Part shown: positions 1 through 64,000 of the stretch, in pieces
Position numbering within the stretch: the stretch's first letter is position 1
How the letters are laid out: every line of letters begins with the position of its first letter
Assembly (NCBI GenBank): GCA_963965975.1
Contig: OZ014412.1
Coordinates: 1,304,501 to 1,368,500 of the forward strand
Origin: Xestospongia bergquistia
Taxonomy: Eukaryota > Porifera > Demospongiae > Haplosclerida > Petrosiidae
DNA length: 64,000 bases
Direction: 5' to 3'
Notes under the pieces: model-generated
Told to the model about the DNA's origin: nothing
The model's input: the letters and a program-made list of their open reading frames with translations, nothing else
Database searches by the model: none
Translations under genes and position numbers: made by a program

Positions 1-1560
1 CAATAGGAGCTGAGTTGGACTTTGGATCAAGACGTGGTAGTTTGCTTTTTTCTTTGTCTATTTTTAGTACTAATAAAGCAGAACTTAGGTGCTTTTTTAC
101 AGTCTTCAGTGTCTCTAAGTCATGGGATACTTCAACATGCCATACTACTTCTAGCACTAAGTTCTTCACTGCTTGACTTGCTATTTGACAATTCATGAAC
201 TCACTTGGATCCCGCTCAAGAGCTTGAGAGTAATAGTCAGAGTTGAAATGAACTTCTGTACTAGATGTTGCTTGTAAATCAAGTAGAATATGTAGTAACT
301 CTTCATCATCAGGGGTCAATTCTTTTTGTTTCATGTGAACTAAATGAGAATGTTTACAGACAGTGTTATGAATTGCTGAATCAAGACAAGAACAACTGTA
401 CATGTGTACACATGCTCCATAATGACAGCAGGACAACTTACAAGTACAACTACTTTGGAGAAGTTGGACTATGTAAAAGACATCTTGATTACGTTGTGAT
501 TGCACCTTCCATTCCATCAGAACGTAGCATATGGATATGCTTTGCTAAAGAACGAAAAAACACTTTCAAAGTAACAGCATCTTCATGATTTGTTATTGCC
601 CAAGCAACAGGCAAACCTTCACCATGGTCATCTATGACAACTACAGAAATCAATAAGAAGTCGTAGATATTGGTCCCATGAGTAGAATCAACGCAAATCA
701 CCTTAGTGCCAAACTTCATTCCCATTCTTCTCCTTGAGGCTTAAACACTAATATTGGGTTATATTTCATCTCTTCTACCCATGAGCATACGTTTAAGAGA
801 TCATTTGAATGTTTCTGAATTGTATGAACATTTTGTTTCCTTCCAATGTTTAAGATGTCCTGTCTGGTGACCAATTGTTCACGCCCTATGTCATTATTAT
901 CATCAAGGCATTTGTCACGGACATCATCAAGTATTTGGGTAACACAAACACCTTCCTGAAGTTTTATTGCTATTAGAAGTCTCACATCATCGAGAATTGG
1001 CAAATGACTAAGTTGAATTTCATGTCCAGTATGAGTGGAACAATACTCCACAACTAATGTTAAATGTGTTTTCCATTGTTTTGATATGTGCAATACAAGT
1101 GTTACCACTTCTACATTTTCCTTGACACTGAAGTGTCCATGGCCTTTTGGTTTGTAATGCCCGCTTTGATTACAGTAATAGTACAGATGTTTTACTGAGC
1201 CATATATCTTAGCAGAAGAATTTTGAACAAAGTGAGCTTTTGATTTCCTCTCCTCTTTTAACTTCCATTCATTAAATTCAGACATGCTTTTAAAGGTAAG
1301 ATTGCTAATATAAATTAGCAAATTGTGCTCAGTGGTGAGATGTTTAATCAAGTTACAGACAGTAACAAATTCATCAATAAAATTAAGAAATTAAGTAGTC
1401 AGTATTTCAACATTAGTTACCTAGCTGGACAGTGAACACAGGTCATCTTCCCACTATTCTCTTTTTTGTCGCTGTGATTTTTACTCATATGCTTAGAAAG
1501 GCCGCTTTTAAAACAGAAAGACTTGTCACAATATTCACAGAAGAAACGCTTCTCAGCCAT
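1..1560 (-). pseudogene. MULE-like DNA transposase remnant (C2H2 + DDE piece + SWIM)
   Basis: Transposase of the Mutator-like (MULE) type, broken. Reading the minus strand: 1560-1421 encodes a start and a classic C2H2 finger (CEYC...HMSKNH) followed by a second CVHC pair and a GTAAC donor, but no AG acceptor is found before coding resumes. 1351-716 is a 211-codon stretch typical of the region before the MULE catalytic domain (ends NPILVFKPQG). 725-489, in another frame, holds the first catalytic Asp block (ICVDSTHG) and GLPVAWAI. The rest of the catalytic domain is missing. About 525-1 in a third frame is open and carries a SWIM zinc finger (CTCKLSCCHYGACVH, then CSC and CKHSHLVH) and a C-terminal tail that runs off the window. 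At least two frameshifts and one large internal deletion make it non-functional. The family call is secure from the DSTHG and SWIM motifs. Confidence 0.85.
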
Positions 1561-1669
1561 GCTGAAGCACGTGGTACGTTATTATAATCCGACACACCCC
1601 TTTTCAATTTTTTACAATTTTACATGCTGGATAACATCCTGTCGTTAACGGTTAGAAGGATTTACGTTA

Positions 1670-2187
1670 CGTAGCAACGTAAATAGCCTGTAACACAAAA
1701 AATCTTCTATTACTGAGGGATACGATGCAGTGGTTCTGTGGTTCTCATAACTTTTATTTTTATTTAGAATATATTTCAACCATATAGATATACTTATAGC
1801 TGATAAAGTATCCAACTTATACACTCACTGGAATCTAAATTTGGAGAAAGCCTGCATCTCTTTGTTTTATAGACCTTTAAATCAGATTGCAATATATTTG
1901 AAAACTTATGACATACCTTGAATCTATTAATGTTGCCAACTTTTCGAATTTTATTCTCCTTGGTGCTTTAATGTTAACATTTTTAACTTAACCCTCTCTA
2001 CATATGTATCTCTGTATGTAATGCTATGTCTTAGTATCAGTCACACAATAGCATCAATGTCTATGTGTAATATAATATTTCTCAAAAAAAAACAATTTAC
2101 AAAAACAATCAGTTTTAACAACATGTCTTCTTGTTTGTTAATTATTAATGTTAATTGATGTTAATTAATGTTAATTACTATCCTACG
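1670..2187 (-). repeat. 3' LTR of the gypsy element
   Basis: Starts on the minus strand at 2187 right after a purine tract. Its first ~80 bases match the 5' LTR fragment at 5867-5944. Positions about 1670-2060 match 24285-24480 and 25580-25760, which sets the approximate outer end. The outer boundary is uncertain. Confidence 0.6.
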
Positions 2188-2190
2188 TAA

Positions 2191-2203
2191 CCTCCCTCTC
2201 TTC
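2191..2203 (-). other. Polypurine tract
   Basis: Minus strand reads GAAGAGAGGGAGG, ending four bases before the 3' LTR start. This is the expected plus-strand primer of an LTR retrotransposon. Confidence 0.7.
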
Positions 2204-2329
2204 AATAGCTCGTCTCGAGTGACAATGTGACATAGGGAGCATATCTATCCAGAACTGTGTGTGTGCGGGTAGGTCAAGAAATGGAAGGTTATTCCAATGG
2301 GTAATTGTTCAATAATTCATCTTCAGACT

Positions 2330-4076
2330 CAATGTTCAAAAGAAGGTGGTTGCCAATATGGTGTAAGTGTTGGAGAATGCTGTGGCATTCCTTTTGTAAC
2401 TGGTTGAAGAGTATGGTGCCATAAACGATTTATGTGAACTGTCTTCTTTCGTCCATCAGATTGTGCAATTATGACAGTCGGTTGACCGGAATTGTGTTCC
2501 AAAACAATCCACCCACTCTCTCATCTTGAACAGAGTTTTCCAGCTGTTGGTATGGATAACCAAACATGATTACCCACTTGAAATGATGACCTAGTATGAG
2601 CCCGAGTGTCATATGCCTTCTTCTGAGTAGATGCTGCATCTATAAGGTGCAGTTCAACTAATTCATACATCTGACTTAACTGACATTGGAGTTGTTTAGA
2701 ATAAACATATGTGTCTGTGGCTAGTCCAGGTAAATCAGATGGAAGTGTGGGTTCTCTACCAAACATTAAAAGATATGGTGAGCATTTAGTAGATGTGTGC
2801 GTTGAGGATCAGTAGGCATATAGGAGAAGAGGCAGCCATTTCTCCCAATCACTGGATTTAACACAATATGTCCTTAACATCTGAAATAAGGAGCGGTTAG
2901 TGTGTTCCACTAAACCATCACCTTGGGGATGATAGAGTGTGATTCGTGATTTATGCATTCCAAAAGCCCGGCACGTCTTTTTTAAAAGTGTGTTCTCAAA
3001 ATTAGCTCCCTGGTCAGAGTGAATATAAGTAGGTATGCCATAAGTACTAAAGGTTTCAACAAGAGCTTTAACTGTACTTTCTGCTGTTTGATCCTTCAGA
3101 GGAATGGCCACAGTCCATTTAGTGAAGTAGTCTTGTATAACTAAGATATAAGAATTGCACTGACATGACATAGGTACTTTTAGAATATCCACTCCAAACA
3201 TCTTCCAAGGTTTACACATAGGCATGCTTACCAACGGGACCGGCTGGGGTAGAGCTGGCTTTGCTTGATTGCAAGCATCACATGAGTCACAGTAATTTTG
3301 AGTATCTGTTGCCATTCCAACCCAGTACACATTTTCTTGTAATCGCAGGAATGTTTTCATACACCCTTGATGAGCATCTAAAGAAGCATCATGAAATTGT
3401 TGTAGGTAAGTCGCTTTGAGACTTAATGGTGCTATCGGCACAAGATGCTGCTCTTTACTAACCGGTTTAATGATACGATGATAAAGAACACCATTCTGTA
3501 ACTTGAGTTGGGGCCATAGTTGAAGCCACCTTCTGTATTGTGGGTGTTTCCATTCTGTACCTTGAGGTTTTTTGTTACTGTTTGTCTTGAGGTATGAAAT
3601 GATTTTTGCTAGAATTGGATCATTAGCCCGTTCCTTAATCAGTTCACTTTCACTAGGTCCAGAAATGACTTTTGTAGCAGCTGTACATGGTTGCCGTGAC
3701 AAACCATCAGCATTTGCATTGTGGGTACCTTTTCTATAAAATTCAAACTCTTGAAGTTGCAAAGCCCAACAGCTTAACTTTCCTTCCATCTTCTGTATGG
3801 ACAACCACTGTAGTGGGTTGTGATCTGTATACACAGTGAAAAAATGGCCCAAGAGGTAGTGTTTAAAGTACTTAATAGCATAAACCAGAGCTAAACACTC
3901 TTTTTCAATGATGCTGTAATTTTTTCAGCTGGCTTCAGTGACCGACTACCATAAGCGATAACATTAGGTCCTTGTTGTAATACAGTTCCCAACCCTGAGT
4001 CACTAGCATCGGTGTATAGGGTAAATGGTAAGGAGAAGTCAGGACATTTTAAAATAGGTTGAGAAATTAAGCACAT
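2330..4076 (-). pseudogene. gypsy RNase H and integrase region
   Basis: 4076-3852 holds the RNase H start (LYTDASDSGLG) and 3852-3690 its end (YTDHNPLQWL, then NADGLSRQP). Integrase follows: an H2C2 zinc module near 3390-3260 (CDSCDACNQAKP) and a catalytic core with all three acidic residues present (GVDIL, HSDQG, GLVEHTNR). A single in-frame TGA near 2807 separates the core from the C-terminal part (MFGREPTLPSD, 2766-2521), and another stop occurs near 2520. The protein then continues in frame to a TGA near 2330. The integrase core is the best-preserved part of the element. Confidence 0.85.
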
Positions 4077-4084
4077 TTTAAGTG

Positions 4085-4780
4085 TGGTGAAGGCTTCTTG
4101 ACAAGGATTTGTCCATTGGAATGTTACACCTTTATTAGTAAGATGATAGAGGGGAGAGCCAATGTTGGCAAAATTTTTTATATATCTTCAATAATATGAA
4201 GCCAACCCCAGAAACCTCTGCACCTCTGTAGCCGAAAAGGGGGTTGGCCAATTCTGAATAGCTTTCACTTTATTGGGATCTGGTATCATACCGTGTTTTG
4301 TAAAGGTGTGACCAAGGTAGGAAACTTCTTGCACCCCAATAGCACATTTTTCTCCATGCAAGGTAAGACCATAATCTACTAATCTCTAAAAACCTTGTTT
4401 AAGGTGTTGTCTGTGGCTTCTTTCATCACTAGAATATACCAAAACGTCATCCACTTAAACCATTCCAAAGGGTAACTCCCAAAGTACACAGTCCATCAAC
4501 CACTGAAATGTTCCAGGTGATCCTGTAAGGCCAAAAGGTAATCAAAGAAATTCAAATAACCCCATACCTCGACCTGGTGAAAAGGCTGTTTTTGCTTGGT
4601 CTTCGGGTGCAATAAGGACCTGCCAAAACCCTTTTCAACAGTCCAACTTAGTAAATACTTGTGCATTCCCTAAACGATCTTGTACTTCATCAGGTAAAGG
4701 TAAGGGATAGCTATTTTTGTCAGTCCTTTTGTTGAGTTCGTGATAGTCAATACAAATTCTTATTTCACCATTTCGTTTCA
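4085..4780 (-). pseudogene. gypsy reverse transcriptase, stop-riddled
   Basis: The minus strand encodes recognisable RT blocks (LPFGLTGSPGTFQWLMD near 4545-4490, then VDDVLVYSSDE near 4455-4430). An in-frame TAA replaces the residue just before the VDD catalytic pair, and other stops occur upstream and downstream. It is not translatable as RT. Confidence 0.8.
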
Positions 4781-5392
4781 GCACGAATACACAGGGTGCC
4801 AGCCAAGGGCTACTAGTTTGGTGGTATATTGCGTCAGTCTCCCTGGAACAGAGGAAAACAGGGATTTATATTCTCTAATTATATCCATGTATGCATCAGA
4901 AGAGGCAGGTAGTGTAGATTTACCTGGATGAGTGAAATGTGGGCTAGCGCAATTTTCAGTGTCATCTTCATCTCCTGATAACAGCTGTGTGGTAGGAGTT
5001 TTCCCATAGCTTTTCCTTGACCATGTTGTGTTCTCCCCGTAGTCCACATCTGGAGCTACAGTTGTACCATTGACAGTAACAGATTTTGTCTTGTAGTCTA
5101 AACAGACATTGAATTTGGCTAAGAAATCAATACCCAAAATGACAGGTGCAACTAGTTGAGGGGCAACATACATCTCATGTGTCCCATACAATGTACCAAT
5201 ATGAAGAGGTACAATGACAGTGTTGCATAATTCCACCTCATTGCAGGAGGCTGTTATAACATTTATAGAGGATGCTATTGAGTTATAACTCAAGCCGGTT
5301 TGTTCAAGCAAGTGTTGACTAATCAATGACACACTGTCTAATAAAATAGCAGTGAATATCTCGTATTTTTCCTGATATTTTTGAGTCGTTTA
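4778..5392 (-). pseudogene. gypsy retropepsin-like protease
   Basis: 5332-4778 on the minus strand is open and has the second-half aspartic protease signature (VILGIDFLAKF). Upstream in the same frame the active-site loop reads LLDSVSLIS, where D-S/T-G-A-x-x-S-L-I is expected, so the catalytic glycine and neighbours appear deleted. This copy should be inactive as a protease. Confidence 0.75.
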
Positions 5393-5881
5393 ATATTTAC
5401 AGCATATCCAATGTTGAGGCCAAGTGTATTACTTCCAGTCGTCTCCCCTGGCCTGTAGACACGACCGGTTGGCGTTTCCCCAGCACTGGGCATTTGTGTG
5501 GCCGTATTTGCCACAGTTAAAACATTGAAGGGCAGTACGGCAATTCTTTGCAATGTGCCCAAATCATTGACACCTGTAGCATTGCTGGGAATGTATATTG
5601 GTTGCCTTTTTCGGTTTATTCTGATATCTGACTGCAGCAATACTAATGGCTCAGCTGTCATTTTCTAATGAATCAAATCTGGCACCAATATCAAGTATCA
5701 TCTCTTCTAGTTTCTGTAAACCAGGAGTACTGCCAGTAACTGACGAAGTGGTAAGATGTGCTGCTTCCTCAGGTAACTGTTCATTGTTCATCATGAGCAA
5801 GCGTGCTTTTGCTAAAGTATCTTTGGTAGTCGTGATATCAGCTGGTGAAAATCGCATTAGTTTGGCAATCAGTTTTAACAT
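5338..5881 (-). pseudogene. gypsy gag remnant with two CCHC knuckles
   Basis: 5881-5651 is an open gag-like segment. Around 5585-5500, in another frame, two CCHC zinc knuckles are readable (CYRCQ...GHIAKNC and CFNCGKYGHTNAQC), the first containing an in-frame TGA. Gag is N-terminally truncated because the LTR fragment abuts it. Confidence 0.75.
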
Positions 5882-5944
5882 GTGTTCTCGTTTATTAATT
5901 ATTAATATTAATTGATGTTAAGTTATGTTAATTACTATCCTACA
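5867..5944 (-). repeat. 5' LTR fragment of the gypsy element
   Basis: 78 bases matching the start of the 3' LTR, beginning TGTAGGATAG on the minus strand. It shares a 14-base junction (AATCAGTTTTAACA) with the 3' LTR and runs into gag. This suggests a deletion of the rest of the LTR and leader at short homology. Confidence 0.65.
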
Positions 5945-6002
5945 TATGTATGGTGGCCCAGATTGTCCATTGAAATGTCTTACTAAAATAAGCTATAACA
6001 TA

Positions 6003-6172
6003 CCCTAAATGTCAAAATTTTCGCCGCTCAAACTTTCCCGAGTAAAATTTTCCCAAACTCATAATTTCGCGTTTTGTGTCAACCGCGAAAATTTGATTAT
6101 TAATTATTTGTGAGTCTAATTTTCGTGTCAACCGCGAAAATATAACTACCTCGAAAATTTTGACGTTTACAG
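6003..6172. mobile_element. TA-flanked MITE (about 170 bp)
   Basis: Ends are inverted repeats (CCCTAAATGTCAAAATTTTCG on the left; the right end read in reverse begins CTGTAAACGTCAAAATTTTCG) and are flanked by TA. The interior repeats GTGTCAACCGCGAAAAT twice. It is a non-autonomous element of the Tc1/mariner style; no coding sequence. Confidence 0.7.
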
Positions 6173-6289
6173 TAATAGCACCATAAGCAATATAAGCTGC
6201 ATATGATAATCACTTCAATTACAATAAATTAAGAAAACAAGTAAATAGAAACATTTTCTTAAAAAAGGAAGTAAATGTAGGGGTAGCTA

Positions 6290-7600
6290 ATACCAGTCCA
6301 ATACAAAGAATCCAAACAAACTAGTAGTGATGGCACTTATATCATCTCTAAATAATAGGATAGGCACAGAATACAACAAAATATTACTGATATTATTCAA
6401 GAAATTTAGAGTTGGCGAATATCCTAAATTGCTACATGTGCTATTATGTAAGGATGATGCAATTGCCATACCTACTTGCATTGCATTCTTTGTATTGGAC
6501 GGATATTAGCCATCCCTATATTTGCTTCATCTTTTAGAAAATGTTTTTTATTTGCTTGTGTATTAATACAAGTTGTGAAAATCCCAAATCATATTATAAT
6601 TACCACTTTGATATTCATACTGATATTAAATGGGAGAACACCCGATAAGACACACAAAGATAAATGATTGGCTGGAACTATAGATTGGCAGATTTGGATA
6701 AAGCATGTGAACTAATCGACTCCTCTAACGTGAACATTACAACATCTGGTGATATCAACACAACGTAAGAGAATTTGCAGAATCACTTCCTTCTTATAAT
6801 GAATAGATGCATTCAATGACTAAAAATTAAAAGCATAAACACTTTATCTTGGATGACAAAAACCTAAAACAAGCAAAAAAGAAGAAACTACACATTAAAA
6901 AGAATGGGGATCATAAGTTTTTTAAGACTGCTAGGAATAAATTTCGTGCCCAGCTTAGAAAAACTAATAAAAAGAATTACCTATGTCTCATGAACCCTAG
7001 AAAAACTAAATAAGTTTCTTTAGAAACAAGAGATCCTTTATTCCTGCTTTACAGGCTGATACGATGATGGTATATTTTATGACAATACTGAGAAATCTGA
7101 AATAGCTTTTCATTGTGTTTCAACCAATCTCACTCTGCACTTTCTGTAGCCAACTGTAAGGATTACAGTAATGCATTTCCTGATGACTTATTTTGTTTAG
7201 TTGAATGAGTACATGAATTTCTGATAATTTTTGATGATAATAAATCTTCAGGTTGCGATGGGGCCTTACCTTGAATGTTAAAACATACAGTTACCTTTGT
7301 TGTTTCATCAATAGTTAAAATTTTTATTCTTTCTTTATTTGCAGAAATGTGCATCTCCTTCATAATAACTAGAAATCATCAAATATTGTTCTATACCTAA
7401 ATCAAGTGAAATGAAACAAACTCACAAATATTGACCCATCTCATTGCTTATAATTCTCAGCAAACTAATTGAAAAATATGTCTACCAACTAGTCTTACCC
7501 AGGCATTTTGCCAAAAACTTGGGTAATAAACTAATGCACCAGACTGCTTTTTACTCAGGTGGCATGGCAGCATAGTGACGAGACTAACTTACCTCATACA
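6290..7600 (+). mobile_element. Non-LTR retrotransposon remnant, copy 1
   Basis: The plus strand carries decayed ORF2 sequence. The linker before RT is visible at about 6840-7010 (related to the cleaner copy at 26346). RT follows, with a DDNKSSGCDG block near 7230-7260 and PISLLIILSKLIEKYVY near 7425-7475, where a stop replaces the residue before PISLL. This pattern is usual in Jockey/CR1/L2-type elements. It has many stops and no visible endonuclease. A related copy lies at 25790-26830 and a short third piece at 50240-50420. Confidence 0.7.
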
Positions 7601-7706
7601 TGTACTATATTAAATAATGAACATTATTACAAAATTTTATCTGATATTCCTTCATTCTAGAACTTACAAATATCATTTACCCACTTATAATTATACTCAT
7701 TGTATT

Positions 7707-9976
7707 TACAAAATAATTTCTTCATAAATGCATGTATTTCTAGTTAACTGTACTGTTGTATATGATGGATTAGTCTCTAACTCTAATCCTCTTCTCCTCA
7801 TCTCAAATCTGTTCACTATGTATAATGTGCATAATGACTACATTCACATTAATACTTACCTTCATCATATGCTGGATTATGACTTATAGCTAATTTATTA
7901 ACTATTCCTAAGTGTTGTACATATAATAGATAATGGTAGCTTTTTAAAATTATCTTACCTTCATTCTGATGTTGTTGACTCCTCTTCCTCTTAAAATGTA
8001 CAGTGATACTAACTCCAGCTAATATTACTATTATAACTATTACAATAGTTATAATGCTTGTAAAGACCACTATGGCATCTGTGTATATAAATATAAAGAG
8101 TGTCTGAATGTTATAAAACAATTTACACAATGTCCCGAGAGAATTTTCTGTGGTAGATTCTCCAGATTTCATAGAACTAGTTATGTCACCAATAGTTTTA
8201 TCACTTGATATAGTACCTAGTAAGATAGAACAATAAAATGATTGGAGCTCAGAAGAAAGTTAGTCATTGCTTATTTTGAATTTACCTGATCTACTACTAG
8301 TAGGCCATATATATGATTTTAAAACAGCAATATTACTAATGTCATCATTAGCTGCCCTATAACTTGACAAAATTTCTAATGTGTGAATAAAATAAATTAA
8401 GTACTGGTAATTAGTGCACTGACTTACTGGTAGCAATAATAGTCTCAGTAGGAGATGGTAATAGTAAAATATATTCCAGTACATGAGGGTACACAACAGA
8501 TGGGTTAGTTATAATAGTACCATCGACTATATCATGAGCTGTCACAGTATAGTTACCACTAACTGGCAGAGTTATATATTGGTATATTGTACTCTCCTCT
8601 ATACTGGATTTACTCATATTAATAGACTTCAGAGTTCCTTTAGAAGACTCATTAAATATCACATAACATCCATCAGCAGTAGATCTCTCAGCAAACTTAC
8701 ACTCTACAACAACTGAGCCATGATCAGAGTAGTACTGTAGAGTGAGTCCTTGAACATGATAGGTTGCTATGGTGACAAGAGGAATGGATAATTATATCAA
8801 TCCACAATGTTGTACTCACTAAAATATGACTCATTCATAGCTTTAGAGTTATTAAAATAATCCACTATATCAGCAATGAACACATATCTCATTAGGGGAT
8901 CAATATTGGATGCTGTATAGTTTACAGTCATTGACTGACAATCTTTTAAAGAACACGCAATCTCTTCTTGAGTTTGTTTTGTTCCATTCTGTTGTGAGTT
9001 CTCTTTTGTAATACCCTGTAATGTACTGTTACAAAGTCTAGGATAACCTATAACCTGTTTATATATAACAAATCACCATAAAGTCCATTTTGTACTTACA
9101 TTAATTTGGAACTGTACATCACAGAAATCATTAAAGATGACCTCATGATCAGGTAAAATAATAACATAGTTCTCTGAAAAATAATAGGTATATTAAAAAA
9201 CAAATAATTTATATTAACACTTGCTTTCGTTATATTCCTCATGTATAGTAACATTACTAGAACTATATTCTCCACTATGAGCTATAACAGTAGCAGTGTA
9301 AATATCACAGACTGTGAGGTTATATAACTCATAAGATGTATCCTCAGTGATATCATTATATAGTAACTGGCCATGTTGGTTCTCTATATAAATATGATAT
9401 GATATTGGACTGTTCTCAGGTGAAAATGATGGAGGAGACCAGGTCAGCCATGAAGAATTGGTGAGACTAAAATTAACCTGGAGATTTTCTGCTTGTGTGA
9501 TGCCTATATTATCAAAATGAAATATGATGACCTCTGAATTGTGTGTAGAGTTAACCTTTGACTGACAAAGTAGCACCTTTAAAAACAAAAGCATGATTCT
9601 GATCTAAAACAGTACATTGAACACTTATTCCATCATTAATAGGTAGTGCTCTTATAGTTAGTACTGATGACCACACATCAACTGATATATTGTTAGTAGT
9701 TACTGATATCCCTCTGTCTTGATTACTGGAATCAGTGATTGAATTACCCTGTACTGACCATGACAATATGTTTCCTGTACCCTCACATGTAAAATTAGCC
9801 AACGTATAAAGTGGAACAGTCATAGGGGAAGGAGCTACTGTGATGTTAACTGTAACAATTATTTATATAAGTATACACTACAATATTCATTATTTAACTT
9901 ACATACCAGCATCATTTACTGGCCATGATGAGACAAGAGTAATCAAGAAAATAGTTCTTGTAATGCTTTCTGCCAT
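7707..9976 (-). CDS. Receptor gene A: signal peptide-Ig-FN3-TM with two NPxY motifs
   Basis: Single-pass surface receptor, apparently intact. Eleven exons with agreeing phases: 9976-9907 (signal peptide MAESITRTIFLITLVSSW), 9849-9556 (Ig domain: NFTCEG, LSWSVQG, ISVQCTV), 9503-9221 (FN3-like: WLTWSPP, SYHIYI, YTATVIAHSG), 9173-9100, 9054-8820, 8766-8428 (membrane-proximal Cys-containing domain, YHVQGLTLQYYSD), 8375-8286, 8216-8127, 8078-7959 (TM helix followed by KRKRSQQ), 7907-7860 (SHNPAYDE) and 7815-7707 (ETNPSYTTV, then IYEEIIL and stop). The total is 584 codons including stop. NPxY motifs usually bind PTB-domain adaptors and are often phosphorylated. Ligand unknown. Domain names rest on motif pattern, not on a profile search. 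Closest paralogues are C, D, E and F in this window. Confidence 0.85.
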
Positions 9977-10335
9977 TATGAAATTTATTGCTGGCACTGT
10001 GTTTTCTTATATCAACTATCATTCAAATTTAATTTCAATAACAATATATGACAATATATAATTTATATTACACAAGAGAGTCAGCTACTGGTCTTTGTAT
10101 ATCAGTTCTATTATGACCAATATGTAGTCAATAACTATATTGATAATAACATATTGAGCTCCACCCACTGGAGGGTCGGATAATCTAGGACTGAGGAGAA
10201 CCACTTAATTCAGAAACTCCAACTGAGCATATTCAATAGTGTCTCTTTGTCTTCTGAAAAAAGAGCATGGTAGACCAGATTCAGTAGAATTCATGCTTCT
10301 CTGATCATGAGATTAGGTGAAGAGAGAAAACATTA

Positions 10336-11624
10336 TCAGATGATGACATATGAGATTATAATACAAGTTACTATAATAGCACTTTGAGGACGATCAAAGT
10401 AGTTATCATTTGATGATATCTCTTCATATGGAGGTGATCCTTCTGGTAATACTGGTAATACTAACGGGTTTATTGCTGCCCATGCAGATAGGAGTGGGGT
10501 TGGTCTTAAGTTATTCTCCATTAACTAGATAATTAAATTATTAAATAGTTTATTAATATAGGATCTTACTCTTCTTGTAGGTGGACTTTTAGGACTGTTG
10601 TGACGATGTAATGATAAGTCATCTTGTGAACGAAGTGCCTCATGACTATCTTTCCTTTCTAATGACACAAGACTGGTATTAGGATTGGGTATAAGACTGG
10701 TATCAGATCTACACAATAGAACTATATCATTACATGTACTTAGTATATAAGTAGTCATCATATACAACAATTAAATACTTACTCTGGAGATGGTAAGTCA
10801 TTACTTTGAGGAGCAGAGGTAACCTCATATTTCTCTTGTCTTGTTACCATAGTGATAGATGAAGGAGGTGGAACAAATGATGGAGATGGTGTAGATGGTA
10901 TTATATCACTGTTTATATTAGATGGAGATATTTCATGTTGTAACTGATCTTGTAGTTGACTATCACCTCCTTCATATCTATAATACATATATTAACATGT
11001 AATGATCAGTTATAACTTACTCATTAGTAGGTCTACTTTGAAATGAATCAGTTCTCTATAAGATCATTAACCATCTGTTATAGTTAGTGGTCCATATCAG
11101 TGATAGTAGCACATAATGTACATTAAAAATTACATGATCTAGTAAAAGATAGGGACATAATAACAAAATGACATATAAAAGAGTAATATATGATACATTT
11201 CAGTATGTATAGTATGGATTATATATTATATATTCAAAAAAATAAAAAAACTATAATTAATTATGATTATCATAAAAAGAAGTGTTTATCTTAATCGCAA
11301 CATTTTTATAATGAATATTGTTAGCCTTACCTAAATATATGATGTCAAATGTGATGATGTCATTGTCACATGACCTACCACTGACATGAGTTCCCAGTTC
11401 TTTCTCTTTCTCTTTTTAATACTATAATACACTACCAATATAACTAGTACTATTACTAACAATATGATCACTATACTAACTGCTATATAGCTAGAGAAAG
11501 AGAGAGAGAAAGAAAAAGATATTATATTAATGTGTTATTATTTACATTGCATAGGTATCTTTGTATCCAGTGTGTACTGATGTAATAAAACTAGTATCAT
11601 TTCCTGATTCTGTTGTCATAGGAA
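10336..11624 (-). CDS. Receptor gene H, 3' half: TM and proline-rich cytoplasmic tail
   Basis: Six exons with matching phases: 11624-11546 (extracellular stalk, VPMTTESGNDTSF), 11490-11379 (TM helix then KKRKRKNWELM), 11055-11021, 10977-10783 (STPSPSFVPPPSS), 10708-10570 and 10524-10336, ending in TGA. The tail is about 185 residues, rich in Ser/Pro, with a PPP stretch and a SPPYEEI sequence (a PPxY WW-binding motif). It lacks the NPxY motifs of gene A. The N-terminal ectodomain is not visible immediately upstream. It could come from exons further up (such as 16324-17051) or be lost. Function beyond a membrane receptor tail is not known. Confidence 0.65.
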
Positions 11625-12375
11625 CTATAAAACAGACCAATTTCATCACATGACATATCACAATGAACTTGGTGTCTCTCTAATACTATCATACATTCTA
11701 CTAAACACATCTGCAGGCACAGGTTGACTAGTTAACAGTGATCCTTTTTCACAAATCAAATCAAAAATGTTTTAATATAATTAATGGTCTCTTATTGAAA
11801 ATCAGGTAACATATTATATATTGTTTAATAGTATATGTTAAAATCTTATGTTACATGTAATGAAATGTTTATCAGTATTGTTTTCTCTAGTGTTACTATG
11901 GTTACAATAACAATAGTCACAATGAGATAACAGTGATAGTACATAATGAACACAACTGATAATTAAACACACACAATATATATATCTAGTTCTATGAGAT
12001 TGTTTTGATTTGAGAGATAAACAATATTTGCTAAATATATATTATATATTGCATTGTTCATTATTAAAGATTAATTTAAACTTTATACCTGATTGTTATA
12101 ATTATCATCGTCAATACTTCAATATAAATTATATCATTACTAATAACATGTATACTAACTGATGTTACTGACTCCACCCACAGTCTCATCCAATATAGTG
12201 ATGTAATCATCTATAAGCTCAATAACCATCTGTTATAATTAGTGGTCCATATCAGTGATAGTAGCAAATAAAGCATATTAAAAATTACATAGTCTAGTAA
12301 GAAAGAGGGATGTATAGCAAAATGACATATAAAAGATTAATATATGATACATTTCAGTACTATATATAGTATGGA
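11068..12375. repeat. Local duplication in gene H upstream region
   Basis: 11068-11222 and 12226-12375 are near-identical (both begin CCATCTGTTATA and include GTGGTCCATATCAGTGATAG). The stretch 11870-12200 also resembles 20930-21200. These are copies of receptor intron or flank sequence left by local duplication. Confidence 0.65.
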
Positions 12376-13640
12376 ATATAAGAAATTATCAATTACCCAA
12401 AAATAGAAGTACTTATCTTAATCCTTAACAGTTTTATAATGAATATCAGTACCTTCATAATAATAGTATTACAAACATTATCTTATATAAGGTATATCTT
12501 ATATAAGATATAATATATATAAGGTATTATATCTTAGATAAGGTGTAATACCTTATTATTATCTACACAAAGTACAAGCATATACCCTGAGATATGAAAA
12601 TTCAAATATACATATACCTATAGTAGTCCAATACTTTGCTTCTAAGTTTATAATATATCCTCTTTTTATGACCATCTACTTGTGTCTGTGTGTACTCTAT
12701 TTCTTGTAGACTAAAGATTAGGATCATTTATTGTATATAATGAAACTAGCCTATACATGTAAAAGGTTCATTTATAGTCATATCAAAACTATAAATTATA
12801 TTTTCACTTTCATAACAAGATAGTTAACAAAATGTAATAACAGTCATTCATCATCATAACAACAAATAAAGTACATATTGTTATTTTTTATCACCATCTT
12901 TTTATGATTACTATTGCTTGGCATAAATCTAACACTTAAAGGATATTAAAATATGTTTGTGACTCTATATATTAAGTAATATTAATTGAGAAGGTAATTC
13001 TTTTTCATAAAGAGTGAAAACTTGTTTAAATTGTGTTCACTAGAAGAGAGCATTATTATTAGACAGGTGGTAGTGATATAGGTTGCAGTCTCATACAGTA
13101 ATGCCATATACCTGAATTCTCAATGAATCGACTAATTTGAAATATTGACATGATATTTCAACAGGAAATCATTATTACCATTTACAATACACAATAAATA
13201 TATATTTGGCTTTTTGTTGGTTGAACAGGCACTGGTTTCTTCAGAGCATAGTATCATATTATTATCAGATTATTATCAGTAATTTATCAATAATATGTCC
13301 TCATGAGTTGCTATAGATCTAAACAAACTAAAAGGTAACAGGGTCAAGAAATTTTCCAAAAAATTTGTAATAACAGTCAATTTATTCAAGGAAATACAAT
13401 AACAACATGATATCAAGTTCTCTATTGTAATATCTCAGTTATTGGTATAAGATACATAATATATAATAGAGAAATTTATAATCATAAAATGCACTTGATA
13501 CTAGAAAACACCCTCAGAGAAAGATAATTACTTCTCTCTGACCCAATACAGGGTTCTATTTCTTCTCCCACATTAGAATTGTCAGTAACTCAAACAAGAA
13601 CTTAGGTTATTTGTCATTTATGGCTCATTTTTATTTATTG
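11640..13640. other. Non-coding, AT-rich
   Basis: Apart from the duplicated block, no coding exon is supported. 12480-12560 is a run of palindromic TATAAGGTAT/ATACCTTAT sequence able to fold on itself. Confidence 0.4.
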
Positions 13641-13649
13641 GAAGGGGCA

Positions 13650-13973
13650 TCACATCTGTTGAAGATGTTTCATTAGTTTATCCAGTACCGACAGTATCTG
13701 ATAATTCAGGTCTTTATTACTTGACTTCGTTTGTACTGTTTTAACTAAAGGAGATAGAAAATGAGATATTGAACAAATGATTAGATATATATTACAGTCA
13801 TTGGTGATTGAACCAGTCTCTAGATCAGATTGCTCAGATCTATTGTGAGTAATATCAAATCTAGTAACATCTCTATCAGAATTATTACAAACATCTGTAG
13901 GTTCAGATATGTTGTTTATATCTGTTGATGTTGGGAACAATGACAATGATGCAGAAATGACAATTTCTTTTAT
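13650..13973 (-). CDS. Terminal exon of unknown gene, Ser/Thr/Asp-rich
   Basis: The minus strand is open from an acceptor-like TTTTTATAAAAG at about 13974 to a stop at 13650, about 107 codons (contains LFPTSTDINNISEP and SNKDLNYQILSVLDKLMK). It could be the cytoplasmic end of a receptor in the cluster, since such exons are Ser/Asn-rich here. No domain recognised and no linked upstream exon proven. Confidence 0.35.
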   Translation of the reverse strand: MKEIVISASLSLFPTSTDINNISEPTDVCNNSDRDVTRFDITHNRSEQSDLETGSITNDCNIYLIICSISHFLSPLVKTVQTKSSNKDLNYQILSVLDKLMKHLQQM

Positions 13974-14500
13974 AAAAAAAGAGAATGATTTACTAATTTT
14001 GATTAAAGTGAATATGCTAGACTTACAGATTTATTTTTGTATTTACTGTCAGAATATTATTATACTGAATTATCTGACCTAGTTCTACATACCAACTAAG
14101 GCTTTACTGTATCATCTTGCTGAGGAAGTTGATCCTATAATAACATATCAGTAATAGAAAATTTGAACAAGATCATAATTTTAAGTTATCCTGTAGTTCC
14201 ATTCAGTAACACTTACTAAAGTAGTCTAACAATTTATAACTTATTAATTTAGTTAGTTATTAATGTAAAGATTTAATAAAGTTCATCTAATCCTAATTCA
14301 TCTAATATCATTTTGTCTAATTAAATGTACTGATGTCACATTTAGTCTAAATTTAAAAAGTTTTAAATCACATTTTAAATGACTTAAATTTTAACAAAAA
14401 AGGGAAAACAACACTTCTTGTTAGACATATTGGATTAGATAACATGGAATTAGATGAAATGGTAATAAAGTGAGTTGCATTAGTAATATATTTTATTGAT

Positions 14501-15012
14501 TACTTGTATACAAACAAGTCTCTTATTAGTACTTCATCAGGATTAATATGATAAGGATCTGGTACCTGTAATGATATAACTAATAATAAAGTTATGATAA
14601 TATCCAAATTATTACCATTGTGTGTTAACGAGTCCACTAATAATACTGTATTGTACTAGTGTATCACTAGGGGGTGGAGCTACATGACAATTGGTAGGGA
14701 ATTCCACTTTAACATATTGAGTTATAGTCTGGTCTTCATCACACAACAATAATTGTTTCTCATTACTTGTCCTGAGATAAATAATGCTGCTCTATTTTCT
14801 TTTGACATAGTTTCTGAATGTCTGTTGTCTATAACATTACTTGGCCTGTCTTTATCATGAGTAAAGATTAAGTTGTTCTGTTCTGTTGCTCAGTCATTTC
14901 TGTATATTTAACAGAACTTTCAGCTTCTATAATTTAAATTATTACATCATGATCATCAGTGGATAAGTAACTGCTGATGTTTTCATAGACAGGGTTATAG
15001 TTGTTAACAGCT
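14501..15012 (-). pseudogene. Receptor tail fragment with NPVYENI
   Basis: 15012-14940 encodes NNYNPVYENISSYLSTDD, an NPxY motif overlapping YENI as in the tails of genes C and D. About 14935-14890 continues EAESSVKYTEMTEQQNR. 14770-14611 is open in another frame (VEFPTNCHVAPPPSD) to a GTAATA donor, and 14568-14501 is a possible last exon. The pieces are related in style to the cluster tails, but the frames do not connect cleanly. It is probably the decayed 3' end of gene B or of a lost receptor. Confidence 0.45.
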
Positions 15013-15029
15013 ATACTCTAGTCCATAGG

Positions 15030-16085
15030 AAGTAATCATATTAGTGACTATTTTGAGTAGATTTTATAAGATCAAAACGAAGAGGCAGTATTCATTAGTA
15101 CAGATTATGTCAGTATCAACTATCAATATTATAGACAGTTGTAATTCTAAAACTTTATTACTCTATATAAATAATTTATTTTCTAATATTATCTCTACAT
15201 ACATTATTAGCTTTATAAATTTGCCTATGAATTTTTTGTCTATAAAATTATTGTCCTATCAAAATTGAACTTCACCTCTAAAGTTTGCCTTAAAATTACT
15301 TTTTAAAAATTACCATTCCAAATTTTAGAAGAGTTATTGTATAATGTTGACACCAAACCCACTTTCCTAATACCTTATCAACATACTTCCTCCATAGAAT
15401 TATACAAAGATCAGATGTCTTATATGATACAATAAACTACCTATACCAATGCCTAGGTATATAGAGTATAGTGTATTTAAATTACTTTAGTCATTTCCTC
15501 TAGGTAACACACATCATAAAACAATATTATCTCTAAAAAGTCAACAATCTATAATGACTTAATTTTTATTTGAATACTTTTCCTATCAGATTCACATCCA
15601 CAATACTAAATGGCACAATACATTTGCTCAATCATTTGTAGCAGCTGTTAGTATTTGTATAGGACCATATAAGGGCAACTGAACTATTAAACAGACATTA
15701 TTATCACTTACATCATCAGATGACAAGGACTTTGTTGGACTACAAGGAGAAGTAAATAAGCATAGCATTATTTTCTGATATTCATAGATCATGTTCTCTG
15801 ATTTCTAATACTGTAGTAAACTTTGGTGAGACAGATGGAGCTTAATGTGGTATAAACGTCGTTGTAAACTATGGAGGTGAATGAAATGGTTGTTGATATT
15901 GTCTTCTCACTTCATGTAACTACTATATATGGTAATGAATATGTTATAATCACTTACAAATAATGTACAAAGTTTGTTATAATGTGTGTTAATGTTGTAT
16001 TATGTAATACTTAATATGTCATATACTTCAATATAAAGTAATGTGATTACAGTATACATAATATATTAACACTACTATGAACTTG
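15030..16085. other. No supported gene
   Basis: AT-rich. 15730-15900 on the minus strand shows short coding-like pieces (SPKFTTVLEIREHDL) interrupted by stops, perhaps a decayed relative of the gene H tail. Nothing else is supported. Confidence 0.3.
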
Positions 16086-16092
16086 TTTACCT

Positions 16093-17051
16093 TGATGCCC
16101 AGTAATGTAGAATCTAGGATAACCTGTAATCTATAATATATAAATGATAACACTGAATAAAAGTAAAGATAACAATAACTTAAAACAATCTAGAATTAGT
16201 AGAATGACATATCAAATTTGTTAACAAAGTTATTGAATAAGACAGATTGATAGTAAAATATAAGGATATAGTCTGTTGATAGTATCACACATTGACTTAT
16301 CATTATATAATATTATTACTTACCACCAGAACATTCATCATGAGTTGTCACATTATATGAGGTATGCAATCGCCCCTTGTCACAAACCATCACTACTACA
16401 GTAGCAGTATAAATAAAACAGACTGTGAGGTTATATAATTCATAAGATTTATCATTAGCAATAGCATTATATAGAAACTGGCCATGTTGGTTCTCTATGT
16501 AAGTGTGATATGATATTGAATATTTCTTAAATTGATGAGACCAGGTCAACCAGCCTGATAAAATGTTAAGGCTAAAAGTAAGATGGCCTTTTTTTCTACT
16601 GGTGTGATACCTGTGATTGAATGAAGAGATGACAATGATTATAAATACAGAAACTAACCTTGAACACTTTAGTCACAAAATCAAAGTTTTGACCAAAGAG
16701 AATATATCCAACACTTATCCCATCATGAATAGGTAGTGCTCTTATAGTTAGTACTGATGACCACATATTAACTGATATAATATTAGTAGTTACTAATATC
16801 TCTTTGTCTTGATTACTGGGATCTGTGAGTAAATTACCCTGTACTGTCCACTCCAGAAAATCTCCTATGCCCTCACAAGTAAAGTCAGCCAGTGTGTAAA
16901 GTAAAGCAAACACTGATGGGGAGCTACTGTGATGTTATGCTATATAAACGAAAAAAAATGCAGACTTCTTTAAAGTTATGTATCATTTACCTGTAATATC
17001 TGTTCCCCTCAAAGTAACTAAAAAAATTCCTAACATGGTAAAAACAAGCAT
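16093..17051 (-). pseudogene. Receptor B: signal-Ig-FN3, truncated
   Basis: 17051-16991 encodes a signal peptide (MLVFTMLGIFLVTLRG). The Ig exon (about 16931-16660) shows ADFTCEG and LEWTVQG, but compared with gene A it has a one-base frame problem at its start and the second Ig cysteine is replaced (ISVGYILF for ISVQCTVL). The FN3 exon is 16610-16324. A 43-base piece of the fifth exon (ITGYPRFYITGHQG) ends at about 16093 and the rest of the ectodomain is missing. Loss of the disulfide partner, the frame problem and the truncation point to a pseudogene. Confidence 0.7.
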
Positions 17052-17529
17052 TTGACAAATGATTTAATCAACCAATTTCTTGGTCTAATGTTTATGAGGC
17101 TAGAGATCACTCCTGCTATCCTATAACAGAATTAGTAGTGAGTGAAAGTGCAGAACATTAATTATTGTCTCTTTTCATGGTAGTTCAACAAGCCCGGATG
17201 ACCAAAAAAAGCGTATAGGAAATTTATGCTTCATAGTTAGATCATTTCCAATACTTTAAAACATTGTTTCACAAAAATGATGATAAAAATTCTTTATTTT
17301 TGCATGACTTCTATGATCTGCCATTTTTTCCAAATACCAACCATTCTCGATGTTTAGCCAGCCTCTCCCTCTAAATGTGATTTATGATTGTGGATGTGAC
17401 TGGGAGGTATATATGCTTCACCACTCTCATACTTCACTAGAAAATAGCATTTAGTGTAGATACATTACATATGTATAGCTTATGTATCTGTGGTTCAAGA
17501 GACCGAGTAGATATAAGTACATTTTACTC

Positions 17530-18049
17530 TTAAATAGTATTAATATTTTCATAGTCATCAGTACATGTCCTACTAGGTTGTACTGTTATATATGATAGAT
17601 TACTCTCTAACTCCACTCTTCTACTTCTCATTTCAACTATATGGACTACAATGGAACTATAACATATGACATTTGATACAGCTATATAAATTACCTTCTT
17701 CATATGCTAGATTATGTCTGATAGCTTGTTGATCAACTAGAGAACAATATTGTTATGTAATTGATATTGTTTATTTATTTCTTACCTCCAACTTCATATT
17801 GCTGTCTCTTCTTCCAATATACAATAATACTAGTAGCTATCACTATTATAGTAATAACAATTATTACTACAATACTGACTGTACTACTAGTAATAGTTTT
17901 GAGGATGAACACAGACTGATTGGTAGCTGTATACAAAGTAAGTTATAATAATAATAACTAATACAACATTAAGTACATACATGATATCTCAACAGTAGGT
18001 GATATTACTGATGTCATATAACCAGTTGTCTTTACTCTTAATAAAGTAC
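17530..18049 (-). pseudogene. Orphan receptor TM/tail cassette
   Basis: Four exons equivalent to the last exons of C and D, with no ectodomain of their own: 18049-17980 (LLRVKTTGYMTSV), a TM exon about 17927-17787 (TVSIVVIIVITIIVIATSI then YWKKRQQYEVGG), a short exon reading RHNLAYEEG, and 17645-17530 (SNLSYITVQPSRTC...DDYENI). All are open and phase-compatible with the sixth exon of gene C, which lies upstream on the same strand. Both NPxY motifs have become NLxY. It may be a leftover of a deleted paralogue or a second, alternative tail for gene C. Confidence 0.65.
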
Positions 18050-18360
18050 CTAATAATAATATATATCATTATTATAAAATAATATAGAGTATAATAATAT
18101 AGAGTAATATAGAATAATATTAAGTAATTTATATACTCTACCATATATTTATATATCAGCGCTAATGATATAATTATTATTATGGTAAATATAGAAAATC
18201 TACTTTACAATGCATGTAAATTTGAAAAACAGTTCCCATAACAACAACATCAAGATTACTGGTCATGATCTCAGAAGTCATTAACTAAAAGTGATTGAGT
18301 AAGAACTTAACTGATCACTAATTAAACAATAACATTATAATTATTAATAATGTAATATAA

Positions 18361-20499
18361 TTATATTATAATATTTTCATAGTCATCAGTACATGTCCTA
18401 CTAGGTTGTACTGTTATATATGTTGGATTACTCTCTAACTCCACTCTTCTACTTCTCATCTCTAATCTGCGGACTGTATACATACATAACAATAACAGAA
18501 TATACACCTATGATTAATAGTTACATACCTTCCTTGTATGCAGGATTATGAGCAATAACTTGTGGATCAGCTAAAGAATAAAAATGTTATATTATAATAG
18601 TTAATTATCCCTTTTTCTCTCATTTTCAATCTCATGTTGTTTAATCTTAATCTTCTTTAAAGACACAGTAATAATAAGTACTGTTACTATGACTACTACA
18701 CCAACAACTAATAAAACTGCAGCTATACAGACAGAAATGAGGATAGCTACGGACTCATTGGACCGGTAGATATCTAAAGAGAATTTCAATCTACTTGTTC
18801 ACTGAAATATTATATACCTGATATACCACTAGTTGGTCCTAAAGATGATGTTAATATACCAGTTTCAGTAATATGTGTTTCATCACTTAACATAATGTCT
18901 AAATACCATCAGATTACATGTTAAATATTCAAATACATGTTAGCGTTTACACTAACTTACTAGTAGTAATAACATTCTCAGTAGAAGATGGCAATAGTAA
19001 GATATATTTCAGTATTTGAGGATATACAACAGATGGGTTAGTTATAATAGTACCATCTACTATATCATGACCTGTCACAGTATAGTTACCACTAACTGGT
19101 AGACTTATATACTGGTATACTGTACTCTCCTCTATACTGGATTTACTCATATTAATAGACTTCACAGTTTTTTAGAAGACTCTCTAAATATCACATGACA
19201 TCCATCAGCAGTAGATCTCTCAGCAAACCTACACTCTACAACAACTGATCCATTATCAGAGTAGTACTGTAGAGTGAGTCCTTGAACATGATAGGTTGCT
19301 ACGTAAGGCAATGAACCCTCACAATAATCAAGAGTATTATTACTCACTGAAATATGATACATTACTTGCTTTGGAGTTATTAAAATAATCCAGTATAACA
19401 GCAATGAAGGTAGAGTTCAATTGAGGGCCAGTACATGATACATTGTAGCTAATAGTCATTGACTTACAGTCTTCTGAACAACATACAATATGTTTATGAG
19501 AGTGTTCTGTTTCTGTTGAATTTAATAATTCGAGTCTTGTAATTCCCATTAATGTACTGTTACAAAATCTAGGATACCCTTCAACCTGTATATCCATTAT
19601 ATGTGAACACATTATTAATACTTACAATAACTTCAAACTCAATATCAAATAAATTATTATGTTCTTTGAAAATGACATTATGATCAGGTAGAATGATAGC
19701 ATAATATTCTGTAAAGAAGTATATAATAATCTAAGTAAACAAGTCATTAAAATCTATACCTCCAACATATTCATATGAAATTGTAATATCATTAGAACTA
19801 TATTCTCCACTATAAGCTATAACAGTAGCAGTGTAAATATCACAGACTGTGAGGTTATATAACTTGTAAGATGCATCATTAGTGATATCATTATATAGTA
19901 ACTGGCCATGTTGGTTCTCTATATAAATGTGATATGATAGTGGGTAATTCTTAAATGGATGAGACCAGGTTAGCCATTTTGAAGAATTGAATGTGAAATG
20001 AAGGTTTTCTACTGGTAAAGCATCTGTTTTGAAAAATTGGTTATAAAGAAATGACAAGTTAGAATATAGTTACCTTTAACTGTCAATGTAGCTGCTTTGG
20101 GTTTAAAATCATATGGATTAAAACTGATCAAAGTACACTGAATAGTTATTCCATCATTAATAGGTAATGCTCTTATAGTTAGTACTGATGACCACACATC
20201 AACTGATATATTGTTAGTAGTTACTGATAACTCTCTGTCTTGATTACTGGGATTAGTAAGTAAATTACCCTGTACTGACCACTCCAGTACATCTCCTGTT
20301 CCCTCACAGGTAAAGTTAGCCAGTTAATAGAGAAAAGCTCTAACTGTTGAAGGAGCTATTGTGATGTTAGCTATAAAATAATATGATACAAATAAAGTAA
20401 ATTGTGTTAGACAAATATTATAATTACCTTACCAGCTCCATCTACTGTCCAAGATGTCAGAATAAGGAATATCAAAGCATCACTAAGAATGATTTCCAT
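18361..20499 (-). pseudogene. Receptor C: Ig-FN3-TM-NPxY, broken
   Basis: Same plan as gene A: signal peptide 20499-20433 (MEIILSDALIFLILTSW), Ig exon 20370-20074, FN3 exon 20023-19760, exons near 19710-19624 and 19588-19350, a membrane-proximal exon ending near 18960, TM exon 18774-18600, NPAY exon near 18565 and last exon 18477-18361 (ESNPTYITV, DDYENIII). Defects: an in-frame TAA in the Ig exon at the residue before LANFTC, and one base lost in the membrane-proximal exon (TCTAAAAAACTGTG for TCTAAAGGAACTGTG near 19170). The usual GTGAG donor after the TM exon also reads ATGAG. These could include assembly errors, but three independent defects favour a pseudogene. Confidence 0.75.
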
Positions 20500-20639
20500 T
20501 TGTCACAGTCTTTATTTTATAAATCTCATGAGATAATTGTGAAGCTATCTACTAACTGTTATTATGCTAGAACTCATTATATAATACATATTAAGCTGAT
20601 TTAATATTCATTGAAATAAATTGTGATTCAATAACAATA

Positions 20640-20820
20640 TATTATACAACTACTAACTTTATTAGTACGACCAATATGTAGTGCAGTATATCCTGAACCT
20701 GATATCATCTTCATTTCAACAAAACATCCTCCATTATCAGACCTTATCATAAATGTACATGATATACACAAGACCCCATTATCAGTAGATATAGAGGCAT
20801 TCTGTACTCCATATAACTAC
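20640..20820 (-). pseudogene. Isolated receptor-type extracellular exon
   Basis: The minus strand encodes LYGVQNASISTDNGV, LCISCTFMIRSDNGGCFV and SGYTALHIGRT in one open frame. The layout (a YxVQ start, two Cys, a GC before a beta strand) parallels the membrane-proximal exon of gene A (YHVQGLTLQYYSDNGS...ECRF...DGCHV) but the sequence is divergent. A shorter relative (LHIGHNRTDIQ) is at about 10090-10130. No partner exons found. Confidence 0.4.
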
Positions 20821-21390
20821 ATGCAATGTAATAATTTTAATGGGCAGTTTGGAATACTAATTACTATTATTACTCATGGAAGTATTACAAGTATGGTGTT
20901 ACATGTAATGAGACACTTACCAATAATGTTTTCTCTAGTGTTACTATAGTTACCATAACTACAGTGTGTGTTCAACTATGGGTTGTATTCATCCTATCAC
21001 TGTTATGTCATTGTAATTGTAGTTCTTTGAGGTAATTTTGGTTTGAGAGGTCGACAATATTTGATAAAATATATTGCTTTTTATAAAGAAATCCAAGCTT
21101 TATAGATATTGTAATGATTATCATTAATATAGTATGCCAATATAAGTATTTGACTACATATATACTAATGAAAGGTAGTGTTGATGATGTTATTGATTAT
21201 CCCAGAGCCATAGAAGTTGTCATCTATATAATTTATATGATATTATTGTTATTTTAGTTTAGCAGTAAACTCATGTAAATAAACTTGAAAGAAAGTTGTC
21301 AACAACTGAAAAGCAATCAAGGATAAACTTAAAGTTCAGCTGATCACTAATTAAACAATAATATTAATAATTATTAATAATGTAATATAA

Positions 21391-23485
21391 TTATATTATA
21401 ATATTTTCATACTCAGCAGTACATGTCCTACTAGGTTGTACTGTTATATATGATGGATTACTCTCTAACTCCACTCTTCTACTTCTCATCTCTAATCTGT
21501 GTACTATGTAATGATCATAATATGAACAATATACAGTTATAACATGAACATAGTTACCTTCATCATATGCAGGATTATGAGTAATAGTTTGTTGATCAAC
21601 TATAGAAGAAACCATTTGAAATAATAAATAATATCTTACTCTCTCACCTCCAACTTCATGTAGTTGATGTTTCTTCTTCAAATATACAATATTACTGACT
21701 ACTAGACATATCACTATAATGACAATAACTACTACCACACTAACTGTACTAGTAGTAATGAGGAGAATAGTTTTGTTAGTGGCCGTATATATAACTTGAA
21801 AATTACATATAAATATTAAATGCATGAGATCCCTGAATTTAAAGGAGATTTAAATTCTACAGATGTAGTTATGATCTTATCATCACTACCTATCTTCTCA
21901 CTGATGTAGTACCTAAGAAATTATTATAGAACAACACAAACAATATAATATAATACTTACTAATAATAATAACAACAGTCTCAGTAGGAGATGATAGTAG
22001 CATATATATTCCAGTATTTGAGGGTATACAACAGATGGGTTAGTTGTAATAGTACCATCTACTATATCATGACCTGTCACAGTATAGTTACCACTAACTA
22101 GTAGAGTTATATACTGGTATATTGTACTCTCCTCTATACTGGGTTTACTCATAATAATAGACTTCATAGTTCTTCCTTTAGAAGACTCTCTAAATATCAC
22201 ATGACATCCATCAGCAGTAGATCTCTCAGCAAACCTACACTCTACAACAACTGATCCATTATCAGAGTAGTACTGTAAAGTGAGTCCTTGGACATGGTAG
22301 GTTGCTATATTAGTGATAAAAAATATCAATTTCAAATAAAAAAAACTCACTAAAGAATGACTCATTCTAGACATTTTAAAATAATCCAGTATATCAGCAA
22401 TGAAGATATAGTTTAGTTGAGGACTTATATTTGACACAGTATAATTAACAGTTACTGATTTATCTTCTAAAGAAGAATGAATACATTTTTTATTGTATTC
22501 AGTTTTTGTTCCATTCAATATGTCCTCTCTTGTAATACCCAGTAATGTAATATTACAAAGTATAGGATAACCTGTAATCTTTAATACACCACATAACACA
22601 TCATGTAATGATAATATTATTAACTTACAATAACATGAAATTCTACAACGGAATTATTATATTCATTAAAGATAACATTATGATCAGGTAAGATCATAAC
22701 GTAATAATCTGTAATTCAGTCAAGTTCAAAATGAGAATTAAATATTAATTAATATATGCTCCCTTTGAATGATAACATTACTAGAACTATATTCTCCACT
22801 ATGAGCCATAACAGTAGCAATGTAAATATCACAGACTGTGAGGTTATATAACTTATAAGATGTATCCTCAGTGATATCATTATGTAGTAACTGATTCGTT
22901 ATATAAATGTGATATGATATTATGGTTTTTTCAGAGAAAAATAATATAGGAGACCAGATTGAACTACTGTTAAAACTAAAATTGAGTTGAAGGTTTTCTA
23001 CTAATGTGATATACCAGTGCATTGTATGAAGTAGTACATGTATCATACATTGTATGAGGTGATAATAAACCATTAGTTTCTAACCTTTAACTATCAAATT
23101 AGCTCCTTTTGACATAATGATAAAGTTCTGACTAATCACATTACATCCAACACTTATCTCATCATTAATAGGTAGTGCTCTTATAGTTAGTACTGATGAC
23201 CACATATCAACTGATATATTGTTAGTATATAGTTACTGATATCTCTCTATTTTGATTACTGGGATCAGTGACCGAAAGCCCTTTACAGACCACTCCAACT
23301 CATCTCCTATACCCTCACAGGCAAAGTTAGCCAGTGTGTAAATTGGAACAGACATTGATGAGGGAGCTATGGTTATTTTGCTGTGTTAAAAGAAAGAACA
23401 AATTAGAGTTGAAATTTAGATTAGTGCTTTGCTTACCAGCAGAAAGGGTCTTCACTAAAACAAGTACAACTAAAATTGGCCTCAT
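21391..23485 (-). pseudogene. Receptor D: Ig-FN3-TM-NPxY, broken N-terminal half
   Basis: Signal peptide exon 23485-23437 (MRPILVVLVLVKTLSAG). The Ig exon (from 23380) goes out of frame at once (TAA as second full codon), then has a one-base loss and a four-base gain around 23270-23230. The FN3 exon (ORF 23073-22738) lacks a clear acceptor and several residues of the IENQHGQ loop. Exons 22600-22365 and 22310-21965 read as in paralogues, but the second lacks one base near its end. The tail is well preserved: TM exon near 21800-21655, THNPAYDEG, then ESNPSYITVQPSRTC and AEYENIII, stop at 21391. It is a receptor pseudogene, or a donor of tail sequence. The promoter side abuts a transposon remnant. 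Confidence 0.7.
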
Positions 23486-23494
23486 CCTGTCTTG

Positions 23495-23941
23495 TTGCAA
23501 CTGTTGACATATTTGACTGTATGCAATGTACTGGACTATCATTTAGAGCCAAGGCACAGATTGTACCAATGCTGTTCACAGACCAACCTGAAATAACTGT
23601 GCGTTTTCAGCCAGTTCAACTACAACATGGTACAAGGTTTTTTCATTGGCTTTTGCCACATCTCTTTGACCCCAACACAAATAACCTATATTCAGCATCA
23701 ATTGAGGGACCACCTTTGTCACTGTCTTGAAAACAAGACAATTACCCCTTTCCCTTGCCAGCAGCGAAAAAAGAAAGCAAAACAATATGTTGCTGATATG
23801 AAATTCGGAGTATACTCCAAGTGTCATCAACCAGAAGAGGATAGAATGATTGAGTGCAAAGACTGCAAAGAATGGTATCATAAAGATTGTGTTGAAGTCC
23901 CAAGTGCCATTTGGCAAACCAAGAGGCACATATGTGACACT
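23495..23941 (+). pseudogene. Transposon gene remnant: Ulp1-like protease end plus PHD finger
   Basis: The plus strand carries a fragment ending in a PHD-type zinc finger (CHQPEEDRMIECKDCKEWYH, then CVEVPSAIW and a final HICDT). Before it, in two frames, lie pieces typical of the C-terminal Ulp1-like cysteine protease (SUMO-protease fold) fused to PHD fingers in some animal transposons: VQLQHG, then FFIGFCHISL, TYIQHQLRDHLCHCLE and ITPFPC. A frameshift lies near 23635 and the N-terminal part is missing. The left end sits 10 bases from the start codon of receptor D. A more decayed copy is at 62865-63118, with the same 3' flank. Confidence 0.65.
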
Positions 23942-24039
23942 TAAAAACTCTTAATTAATTGTAACATAATATAACCTATAATTACATAACTTATACTATC
24001 TTTATTTAGATTAAATACTAAATCTTATTATAATCAGAT

Positions 24040-24240
24040 CAAATTGGACTTGGGGCCAAGTCTTGCTGCCAAAAGTAGACCTAGGTCCAAATTTTTGCTG
24101 CAAAAAGTGGACCTATCTCTAGGAACAAATTTAGCAGTATAGGTCCAAATTAAGCAGCAAAATTTGGTCCTAGGTCCAAATTTAACTTGCATAAATTGGA
24201 CCTAGGTCCAATGCAAAAGTTGTCCAACTAGGAACGACAG
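24040..24240. repeat. Cluster of GGACCTAGGTCC-type palindromes
   Basis: Several copies of TTGGACCTAGGTCCAA and near variants, spaced tens of bases apart downstream of the PHD remnant. The same cluster follows the second remnant (63225-63430) and also lies at 62485-62580. It probably belongs to the transposon ends, perhaps as transposase binding sites. Confidence 0.6.
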
Positions 24241-24284
24241 GGCAACAATTAGAAATATAAATGGCATTAAATAGAACATTTTGA

Positions 24285-25760
24285 GTTACTTAGCAACTCA
24301 GCTAACTTGCAAAACAAAAAAAATCTTTTTAGTACACAAGTCACTGCTGGATAAAATACAATGATTCTCATAACTTACATTTTTATTTAGAATGTAATGT
24401 AAACATCTAGATATGTTTATAGTAATAATTTATGCAATTTATACACTCACTGGAATCTGAATTTGAAAAAATGGTTACAGTACTGAATGTGTACTGGTAG
24501 TCTGGGAAAGATCAGAAGAGTTGTCTGAAGTTACTTGTCTTTTATAATTATGCATGTGCTCCTGTGTGTATTGAACTACTGAAATAATCTGAGTGGACTG
24601 GTGGCGAACTCAGTTGCGGTCTCGCGAAGTGACGAAGTCTTTCTCTAAGCAAGGGCTGGCCTCAAAAACTGTTTCAGTGATTAATTTTCCCATTGATATC
24701 TCTAATACTAAGTAGAAACTTTTTAATGAGCTTAAACACCATCCTTGATTCTAGACTATAATCCTATGTTTAAAAGTAAGAATTACTGCTACCAAGTCAT
24801 GTCATAGATTGTATCTATAACATAGCTAATTGGTACAACACTCAACCAAACATCAAATAGGGGAATGGTGCTAGCAAAGGTGACATACTAGCAGAATAGT
24901 TTTGTTGTGTATTTTAAACAAAAGCATAAATAAGAAAGTCCATTTCTTCTACTGTAAGTAAAATATTATTATTATGGTGAGCCTCCCTTTCTTATAGCTA
25001 AGGCTGATAAGCAGATCTTGACCAAAACAGCAGATACAGTGATTCTAATACAGCAATTGAAATGAAGCAATCTGATTTGTCAACATGGTACAAGTCAGTT
25101 ATACACATTTGTCTCTTTAGCTATATCATTTATACACTTCTAGCCTGTGGCCATCAGTGTATAAATCATGTATCTACCTCAACCTCAGTGTATAACGTAT
25201 ATTTATTCTCTTTTGCATCTTGTACCTGCTGTTTTTAATCACTATTATTATTATTATCATTGAGCAAAGTCAAATATTTAAACAGGAAAAACAAAATTAC
25301 ATACTATATTAGTATGATAATGTTTCTCAGCAGAAATAACACAAATAATTGTTTTTATTAAATTGAGGGGAAGGCAGGATTGATGTCACTGATATTCTTT
25401 CAAAGGAGTGATCTTAGAAGGTTATATTTGGGGAGGACATATTAGATGGCATTCATTTTCAATTATGTTTGTATTGTATGTTGTTAAATAAAACTCTCAC
25501 AGTTTCTCCTCTAATAGTAACAGTTCAAGTTGGGCAATGATGATAGCCCCAATTAACTGCAAGATGATTTATAATTACAGATTTAGTATGGTGTAATACT
25601 TGTGACATACCTTGATCCATTAATGTTGTCAAATTTTTCTAATTTTGTTCTCCCTGATGACTTTACTGTTGACATTTCTAACCCAATCCATCCTCTCTAC
25701 ACATCTATATGTGATATTATGTTTTATTAGCAGGCATGCAATAACAGCTAGTGTTTATGC
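24285..25760 (-). repeat. Second copy of the gypsy LTR, split by an insertion
   Basis: 24285-24480 and about 25580-25760 match consecutive parts of 1670-2060. The 1.1 kb between them (24480-25560) has no counterpart there and contains no recognisable gene. It includes a short less AT-rich patch at 24597-24660. Probably an old solo LTR interrupted by another insertion. Confidence 0.5.
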
Positions 25761-25789
25761 AGGGATATCACTGATAATATTTAAGTGAA

Positions 25790-26830
25790 TTAGATGGTTG
25801 GCAAATATCCTAAATTGTTTGTGCCACTTGTGCTATTATGTAGGAATGATACAATTTCCATCTCTTCTATCTTGTTTGTATTCTTTGTAATGACCTGATA
25901 TTAGCCATCCCTGCATTTACTTCATTCTTTTAGAAAATGCTTTTTTATTTACTTGTGTATTAACACAATTTGTGAAAAGCTCAATTCATACATTACAGTG
26001 GTATGTGTTCCATTATTGATTTGGTGATGATATTAAACTCACATCTACTCATGGGCTGCTCAAATGATACCTCTGTTATTAACTTCCAACTATTTTGATA
26101 TTCATACTTGTATTTAATAAAAGAAATACTCTGACAAAACATACAAAAATAAACAATTTGGCTGGAACTATAGAATGGTAGCTATATAGGGTGGAATAAA
26201 GCAAGTGAACTGATGGACTCCTTTAAAAGTAACATTGTAATGCCTGGTGATATCAGCACAACATAGGAGAACTGGCAGAATCACTTCATTCTTTTAATGA
26301 ATAGATGCATTCCATGATTAACAAACATAAACAACTTATCTTTGGATGTCAAAAAGCCTAAAACAAGCAATGAGAAGAAGAAACTGCATATTCAGACTCG
26401 TGAAAAAGGATGGGGATCATAAATCTTTTACAACTGCTAGAAATAATTTTCTTGCTCAGTTAAGAAAAGCTAAAAAGAATTACCTATGTCACTTGAACTC
26501 TAGAAATACTAAAGAGCTCTGGAAGTTTCTTTAGAAATAAGGGATCCTCCATTCTTACTTTACAAGACTGATGATAGTATATATTTTATGATGATACTGA
26601 AAAATCTGAAATAATTTCTTTCCTTTCATTGTGTTTCAACCAATCTCACTCTCCCTCCACTTTCTGCAGATGACTGTAAGGATTATGATGATTTCCTGAT
26701 GACTTATTTTACTTAATTGAATGGGTACATGAACCTCTGATCAATTTTGATGATACTAAGTCTTTAGATTGTGATGGGATCTCACCTTGAATGTTAAAAC
26801 ATACTTGTGCTATGTCAGATAATACCAGGC
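25790..26830 (+). mobile_element. Non-LTR retrotransposon remnant, copy 2
   Basis: Matches copy 1 at 6400-7270 over most of its length. 26346-26534 is an open piece of the linker before RT (MRRRNCIFRLVKKDGDHKSF, then FLAQLRKAKKNYLCHL). It stops at TAG and is followed by decayed RT. Most of RT is deleted near 26800, after which the sequence continues into the gene E flank exactly as copy 1 continues into gene A. Confidence 0.7.
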
Positions 26831-26919
26831 ATTAACATTATTACTAAATTTGTATTTTAATTCCTTCATTCTAGGACTTACAAGCATCATTTACCCACTT
26901 ATAATTATACTCATTGTAT

Positions 26920-28070
26920 TTACAAAATAATTTCTTCATAAATGCATGTATTTCTTGTTAACTGTACTGCTGTATATGATGGATTAGTCTCTAATTCTAC
27001 TCCTCTTCTCCTCATCTCAAATCTTTTCACTATATATAATGTATATTATGACTACATTTACATTAATACAACATACCTTCATCATATACTGGATTATGAC
27101 TTAAAGCTAATTCATTAACTATTCCTAAGTGTTGTACAGATAATAGAAAATGGTAGCTTTTTAAAATTCTCTTACCTTCATTCTGATGTTGTTGACTCCT
27201 CTTCCTATTAAAATATACAGTAATACTAACTCCAGCTATTATCAATATTATAACTATTACAATAGTTATACCAATACTTATAAAGATCATTATGTCATCT
27301 GTGTATATAAAAAAAAGAGTGAATGTTATAAAAAAATTTACACATTGTCCTGAGAGAAGATTCTGTGGTAGATTCTCCAGATTTCATAGAACTAGTTATG
27401 TCAGCAATAATTATATCACTTGATATAGTTCCTAGTAAGATAGAACAATAAAATGGTCAGAGATTGGAAGAAGCTAGTCATTGCTTATTTTGAAATTACC
27501 TGATCTACTGCTAGTGTGCCTTATATATGATCTTACAATAGCAATATTACTAATGTCATCACTTGCTACCTTATAACTTGACAAAATATCTAATACGTGA
27601 ATAAAATAAAGTACTGATAATTAGTACACTGACTTACTGGTAGTAATAACAATCTCAGACTCAGTAGGGGATGATAATATAAGAAATATTCCAGTACTTG
27701 AGGGTATACAACAGATGGATTAGTTATAATAGTACCATCTACTATATCATGAGCTATCACAGTACAGTTACCACTAACTGGTAGAGTTATATACTGGTAT
27801 ATTGTACTCTCCTCTATACTGGATTTACTCATATTAATAGACTTCATAATTCCTTTTGAAGACACTCTAAAAATCACATGACACCCATCAGCAGTAGATC
27901 TCTCAGCAAACCTACACTCTACAACAATTGATCCATTATCAGAGTAGTGCTGTAGAGTGAATTCTTGAACATGATAGGTTGCTATGGTGGTGATAAAAGT
28001 ATTAATTTCATTTAATAATCTCAAAATGATGACTCATTCTTTGCTTTAGAATTATTATAATAATCCAGTA
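26920..28070 (-). pseudogene. Receptor E: 5'-truncated copy of gene A
   Basis: Only the 3' half is present. 28070-28030 is a scrap of the fifth exon (ILDYYNNSKAK), 27981-27638 the membrane-proximal exon, then exons near 27590-27500 and 27430-27340, TM exon 27298-27176 (IGITIVIVIILIIAGVSITV, NRKRSQQ), 27124-27077 (SHNPVYDE) and 27029-26920 (ETNPSYTAV, IYEEIIL, stop). No signal peptide, Ig or FN3 exons exist upstream. The membrane-proximal exon lacks one base near its end, at the same spot as gene D. The tail and 3' flank are nearly those of gene A. Confidence 0.75.
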
Positions 28071-28089
28071 TTGGCATTTTCTAAGGACA

Positions 28090-28750
28090 ACACTCCATAT
28101 AAATTGTTTATAATCTTCCATATAAGGAATTACTTCAATCTATAAAGTCAAAACCAACATAGTATAGTATATTATGATATATATTCTAATAATCACTTAT
28201 TACTTACCTCATTAACATTATTATATTACATTACACTGATGTTATAGAAGTACTTAATATCTATAATGATTAAAGTATTAATAATAGATCTATATCTACT
28301 GTATTAAGTGGTTATTAAAACATATTGTACTTGGACATGATTAGTGGATAGAGATACAACACAAGATAAAGGATATTGACATTTCAATATATTGACATAA
28401 ACTCTTTTATTTATTAATTAATTCTAACTCCATAGTGCTTTTATTTAATATATCAATTGTAACATAATTGATAACAAGGTTGATAATAATGACTTAAAAA
28501 TCTATTTTTGAGTCAATAATACGTCAAGATCACATTATTTTAAAGCTTCTAAATTATAAAACTATAGTGCTGTCATTGTTGTGATTTGTTCTTCAATATA
28601 TTTTGCAAAGAACCTGTAGAGGTTAATTATATTCATGACTGTTAATAATGGATTCTCAGATAACAGAAAACAGTTACTAATATATTCATTGTTATGATGT
28701 AAATAGCTGTTGTCTAAACACATAACAATAACTCAACTTTACATAACATG
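28090..28750. other. No supported gene
   Basis: AT-rich spacer between truncated receptor E and the 63-bp array. No coding or structured feature seen. Confidence 0.4.
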
Positions 28751-28754
28751 TTTA

Positions 28755-29590
28755 CATGATATTACACTGTAGTACTGTTACTATATATAACTGATGGTAC
28801 TTACATCATCACTGACACATGACAGTACACTGTAGTACTGTTACTATATATAACTGATGGTACTTACATCATCACTGACACATGACAGTACACTGTAGTA
28901 CTGTTACTATATATAACTGATGGTACTTACATCGTCACTGACACATGACAGTACACTGTAGTACTGTTACTATATATAACTGATGGTACTTATATCATCA
29001 CTGACATATGACAGTGCACTGTAGTACTGTTACTATATATAACTGATGGTACTTACATCAATACTGACATATGACAGTGCACTGTAGTACTGTTACTATA
29101 TATAACTGATGGTACTTACATCGTACTGTTACTATATATAACTGATGGTACTTATATCATCACTGACATATGACAGTACACTGTAGTACTGTTACTATAT
29201 ATAACTGATGGTACTCACATCATCACTGACATATGACAGTGCACTGTAGTACTGTTACTATATATAACTGATGGTACTCACATCATCACTGACATATGAC
29301 AGTGCACTGTAGTACTGTTACTATATATAACTGATGGTACTCACATCATCACTGACATATGACAGTACACTGTAGTACTGTTACTATATATAACTGATGG
29401 TACTTACATCGTCACTGACACATGACAGTACACCATAGTACTGTTACTATATATAACTGATGGTACTTACATCGTCACTGACACATGACAGTACACCATA
29501 GTACTGTTACTATATATAACTGATGGTACTTACATCATCACTGACATATGATATTACACTGTAGTATTGTTACTATATATAACTGATTCT
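28755..29590. repeat. 63-bp minisatellite, about 13 units
   Basis: The unit contains GTAGTACTGTTACTATATAT, then AACTGATGGTACTTACATC and ACTGACAYATGACAGT. Spacing between successive CTGATGG motifs is 63 bases, with one shortened unit near 29115. Variants (ACAC/ATAT, TACT/TACC) are distributed in blocks, as in arrays growing by local duplication. Confidence 0.9.
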
Positions 29591-29599
29591 ATTTATATC

Positions 29600-30230
29600 A
29601 TTACTGAAAATCAGGATAACATAATAAATAATAACTTCATAATTAGTTCACTCAGTATAACAAGGAGTAATTCTTGTTACTTGGAAAGTATTAATATGAC
29701 TATTAACTTCATCCATGATACAGTACATGCATGTTGTAATATTAGTATGTGGAGACTCTAATATGGTGGGTGTGGTAGTTATTGCAGCTTGATGTAATAG
29801 TAATGAGAGTGAGATAACTGTTATATGTTGCTAACAGTAAATAACACAATTACAAGACAAATTAAACAATGACATGTTGACACACTCTCTCTCCAGAATA
29901 TTATAAGCATGTTGAGTTCAGATTTCCTGTTCTCCTCAGTCATACAAACCACACCTCCCTAATTGGTTTCTTCAATGATCAATTATCTAATGATTTGTCT
30001 TGTGACATGAAAATCTTTTTTTAAAGTCAAAAAACCAAACAATTGAGCAAAAAATGATTATAACTAAATGTTCAGTTAAAATAACTGATAACACAATGAC
30101 CCGATACAACACAATCAAAGTAAGTTATATTAGATATTAAATAACAACATATACAAATACTAGTTCCTGATAACTATATCTACTGTAGAAAACCCAAAAA
30201 TTGCAATTCATTTCATTGAAAGAGCTGGAA
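29600..30230. other. 3' flank of gene G, no gene
   Basis: AT-rich sequence between the minisatellite and the gene G stop codon. No supported feature. Confidence 0.4.
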
Positions 30231-30233
30231 AAC

Positions 30234-31178
30234 TTAGTTTTCATTAGTAAGATTTTCTTTCATCACTTTATGAGCCTCAATCAAAACACTCTCATTTTCT
30301 TCATTATCCTCATTTATCCATTGAATGAACACATCTCTAAAAGCAGGCTCAATTTGACAGTGGTTGTCACCTAAAATAATCATGTGATATCAATGACTGT
30401 TTTTATTAAGTAATAGTTAAAGTTATTAAACTACTACATTAAATAACAATAAGTTACGTATTAGTAATGAAAGTGAGATAAAAGACTAAAGAACTCTTTG
30501 TTAAGGTAAGGGGTTATGCTTAACAGGTCAGTATTTACAGTGATAAGGCTCTAATATGACATGTAAATTGTGGTTCAATTATTCATAAGGACATGATCAA
30601 TCATTGTGATACCCATTGTCAGTAGGCTTTGATTTCTCATAGATTTTGGATTCACCAGACATGTAAATGTTGATAGGAAGTGATATTCTATACTAGAGCT
30701 ATATAATATGTCTTTAAAAACTATAATTACAAGGTGGGTGTGGCACACAATAAAGAGGTCCAAACCTGACTATAGTTAGATAGCTTTGTTAAGTAGCTAT
30801 GTAGTGTTAAAAGAAATCAGGTGACTACTTCCAAGCCATCTCATTGGCTATAAGTCACATAGTCAGTACTAAACTATTCTTAATATAACACATTAGTGTA
30901 CAAATATTTTAATATCACAGCTCAACCCATTCAATATCTTATGTCTTACTTACCAAGTGGTCCATCTGACAAGTCAACAAGAGTAACAATTGAGTCATCT
31001 CCTATTTAAAATAGTTAAAACAATTGTACTATATAATATTCTTACCTTTAAAGTCTTCATTGTCATCAGTCATTATAAAAGGTAGGGTATCTTTATCCAC
31101 TTGGTACTGAGCAATATATTGCCCTGCCTCATACTTCATTGCAAAACCCCAAAACAGAACATCATCATGAATGTGTTC
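30234..31178 (-). CDS. Gene G C-terminal exons 11-13
   Basis: Exons 31178-31046 (EHIHDDVLFWGFAMKYEAGQ, then YQVDKDTLPFIMTDD), 31001-30954 (DDSIVTLVDLSDGPLG) and 30370-30234 (NHCQIEPAFRDVFIQW, ending NLTNEN and TAA). Acidic, with alternating hydrophobic strands. The order FW...YxxxYxV...LPFI is loosely like thioredoxin-fold UAS domains, but I would not assign it without a structure search. Confidence 0.6.
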
Positions 31179-34100
31179 CTGGAGATAAGAAAATAGTAAC
31201 ATATAATACTACAAAATCATACACAACTACATGTACATTAACATGGTTTCCATGACAAAAGACTGGATAATTAATAATTAATAATAATAATTGATAAACT
31301 AACCTGAGGTACTGTGTTAGACTTGAATACAATTATCACAGGGTCATATGGCTTGTCAAATACAGGTTTATCTCTGTCAATTAGTTGACAATATAACAAG
31401 ACAACAGGAATAAAATATGATGAAGACATTTGATCACAAATTAAAGACAAAAACGTTCCATATTTGAAAGCACATGACTTTTCAACAAGAACGAAATTTT
31501 CATGAAATTCATGAAGTGTAGACACCAGCTGGACATTCTTCAGGTGTAAGTCAATTTTCTTTTTGAACACTTTTGTCTTGTCATAATGAGCAACAATTAC
31601 AAGTTTTTTCCTTCCAATCTTGCTACCACCAACTATTTTGTCCCTCACTTTTACTCCTCCTCCAACCAATAAATCATAACGTTGGCACCACCTACCATTA
31701 TCGTAAACATATATCCAGTCTTTTTTGTGAAGATCTTTTGACATCTCTTGATTTACAAAAGTTTTTGCTTTTCCCATAAATGACAAATAAGAAGCAAAAC
31801 ATTCTGTAAAAGAAAAATAAGATGTTTTAGTGTTAAACTAATGGATAATAGAATAGTTGAAAACAGACTTTCTGCTCATGACCAAATATGGTGTTTAGAC
31901 AATAATTAGAACTTGTTCATACATCAAACCAAATCTTACAACAACAAAAGAGGGACAGTTGACTGGTTAACTTAGCATGTACTAAAGTATGAACTTAACC
32001 TTGTTTAATGTGAATAGCAGTAGACTGTAGCCAGTCAAATCACTATAGGGTATCCATAAATTCAAATTACTATAATAAATTCAAGAACTATGCTTGCTGT
32101 GGTAATGTGTCATTATTTGAGTATTTCTTTAGTTGTGTACTTTATTATATAACAACTGTATTGTTGACTGTGAGGACAATAACACAATGTTTGAGTATTT
32201 TAGTTATTATCAATGTAACATTTGATTGGATTGGATTGGAAGTTATTGAATCATAAATCAACTATCATTAAAAATGTTGTTTGCCAAAATCCTTATTCTA
32301 TAAATACAATCCACTCACTATTACACATTGTACACTTCCAATGAACACAACCCACTGTCCAGTATATAAAGTACACATTGTACACTTCCAATGAACACAA
32401 CCCACTGTCCAGTATATAATGTACACATTGTACACTTCCAATGAACACAACCCACTGTCCAGTATATAAAGTACACATTGTACACTTCCAATGAACACAA
32501 CCCACTGTCCAATATATAAAGTACACATTGTACACTTCCAATGAACACAACCCACTGTCCAGTATATAAAGTACACATTGTACACTTCTAATGAACACAA
32601 CCCACTGTCCAGTATATAAAGTACACATTATACGCTCCCAATAAATACAACTTACTGTCCAGTATATAAAGTACACATTATACGCTCCCAATAAATACAA
32701 CTTACTGTCCAGTATATAAAGTACACATTGTACACTCTACCTTGTGCTGAACTCTGTCTATTTCCACTCAAAAAAGGAACTTTCCAATCAGTCTTCTCAT
32801 TACAGTAACATGACTTACTACAATAACCCTATAGGATATATGATCATGTAAAATATGGTCTATCAAAAAAAGAAATAATTAACTAAATGTTTACACAATA
32901 AGATATTATAAATACTACAAGTTTCATGAGAATAAGATGTAGCATATAATGTTAATTTATAATTTATTATGATTATATTCCAAGTATAATAAGGTCATTG
33001 TTCAACCAATTAATATTTGATGGATTTAGAGATTAAATTTTTAATTACCAATTATTATGTCTATTATTTTAATTAAGTACACAAAGTACATCAGATGTTC
33101 TTAGGATAGTCTTTGTTAATTTTCTTGCTAAAAGTACGACTTAAAACTTTTTGAAATAGTTTATCACAGTTTTTTAGTTTATTTTTTTAGTTTATTTTTT
33201 TATTTTAGTTGAGTAACATACACATGCTCACATGTATGTATGTGCATACAGACATGTGTAATCCTTTTATCCATGCAGTAATGGTTACTCACACACTTGC
33301 AGACATTACTTGTCAAATTGGGAATAGAAACAGTCACTATAAATTAATACTTATACTGAAGAAATGGGTAGAATATTTTCTGTCATTTAGTGAGTGTTAT
33401 TAATATTCATATGATTGATTTAAACTGGCCATACAATAGCTTTAACAGTCTCAGAATATATCACAACTTTAACAAGAAAAGCAAGTGTTCTCCAACAACA
33501 AAAATATATGAATGTTACAGTTAGATAGTTGCAAATAGGAAAAAGCTCAATGTTCTGCACATGTTATAACCTCTTAATGTTGTATTTTAGTGAGTATGTA
33601 AGACCATCATATTTCATAATAGGTCTAAGATGAAAAGACCAGCTTATTTCTATAAGCAAAAAATTATTATCTAGAGATTATATGTTAGACTTGACCAAAT
33701 AACTAATTTGATAGTGACTATGGCCTCTTTTTTGTGATGTTTTTTTAAAAAGTAAGGCTAAGCTGAGCAAAATTTATTACTTAAATAAACAGCAAGTGTG
33801 TAATTCACTCAAACCTTTTTATCAGGAACACAGTACGAGGAAATTTATTGAAGATATTTTCATCTACTTTTTATCAAATATTACTTTGAAACAAGGCAGC
33901 TTGGCTGGTATAATCCGAAATTTTACTCAAACTTTTATTATACATACAAATCATTCTACATTATATTACACTTAACATTATATATGATATATTTGAATAA
34001 TGAGTAGTCATAATACCATATTAAAAGGGAGAAAAGAACAAGTAAACCATATAAATAAACACAACATAATTAAATTATATACACATAGAATATAACCATA

Positions 34101-37100
34101 CACACCAATATACTATTAATGGGTGTATTGATCATGTAGTCACTTACTTTGTAAACTGGATCAATACAGTGTAGCCCATAAGTACAGGTGTTATAACAAA
34201 GTGGAGTCTATATAATTCAATTAATATTAAAAGAGTGTATTAATATTTAGTTAACTTATTTAAATATTCATTATAGACTTAGTTATTATAGTAAAACATT
34301 TTCTATAAATGTACTGTCCATTATCTCACTGTATTATATGTAAATGTACAAACAGAAAAACAATAGAGTTAACAAAATGACAACAATGAATTTGATACAC
34401 TTAGAAATTACACTACATTATATTACACTTACCAACTATTATATTGTAAGAGACACATTCAGATCACAAGTAATCACAGCAATGTAAATGTGGAAACAGA
34501 AAAAACAACAGAGTAAATAAAATGATAACATTAAATTCAAGCCACTTAGAATTATACTACATTATATCACACTTACCTTCTATTATATTGTAAAGGGAAC
34601 ATTCAGGTGACAAATATTTACAGCAAAGTTAATGCGGAAACAGAAAAATGATAGAGTAAAAAAATGACAACATTGAATTCAATACATTTAAAAATTATAC
34701 TACATTATATCACACTTACCAACTATTATATTGTAAGAGACACATTCAGATCACAAGTAATCACAGCAATGTAAATGTGGAAACAGAAAAAACAACAGAG
34801 TAAATAAAACGATAACATTAAATTCAAGTCACTTAGAATTATATTACATTTATATCACACTTACATTCTATTATATTGTAAAGAACACATTCAGATTACA
34901 AATAATCACAGCAATGTAAATGTGGAAACAGAAAAAACAACGAAGTAAACAAAATGACAACATTGAATTCAATACACTTACAAATTATACTACATTATAT
35001 CACACTTACCTTCTATTATATTGTAAAGGGAACATTCAGGTGACAAATATTTACAGCAAAGTTAATGCGGAAACAGAAAAATGATAGAGTAAACAAAATG
35101 ACAACATTGAATTCAATACATTTAAAAATTATACTACATTATATCACACTTACCAACTATTATATTGTAAAGGACACATTCAGAATACAAGTAATCACAG
35201 CAATGTAAATGTGGAAACAGAAAAAACAACAGAGTAAATACAATGATAACATTAAATTCAAGTCACTTAGAATTATACTACATTTATATCACACTTACCT
35301 TCTATTATATTGTAAAGAACACATTCAGATTATGAATAATCACAGCAATGTAAATGTGGAAACAGAAAAAACAACGAAGTAAACAAAATGACAACATTGA
35401 ATTCAATACACTTACAAATTATACTACATTATATCACACTTACCTTCTATTATATTGTAAAGGGAACATTCAGGTGACAAATATTTACAGCAAAGTTAAT
35501 GCGGAAACAGAAAAATGATAGAGTAAAAAAAAATGACAACATTGAATTCAATACATTTAAAAATTATACTACATTATATCACACTTACCAACTATTATAT
35601 TGTAAGAGACACATTCAGATCACAAGTAATCACAGCAATGTAAATGTGGAAACAGAAAAAAACAACAGAGTAAATAAAATGATAACATTAAATTCAAGTC
35701 ACTTAGAATTATACTACATTATATCACACTGACCTTCTATTATATTGTAAAGGGAACATTCAGGTGACAAATAATCACAGCAATGTAAATGTGGAAACAG
35801 AAAAAACAACAGAGTAAATAAAACGATAACATTAAATTCAAGTCACTTAGAATTATATTACATTTATATCACACTTACATTCTATTATATTGTAAAGAAC
35901 ACATTCAGATTACAAATAATCACAGCAATGTAAATGTGGAAACAGAAAAAACAACAAAGTAAACAAAATGACAACATTGAATTCAATACACTTACAAATT
36001 ATACTACATTATATCACACTTACCTTCTATTATATTGTAAAGGGAACATTCAGGTGACAAATATTTACAGCAAAGTTAATGCGGAAACAGAAAAATGATA
36101 GAGTAAACAAAATGACAACATTGAATTCAATACATTTAAAAATTATACTACATTATATCACACTTACCAACTATTATATTGTAAAGGACACGTTCAGATT
36201 ACAAATAATCACAGCAATGTAAATGTGGAAACAGAAAAAATAACAGAGTAAATAAAATGATAACATTAAATTCAAGTCACTTAGAATTATACTACATTAT
36301 ATCATACTTACCAACTATTATATTGTAAAGGACACATTCAGAATACAAGTAATCACAGCAATGTAAATGTGGAAACAGAAAAAACAACAGAGTAAATACA
36401 ATGATAACATTAAATTCAAGTCACTTAGAATTATACTACATTTATATCACACTTACCTTCTATTATATTGTAAAGAACACATTCAGATTACGAATAATCA
36501 CAGCGATGTAAATGTGGAAACAGAAAAAACAACAAAGTAAACAAAATGACAACATTGAATTCAATACATTTACAAATTATGCTAATGCTACATTATATCA
36601 CACTTACCTTCTATTATATTGTAAAGGGAACATTCAGGTGACAAATATTTACAGCAAAGTTAATGTGGAAACAGAAAAATGATACGGTAAATAAAATGAC
36701 AACATTGAATTCAATACATTTAAAAATTATACTACATTATATCACACTTACCAACTATTATATTGTAAAGGACACATTCAGATTACAAATAACCACAGCA
36801 ATGTAAATGTGGAAACATAAAAAACAACAGAGTAAATAAAATGAAAACATTAAATTCAGGTCACATAGAATTATACTACATTATATCATACTTACCAACT
36901 ATTATATTGTAAAGGACACATTCAGGATACAAGTAATCACAGCAATGTAAATGTGGAAACAGAAAAAAAAAGAGCAAACAAAATCATAACATTAAATTCA
37001 ATTCACTTAAAAATTATACTACATTATATCACACTTACCTTCTATTATATTGTAAAGGGCACATTCAGATAACAAGTAATCACAGAGATGCAAATGTAGA

Positions 37101-40100
37101 AATAGAAAAAACAATAGAGTAAATAAAATGAAAATATTAATTTCAATATAGTTAGATATTATGCTCTTATTGTTGTGTTTCTATAAATCTCAACAAGTAC
37201 TTAGGATTATTACTTCATTATAAATGTAGTACAATAGTAGTATATAAACTTGTTAAAGTCAAGTACAGTAGTCTTGTATCATTATAATATCTAGATTATC
37301 TCTTCTCTAATAGTTACTATTAATTCACAACAGCTTATAGTAAAACACACTTATTCTCATCATCTCAATTACCTTAGTAATAACATCAATATTAGCTCCA
37401 TGATTAACCAATAATTTAACAATGTGTGTATGTCCTTTATAACTTGCATAATGAAGAGCTGTCCATCCTCTCTATTGTAATAATAAACAAACTATTAACT
37501 CTCATATTATACCACTAACATACTATATAAACTAATACTATAAACATACATAGACCTCATAAAAACTATATTGTGTGTTAACACTGTCATAATATAACAT
37601 AATACACTTGTATATTGTCCATATCTAAGTCATGTTGTACATGTAGGATATGACTATATCTATTATTAATACCGTATAGTGGGTATTATTGGCAGCTGAA
37701 ATATTTGATGGTTTGCCATCAAAATAAGCAAAATTAAAATTTGGCGATTTATTAAAATAATTGTTGTAATTAAAGGTGGGTGGTATTAATTAATGGCGAT
37801 TTATTAAAATAATTGTTGTAATTAAAGGTGGGTGGTATTAATTAATGGTGGGTGGTACTGCATGTACTATATAACGCCAGGTGAACACTCGTGAAAGTAG
37901 ATTGATAGATACTTACGAGATTGCTAGTTGTGTGCGAGGTCACCATATATATAAGAGTTTGGAGACCTGTACTTGGCAAAGAGTTCACTTCACTTCATAT
38001 TTAAGAGGCTTGTTCAAGGAAACATCTAGTGGCTGTAGTTTATCAGTGTAATATGCTGGTATTAGAATTGGAATAATGTTATACTGATTTAGTAGGGATT
38101 AGAAGTCAGGTGTAGTTTGTCCACAAAAACAATCAAAAATTGCCAGGACAGTTCTCTTCGTGAAATACCTAAGTAACACCATTTACATAGTGGCTAGCAG
38201 ATGGGGATCGTGTGCAGGGAGGTGTGAAAAATTATTGACGGTTTTTCATTTGACAATTTTGTTACAGACCATCAATACGCCAAATTAAATTTGCTGCCAA
38301 TAATACCCGCTACATGGTAAGTATTTAGTTTTTTAATAGATCTGTTATCACTAATCTATGTGAACATCAAAGACAGCTGTTTAAACTACATACAGTGTAA
38401 TCCAAGGAACTGGTAAACAACACATAAACAAAGCATTGTTAGAATTTAGATCCTATCTAACAGTCAACAGTAACAATATAAAATGTAGTTCTTCATGTTA
38501 TTATACCTATCAACAAAGGGTCTGGTAAACAACACATAAACAGAAAATTGTTAGAATTTAGATCCTATCTAACAGTCAACAGTAACAATATAAAATGTAG
38601 TTCTTCATGTTATTATACCTATCAACAAAGGGTCTGGTAAACAAGACACAAACAGAAAATTGTTAGAATTTAGATCCTATCTAACAGTCAACAGTAACAA
38701 TATAAAATGTAGTTCTTCATGTTATTACACCTATCAACAAAGGGTCTGGTAAATAAGACACAAACAGAAAATTGTTAGGATTTAGATCCTATCTAACAGT
38801 CAACAGTAACAATATAAAATGTAGTTCTTCATGTTATTACACCTATCAACAAAGGGTCTGGTAAACAAGACACAAACAGAAAATTGTTAGGATTTAGATC
38901 CTCTCTTATTATGAAACAGTCCAATATCTCACAACAATATGTGTAGTTCTTCATGTCATTACACCTATCAACTCATCAATGTTACATAATCTCTGTGGTC
39001 CAACAATAAGAACATTCTTGCATTAAGAAGACATCAATAGCCTCATTAATTAAGTAAATCTGGACAAGAATTGCTCCTTTTTTTACCAAGTATAGTATCT
39101 TATAATCTTATAACATATACTTAAAAAGCCACAGCCTATATAATAACTATATTAGCAATATAAATAAACATTTCCTTATAAGGTCATTCTCAAGAAGTAT
39201 TATGGCTTCATGTCATTCTACACTTTTAATGAGATATTGTACTTCCTAGATACAAAATTTAATATGATACTTATACAATATAACTGTACTTTCTAGTTAT
39301 AAAAGATCTATTTTTTATACAAAATAGCTGTAAACATGCTACAGTTAATGTGAATAATGATACTAGAGCATTTTGTTTCTACAAATCACATGAAGCTATA
39401 TATATATAGAGTTATAACATGATGAAATCATGATCCTAAGTTAAATTGGTTACACTGAGCATTCCAAATACATAAGTGAAGTGATGTTGCTAGTTAAAAA
39501 CAATAATAAACAGAACAAAACAGTGTTTTCATTGATCTATAATGCCTTATTAATATAAGTTGATGTACTTCCAATTGAAGTTGGAAATCAATTCAAAATA
39601 TATGAAACCAATTATAAAGAAATTGTCAATTCTCAAAGTAAGAATGGGAAATCTGTAATACTATGTCCTTTCTTATTAATGTGTTATACTATCAACATGT
39701 ATTACTGTTAAACAGACTGTCTGTTAATTAAGGTTTTACTGTAGAGTGTTATGGTAATTATATGTTTGTCACTGCTATGGACACCTTTGTACACAAACAG
39801 CACACCATACCAGTGTTACCCTTGTGAATACTAAAATGCTTTCAGGAATATGTACTATTATTGTAAGGTCACACCTACTGATAGCTACTACTAACTGTGC
39901 TTGTTAATCTTTTACTAACAAAAGATTTAAACAACAAATTGACATTTCTAATAGCCACATCCATAACATTCTACATCTATTAAATACTGATTTAAATCTA
40001 GTGACATGTAGACACACAATATACACTCACCTCATCACAAATATCAGGATCTGCATTGTAGTTTAATAGTAGCTGTACAATATCACAATGACCTTCTTTT

Positions 40101-43100
40101 GAGGCAACATGTAGAGCTGTTTGTTCATCCTAAAGGAAGTACACAAGTATTTATTGTTGATTATAATAGTATAAATTACAATACATACATATGATAAAAT
40201 TTATTAAATTCAAAAAACAAAAGTAAAAATTGTATTAAGATAATTTTTGTTGTGTTAATATTGTAGTTGTTTTCTTATAACATTGTATTTAATATACTTT
40301 GAAATTATATGATGTCTTTACTTGTTAATTTTATTGTCTTTGAATTTTAACTTGAATGTTACACAGAAGACATCAAGAGTATATCCTATTTTCTAACATA
40401 TCTTGTAAATTATGTGCATATGCAAACAATAGCTTTTACCAGACGATATTTGCCTTTGCTAAATGTCTGTGTATAAAGCTATGTCTTGTCTGTTGTAAGT
40501 ACAACGACATTAACAATATACCACATGTAATTTACATGTGTTAGGTACAGCCCAAGATGACACATGGTTACACCAATACAAGAATTAAGGAGTGATTATG
40601 TCTTCTCCATTTAACTACAAGTTTGTTAAAAATAGTAATTCCTTTCAAATGTTCATATTTTCAGAGTTTAAGGAGGTTTAATGATTAGGGAATAAACATG
40701 TGTTCATGAATAACATAAGCTTATTCAACATCAACAACGTATGTTCCTGTCTTCCTATGTCACTTTAAATTATAACTGTAACACCTGGTTTGAAATTAGG
40801 GACGTGTAATACCTCATAATAGAATCATGACTATTAGTAATAACTATCAATAAACACAACATTTTCAACCACACCTCTTGGTAACATCCAGATAAAGTTT
40901 CTACTTGCCTCTAGTGTATAGTGAACCATTTCTCTCAAAATTAAAATGGGAGCAGTTCACTACTGGCTGTGCTTCTTACACTCAAGCAGTTAGGGTTTAA
41001 GTTTTTGGTGGGAGTCTAATAACAGTATAAAAGTATAGTATAATGCTGATGATACCATTTCAATGGTCATCAGAACATTTTACACAAACACCATGCCACA
41101 CCAGTGGTACCTCTGTCAATACCAAGATGCTTTCAAGGATATGTACTGATATAATAGGTTACACTTATTGAGGCCACACATCACACAATATACACTCACC
41201 TCATCACAAATATTGGGATCTGCATTGTAGTTTAATAGTAGCTGTACAATATCACAATGACCTTCTTTTGAGGCAACATGTAGAGCTGTTTGTTTATCCT
41301 AAAGGAAGTACACAAGTATTTATTGTTGATTATAATAGTGTAAAAATATATTGATATTTTTTAGTGTTTGCATAAATCTCAACAAGAGGATCTAGTACTA
41401 AGGACTATTACTTCATTGTGAATGTAGTAAAAGTGTACTATATAAACTTGTTAAAGTCAGGTACAGTAGCCTTGTATCATATAGTGTCCATATTATCTCT
41501 TCTATAATAGTTACTATCAATTCACACAGAAACACACTTATTCTCATCATCTCAATTACCTCATTAACAACATCAATATTAGCTCCATGATTAACCAATA
41601 ATTCAACAATGTCTGTATGCCCTTTATAACTTGCATAATGAAGAGCTGTCCATCCTCTCTATTGTAATAATAAATAAAATATTACTCTCAAATTAGACCT
41701 TATAAAACCTATCTTGTGTTAACACTGTCATAATATAACATACTACACTTGTATATTGTCCATATCTAAGTCATGTTGTAGATTTAGGATATGACTATAT
41801 CTATTATTAATAAATATTTAGTTTTTGAATAGGTCTTTTAACACTAATTTAAGCAAACATCAAAGACAGCTGCTTAAATTATATACAGTATAATCTAAGG
41901 AACTGGTAAACAACACACAAACAGAAAATTGTTAGGATTTAGATCTTCTCTATTATGAAACAGTCCAGTACCTCACAAAGTTCTTCGTGTCATTTCACCT
42001 ATCAACTATCATTATATCATATGACTCTTATCATTATATTACTACAATAACTAACATTATTTCTGTCTGGTAATTATTACATCTTATAAACTATATAGCT
42101 CCTTAACAATCTTTACATTAAACACAAACAAAGCTGGCTTTTAAAGTGTGGTTTATTTGAGATAAAAAACCAACTATGAACTTAACAACCAAATTTGGGT
42201 TATCAAATATAATGCTTGCCAAATGAGTGTGCCTCCATGACAGGGTCAGACTCAAGAAATGTCTACTTGTACAATTTCTTTGTTGCTTAAGGTAATACAA
42301 TGGCACTAACTGTTTCTTAATTGTTTAAATAGTTATAGAACAAAGTTATAAAATACTTTACAGTGGAACTTTACAGACTTTCATATATTCACTACAATAG
42401 ACAATAACTATGGAACATGACCTTTTTCATTGACAACAATGGAATTGTATCCTCTTAAACGTGGACAGTTCCATTTTAGGACAATAATAACTTTTTATGA
42501 CCCCAGAATTAGTACTAGCACTGGCAATTTGCCGTTTATAACAGATAATGGGTGTGTCTAATGTACTCCACACAGACTCAATTTATACAATCAAAGGTTT
42601 TGCAACAAATTCTTTCTTAAGTACTTTGTTTAAGCTTGAATAAAGTTGTCAATATTTTGTTACAACCTCTTGAATATAGTTCTAACCTGATGTAATGTAA
42701 TATAATAATTGTACATTATCTACATCAAACATTTTTATCTATGTATTACATGAATATACTAGTAACATTACAAACCTAGACAACATTATATATCTAGTCA
42801 ACAATATGTCCATTATAGTCAATATTAGCTAAAAACACAGTATTGGTCATAATTAAAGAAACATTTTCAGACTAACTGCCTCATTTATAAAACATATAGT
42901 CTCTTGTATAATAAATGATATTAACTTACCTGATCTATAGCATTTACATTAGCTCCTATTAAGAGAGCATATTCTACTCCAGACAAGTTTCCATTCTTAA
43001 CAGATTCAATTAAACTGTCATTCTATGGTAAAATAAAAGTTTAAAAGTATCATTTAAAATAATGCATGATCTCATTTCATAAATTTGAAATATGTCAGAC

Positions 43101-46100
43101 AAAAAAGAACAAGATATTTCATTCATTTCCTCCAAACATATCATAGAACACATTTAAATATTAAACATTTAAACATTTAAAGATTATAAGTAATAATAGC
43201 AACGCAAATATGGAAACAAAAAAAACAATAGAATAAACAAAATGACAACATTGAATTCAATATAGTTAGAAATTATATTACATTATATCACACTTACCGA
43301 CTATTATATTGTAAATGACACATTGAGATCATAAGTAATCATAGCAATGTAAATATGGAAACAAAAAAACAATAGAGTAAACAAAATGACAACATTGAAT
43401 TCAATACAATTAGAAATTATACTACATTATATCACACTTACCAACTATTATATTGTAAATGACACATTGAGATCATAAGTAATCATAGCAATGTAAATAT
43501 GGAAACAAAAAAAACAATAGAGTAAACAAAATGACAACATTGAATTCAATACAATTAGAAATTATACTACATTATATCACACTTACCTCCTATTATATTG
43601 TAAAAGACACAATGAGAACATAAGTAATCATAGCAATGTAAATATGGAAACAAAAAAAAACAATAGAATAAACAAAATGACAACATTGAATTCAATACAC
43701 TTAGAAATTATACTACATTATATCACACTTACCAACTATTATATTGTAAAAGACACATTGAGATCATAAGTAATCATAGCAATGTAAATATGGAAACAAA
43801 AAACAATAGAGTAAACAAAATGACAACATTGAATTCAATACAATTAGAAATTATACTACATTATATCACACTTACCAACTATTATATTGTAAATGACACA
43901 TTGAGATCATAAGTAATCATAGCAATGTAAATATGGAAACAAAAAAAACAATAGAGTAAACAAAATGACAACATTGAATTCAATACACTTAGAAATTATA
44001 CTACATTATATCACACTTACCAACTATTATATTGTAAAAGACACATTGAGATCATAAGTAATCATAGCAATGTAAATATGGAAACAAAAAACAATAGAGT
44101 AAACAAAATGACAACATTGAATTCAATACACTTAGAAATTATACTACATTATATCACACTTACCAACTATTATATTGTAAAAGACACATTGAGATCATAA
44201 GTAAACATAGCAATGTAAATATGGAAACAAAAAACAATAGAGTAAACAAAATGACAACATTGAATTCAATACAATTAGAAATTATACTACATTATATCAC
44301 ACTTACCTCCTATTATATTGTAAAAGACACAATGAGAACATAAGTAATCATAGCAATGTAAATATGGAAACAAAAAAAACAATAGAGTAAACAATATGAC
44401 AACATTGAATTCAATACAATTAGAAATTATACTACATTATATCACACTTACCGACTGTTATATTGTAAAAGACATATTGAGATCATAAGTAATCATAGCA
44501 ATGTAAATATGGAAACAAAAAACAATAGAGTAAACAAAATGACAACATTGAATTCAATACAATTACAAATTATACTACATTATATCACACTTACCAACTA
44601 TTATATTGTAAAAGACACATTGAGATCATAAGTAATCATAGCAATGTAAATATGGAAACAAAAAAAATAGAGTAAACAAAATGACAACATTGAATTCAAT
44701 ACAATTAGAAATTATACTACATTATATCACACTTACCAACTATTATATTGTAAAAGACACATTGAGATCATAAGTAATCATAGCAGTGTAAATACGGAAA
44801 CAAAAAAAACAATAGAGTAAACAAAATGGCAACATTGAATTCAATACAATTAGAAATTATACTACATTATATCACACTTACCAACTATTATATTGTAAAA
44901 GACATATTGAGATTATAAGTAATCATAGCAATGTAAATATGGAAACAAAAAAACAATAGAGTAAACAAAATGACAACATTGAATTCAATACAATTAGAAA
45001 TTATACTACATTATATCACACTTACCCGCTATTATATTGTAAAAGACACATTGAGATCATAAGTAATCATAGCAATGTAAATACGGAAACAAAAAACAAT
45101 TGAGTAAACAAAATGACAACATTGAATTCAATACAATTAGAAATTATACTACATTATATCACACTTACAGTCTATTATATTGTAAAAGACACATTGAGAT
45201 CATAAGTAAACAGTGCAATGTAAATATGGAAACAAAAAAACAATAGAGTAAACAAAATGGCAACATTGAATTCAATACAATTAGAAATTATACTACATTA
45301 TATCACACTTACAGTCTATTATATTGTAAAAGACACATTGAGATCATAAGTAAACAGTGCAATGTAAATATGGAAACAAAAAAACAATAGAGTAAACAAA
45401 ATGACAACATTGAATTCAATACAATTAGAAATTATACTACATTATATCACACTTACCAACTATTATATTGTAAAAGACACATTGAGATCATAAGTAATCA
45501 TAGCAATGTAAATATGGAAACAAAAAAAACAATAGAGTAAACAAAATGGCAACATTGAATTCAATACAATTAGAAATTATACTACATTATATCACACTTA
45601 CCGACTATTATATTGTAAAAGACATATTGAGATTATAAGTAATCATAGCAATGTAAATATGGAAACAAAAAAACAATAGAGTAAACAAAATGACAACATT
45701 GAATTCAATACAATTAGAAATTATACTACATTATATCACACTTACCAACTATTATATTGTAAAAGACACATTGAGATCATAAGTAATCATAGCAATGTAA
45801 ATATGGAAACAAAAAAACAATAGAGTAAACAAAATGACAACATTGAATTCAATACAATTAGAAATTATATTACATTATATCACACTTACTGACTATTATA
45901 TTGTAAAAGACACATTGAGATCATAAGTAATCATAGCAATGTAAATATGGAAACAATAAAAACAATAGAGTAAACAAAATGACAACATTGAATTCAATAC
46001 AATTAGAAATTATACTACATTATATCACACTTACCGACTATTATATTGTAAAAGACATATTGAGATTATAAGTAATCATAGCAATGTAAATATGAAACAA

Positions 46101-49100
46101 AAAAACAATAGAGTAAACAAAATGACAACATTGAATTCAATACAATTAGAAATTATACTACATTATATCACACTTACCAACTATTATATTGTAAAAGACA
46201 CATTGAGATCATAAGTAATCATAGCAATGTAAATATGGAAACAAAAAAACAATAGAGTAAACAAAATGACAACATTGAATTCAATACAATTAGAAATTAT
46301 ACTACATTATATCACACTTACCCGCTATTATATTGTAAAAGACACATTGAGATCATAAGTAATCATAGCAATGTAAATATGGAAACAAAAAACAATTGAG
46401 TAAACAAAATGACAACATTGAATTCAATACAATTAGAAATTATACTACATTATATCACACTTACCGACTATTATATTGTAAAAGACATATTGAGATCATA
46501 AGTAATCATAGCAATGTAAATATGGAAACAAAAAAAACAATAGAGTAAACAAAATGACAACATTGAATTCAATACACTTAGAAATTATACTACATTATAT
46601 CACACTTACTGACTATTATATTGTAAAAGACACATTGAGATCATAAGTAATCATAGCAATGTAAATATGGAAACAAAAAAACAATAGAGTAAACAAAATG
46701 GCAACATTGAATTCGATACAATTAGAAATTATACTACATTATATCACACTTACCAACTATTATATTGTAAAAGACACATTGAGATCATAAGTAAACATAG
46801 CAATGTAAATATGGAAACAAAAAAACAATAGAGTAAACAAAATGACAACATTGAATTCAATACAATTAGAAATTATACTACATTATATCACACTTACCGA
46901 CTATTATATTGTAAAAGACACATTGAGATCATAAGTAATCATAGCAATGTAAATATGGAAACAAAAAAACAATAGAGTAAACAAAATGACAACATTGAAT
47001 TCAATACAATTAGAAATTATACTACATTATATCACACTTACCCGCTATTATATTGTAAAAGACATATTGAGATCATAAGTAATCATAGCAATGTAAATAC
47101 GGAAACAAAAAAACAATAGAGTAAACAAAATGACAATATTGAATTCAATACACTTAGAAATTATACTACATTATATCACACTTACCAACTATTATATTGT
47201 AAAAGACACATTGAGATCATAAGTAATCATAGCAATGTAAATATGGAAACAAAGAAACAATAGAGTAAACAAAATGACAACATTGAATTCAATACAATTA
47301 CAAATTATACTACATTATATCACACTTACCCGCTATTTTATTGTAAAAGACACATTGAGATCATAAGTAATCATAGCAATGTAAATATGGAAACAAAAAA
47401 ACAATAGAGTAAACAAAATGGCAACATTGAATTCAATACAATTACAAATTATACTACATTATATCACACTTACCTCCTATTATATTGTAAAAGACACATT
47501 GAGATCATAAGTAAACATAGCAATGTAAATATGGAAACAAAAAAACAATAGAGTAAACAAAATGACAACATTGAATTCAATACACTTAGAAATTATACTA
47601 CATTATATCACACTTACCAACTATTATATTGTAAAAGACATATTGAGATCATAAGTAATCATAGCAATGTAAATATGGAAACAAAAAAACAATAGAGTAA
47701 ACAAAATGACAACATTGAATTCAATACAATTAGAAATTATACTACATTATATCACACTTACCGACTATTATATTGTAAAAGACACATTGAGATCATAAGT
47801 AATCATAGCAATGTAAATATGGAAACAAAAAACAATAGAGTAAACAAGATGACAACATTGAATTCAATACACTTAGAAATTATATTACATTATATCACAC
47901 TTACCGACTATTATATTGTAAAAGACACATTGAGATCATAAGTAATCATAGCAGTGTAAATATGGAAACGAAAAAAACAATAGAGTAAACAAAATGACAA
48001 CATTGAATTCAATACACTTAGAAATTATACTACATTATATCACACTTACCAACTATTATATTGTAAATGACACATTGAGATCATAAGTAATCATAGCAAT
48101 GTAAATATGGAAACAAAAAATACTTGAGTAAACAAAATGACAACATTGAATTCAATACAATTAGAAATTATACTACATTATATCACACTTACCGACTATT
48201 ATATTGTAAAAGACACATTGAGATCATAAGTAATCATAGCAATGTAAATATGGAAACAAAAAAACAATAGAGTAAACAAAATGACAACATTGAATTCAAT
48301 ACAATTAGAAATTATACTACATTATATCACACTTACCAACTATTATATTGTAAAAGACACATTGAGATCATAAGTAATCATAGCAATGTAAATATGGAAA
48401 CAAAAAAACAATAGAGTAAACAAAATGACAACATTGAATTCAATACACTTAGAAATTATACTACATTATATCACACTTACCGACTATTATATTGTAAAAG
48501 ACACATTGAGATCATAATTAATCATAGCAATGTAAATATGGAAACAAAAAAACAATAGAGTAAACAAAATGACAACATTGAATTCAATACAATTAGAAAT
48601 TATACTACATTATATCACACTTACCTCCTATTATATTGTAAAAGACACATTAAGATCATAAGTAATCATAGCAATGTAAATATGGAAACAAAGAAACAAT
48701 AGAGTAAACAAAATGACAACATTGAATTCAATACAATTAGAAATTATACTACATTATATCACACTTACCTCCTATTATATTGTAAAAGACACATTGAGAT
48801 CATAAGTAATCATAGCAATGTAAATATGGAAACAAAAAACAATTGAGTAAACAAAATGACAACATTGAATTCAATACAATTAGAAATTATACTACATTAT
48901 ATCACACTTACCTCCTATTATATTGTAAAAGACACATTGAGATCATAAGTAATCATAGCAATGTAAATATGGAAACAAAGAAACAATAGAGTAAACAAAA
49001 TGACAACATTGAATTCAATACACTTAGAAATTATACTACATTATATCACAATTACCGACTATTATATTGTAAAAGACACATTGAGATCATAATTAATCAT

Positions 49101-52100
49101 AGCAATGTAAATATGGAAACAAAAAAACAATAGAGTAAACAAAATGACAACATTGAATTCAATACAATTAGAAATTATACTACATTATATCACACTTACC
49201 AACTATTATATTGCAAATGACACATTGAGATCATAAGTAATCATAGCAATGTAAATATGGAAATAAAGAAACAATAGAGTAAACAAAATGACAACATTGA
49301 ATTCAATACAATTAGAAATTATACTACATTATATCACACTTACCAACTATTATATTGTAAAAGACACATTGAGATCATAAGTAATCATAGCAATGTAAAT
49401 ATGGAAACAAAAAACAATTGAGTAAACAAAATGACAACATTGAATTCAATACAATTAGAAATTATACTACATTATATCACACTTACCTCCTATTATATTG
49501 TAAAAGACACATTGAGATCATAAGTAATCATAGCAATGTAAATATGGAAACAAAGAAACAATAGAGTAAACAAAATGACAACATTGAATTCAATACAATT
49601 AGAAATTATACTACATTATATCACACTTACCTCCTATTATATTGTAAAAGACACATTGAGATCATAAGTAAACATAGCAATGTAAATATGGAAACAAAAA
49701 AACAATAGAGTAAACAAAATGACAACATTGAATTCAATACAATTAGAAATTATACTACATTATATCACACTTACCGACTATTATATTGTAAAAGACACAT
49801 TGAGATCATAAGTAAACATAGCAATGTAAATATGGAAACAAAAAAACAATAGAGTAAACAAAATGACAACATTGAATTCAATACAATTAGAAATTATACT
49901 ACATTATATCACACTTACCGACTATTATATTGTAAAGGACACATTGAGATCATAAGTAATCATAGCAATGTAAATATGGAAACAAAAAAACAATAGAGTA
50001 AACAAAATGACAACATTGAATTCAATACACTTTGAAATTATACTACATTATATCACACTTACCAACTATTATATTGTAAAGGACACATTTAATTTACAAG
50101 TAATTATAGTAACATTAAAGTAATACAATACAAAAAAGATAGTAAGGATGGGAATTGCATCATTTCTACACAATAACACAGGTAGCACAAGTAATGAAGG
50201 GTTTTCTCCAATTATTTTAATCACTTACATAATATCAGTGATATATTGTTGTATTCTGTGTCTGTGCTATTATGAAGAGATAATATAATTACACTCCTTA
50301 CTATCTTGTTTGCATTCTTTGTATTGGATTGATATTAGCCATTCTTACATTTACTTCATTTTTTTATAAAATATTTATTTTTTGTTTGCTTCTTTGCTTA
50401 CTTTTTGTTAAATTGCAGGTGTTTTAATTGCAAATACATATTGAATTCTTACATATTGTAATAAAAAATAACAATTATTATGGAATTGTTCCATCAACAA
50501 AGAGGTTCTCCAGAATACAACCGGAAAGTTGTAATGATACTTAATCCATTACATCAACTTATAGTCATTAGCTTATCAGTCATACAATAATGATTATTGA
50601 CGTTTTTTTAAGCTGAACATTAAACCAGGAAATAGTCCATACTTAATGGTAGAAGTAGGAGAATAATATTCTCATTCATTTGTTTCCATTAAATATTAAT
50701 TATTCATAGAAAATCAGTTTTCTAAGAGAAGCTCTTGATAGTAAACTGCTAAAATTACTTATTTTGTTTTACAAAAGTGGATAATTAGTTTCAATTTATG
50801 CTGTGTCTGGGAAAATAATGGAAAATCTTTCACTTTTTGTATTGTTGTTGTGGACAAAGAAGGACAAGAAATATGAAGATTCAAAATTTTCAACCAACTT
50901 TTACTGTGATGCTTGCTTTAACCTATAAACCAGTCATAACATGAAGATAATTCTAGTGAGGATGACTGACAACTATAAAGATACTCTGATATGCTTTGGG
51001 TGAGATACTCTTGTGTTTTTTACCAATATTTTTCAATGGACAATCTGGGTCATCCATATATACATAGGCACTATTATCACATGTCTGATATATGGTAGTG
51101 GACTAGTTTAATTTAAATAGTCTCTTTCCATCTTTTATTTGTGACAATTTTTATAAACAATAAATACAAATCAAAAACAAATGCAAGAAAGATCTAATAT
51201 ATAGCCTCAAAAGAGAGTTTATCCCATTCTTGGTTATTAAATCAAATCTAATACTGTAAGTATAAATAAATAATATGGGCATAATCATGTTGAGAAGGTA
51301 TCTCTAAGTAAGAGGGACAGTGTAATAAGTAATCTCTTGAACAATGTTATATAATGCACTCTAATCATATCTAGTCTCGATTGTTATATTTATAACTATG
51401 TATTATTATGTATGACCTTTTTGACTGGTTATAAATAGCACAATCTTATTATATAGTCCTTTTTTCATAATCTAAACTTAGTCATGACACCTTTAACACT
51501 AAGTCCTATCTTTTAGCTCACAATTTCTCTTGAAGCTAAAGTTATTGTACTAACAGTGTTATCAAATTTGGAACTGTGCTCTATTCAAATATTCAGTTTA
51601 CTGTTATCAATGGTCAAATGAAACATGGTTCCAACTGACATAGAGTACAGATACCAATTCATTGTCAATTGCAAATAATAAATTCATGTAATTTCTATCA
51701 TCATTGCTATTTTGTGTGGGGATTTCAATAGAAGAGAAAAACAAACAATCAAGCAATGGTACTTATTAACAAATATGATATAATCTCTCAATAACCCAGT
51801 TAGCTCATATTAAACATACTTATATACACTTATATAAAGTAATGTCAGTGTATGTGTACTGACTACTTAATAACATGAGGAATTACTGACATTAAAAAGT
51901 ACATTAGGAACTGCACCCTCATGAATATTTAATTAGGACAATATATACTACATGTCCCAACAACATATTGTTGTGACATGAACAAATATTGTGTGGGTGT
52001 GTCCATATATAATATACTGCTGACCTTATCACTAGTATTGTCAATATTGTCATGTTCAGAAGAAACCTCTGAGTGGCAACTCTTAGAGGAAATCTAGAGG

Positions 52101-52282
52101 AAATAAAAATACATTAGTAATTGTTAATGATTATTAAGTTAATATTTTACAGTTTCAGGTCCAGGATTGAGTTCAATATCTCCTGATAAAATAAGTAGAA
52201 GCAAGAGAAATGAGGCTAGAGAGAAGGTTAGGCCATCATCACTCTCATCTCTTGGTCCTCCTTTTGACCATTGACACTCCAT
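30234..52282 (-). CDS. Gene G: 2A leader, five ankyrin repeats, novel C-terminal region
   Basis: Thirteen exons with agreeing phases (551 codons plus stop from the ATG at 52282): 52282-52151, 52093-52025, 43022-42930, 41658-41560, 41298-41200, 40129-40031, 37471-37373, 34207-34148, 32828-32741, 31803-31304, 31178-31046, 31001-30954, 30370-30234. The leader (MECQWSKGGP..., then SLASFLLLLLILS) ends in the 2A motif GDIELNPGP. Five ankyrin repeats follow (for example RGWTALHYASYKGHTDIV and ELLVNHGANIDVVNE), then a Cys-rich segment (CYNTC, GYCSKSCYC) and about 275 residues I do not recognise (contains DWIYVYDNGRWCQRYDLLV and VLFWGFAMKYEAGQYIAQY). 2A would make ribosomes skip the Gly-Pro bond and release a cytosolic ankyrin protein of about 510 residues. 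Without skipping, the hydrophobic leader could target the whole chain to membranes. The start could instead be 52384 or an upstream exon. Confidence 0.7.
31304..31803 (-). CDS. Gene G exon 10, unrecognised globular domain
   Basis: A 500-nt exon with clean acceptor (TTTTACAG) and donor (CAG|GTTAG), open throughout. It contains a basic N-terminal half (KDLHKKDWIYVYDNGRWCQR, GGGVKVRDKIVGGSKIGRKK) and a hydrophobic C-terminal half (FIPVVLLYCQL, PYDPVIIVFKSN). No family recognised. It is the largest exon of the gene. Confidence 0.6.
32322..32737. repeat. 50-bp minisatellite in gene G intron
   Basis: Unit of 50 bases containing GTACACATTGTACACTTCCA and ATGAACACAACCCACTGTCC, about 8 copies. The two units nearest the exon are the most diverged (TACGCTCCCAATAAATACAA). 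The array begins within a few bases of the GTAGAG donor of exon 9. Confidence 0.9.
32741..32828 (-). CDS. Gene G exon 9, Cys-rich
   Basis: Encodes GYCSKSCYCNEKTDWKVPFL and more, flanked by CTATAG acceptor and GTAGAG donor. With exon 8 (34148-34207, TPLCYNTCTYGLHCIDPVYK) it forms a cysteine-dense linker of six to seven Cys that may bind zinc. Confidence 0.55.
33000..34140. other. Intronic, nothing recognised
   Basis: AT-rich intron of gene G without coding or repeat structure that I can support. Confidence 0.4.
34148..34207 (-). CDS. Gene G exon 8
   Basis: 60-nt phase-0 exon, TPLCYNTCTYGLHCIDPVYK, between TATATAG acceptor and GTAAGTG donor. It lies directly after the 144-bp satellite array in transcript order. 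Confidence 0.55.
34385..37135. repeat. 144-bp satellite array 1 (about 19 units) in gene G intron
   Basis: Units of 143-145 bases containing CTACATTATATCACACTTAC, CTATTATATTGTAAAG and GTGGAAACAGAAAAA. Two or three unit types (with AATCACAGCAATGTAAATGTGG or ATTTACAGCAAAGTTAATGCGG) alternate in a higher-order pattern. Read on the transcript strand each unit has ACAATATAATAG, three bases, then GTAAGTG (GTCAGT in one unit). Related to array 2. Confidence 0.92.
37373..37471 (-). CDS. Gene G exon 7, ankyrin repeat 5
   Basis: A 99-nt phase-0 exon encoding one full ankyrin repeat: RGWTALHYASYKGHTHIVKL and LVNHGANIDVITK. Differs from exon 4 by a handful of residues, so it arose by recent duplication. 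Confidence 0.85.
37672..38317. mobile_element. TA-flanked TIR element (about 646 bp)
   Basis: Inverted ends CCGTATAGTGGGTATTATTG on the left and its near complement ending CCCGCTACATGG on the right, flanked by TA. The interior holds a tandem 52-bp duplication (GGCGATTTATTAAAATAATT...GGTGGGTGGTATTAATTAAT) and no ORF of note. It is non-autonomous, Tc1/mariner style by its TA target. Confidence 0.75.
38405..38975. repeat. 112-bp tandem repeat, about 4.5 units
   Basis: Repeats of CAAAGGGTCTGGTAAACAA, then AATTGTTAGAATTTAGATCC and AACAATATAAAATGTAGTTC at 112-base spacing inside a gene G intron. A single diverged copy is at 41900-42000, so the array grew after the exon duplication. Confidence 0.85.
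38980..40025. other. Intronic, no gene
   Basis: AT-rich intron. 39770-39960 resembles 41060-41180, part of the duplication of ankyrin exons and flanks. Confidence 0.5.
40031..40129 (-). CDS. Gene G exon 6, ankyrin repeat 4
   Basis: 99-nt phase-0 exon encoding DEQTALHVASKEGHCDIVQL and LLNYNADPDICDE, between CTTTAG acceptor and GTGAGT donor. Only two residues differ from exon 5. Confidence 0.88.
41200..41298 (-). CDS. Gene G exon 5, ankyrin repeat 3
   Basis: 99-nt phase-0 exon: DKQTALHVASKEGHCDIVQL and LLNYNADPNICDE, complete ankyrin helix-turn-helix pattern (TALHVA, IVQLLL, GAN-like NAD). Confidence 0.88.
41560..41658 (-). CDS. Gene G exon 4, ankyrin repeat 2
   Basis: 99-nt phase-0 exon: RGWTALHYASYKGHTDIVEL and LVNHGANIDVVNE, a textbook ankyrin repeat, flanked by ACAATAG acceptor and GTAATT donor. 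Confidence 0.88.
42930..43022 (-). CDS. Gene G exon 3, ankyrin repeat 1 (capping)
   Basis: 93-nt phase-0 exon: NDSLIESVKNGNLSGVEYAL and LIGANVNAIDQ. It fits an N-terminal capping ankyrin repeat. It is the first exon after the 9-kb intron that holds satellite array 2. Confidence 0.82.
43180..50095. repeat. 144-bp satellite array 2 (about 48 units) in gene G intron
   Basis: Nearly homogeneous head-to-tail units (CTACATTATATCACACTTAC, CTATTATATTGTAAAAGACA, CATTGAGATCATAAGTAATC, GGAAACAAAAAAACAATAG, CAACATTGAATTCAATAC). It is the same family as array 1. Single-site variants are scattered, but the three bases between ACTTAC and CTATTAT take six forms (caa, cga, ctc, ccg, agt, tga by eye). Near the right edge the sequence decays at 50095. 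Confidence 0.95.
50130..52020. other. Intronic spacer with LINE scrap
   Basis: 50240-50420 matches the 5' part of the non-LTR remnants at 6450-6590 and 25845-25985 (GATATTAGCCATYC, TTACTTCATTYTTTTA). The remainder to 52020 shows no gene. Confidence 0.5.
52025..52093 (-). CDS. Gene G exon 2
   Basis: 69-nt phase-0 exon ISSKSCHSEVSSEHDNIDNT then SDK, with TTTCCTCTAG acceptor and GTCAGC donor. It links the 2A exon to the ankyrin repeats and forms the flexible acidic start of the released product. Confidence 0.6.
52157..52183 (-). other. 2A ribosome-skipping motif (GDIELNPGP)
   Basis: Minus-strand codons read G-D-I-E-L-N-P-G-P, an exact match to the D-V/I-E-x-N-P-G-P consensus for 2A-mediated skipping, preceded by the leucine-rich run FLLLLLILS. 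Known hydrophobic 2A leaders in sea urchin and sponge proteins have this form and can act as signal sequences when skipping fails. The Gly-Pro junction is at 52160/52159. The exon ends two codons later at a GTAAAA donor. Confidence 0.9.
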
Positions 52283-52506
52283 CCATTCTGGCAGAACAAG
52301 GGTAGTTCCCAGTGGAGTCTGTATATATACTGTATGATGATCCTCTAACTCATGAGCAGTAAGTTTAACATCAACTATTGTCATATAGACATAAGTAAAT
52401 GATAAATAAAGTAATTATCAGAAATAATGATAACAAATATTATTGTTCATATACTGATATCTTATTATTTGTACAGTATATAATATATAGTACAACATAT
52501 AATATA

Positions 52507-53061
52507 CTGTAAATTGAAAAATATTAGTGTTGGTTTTAATTTAGTGAAAATAGCATTTGGGTATAGGTTGCTAAATTTAAAAGTTGCTAACTTAATTAAC
52601 ATTCAGGACACAGATCACGTGCACGCTCTCAGTTACCACGAGGAAAACTGATTGCTCTATTGATGTTCAAAGTTGGCTATACTACTAGTATGTCTCTTCA
52701 CAAGTGGTTGAACTCTGCAAGTAAGCAAAGCACTTCTCCACTACTGCTACTTTTACAAGATGGTATTCAAATGAAGTAAAACATCATCTGGAAGAAGTGA
52801 AAATTGACTTAAAAATTAGTATTGTAAAACTACTGCACGCTAACTGGCTTATTTTGGCTATATCTAAACTCAGGGCAAATAGTGACATTGTACATACTGG
52901 ATTTGAGAAAGCTGGAATTCTAGACTCCATAACCCCCAAAGACAATGGTCCTCACTAACAGTTATAATAACTTGGATTTTTCGCTAAATTAAATGTTCGC
53001 CAATATGTTCACTTTTCTAAAATGCTAAATATTTTGGACGCTAACTTTTTTCGATTTACAG
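52507..53061 (+). mobile_element. Deleted pogo/Tigger-like DNA transposon
   Basis: TA-flanked, with ends CTGTAAATTGAAAAA and TTTTTTCGATTTACAG inverted. The plus strand at about 52790-52955 encodes the C-terminal end of a pogo-type DDE transposase (KLLHANWLILAISKLRANSD, then VHTGFEKAGILDSI). The body of the gene is deleted. Confidence 0.75.
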
Positions 53062-53549
53062 TAATACATAGTACAGTATATAAACTATATCTATTATCTG
53101 ATATAGCAAAAGCCAGAGTATTGTCAAACTAGATCAAATATTATTACTGATGTATGGTCACTATACAGCAGTAAATACTACACTCCAGTATATGGCAATC
53201 TTATCAGTTATTTGTAACTCTAGTCATCTTCACTCAAAGTAAAATGAGTAAAACAAGAAATGATGTGAAACATTATTAAGTTGGCACATTTATCATAATA
53301 CATGGTCATCCTCACAGAACATTAGCACCATTTAAAATTTGTCCCATCAATAGTTATCATTATTACAATTGAACAATATAAAGTTTAAGGACTATCATTG
53401 AATACAAGTAATTTGATAAATTCATTCAATACAATTGACGTCAAGTAACTTGTTAATAGGTTAAATCATGATAAGTTATTTAATTTATAGTCTTTTATTA
53501 CATCAATGTTTATGATTGGCCATAAGTGTAACAATAAACATTAACTTAC

Positions 53550-53603
53550 AAGAACTGTCATCTCCAAAGGAAATGTTGAAGGGAGGACAAGTGATCCTGA
53601 CTT
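53550..53603 (-). CDS. Possible 54-nt exon upstream of the 2A exon
   Basis: Flanked by ATATATTATAG acceptor and CTT|GTAAGT donor. In phase 1 it reads VRITCPPFNISFGDDSS and joins in frame to an alternative start of the 2A exon at 52374 (acceptor ACAATAG, then DVKLTAHELEDHHTVYIQTP). Upstream it is in phase with the TM exon (58208) and the 54158 exon of receptor F. Without RNA evidence it could also be a 5' exon of gene G alone. Confidence 0.4.
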
Positions 53604-53754
53604 CTATAATATATCAATTAAATTGTTACTTTTTAACAATTTTTTTACCAATAGCATAAACATGAACAATTCTTTGAGTTTCTTGAAGTCTACTGTAGCC
53701 AGATTCTTTAGATCTATACATTATAACTCAATGTACTATATAGTTCATAATAAC

Positions 53755-56700
53755 TTACTCTTGAGTAATAGGATCACATGTGATATTATCATCATCATTG
53801 ACTTGAATCCCACTTCGGACATTAGAACAAGTAACAATACCATTAGTTATACTTAACTTCTGAGTGATATAAACTAGTTCAGGTGATGAAAGATCAACCA
53901 CATGATTCTTATCAGATTCAGGTTCATCTTCAATAATATATTCCAGGGAGATACAACAACAAGGAAGAGATATAACATCTTCAGGACTAGAATCAAAGGC
54001 ATGTAGCTGGTTGTTTGACATTTCGTCTTGATATGACGATATGACATTACTGAATACACGAGTTGAATGATCTCCATTTTCATTAACAACTTGGTTTGGA
54101 ATATTGTTGCCCACTAATAAGAAAATAAATTTAAATAACAAAATTAAATAAACTTACCAAACACAACTGCACACTCATTATCAGTTGAAGTGGTTGGAGA
54201 TATATAAACACAGTCATCATTATCAGCTATTAATATAAAGTATATTATGTCGTTACAATGATCATTATCTATTACCAATATCATTCTGAGCAGAACCATT
54301 ATCATTAACATGAAGAGGATGTTTCTCATGTGAAGATTGCTCCTATGTAAGAAGAATTGTAAAACTTCTGCATAAGTCATTCAAATTACTGTTTTTCTTT
54401 ATTATTAATGAGATTTAGTGATCAATTAGTTACTCCTCTATAAATTTGTCTGTGAGAGACAACAACTATACAGTAATATTTCATGTCCTTTTAGACAGTT
54501 TAGTCTTCTGTCAAATATTTCTAATTAATTTGTTGAATCTATATCTGCTATATTGTCTATGCAGACTCAAGAGGTCTGTTACAATAGGAGTTGAAATGCC
54601 ATTTTTTGAGAAAAGAAGTTACAAAATGGTATTTATATAACTACCAATCTATATTTAGTCTTTTTATTACACTAGTTGAAATCCTTAAAATTCAAAACAA
54701 TAAAAATAACAATTTAGTGTATTGCAATTTCTCTTTCTTAAGTACTTTGTTTAAGCTTGAATAGAGTTGTCACTATTTTGTTATAACAATAAAGTATACT
54801 TCTCTATAAAGGACATTAACATTTGTCCAAATAATGTTCATTGTAGTCAATTTTACAGACATTTTTATTACACTAGTTGAAATCCTCAAAATTCAAAACA
54901 ATAATAAGAACAATTTAGTGTATTGTGGTACAAGAACAATAATATGAACTATGCAGGTCAATTTTCTGATTTGTACTGCTGTCACATAGCACAAAATATT
55001 TTCCAGCAACTTGCCTATGTTACAAATGCTATACTCAGTTGAGATCTGTTGTCTGTTTACATTATTGCAAGAACCTGTATAGATTACTCATGAAAGGACA
55101 TATGGTGGATGATGATAAGGTACTTTTAGATTGTGTCCTCAGAAAGGAACTGTCTGAAAAAGAGGCCATCAACTAATCTCAAAACACCAGTGGAAATAAT
55201 GAATACACATAGTTTGGAGAGATTATTAGCTCATTGAAAATCTTTGTTAAAAACAAACCATGAAAATTGTCACCCTTGAAATTTCTGCTATGTATAGTAC
55301 AGAAGTTATCTAAGAGCAATTTTGTGTCTCACAGAGCAACTAAAGTTTAAGCACCATTTTATTATATTAGGATTAATACTCAAATCATCTTCTTAATGGC
55401 CTGAGTTACATAGTAACCTTTCTCATTATCTACTTGTTCACCCATAAAAGAATAGTGCCAGCCTCAACATTCAAAGGAATGATATTACCCACATTAACAA
55501 CACAAGAAGGATTAATATGGATTAACTTGGTTTGATTATTATTATCTTTTTTAATTTCCTGCTGTATAGCATAGCATAGATATTATATAAGAGCATATTT
55601 TGAATATCATGGAGCAATTAAAGTTTAGGCCCTGTTTTAATGCAATCTCAATTAAAGTTTAGGATTGATGCTTAAGTCAATTTTAATGCTATTTAATCAA
55701 CAATAGCCTTCTTCTCTTTAGCTGCTGGATTAGTATCCACCATAGATCAGGAAACTTTTTTGTTACAAAGTTTCATACAAAAATTAACACGTTAAAAATT
55801 TTTGGACACTAGTGGCATGTACAAAAATTTATTAACCCCTAAATTTTGCAATACACAACATGTTGAGCATTATGGAAGAGTAGGGTATGGATTATTCTAT
55901 TTGAGGCTATCATGTTTATGTGAGGTTGCACTAACACTATGATGGCTAATGTATTCACCATAAATCAAGAAAGTTCATTGTTAAAAAAGTTTGAAATGTC
56001 AGACTATGTATAAAAATTAATTACACTAAAATTATTACACATTAAAATATTTATGGTATGTAGTGCACGTATTACATGATGGTGTAGGAATTGTTTAAAG
56101 TGTAGATATAACTAAGATGGCTCTTTTGAGATATCTGAAACTTATAGATGAACCAAAAGGTTATATCATCCTCCATACAGCTACAGGTAATTGCTTGGCC
56201 AAATGATAAAGTTAGTAAGGCTATCAAAGCGTGTCCAAAAAAAACAGACCATATCAGCTATACAGTTCCAACATGCAAGCTAAAATTGGTAAATACAGTA
56301 GTCATCATGATATTACTGTAGTCTTGCATTTCTATTTTAAAATTATATACATGATAGCCTCCAATAAAAATAATGTATACTGTATTCTTATATAATGCTC
56401 AACGTGTTGCATATTGCAAAATTTAGGGGTTAATAAATAATAGTACATGCCTCTTGTGTCTGAAAATTTTTTAACATGTTAATTTTTTACATGAAATTTT
56501 TGTAATTTGAAAGTTTCCCAATCTATGGTATGTCTGAACTGTACAGCTGATAAGGTCTGCATTTTCTGGACGCACTTTCATGGCCTTCCCAACTTTATCA
56601 TTTGCCTGAGCAATTGCCTGTGGCTGTATGGAGGATGATATAACCTTTTGGATTATCTATAAGTTTCAGATCTCAAAAGAGACATTTTAGTTGTATCTAC

Positions 56701-59700
56701 ACTCTCCACACTTCAACACCACCATGTAACACTTGCACTACATACGTTAAATATTTCAATGTGTAATAACATTAGTGTGTTTAATTTTCTTACATCATCC
56801 AACATTCAAAATTTTTTTAACAATGAAACTTTCCCAATCTACAGTATTTTATTTGGTGGAATAAGAACAGAAGGAGGGAGGGTCAAGTGTCCCCCTCTTT
56901 AATAATCGTAAGTGAAGTACACATAAGCTCTCAAGCTTGAGTCTACCATAAGTATTAATATCTTGAAGTATACATTCTAATTGCCTTCCCCTTCCCAATT
57001 TCACTCATCTTCCTACTCTATTGTTATCCCAGTACAGTGCTAGCTCTGTATTATTGTCCTATGTCATATTTGATGAAATAAAGAAGCATATAGCTCAATC
57101 ACAAACTCTCAAAGTCAGAGAATTATTTAAAAGAAAAGGTTGTCATTAGTATTTTGAAAGAATTACTATTGGCACAGATAAGTTATAAATAATTCCCTTT
57201 GACATTAATAAGAAACATGAAGCATCTATTACTAATAGAGTACAGACATTTATATATTTATCAACAAAAACATGAAATCATTGATAAATACATCGTGTTT
57301 CTCATTATATACCATCAAAGAGAATTATTAAGAAGTCTTGTCATTACACACAAGGATTAGACTTGTAGCATTTTGACAGGGCTGCCTTAGGTTGGTCTTG
57401 TGTGACAAATTGTTTATATTATTTAAATCACAAATATCTTTCAAGCTATGAAGCCACACCCATATTTTGTTAACAATGCAGTTTCAGAAATTGAAATTTC
57501 TTTATGAAATTTTGAGATTTGTAATTTGACAAACCACTAGTCAAACTAAACACAAATACAGCATAAATATAGACTAATGAATAGGCAGTTTTGCAGGTTA
57601 CAAGGATTCAAACTCATAATGAATTGGCTCATCTCCTGGCTAAGCAATTATAATAAGATTTATACCTCATATACTTTGAATGGAACACTTATAAAAAGGT
57701 CTATATTTGAAATGTGAAAACAAAAGTAAGTTATATCAGATACATTATGGTTTGTTGATCCATATCCATAATAATTAAACCAACTAACTTAGGATTTTGT
57801 AAATGGTTACCTTGTTGACAGGTTTATGTAATATACCATGGATTGCAGTAATATCAAACCTGAACCCCAAACCCCAAGATATCAGCCTAAGGCAAAGCGA
57901 TGGCTGATACCGATGGGTTCAGGTCTGTTATTGCTGCTAACACCTGGTACATATAATATAGTTTATAATTTAAGGGCATCCATATCTCTATGAAACTCAA
58001 CACTATCAAGAATTCATAATGTCAGTGACACAACATGATAGTAATACTATGATAACTAAAACACATTTGTTTATACAGTAGTAATATAAAAGTTCACCTC
58101 TCATATATAGTGTTAACATACCTTATCATCACCTGTATGGTAAGAACGTATTTCTATTAATAAAAAAACATTAACAATTTATGTATTAAAACACCATAGA
58201 TGTCTACCTTCATTGGATGATTTTCTCTTTCTGAGAACAATACAACTAACAAATATTATTGCTGTCAGTGCCAGTTCTATTAAAGCCACTATAGCAACTA
58301 CAGCTACCAAACCAGATATCAATAAGATATTATTATCTGGAGGTATAATACAAAAAGTCATTATGAACTAACTAGTATATTCAATTATAGTATATATTAA
58401 ACATTCCATTAATGGGTTCCACAGATGTGTTTATACCATAAAAGCTAACAATGTCAGTGACTATTACATCTCTTGATGCTATGAATAAAATAGTATATTA
58501 CCGTATATCGGGAAAGTTTCATTGTTAAAAAAGCTTGAACATTGGATGATGTAAGAAAATTAAACACACTAATGTTATTACACATTGAAATATTTAAAGT
58601 ATGTATTGCAAGTCTTTACATGGTGTTGAAGTGTAGATACGACTAGATGGCTCTTTTGAGATATCTGAAACTTATAGATGATCCAAAAGGTTCTATCATC
58701 CTCCATACAGCCACAGGCAATTGCTCAGCCAAATAATAAAATTAGAAAGGCCATGAAAGCATGTCAAGAAAATGCTGACCTTATCAGCTATACAGTTCAG
58801 GCATACAAGCTAAAATTGGTAAATACACTAGCCATCATGGTGTTACTGCAGCCATGACTTTCCTTTTTAAAGTTATATACATGATAACCTCAAATAAAAA
58901 TAATCTATATTGTACAAATATAGTGCTCAATGTGTTGCATATTGCAAAATTTAGGGGTTAATAAATTTTCGGACACACCTCTTGTGTCCAAAAATTTTTT
59001 GCATGTTAACTTTTTACATGAAACTTTTGTAACACGAAAGTTTCCCGATTAATAGTATAATACATAACAGTACAATATACTACTTACTACTCATCATAAA
59101 ACAGAGTAAAACATAATACTTACCAGTAGTAATATCAGTCTCAGTAGGAGATGGTAGTAGTAAGATATACTCTAGTACTTGAGGGTATACAACAGATGGG
59201 TTAGTTATAATAGTACCATCTACTATATCATGAGCTGTCACAGTATAGTTACCACTAACTGGTAGACTTATATACTGGTATACTGTACTCTCCTCTATAT
59301 TGGATTTACTCATATTAATAGACTTCACAGTTCCTTTAGAAAACTCTCTAAATATCACATGACATCCATTAGCAGTAGATCTCTCAGCAAACCTACACTC
59401 TACAACAAGTGATCCATTATCAGAGTAATATTGTAGAGTGAGTCCTTGAACATGATAGGTTTCTATGGTGATAAGAATTTAAAACAATATAATTATAGTA
59501 TATATGTATATATATGATCATATTAATTAATAATAAAAACACTTACTGAAGTATGACTCATTCTTTGTTTTAGAGTTATTAAAATAATCCAGTATATCAG
59601 CAATGAAGATATAATTTAGTTGAGGACCAATGTTTAATACACTGTAGCTAATAGTCACTGATTGTCTATCGTCTACAATACATTTAGAAGAATGTTCTGT

Positions 59701-60698
59701 GTCTGTTCCATTAATTACTGAGTACTCTCTTGTAATACCCAGTAATGTACTATTACAGAGTCTAGGATATCCTATAATCTAGATACATACACATTGTGAA
59801 TATTACAATATAAATCTATTGTTATTACTTACAGAGACATTGAATTCCACGTCAAAGGAATTATTGTGTTCATTAAAGGTGACCTCATGATCAGGTAAAA
59901 TATTACAATAGTACTCTATAATATATGACAATTAAGGTCATCTGAATATCTAATTGCAGATATACCTCCACTAAACTCATCTTGAGTACTAGTACTATTA
60001 GAGCTATATTCTCCACTATGAGCTATAACAGTAGCAGTGTAAATATCACAGATTGTGAGGTTATATAACTTATAAGATGTATCATTAGTAATATCATTAT
60101 ATAGTAACTGGCCATGTTGGTTCTCTATATAAATGTGATATGATAGTGGATAGTTCTTAAATGGATGAGACCAGTTCAACCAGTTTGAAGAACTGGTAAA
60201 ATCAAATTTGAACTGGAGGTATTCTACTGGGTTAATACCTATTGAATAATAAATGATAATAAATTATTATTATTATAGAATCTATATACCTTTAACTATT
60301 AAAGTAGCTCCCTTTGATATAGGATAGGAGTTCTCACCTACTACAATGCATCCAATAGTTATTCCATCATTAATAGGTAGTGCTCTTATAGTTAGTACTG
60401 ATGACCACACATCAACTGATATATTGTTAGTAGTTACTGTTATCTCTCTGTCTTGATTAGTGGGATCAGTGAGTGAATTACCCTGTACTGACCAGATCAG
60501 TACATATCCTCTACCTTTACAGGTAAAGTTCACCGTTGTGTAAAGAGGAGATATCACTGATAAAGGAGCTATTGTGATAGCTGTATTAAAAGACAAGTGG
60601 TAATATAAACTAATTTTATTTCCATCTCACTTACAATCACTCTCTGTTTTCATCAATACGAAGAGAAGCAGAATAGCGCTAGCCCTGGAACGAAACAT
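53755..60698 (-). CDS. Receptor gene F: signal peptide-Ig-FN3-TM, distinct tail
   Basis: Ten exons in agreeing phase, 627 codons with stop: 60698-60635 (signal peptide, FRSRASAILLLFVLM), 60580-60290 (Ig: NFTCKG, LIWSVQG, ITIGCIV), 60238-59966 (FN3-like, WLNWSHP, YTATVIAHSG), 59915-59833, 59778-59547, 59462-59124 (YHVQGLTLQYYSD), 58478-58437, 58336-58208 (TM ISGLVAVVAIVALIELALTA, then LRKRKSS), 54226-54158 (DNDDCVYISPTTSTD) and 54113-53755. The tail lacks NPxY but has tyrosines in acidic context (LEYIIEDEP, ELVYITQ) and a CCC cluster that could be lipidated. Splicing across the 4-kb intron holding MITE copies is inferred from phase. An extra exon at 54267-54342 (EQSSHEKHPLHVNDNGSA) is possible. 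Confidence 0.72.
54267..54342 (-). CDS. Possible extra exon near receptor F tail
   Basis: Between TTCTTACATAG acceptor and ATTG|GTAATA donor, frame EQSSHEKHPLHVNDNGSAQN. Its 3' phase matches the 54158-54226 exon, but its 5' phase does not match the F transmembrane exon. It would need a further exon or another promoter. Confidence 0.35.
55442..55562 (-). CDS. Terminal-exon-like ORF, unknown
   Basis: After an acceptor-like CTATACAGCAG the minus strand is open to a TAG: EIKKDNNNQTKLIHINPSCV, then VNVGNIIPLNVEAGTILLWV. Composition looks coding and the LNVEAGTILLW run resembles a beta-sandwich strand pair. No partner exon is in phase nearby, so it may be a fossil. Confidence 0.25.
55740..56844. 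mobile_element. Composite of inverted MITE copies
   Basis: Contains a minus-oriented piece (55740-55950), a nearly full plus-oriented copy (about 55956-56528) and a minus-oriented piece (56531-56844) of the element that sits whole at 58501-59055. Shared marks are TTTTGAGATATCTGAAACTT, CATCCTCCATACAGC and AAATTTAGGGGTTAATAAAT. Ends read AATCGGGAAAG-like or CTTTCCCAATCTA. Confidence 0.7.
57828..57950. repeat. Short hairpin/foldback
   Basis: Arms AATATCAAACCTGAACCC and GGGTTCAGGTCTGTTATTGC, plus inner arms ATATCAGCC and GGCTGATA, form a long hairpin of about 110 bases between TACCAT and TGGTAC. It is either a small foldback MITE or a structured RNA source. Confidence 0.5.
58501..59055. mobile_element. 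MITE (555 bp) within receptor F intron
   Basis: Flanked by TA on both sides, ends CCGTATATCGGGAAAG and CTTTCCCGATTAATAG inverted. It lies between exons 6 and 7 of gene F, so it should be spliced out. Same family as 55740-56844. Confidence 0.75.
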
Positions 60699-60725
60699 GA
60701 TTCCCAAGGGCCGTACTGGATTTCA

Positions 60726-60737
60726 TGCGCATGCGTA
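60726..60737. promoter_or_regulatory. NRF1-like site upstream of receptor F
   Basis: TGCGCATGCGTA, close to the palindromic NRF1 consensus (TGCGCATGCGCA), about 28 bases before the F start codon in an otherwise AT-rich region. A plausible core promoter element; not proven. Confidence 0.4.
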
Positions 60738-60925
60738 ATTATCAAATGCTTAGATGCTTTGTGGTTCACTCTGTTGAAGTTACTTCAAGTTAGCATCGCA
60801 TGATTTATTAAATATAATAAGAAGTAAATAAAGAGTTATTTAATAAATAATTACTTATTATTATTATATCATGATAATTTTCCAATTTTTACACAAACGG
60901 CGCCCCATAATATTTGTAGGTGGTA

Positions 60926-62462
60926 TTAGCCTCGTACCCAGGCTTTCGCGATAGAAAAGAAAGCCTGGTAACTACTGCTTGCGCATACGCGTAATTATTG
61001 AAAATGTTGACATCATAATGACACACATTTTAAATTACATGACGAACTGATGGGCTGGGTTTATGTTGATAACGTTCTACCGGTATTCACTAGTCTTGCG
61101 TAGCCAGCCCCTCCCTCTTGGGAAGGGTCTGGTCAACTGTAAGTATAGCAGAAAACTACCGGAAATCCGGTAGTCTATAAGTGGTGTTAAGAGATAGGAG
61201 GGCAAACACCCACTTTAAAATTGCTGACTCAACAGAAGTACAATGTACTGAAAAGCTTGAGAGAACTGCTCGTGTATCTATATAGCACTGTACTTCTGTT
61301 TAGTCAGCAATTTTAAAGTGGGTGTTTGCCCTTCTATCTCTTAACACCATTTATCGACTACCGGATTTCCGGTAGTTCTCTGAACGAGAGCTATACTTAC
61401 AGTTGACCAGACCCTTCCCAAGAGGGAGGGGCTGGCTACGCGAGACTACTATTCACTACACGAGTTTAATACTGTGTTCACACTATACCTTTGACTCGAT
61501 TCCATCTATGCCAGAGTCCAGCAAAGCACAGAATTTCATCAGTGTGAACCAGAGCCATGCCATACTGATCCATACTGGGCTGGCACACTTGAAAGAAGCA
61601 TGCTGCACGGCACAGCACACCAAATTGAACTTTGAACCAGCAGCTAGCTCCACCCACTTCTATTTCAATTCCATATTAACACTGTAATTATAATAATAAA
61701 ACTATAAAACCACACTAACAATAATTAACGAATAAAACAATTGTTAACATATTGATTATATCGTAAGTATTGATTTGTTTCCATTTAAAACTTCAGATAC
61801 TTCTTGGTCTTGATGGAGTGAGTAAACCAACAGTACACAGAAGAATGGCAATCTGTAGTAGCTTTTTCCTGGCTACTAATCTCTTCATTAGAGCAATACA
61901 CCTTCTATTATCTTTCATTTTGAAAGCTTCTCTCTATGTTTACTTGCTGAAACTAGCCACTGAAAAAGTACAATGTTCTTCATCGTGCACACTCTTTTTC
62001 TAGTCACATGATGTAGCTTCTCCACCTTTAAATTTGTGCATTTATCCTGATGCAGCATACTTGCAAAATGATAATGTGAACTGGTGCCAGAACCGTTCCC
62101 TAGCACTGTTCTACGTTAGATCTCACAAGTGTGCTTGAGTACTGGTACTAGTATGAACACAGTATAAGCATGGCTAGTCGAGTTTGTCGGTTGTGCAGAG
62201 ATTTTAGTGGGAGCCAAAAGAGCAACAAACTTGTTCAGTGCTGTTGGGATGCAAAACAATTGGGGTTCGCGAATAACTGTACTACAAGTAGCCATCACAA
62301 ATAATCTCACATTGCGGTAAAGGAATTTCGACGTCATAGTTAACGGAGGATTCCTGGACCTAAAGTATACTATTTTCCAAGAAATCTGTAGAATTAAACT
62401 CATGCGCAAACAGTAGTTACCAGGCTTTCTTTTCTATCGCGAAAGCCTGGGTACGAGGCTAA
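60926..62462. mobile_element. TIR transposon (1537 bp), 7-bp target duplication
   Basis: Inverted ends of about 65 bases (TTAGCCTCGTACCCAGGCTT and on, one mismatch seen) flanked by GGTGGTA at 60919-60925 and 62463-62469. No convincing transposase inside, so non-autonomous. It carries the foldback element at 61091-61448 nested in it. Target length suggests a hAT or MULE-like helper, not certain. Confidence 0.8.
61091..61448. mobile_element. Nested foldback element (about 358 bp)
   Basis: Two arms of about 170 bases form an almost perfect inverted repeat: TAGCCAGCCCCTCCCTCTTG, AACTACCGGAAATCCGGTAG-type core and GGTGTTAAGAGATAG appear on both sides. TATTCAC flanks it at 61084-61090 and 61450-61456. 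GC-richer than its surroundings. Confidence 0.85.
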
Positions 62463-62484
62463 GGTGGTATATGTTGCTGTGTCA

Positions 62485-63430
62485 CAAAATTAAAAATTTG
62501 GTCCGGGTTGTAAAATTTGGACCTAGGTCCAAATTTTGCAACGAAAAGGTTAATTCCGTCTTGCAATATTTGGACCCAAGGGCGTGAGACTGTAATAGTG
62601 ACTCACAGCAGAGAGATATGAACCTGACTGGTGAAGCAATAAACTAAATAGCAAATGGAACTTATACCTCAGATTGTCTTGCTAACAGGAAGAGAAGCAT
62701 TTGGAAAAAGGCTGGCAAACTAGCATTGAGAGGAGGAGAAGTGTACTATGAGAAGAAACCAGGACAAGTTTGTAATAATTATTTTTTTTGAAAATTTTCT
62801 TATTACTATCTTACAATAATTTACAATAGTGTTATATATGATCAAAGACGTCAACATCAATTAAGGCACCACCTTTGTCACTGTCTTGAAAATAAGACAA
62901 TTAACCCATTCCCCTGCCTGCAGTAAAAAAGAAAGCAAAACAATGTGTTGCTGTTATCAAAATTAAGTTGGAGTATACTACAAGTGTCATCAAGCAGAAG
63001 GGGGTAGAATGACTAAGTGTGAAGGCTGCAAAGACTGATATTATGAAGATTGTGATGAAGTCCCAAGTGCCTTTGGCAGACCAAGTGTCACATATCATGG
63101 ATATGTGACACTTGTGTAAAGACTCTTAATTAATTTTGACATTACCTATATCATATAATCTATAATTACATAACATGTATCATCTTTATTTAGATTAGAT
63201 GCTAAATTTTATTATAGTCAGATCAAATTGGAACTAGGACCTGCAGCTGGCTAACATAGACCTAGGACCAAATTTAAAAGTGGACATATCTCTAGGAACA
63301 AGTATAGGTCCAAATTAGGCAGCAAAAAATTGGTCCTAGGTCAAAATTAACTTGCATAAATTGGACCTAGGTCCAAATTTGGCATGCAAAAATTGGACCT
63401 AGGTCCAATTTTAACTATAGGAACAAATTT
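62485..63430 (+). mobile_element. Second Ulp1/PHD transposon copy with palindrome-rich ends
   Basis: GGACCTAGGTCC-type palindromes at 62485-62580 and 63225-63430 bracket a decayed coding remnant (62865-63118: HHLCHCLENKTI, then degraded PHD cysteines with stops). The 3' flank 63120-63420 aligns with 23945-24230. It marks both ends of a family with subterminal repeats. Confidence 0.6.
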
Positions 63431-63439
63431 GCCATAACA

Positions 63440-64000
63440 GCCACTCATTTGAATGTGCTGCTGCAGAAGTCTAATTAATGTCCCATCACCATATGATACC
63501 ACTACAAGAAAAATTAATGTTACTTTTTAGTTGACTGTCTGCTACTTTGTAAAGGCCACTGTGAAAACGAATCTATTGAGTTCCCAAGTATTAATATATA
63601 AGTATAATTTTCTATCATCAATTGTCAAGCCGAAGTAACGATAGTTATACTCTCTCTGATCTGAATGAGTCGTCTTCAAACGAAATAGAGTCTAAAATGT
63701 CAGCTAGGGTCAATGAAATGATCCACTATGTAATTCATTCTTATTTTTCCTGGACTATCCTACTATTCTGAACTACCCATACCTAACTTCACTTGGAGTA
63801 ACGTAGATGATAAAGAATTTTCAAGGGCTGGTGCCATTAACAGATGTTCCAATTGAAAGATATAATATAATGGTAGCTGTTTGTTGTTATAAGCTCTTAT
63901 TACTTACTAGCTTTCTGCTAATTTCTATTAGAGTTATAAGTCTGTCTGACTCGTTCTCCCACTCTAATACTCTAATATATAATACTTTTACATCTTGACT
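63440..64000. other. No supported gene
   Basis: A short plus-strand ORF at 63807-63998 has no recognisable domain or partner. Otherwise nothing is seen. Confidence 0.3.

Follow-up and report, generated by a model that had tools for sequence, protein, structure and literature searches.

2A sequences of non-LTR retrotransposons were reportedly the subject of work by Odon in 2013, and a survey of eukaryotic 2A sequences by Rao, said to have appeared in Cell Reports in 2025, may list sponge cases. Among open-licence papers, nothing on point was found that connects 2A with sponges or with the downstream domains described below. In the sea urchin Strongylocentrotus purpuratus, NLR proteins carry SpNLR2A leaders of 26 residues, and the available text of PMC4981915 describes the whole leader as acting as a signal sequence, with partial skipping and dual targeting. 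A StopGo core with LLLLSG-like upstream motifs has been described and assayed, motif 6 being active, and StopGo does take place in vitro with motifs of this kind (PMC12846837, available part). The first-pass annotation of the present locus had held that hydrophobic 2A leaders are reported on NLR-type proteins of sea urchins and sponges; the sea-urchin precedent is indeed found in PMC4981915, and the sponge half of the statement finds no echo there, since the available text has zero mentions of sponge, Amphimedon or Porifera. Putative membrane-bound NLRs have been noted in sponges, Amphimedon first (PMC12909245, available part), and these might be genes with 2A leaders of the type described here. 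2A leaders on sea-urchin NLRs and 2A in non-LTR elements are thus already known, and the leader family that we report is a variant of them.

The locus lies in a 64,000-nucleotide stretch of Xestospongia bergquistia DNA, hereafter the window. On an 18,997-base contig, a 522-residue COX1 can be read with genetic code 4, and its likeness suggests a demosponge. The family to which the leader of the locus belongs resembles the SpNLR2A leaders (PMC4981915, available part) in that immune-receptor genes begin, at the N-terminus, with a hydrophobic leader containing D(V/I)ExNPGP. Unlike the 26-residue sea-urchin leaders, the leader here is ∼72 residues long; a conserved head is followed by a neutral linker, and the hydrophobic run comes last, towards the C-terminus. 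It is also found on ankyrin, GBP and other genes; a further difference from the sea-urchin type is that the window gene has no NACHT match, whereas 49 other sites have one, and that no Death sequence was found in the window. With the viral StopGo motifs 2 and 6 (PMC12846837, available part), the leader shares a Leu-rich hexapeptide ending in SG, a D at p12 and the core NPGP. It differs from them in that it belongs to a cellular gene family, in that p15 is mostly L and in that the hydrophobic stretch has a conserved upstream extension of ∼10 residues. As in the 2A of non-LTR retrotransposons, the 2A is near the start, and this genome does contain 2A-PHD-RT elements (L050); in contrast to these, the window has no PHD or RT match.

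The leader exon and its ankyrin gene

Read on the minus strand, positions 52384-52151 translate as MTIVDVKLTAHELEDHHTVYIQTPLGTTLVLPEWMECQWSKGGPRDESDDGLTFSLASFLLLLLILSGDIELNPGPET and run into a GT donor; the translation ends in FSLASFLLLLLILSGDIELNPGPET, a perfect StopGo/2A core downstream of a hydrophobic run. The GDIELNPGP, reading frame and leucine-rich run to which the first-pass annotation had drawn attention are all present on this strand. The exon has the following parts, L039 and L020 being C2 copies used for comparison:

52151..52384, minus strand: leader exon, 78 codons if the start is the ATG at 52384, with the 2A element at its end and the donor ACT/GTAAAA in phase 0
52343..52384, minus strand: place of the conserved head MIDxxQWRxSIGLW, degenerate in the window (15% mean identity to other leaders over 14 columns)
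52375..52376, minus strand: AG that could serve as a 3' splice acceptor, a few bases into the leader; L039 and L020 likewise show YAG there
52181..52234, minus strand: hydrophobic run GLTFSLASFLLLLLILSG, its final hexapeptide being LLILSG
52157..52180, minus strand: StopGo/2A core DIELNPGP (motif definition from the available part of PMC12846837)

The core agrees in frame with (D/G/C/N)(V/I)ExNPGP, and upstream of it LLILSG is a permissive hexapeptide, having the G at p11 that goes with p12 = D; it is of the LLLLSG-like class and related to motifs 2 and 6 (PMC12846837, available part). The predicted skip junction falls between Gly (52162-52160) and Pro (52159-52157). The pattern AAYCCNGGNCC has a single match in the window, which is the leader 2A, compared with a mean of 0.06 in 100 shuffles, six of which contained at least one match. 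Judged by its sequence, the leader exon is a StopGo/2A element, as had been proposed, and skipping activity is predicted for it.

Exon 2, five ankyrin exons and a set of C-terminal stretches follow on the same strand:

52025..52093, minus strand: exon 2, ISSKSCHSEVSSEHDNIDNTSDK, with both borders in phase 0 and a conserved counterpart in L039
43181..50089, no strand: 144-bp tandem satellite in 48 copies, which makes up most of the 9-kb intron 2
42930..43022, minus strand: ankyrin exon 1, whose homologue in L039 lies ∼0.9 kb from exon 2 of L039
41560..41658, minus strand: ankyrin exon 2, GT-AG, phase 0
41200..41298, minus strand: ankyrin exon 3, GT-AG, phase 0
40031..40129, minus strand: ankyrin exon 4, a near copy of ankyrin exon 3
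37373..37471, minus strand: ankyrin exon 5, a near copy of ankyrin exon 2
30237..31684, minus strand: four C-terminal pieces, each homologous (60-77% identity) to the final part of L039, a C2 paralogue

The seven exons (leader, exon 2 and five ankyrin exons) are stop-free, and all six introns between them have GT and AG borders in phase 0; four of the five ankyrin exons, when joined, match Pfam Ank_2 with E=7.2e-40. In the paralogue L039 (C2:1270000-1279500), whose leader is 74% identical to that of the window, exon 2 and the first ankyrin exon are ∼0.9 kb apart, with AG and GT borders. Because this counterpart intron is short, intron 2 of the window is most simply explained by satellite expansion, which supports the exon chain. 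The join 52151 > 52093 > 43022 and the five-ankyrin product that had been suggested for the locus thus agree with the GT-AG borders, the common phase and the short-intron paralogue, and the five ankyrin exons would be joined in phase.

Towards the C-terminus, the piece 31226-31032 has a stop in the aligned frame, which perhaps marks an intron. In Pfam, nothing matches the window frame 31837-31271 at E=0.01 or below, and the C-terminal frame of L039 matched neither a Pfam family (up to E=5) nor a PDB chain (up to E=1). Part of the L039 frame carries a Walker-A-like GPPCVGKTA and DAGGQ, and this P-loop part was not found in the window. No NACHT match was obtained in the window, either in a genome-wide search in which 103 of 156 candidates were scored or with domain queries on the window. 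Death-type queries against the whole window gave no match at 1e-4, a weak test of the absence of a Death exon because the ankyrin query at this cut-off also missed the known short ankyrin exons. The genome-wide Death search refers to the best 150 of 983 candidates.

A genome-wide family of 2A leaders

The first-pass annotation had treated the element as the leader of one ankyrin-repeat gene. The ankyrin join is supported, and the copy belongs to a genome-wide family. The eight-codon pattern D(V/I)ExNPGP occurs at 161 sites (95 DI, 66 DV) in the assembly of 146.46 Mb and 21 contigs, and the reversed pattern at none; the 2A core is therefore not a product of chance. The leader protein matches at least 148 stretches of the genome at E<=0.01 (150 scored of 172 first-look candidates). 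Our reading of the family covers 105 of the 161 core sites, which reduce to 92 distinct sites by one rule and to 100 by another. A head with WR (or QLR, QWT, QCR) is present at 66 of the 92, a count that includes L010, although its WR lies in the linker and matches by chance. Under a stricter rule, 64 of the 92 fall in the QWR class, 11 in the PHD class and 17 elsewhere, the latter including the window copy, its paralogue and copies with the head cut off or spelt otherwise.

Alignment of 66 leaders, window and L010 included, gives a common layout: an M-I-D-x-x-Q-W-R-x-S-I-G-L-W head, a variable linker, a hydrophobic run, a Leu-rich hexapeptide and D(I/V)ExNPGP. The exact hexapeptide LLILSG is found in 46 of the 66 WR-type sites, and the median leader length is 72 residues; the released leader of the window would have 75. 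The window copy lacks the QWR head and retains the hydrophobic run and the 2A core, with mean identities to the other leaders of 75% and 94%, respectively. The phase-1 donor that lies right after PGPKT in the QWR family is replaced in the window and in L039 by the phase-0 donor given above. On these comparisons, the window leader is a divergent member, an outlier, of a large leader family in this genome. The near copies L020 and L021 read NYGP and are probably dead for skipping, so that the NYGP relatives offer natural variants. A viral-contig scan with a ten-leader alignment returned 11 pattern matches, none of which was confirmed as a viral relative of the leader.

Regarding the genes behind the leaders, NACHT follows on the same strand at 49 of the 161 sites, at 765-4240 bases (limit 7 kb), and on the opposite strand at none. 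Conversely, 49 of 95 NACHT matches have a core site upstream, the total of at least 95 being a lower bound from 103 scored of 156 candidates; a same-strand NACHT also precedes 26 sites, as happens in tandem arrays. In 38 of the 66 WR-type rows, a phase-1 donor directly behind the 2A connects the leader, with the frame kept, to a frame longer than 60 residues further downstream, and 32 of these 38 joined frames begin, as judged by eye, with a Death-fold or CARD-like sequence; the six others are L022, L069, L100, L104, L106 and the second L043 frame. The remaining 28 rows have no recognised donor or no joined frame above this length. The downstream acceptor lies inside a conserved peptide motif.

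A scan for the first domain, with queries from this genome on the same strand, covered 100 distinct sites and found Death type A at 41, PHD at 14, Death type B at 13, CARD-like at 3, Death of PHD genes at 2, and another Death (L049, before ZU5), TPR and kinase at 1 each, "CARD-like" and part of the "Death" labels being readings by eye, several of them for frames with no Pfam match. No first domain was assigned at 24 sites, among them the window copy (L009) and L039; 19 of the 24 have less than 0.9 kb of sequence to scan. Pfam matches over the cut-off comprise NACHT, LRR_6, Ank, GBP (E=2e-33), PHD_5 and one Death, and those below it the other Death matches, PHD, ZU5, kinase and RVT_1.

Selection on the leader and its predicted release

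We estimated dN/dS by the Nei-Gojobori method on 925 pairs of moderate divergence among 64 leaders, without the two C2 copies (window and L010). The values were 0.21 for the head (bootstrap 0.17-0.25), 1.09 for the linker (0.97-1.20, a range that overlaps that of no other region), 0.27 for the distal hydrophobic part (0.21-0.33), 0.07 for the hexapeptide (0.03-0.13) and 0.16 for the 2A core (0.11-0.22), and they are to be read as a contrast between regions rather than as absolute values, because the pairs lack independence and gene conversion has probably occurred. With coarser regions and all 66 leaders (990 pairs), the same kind of contrast is seen, at 0.26 for the head, 0.94 for the linker, 0.23 for the hydrophobic part and 0.15 for the core. 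Constraint thus reaches beyond the StopGo hexapeptide into the distal hydrophobic part; a need of StopGo for the hydrophobic run may be the sole reason for its retention. Between the window and its C2 paralogue L010, nonsynonymous and synonymous differences number 3 and 0 in the head, 21 and 6 in the linker, 1 and 1 in the hydrophobic part, and 0 and 2 in the core, so that constraint on the window copy, if any, lies only at the hydrophobic/2A end, where sites are few. The contrast between head, linker and tail makes direct predictions for mutants. In a single animal genome, 161 core sites and a leader family under selection, to which 66 of the 92 read sites belong, often on Death-fold and NACHT genes, provide a natural system in which to ask why cells use skipping, whether its efficiency is tuned and what the leader does.

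The ribosome tunnel covers roughly 30-40 residues, and tail-anchored proteins have their hydrophobic segment within ∼30 residues of the C-terminus. All 66 aligned leaders contain a 17-residue stretch of mean hydropathy >=1.6 that ends 2-12 residues (mode 7) before the released end; in the window, ∼50 residues precede the run and 7 separate it from the release point. Like a tail-anchored membrane protein, the predicted released leader has a single hydrophobic segment at its extreme C-terminus, although, unlike in such proteins, this C-terminus would arise by ribosome skipping and not at a stop codon. We propose that, when the ribosome reaches NPG/P, the LLILSG-DIELNPG nascent chain would block formation of the Gly-Pro bond, that the leader would be released carrying a hydrophobic segment of ∼15-17 residues, with 7 more residues between this segment and the new C-terminus, and that translation would resume from Pro into the ankyrin protein. 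Given the length of the tunnel, the hydrophobic segment should not have met SRP at the time of the skip decision, and, since the layout is that of a tail-anchored protein, the freed leader should enter membranes after release while the downstream protein would stay cytosolic; chains that fail to skip would be signal-anchored membrane fusions. This tail-anchor reading we infer from the spacing and from the usual length of the tunnel. Overall, we assign a probability of roughly 0.7 to the view that the window exon is a StopGo/2A family leader, released as a tail-anchor-like peptide, with a cytosolic ankyrin protein behind it.

The conservation of MIDxxQWRxSIGLW in most of the leaders read suggests that the leader peptide has a function of its own and that, in the family, it is probably more than a skip device. 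Leaders with a conserved head would be made one-to-one with the immune-type protein behind them, and our guess is that they serve as a membrane co-product of these proteins. A bolder and tentative extension, which we consider possible but would not favour, is that the QWR-2A leaders form a conserved microprotein family, freed by skipping, tail-anchored and made once per immune-type protein, and serving the NLR, ankyrin and GBP arms alike as a co-product that might be an adaptor, a sensor or an inhibitor. The window gene would then have kept the skip and lost the head. Its leader has a decayed head and linker and an intact hydrophobic/2A part.

The first-pass annotation had suggested that one gene could give a cytosolic and a membrane-directed form. 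Partial skipping would then split the ankyrin protein between the cytosol (skipped) and the secretory or membrane route (unskipped, with the run as signal anchor), as shown experimentally for the sea-urchin NLR leader, with about 80% recoding in vitro (PMC4981915, available part); the constraint on the distal hydrophobic part and the putative membrane-bound NLRs of sponges, first noted in Amphimedon (PMC12909245, available part), would fit. Against this, a run that begins ∼50 residues from the start and ends 7 residues from the release site would still be in the tunnel at the skip decision, which makes the freed leader the likelier candidate for a membrane product, and the conservation of the head, which the window copy does not share, suggests that the leader has a role in its own right. 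We thus regard dual targeting as somewhat doubtful and secondary to the freed leader. A comparable, minor share of probability goes to decay of the window copy, in which the 2A would be intact by inheritance and a functional product not, or no longer, made. The lost head, the nonconserved ATG, the unconstrained linker, the NYGP of neighbouring leader copies, the paralogue P-loop part not found in the window, the stop in one aligned C-terminal piece and the long satellite inside intron 2 all speak for it, whereas six GT-AG introns in one phase, seven stop-free exons and the intact core and hydrophobic run argue against it.

Where the leader begins bears on a further alternative. Neither of the two paralogues compared (L039 and L020) shares the ATG at 52384; in its place L039 shows a pyrimidine stretch and YAG, L020 likewise shows YAG, and YAG directly precedes TTGATGTTAAAC or its equivalent in all three C2 copies, window included. 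Moreover, the leader frame of L039 contains no Met before the 2A. Because of the nonconserved ATG and the shared YAG, the C2 copies may either start elsewhere or have an internal leader exon, in which case skipping would separate a longer N-terminal protein from the ankyrin protein. We consider the internal exon unlikely, given that no upstream exon was identified, that the upstream reading frame stops at the same place in L039 and that other families have a conserved MI(D/N) start. The open frame 54153-53755 was rejected as an upstream part of the window gene on account of this shared stop, and it appears to be the last part of the tandem gene that comes before.

It is highly improbable that the window 2A belongs to an upstream retrotransposon instead of a host gene, even though 2A-PHD-RT elements such as L050 are present in the genome. 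Two RT queries matched nothing in the window or downstream of L009 or L039, PHD queries had no match in the window, and the leader joins the ankyrin exons in phase; a retrotransposon source was rejected on the strength of these in-phase host exons and of the confinement of RT to PHD-type sites. Reverse-transcriptase sequence was matched at 2 of the 100 distinct sites (same strand), both of PHD type and probably retrotransposons. The same 2A-PHD start recurs in an array at 8.6-8.9 Mb of C4. At L047, which also has this start, a Death sequence follows (Pfam E=1.1e-6), possibly as the result of a capture.

Relatives of the window leader on contig C2

Two leaders of the C2 group are related to the window leader, whose 2A core DIELNPGP follows a hydrophobic run:

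C2:1289226-1289438, leader L020, core GDIELNYGP
C2:1291197-1291409, leader L021, core GDIELNYGP

They form a near-identical pair, in which GDIELNYGP stands in place of an NPGP-type core and the hydrophobic run has a 9-base gap relative to the window leader; both are probably natural skip-dead variants. In L039, the C2 paralogue of the window gene, a frame (L039:1883-3259, minus strand) contains a Walker-A-like GPPCVGKTA and DAGGQ. This frame matched neither Pfam nor PDB, and tblastn of the GPPCVGKTA/DAGGQ part against the window gave no match.

2A leaders on other gene types

Elsewhere in the genome, 2A sites precede other kinds of coding sequence:

C1:2173414-2176436 (L003), WR-headed 2A leader, TPR frame downstream on the same strand
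C3:1555900-1561500 (L044), QWR-2A leader, then Death-like sequence and guanylate-binding-protein GTPase domain
C7:5987400-5993000 (L048), 2A DIESNPGP, kinase-like frame downstream
L047 and the array at C4:8.60-8.91 Mb, 2A, then PHD finger

The TPR frame (TPR_2, E=7e-14) and the GTPase domain (Pfam GBP, E=2e-33) were recovered by domain matches; the Death-like sequence of L044 had no Pfam match and the kinase-like frame (Pfam, E=0.0024) fell under the cut-off. A frame containing WRVRIG lies directly upstream in L048, and a reverse-transcriptase-like frame was recognized by eye on the strand opposite the L003 leader. L047 and the C4 array share the order 2A then PHD finger with L050, a 2A-PHD-reverse transcriptase element; in L047, unlike L050, a Death sequence follows the PHD finger. 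It is possible, judging from these loci, that host genes captured a retrotransposon start.

Surroundings of the gene in the window

489-740 and 2521-5917, minus, LTR-type retroelement frames and MULE transposase fragment
7849-9862, 16316-16934, 19162-20323, 21391-23079, 27063-28033 and 59080-60626, minus, repeated Ig/fibronectin-III-like receptor frames, by eye
23597-23944, plus, PHD finger frame (E=2.2e-6)
34338-37162 and 43181-50089, tandem arrays of 145/144-bp units, one each side of the ankyrin exons

The retroelement coding is split over several separate frames, with RNase H and integrase in 2809-3924 (minus strand). The receptor-like frames, a subset of which appears by eye to carry a hydrophobic stretch and a tail of NPAYDEG type, look like a tandem receptor family; a domain scan of three frames in 8411-9862 returned fn3 (E=2.6e-7) and a weak Ig_3 match, one frame being without clear match. 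No 2A adjoins the PHD finger frame. The consensus units of the two arrays look related in sequence, and AT skew is strong in both.
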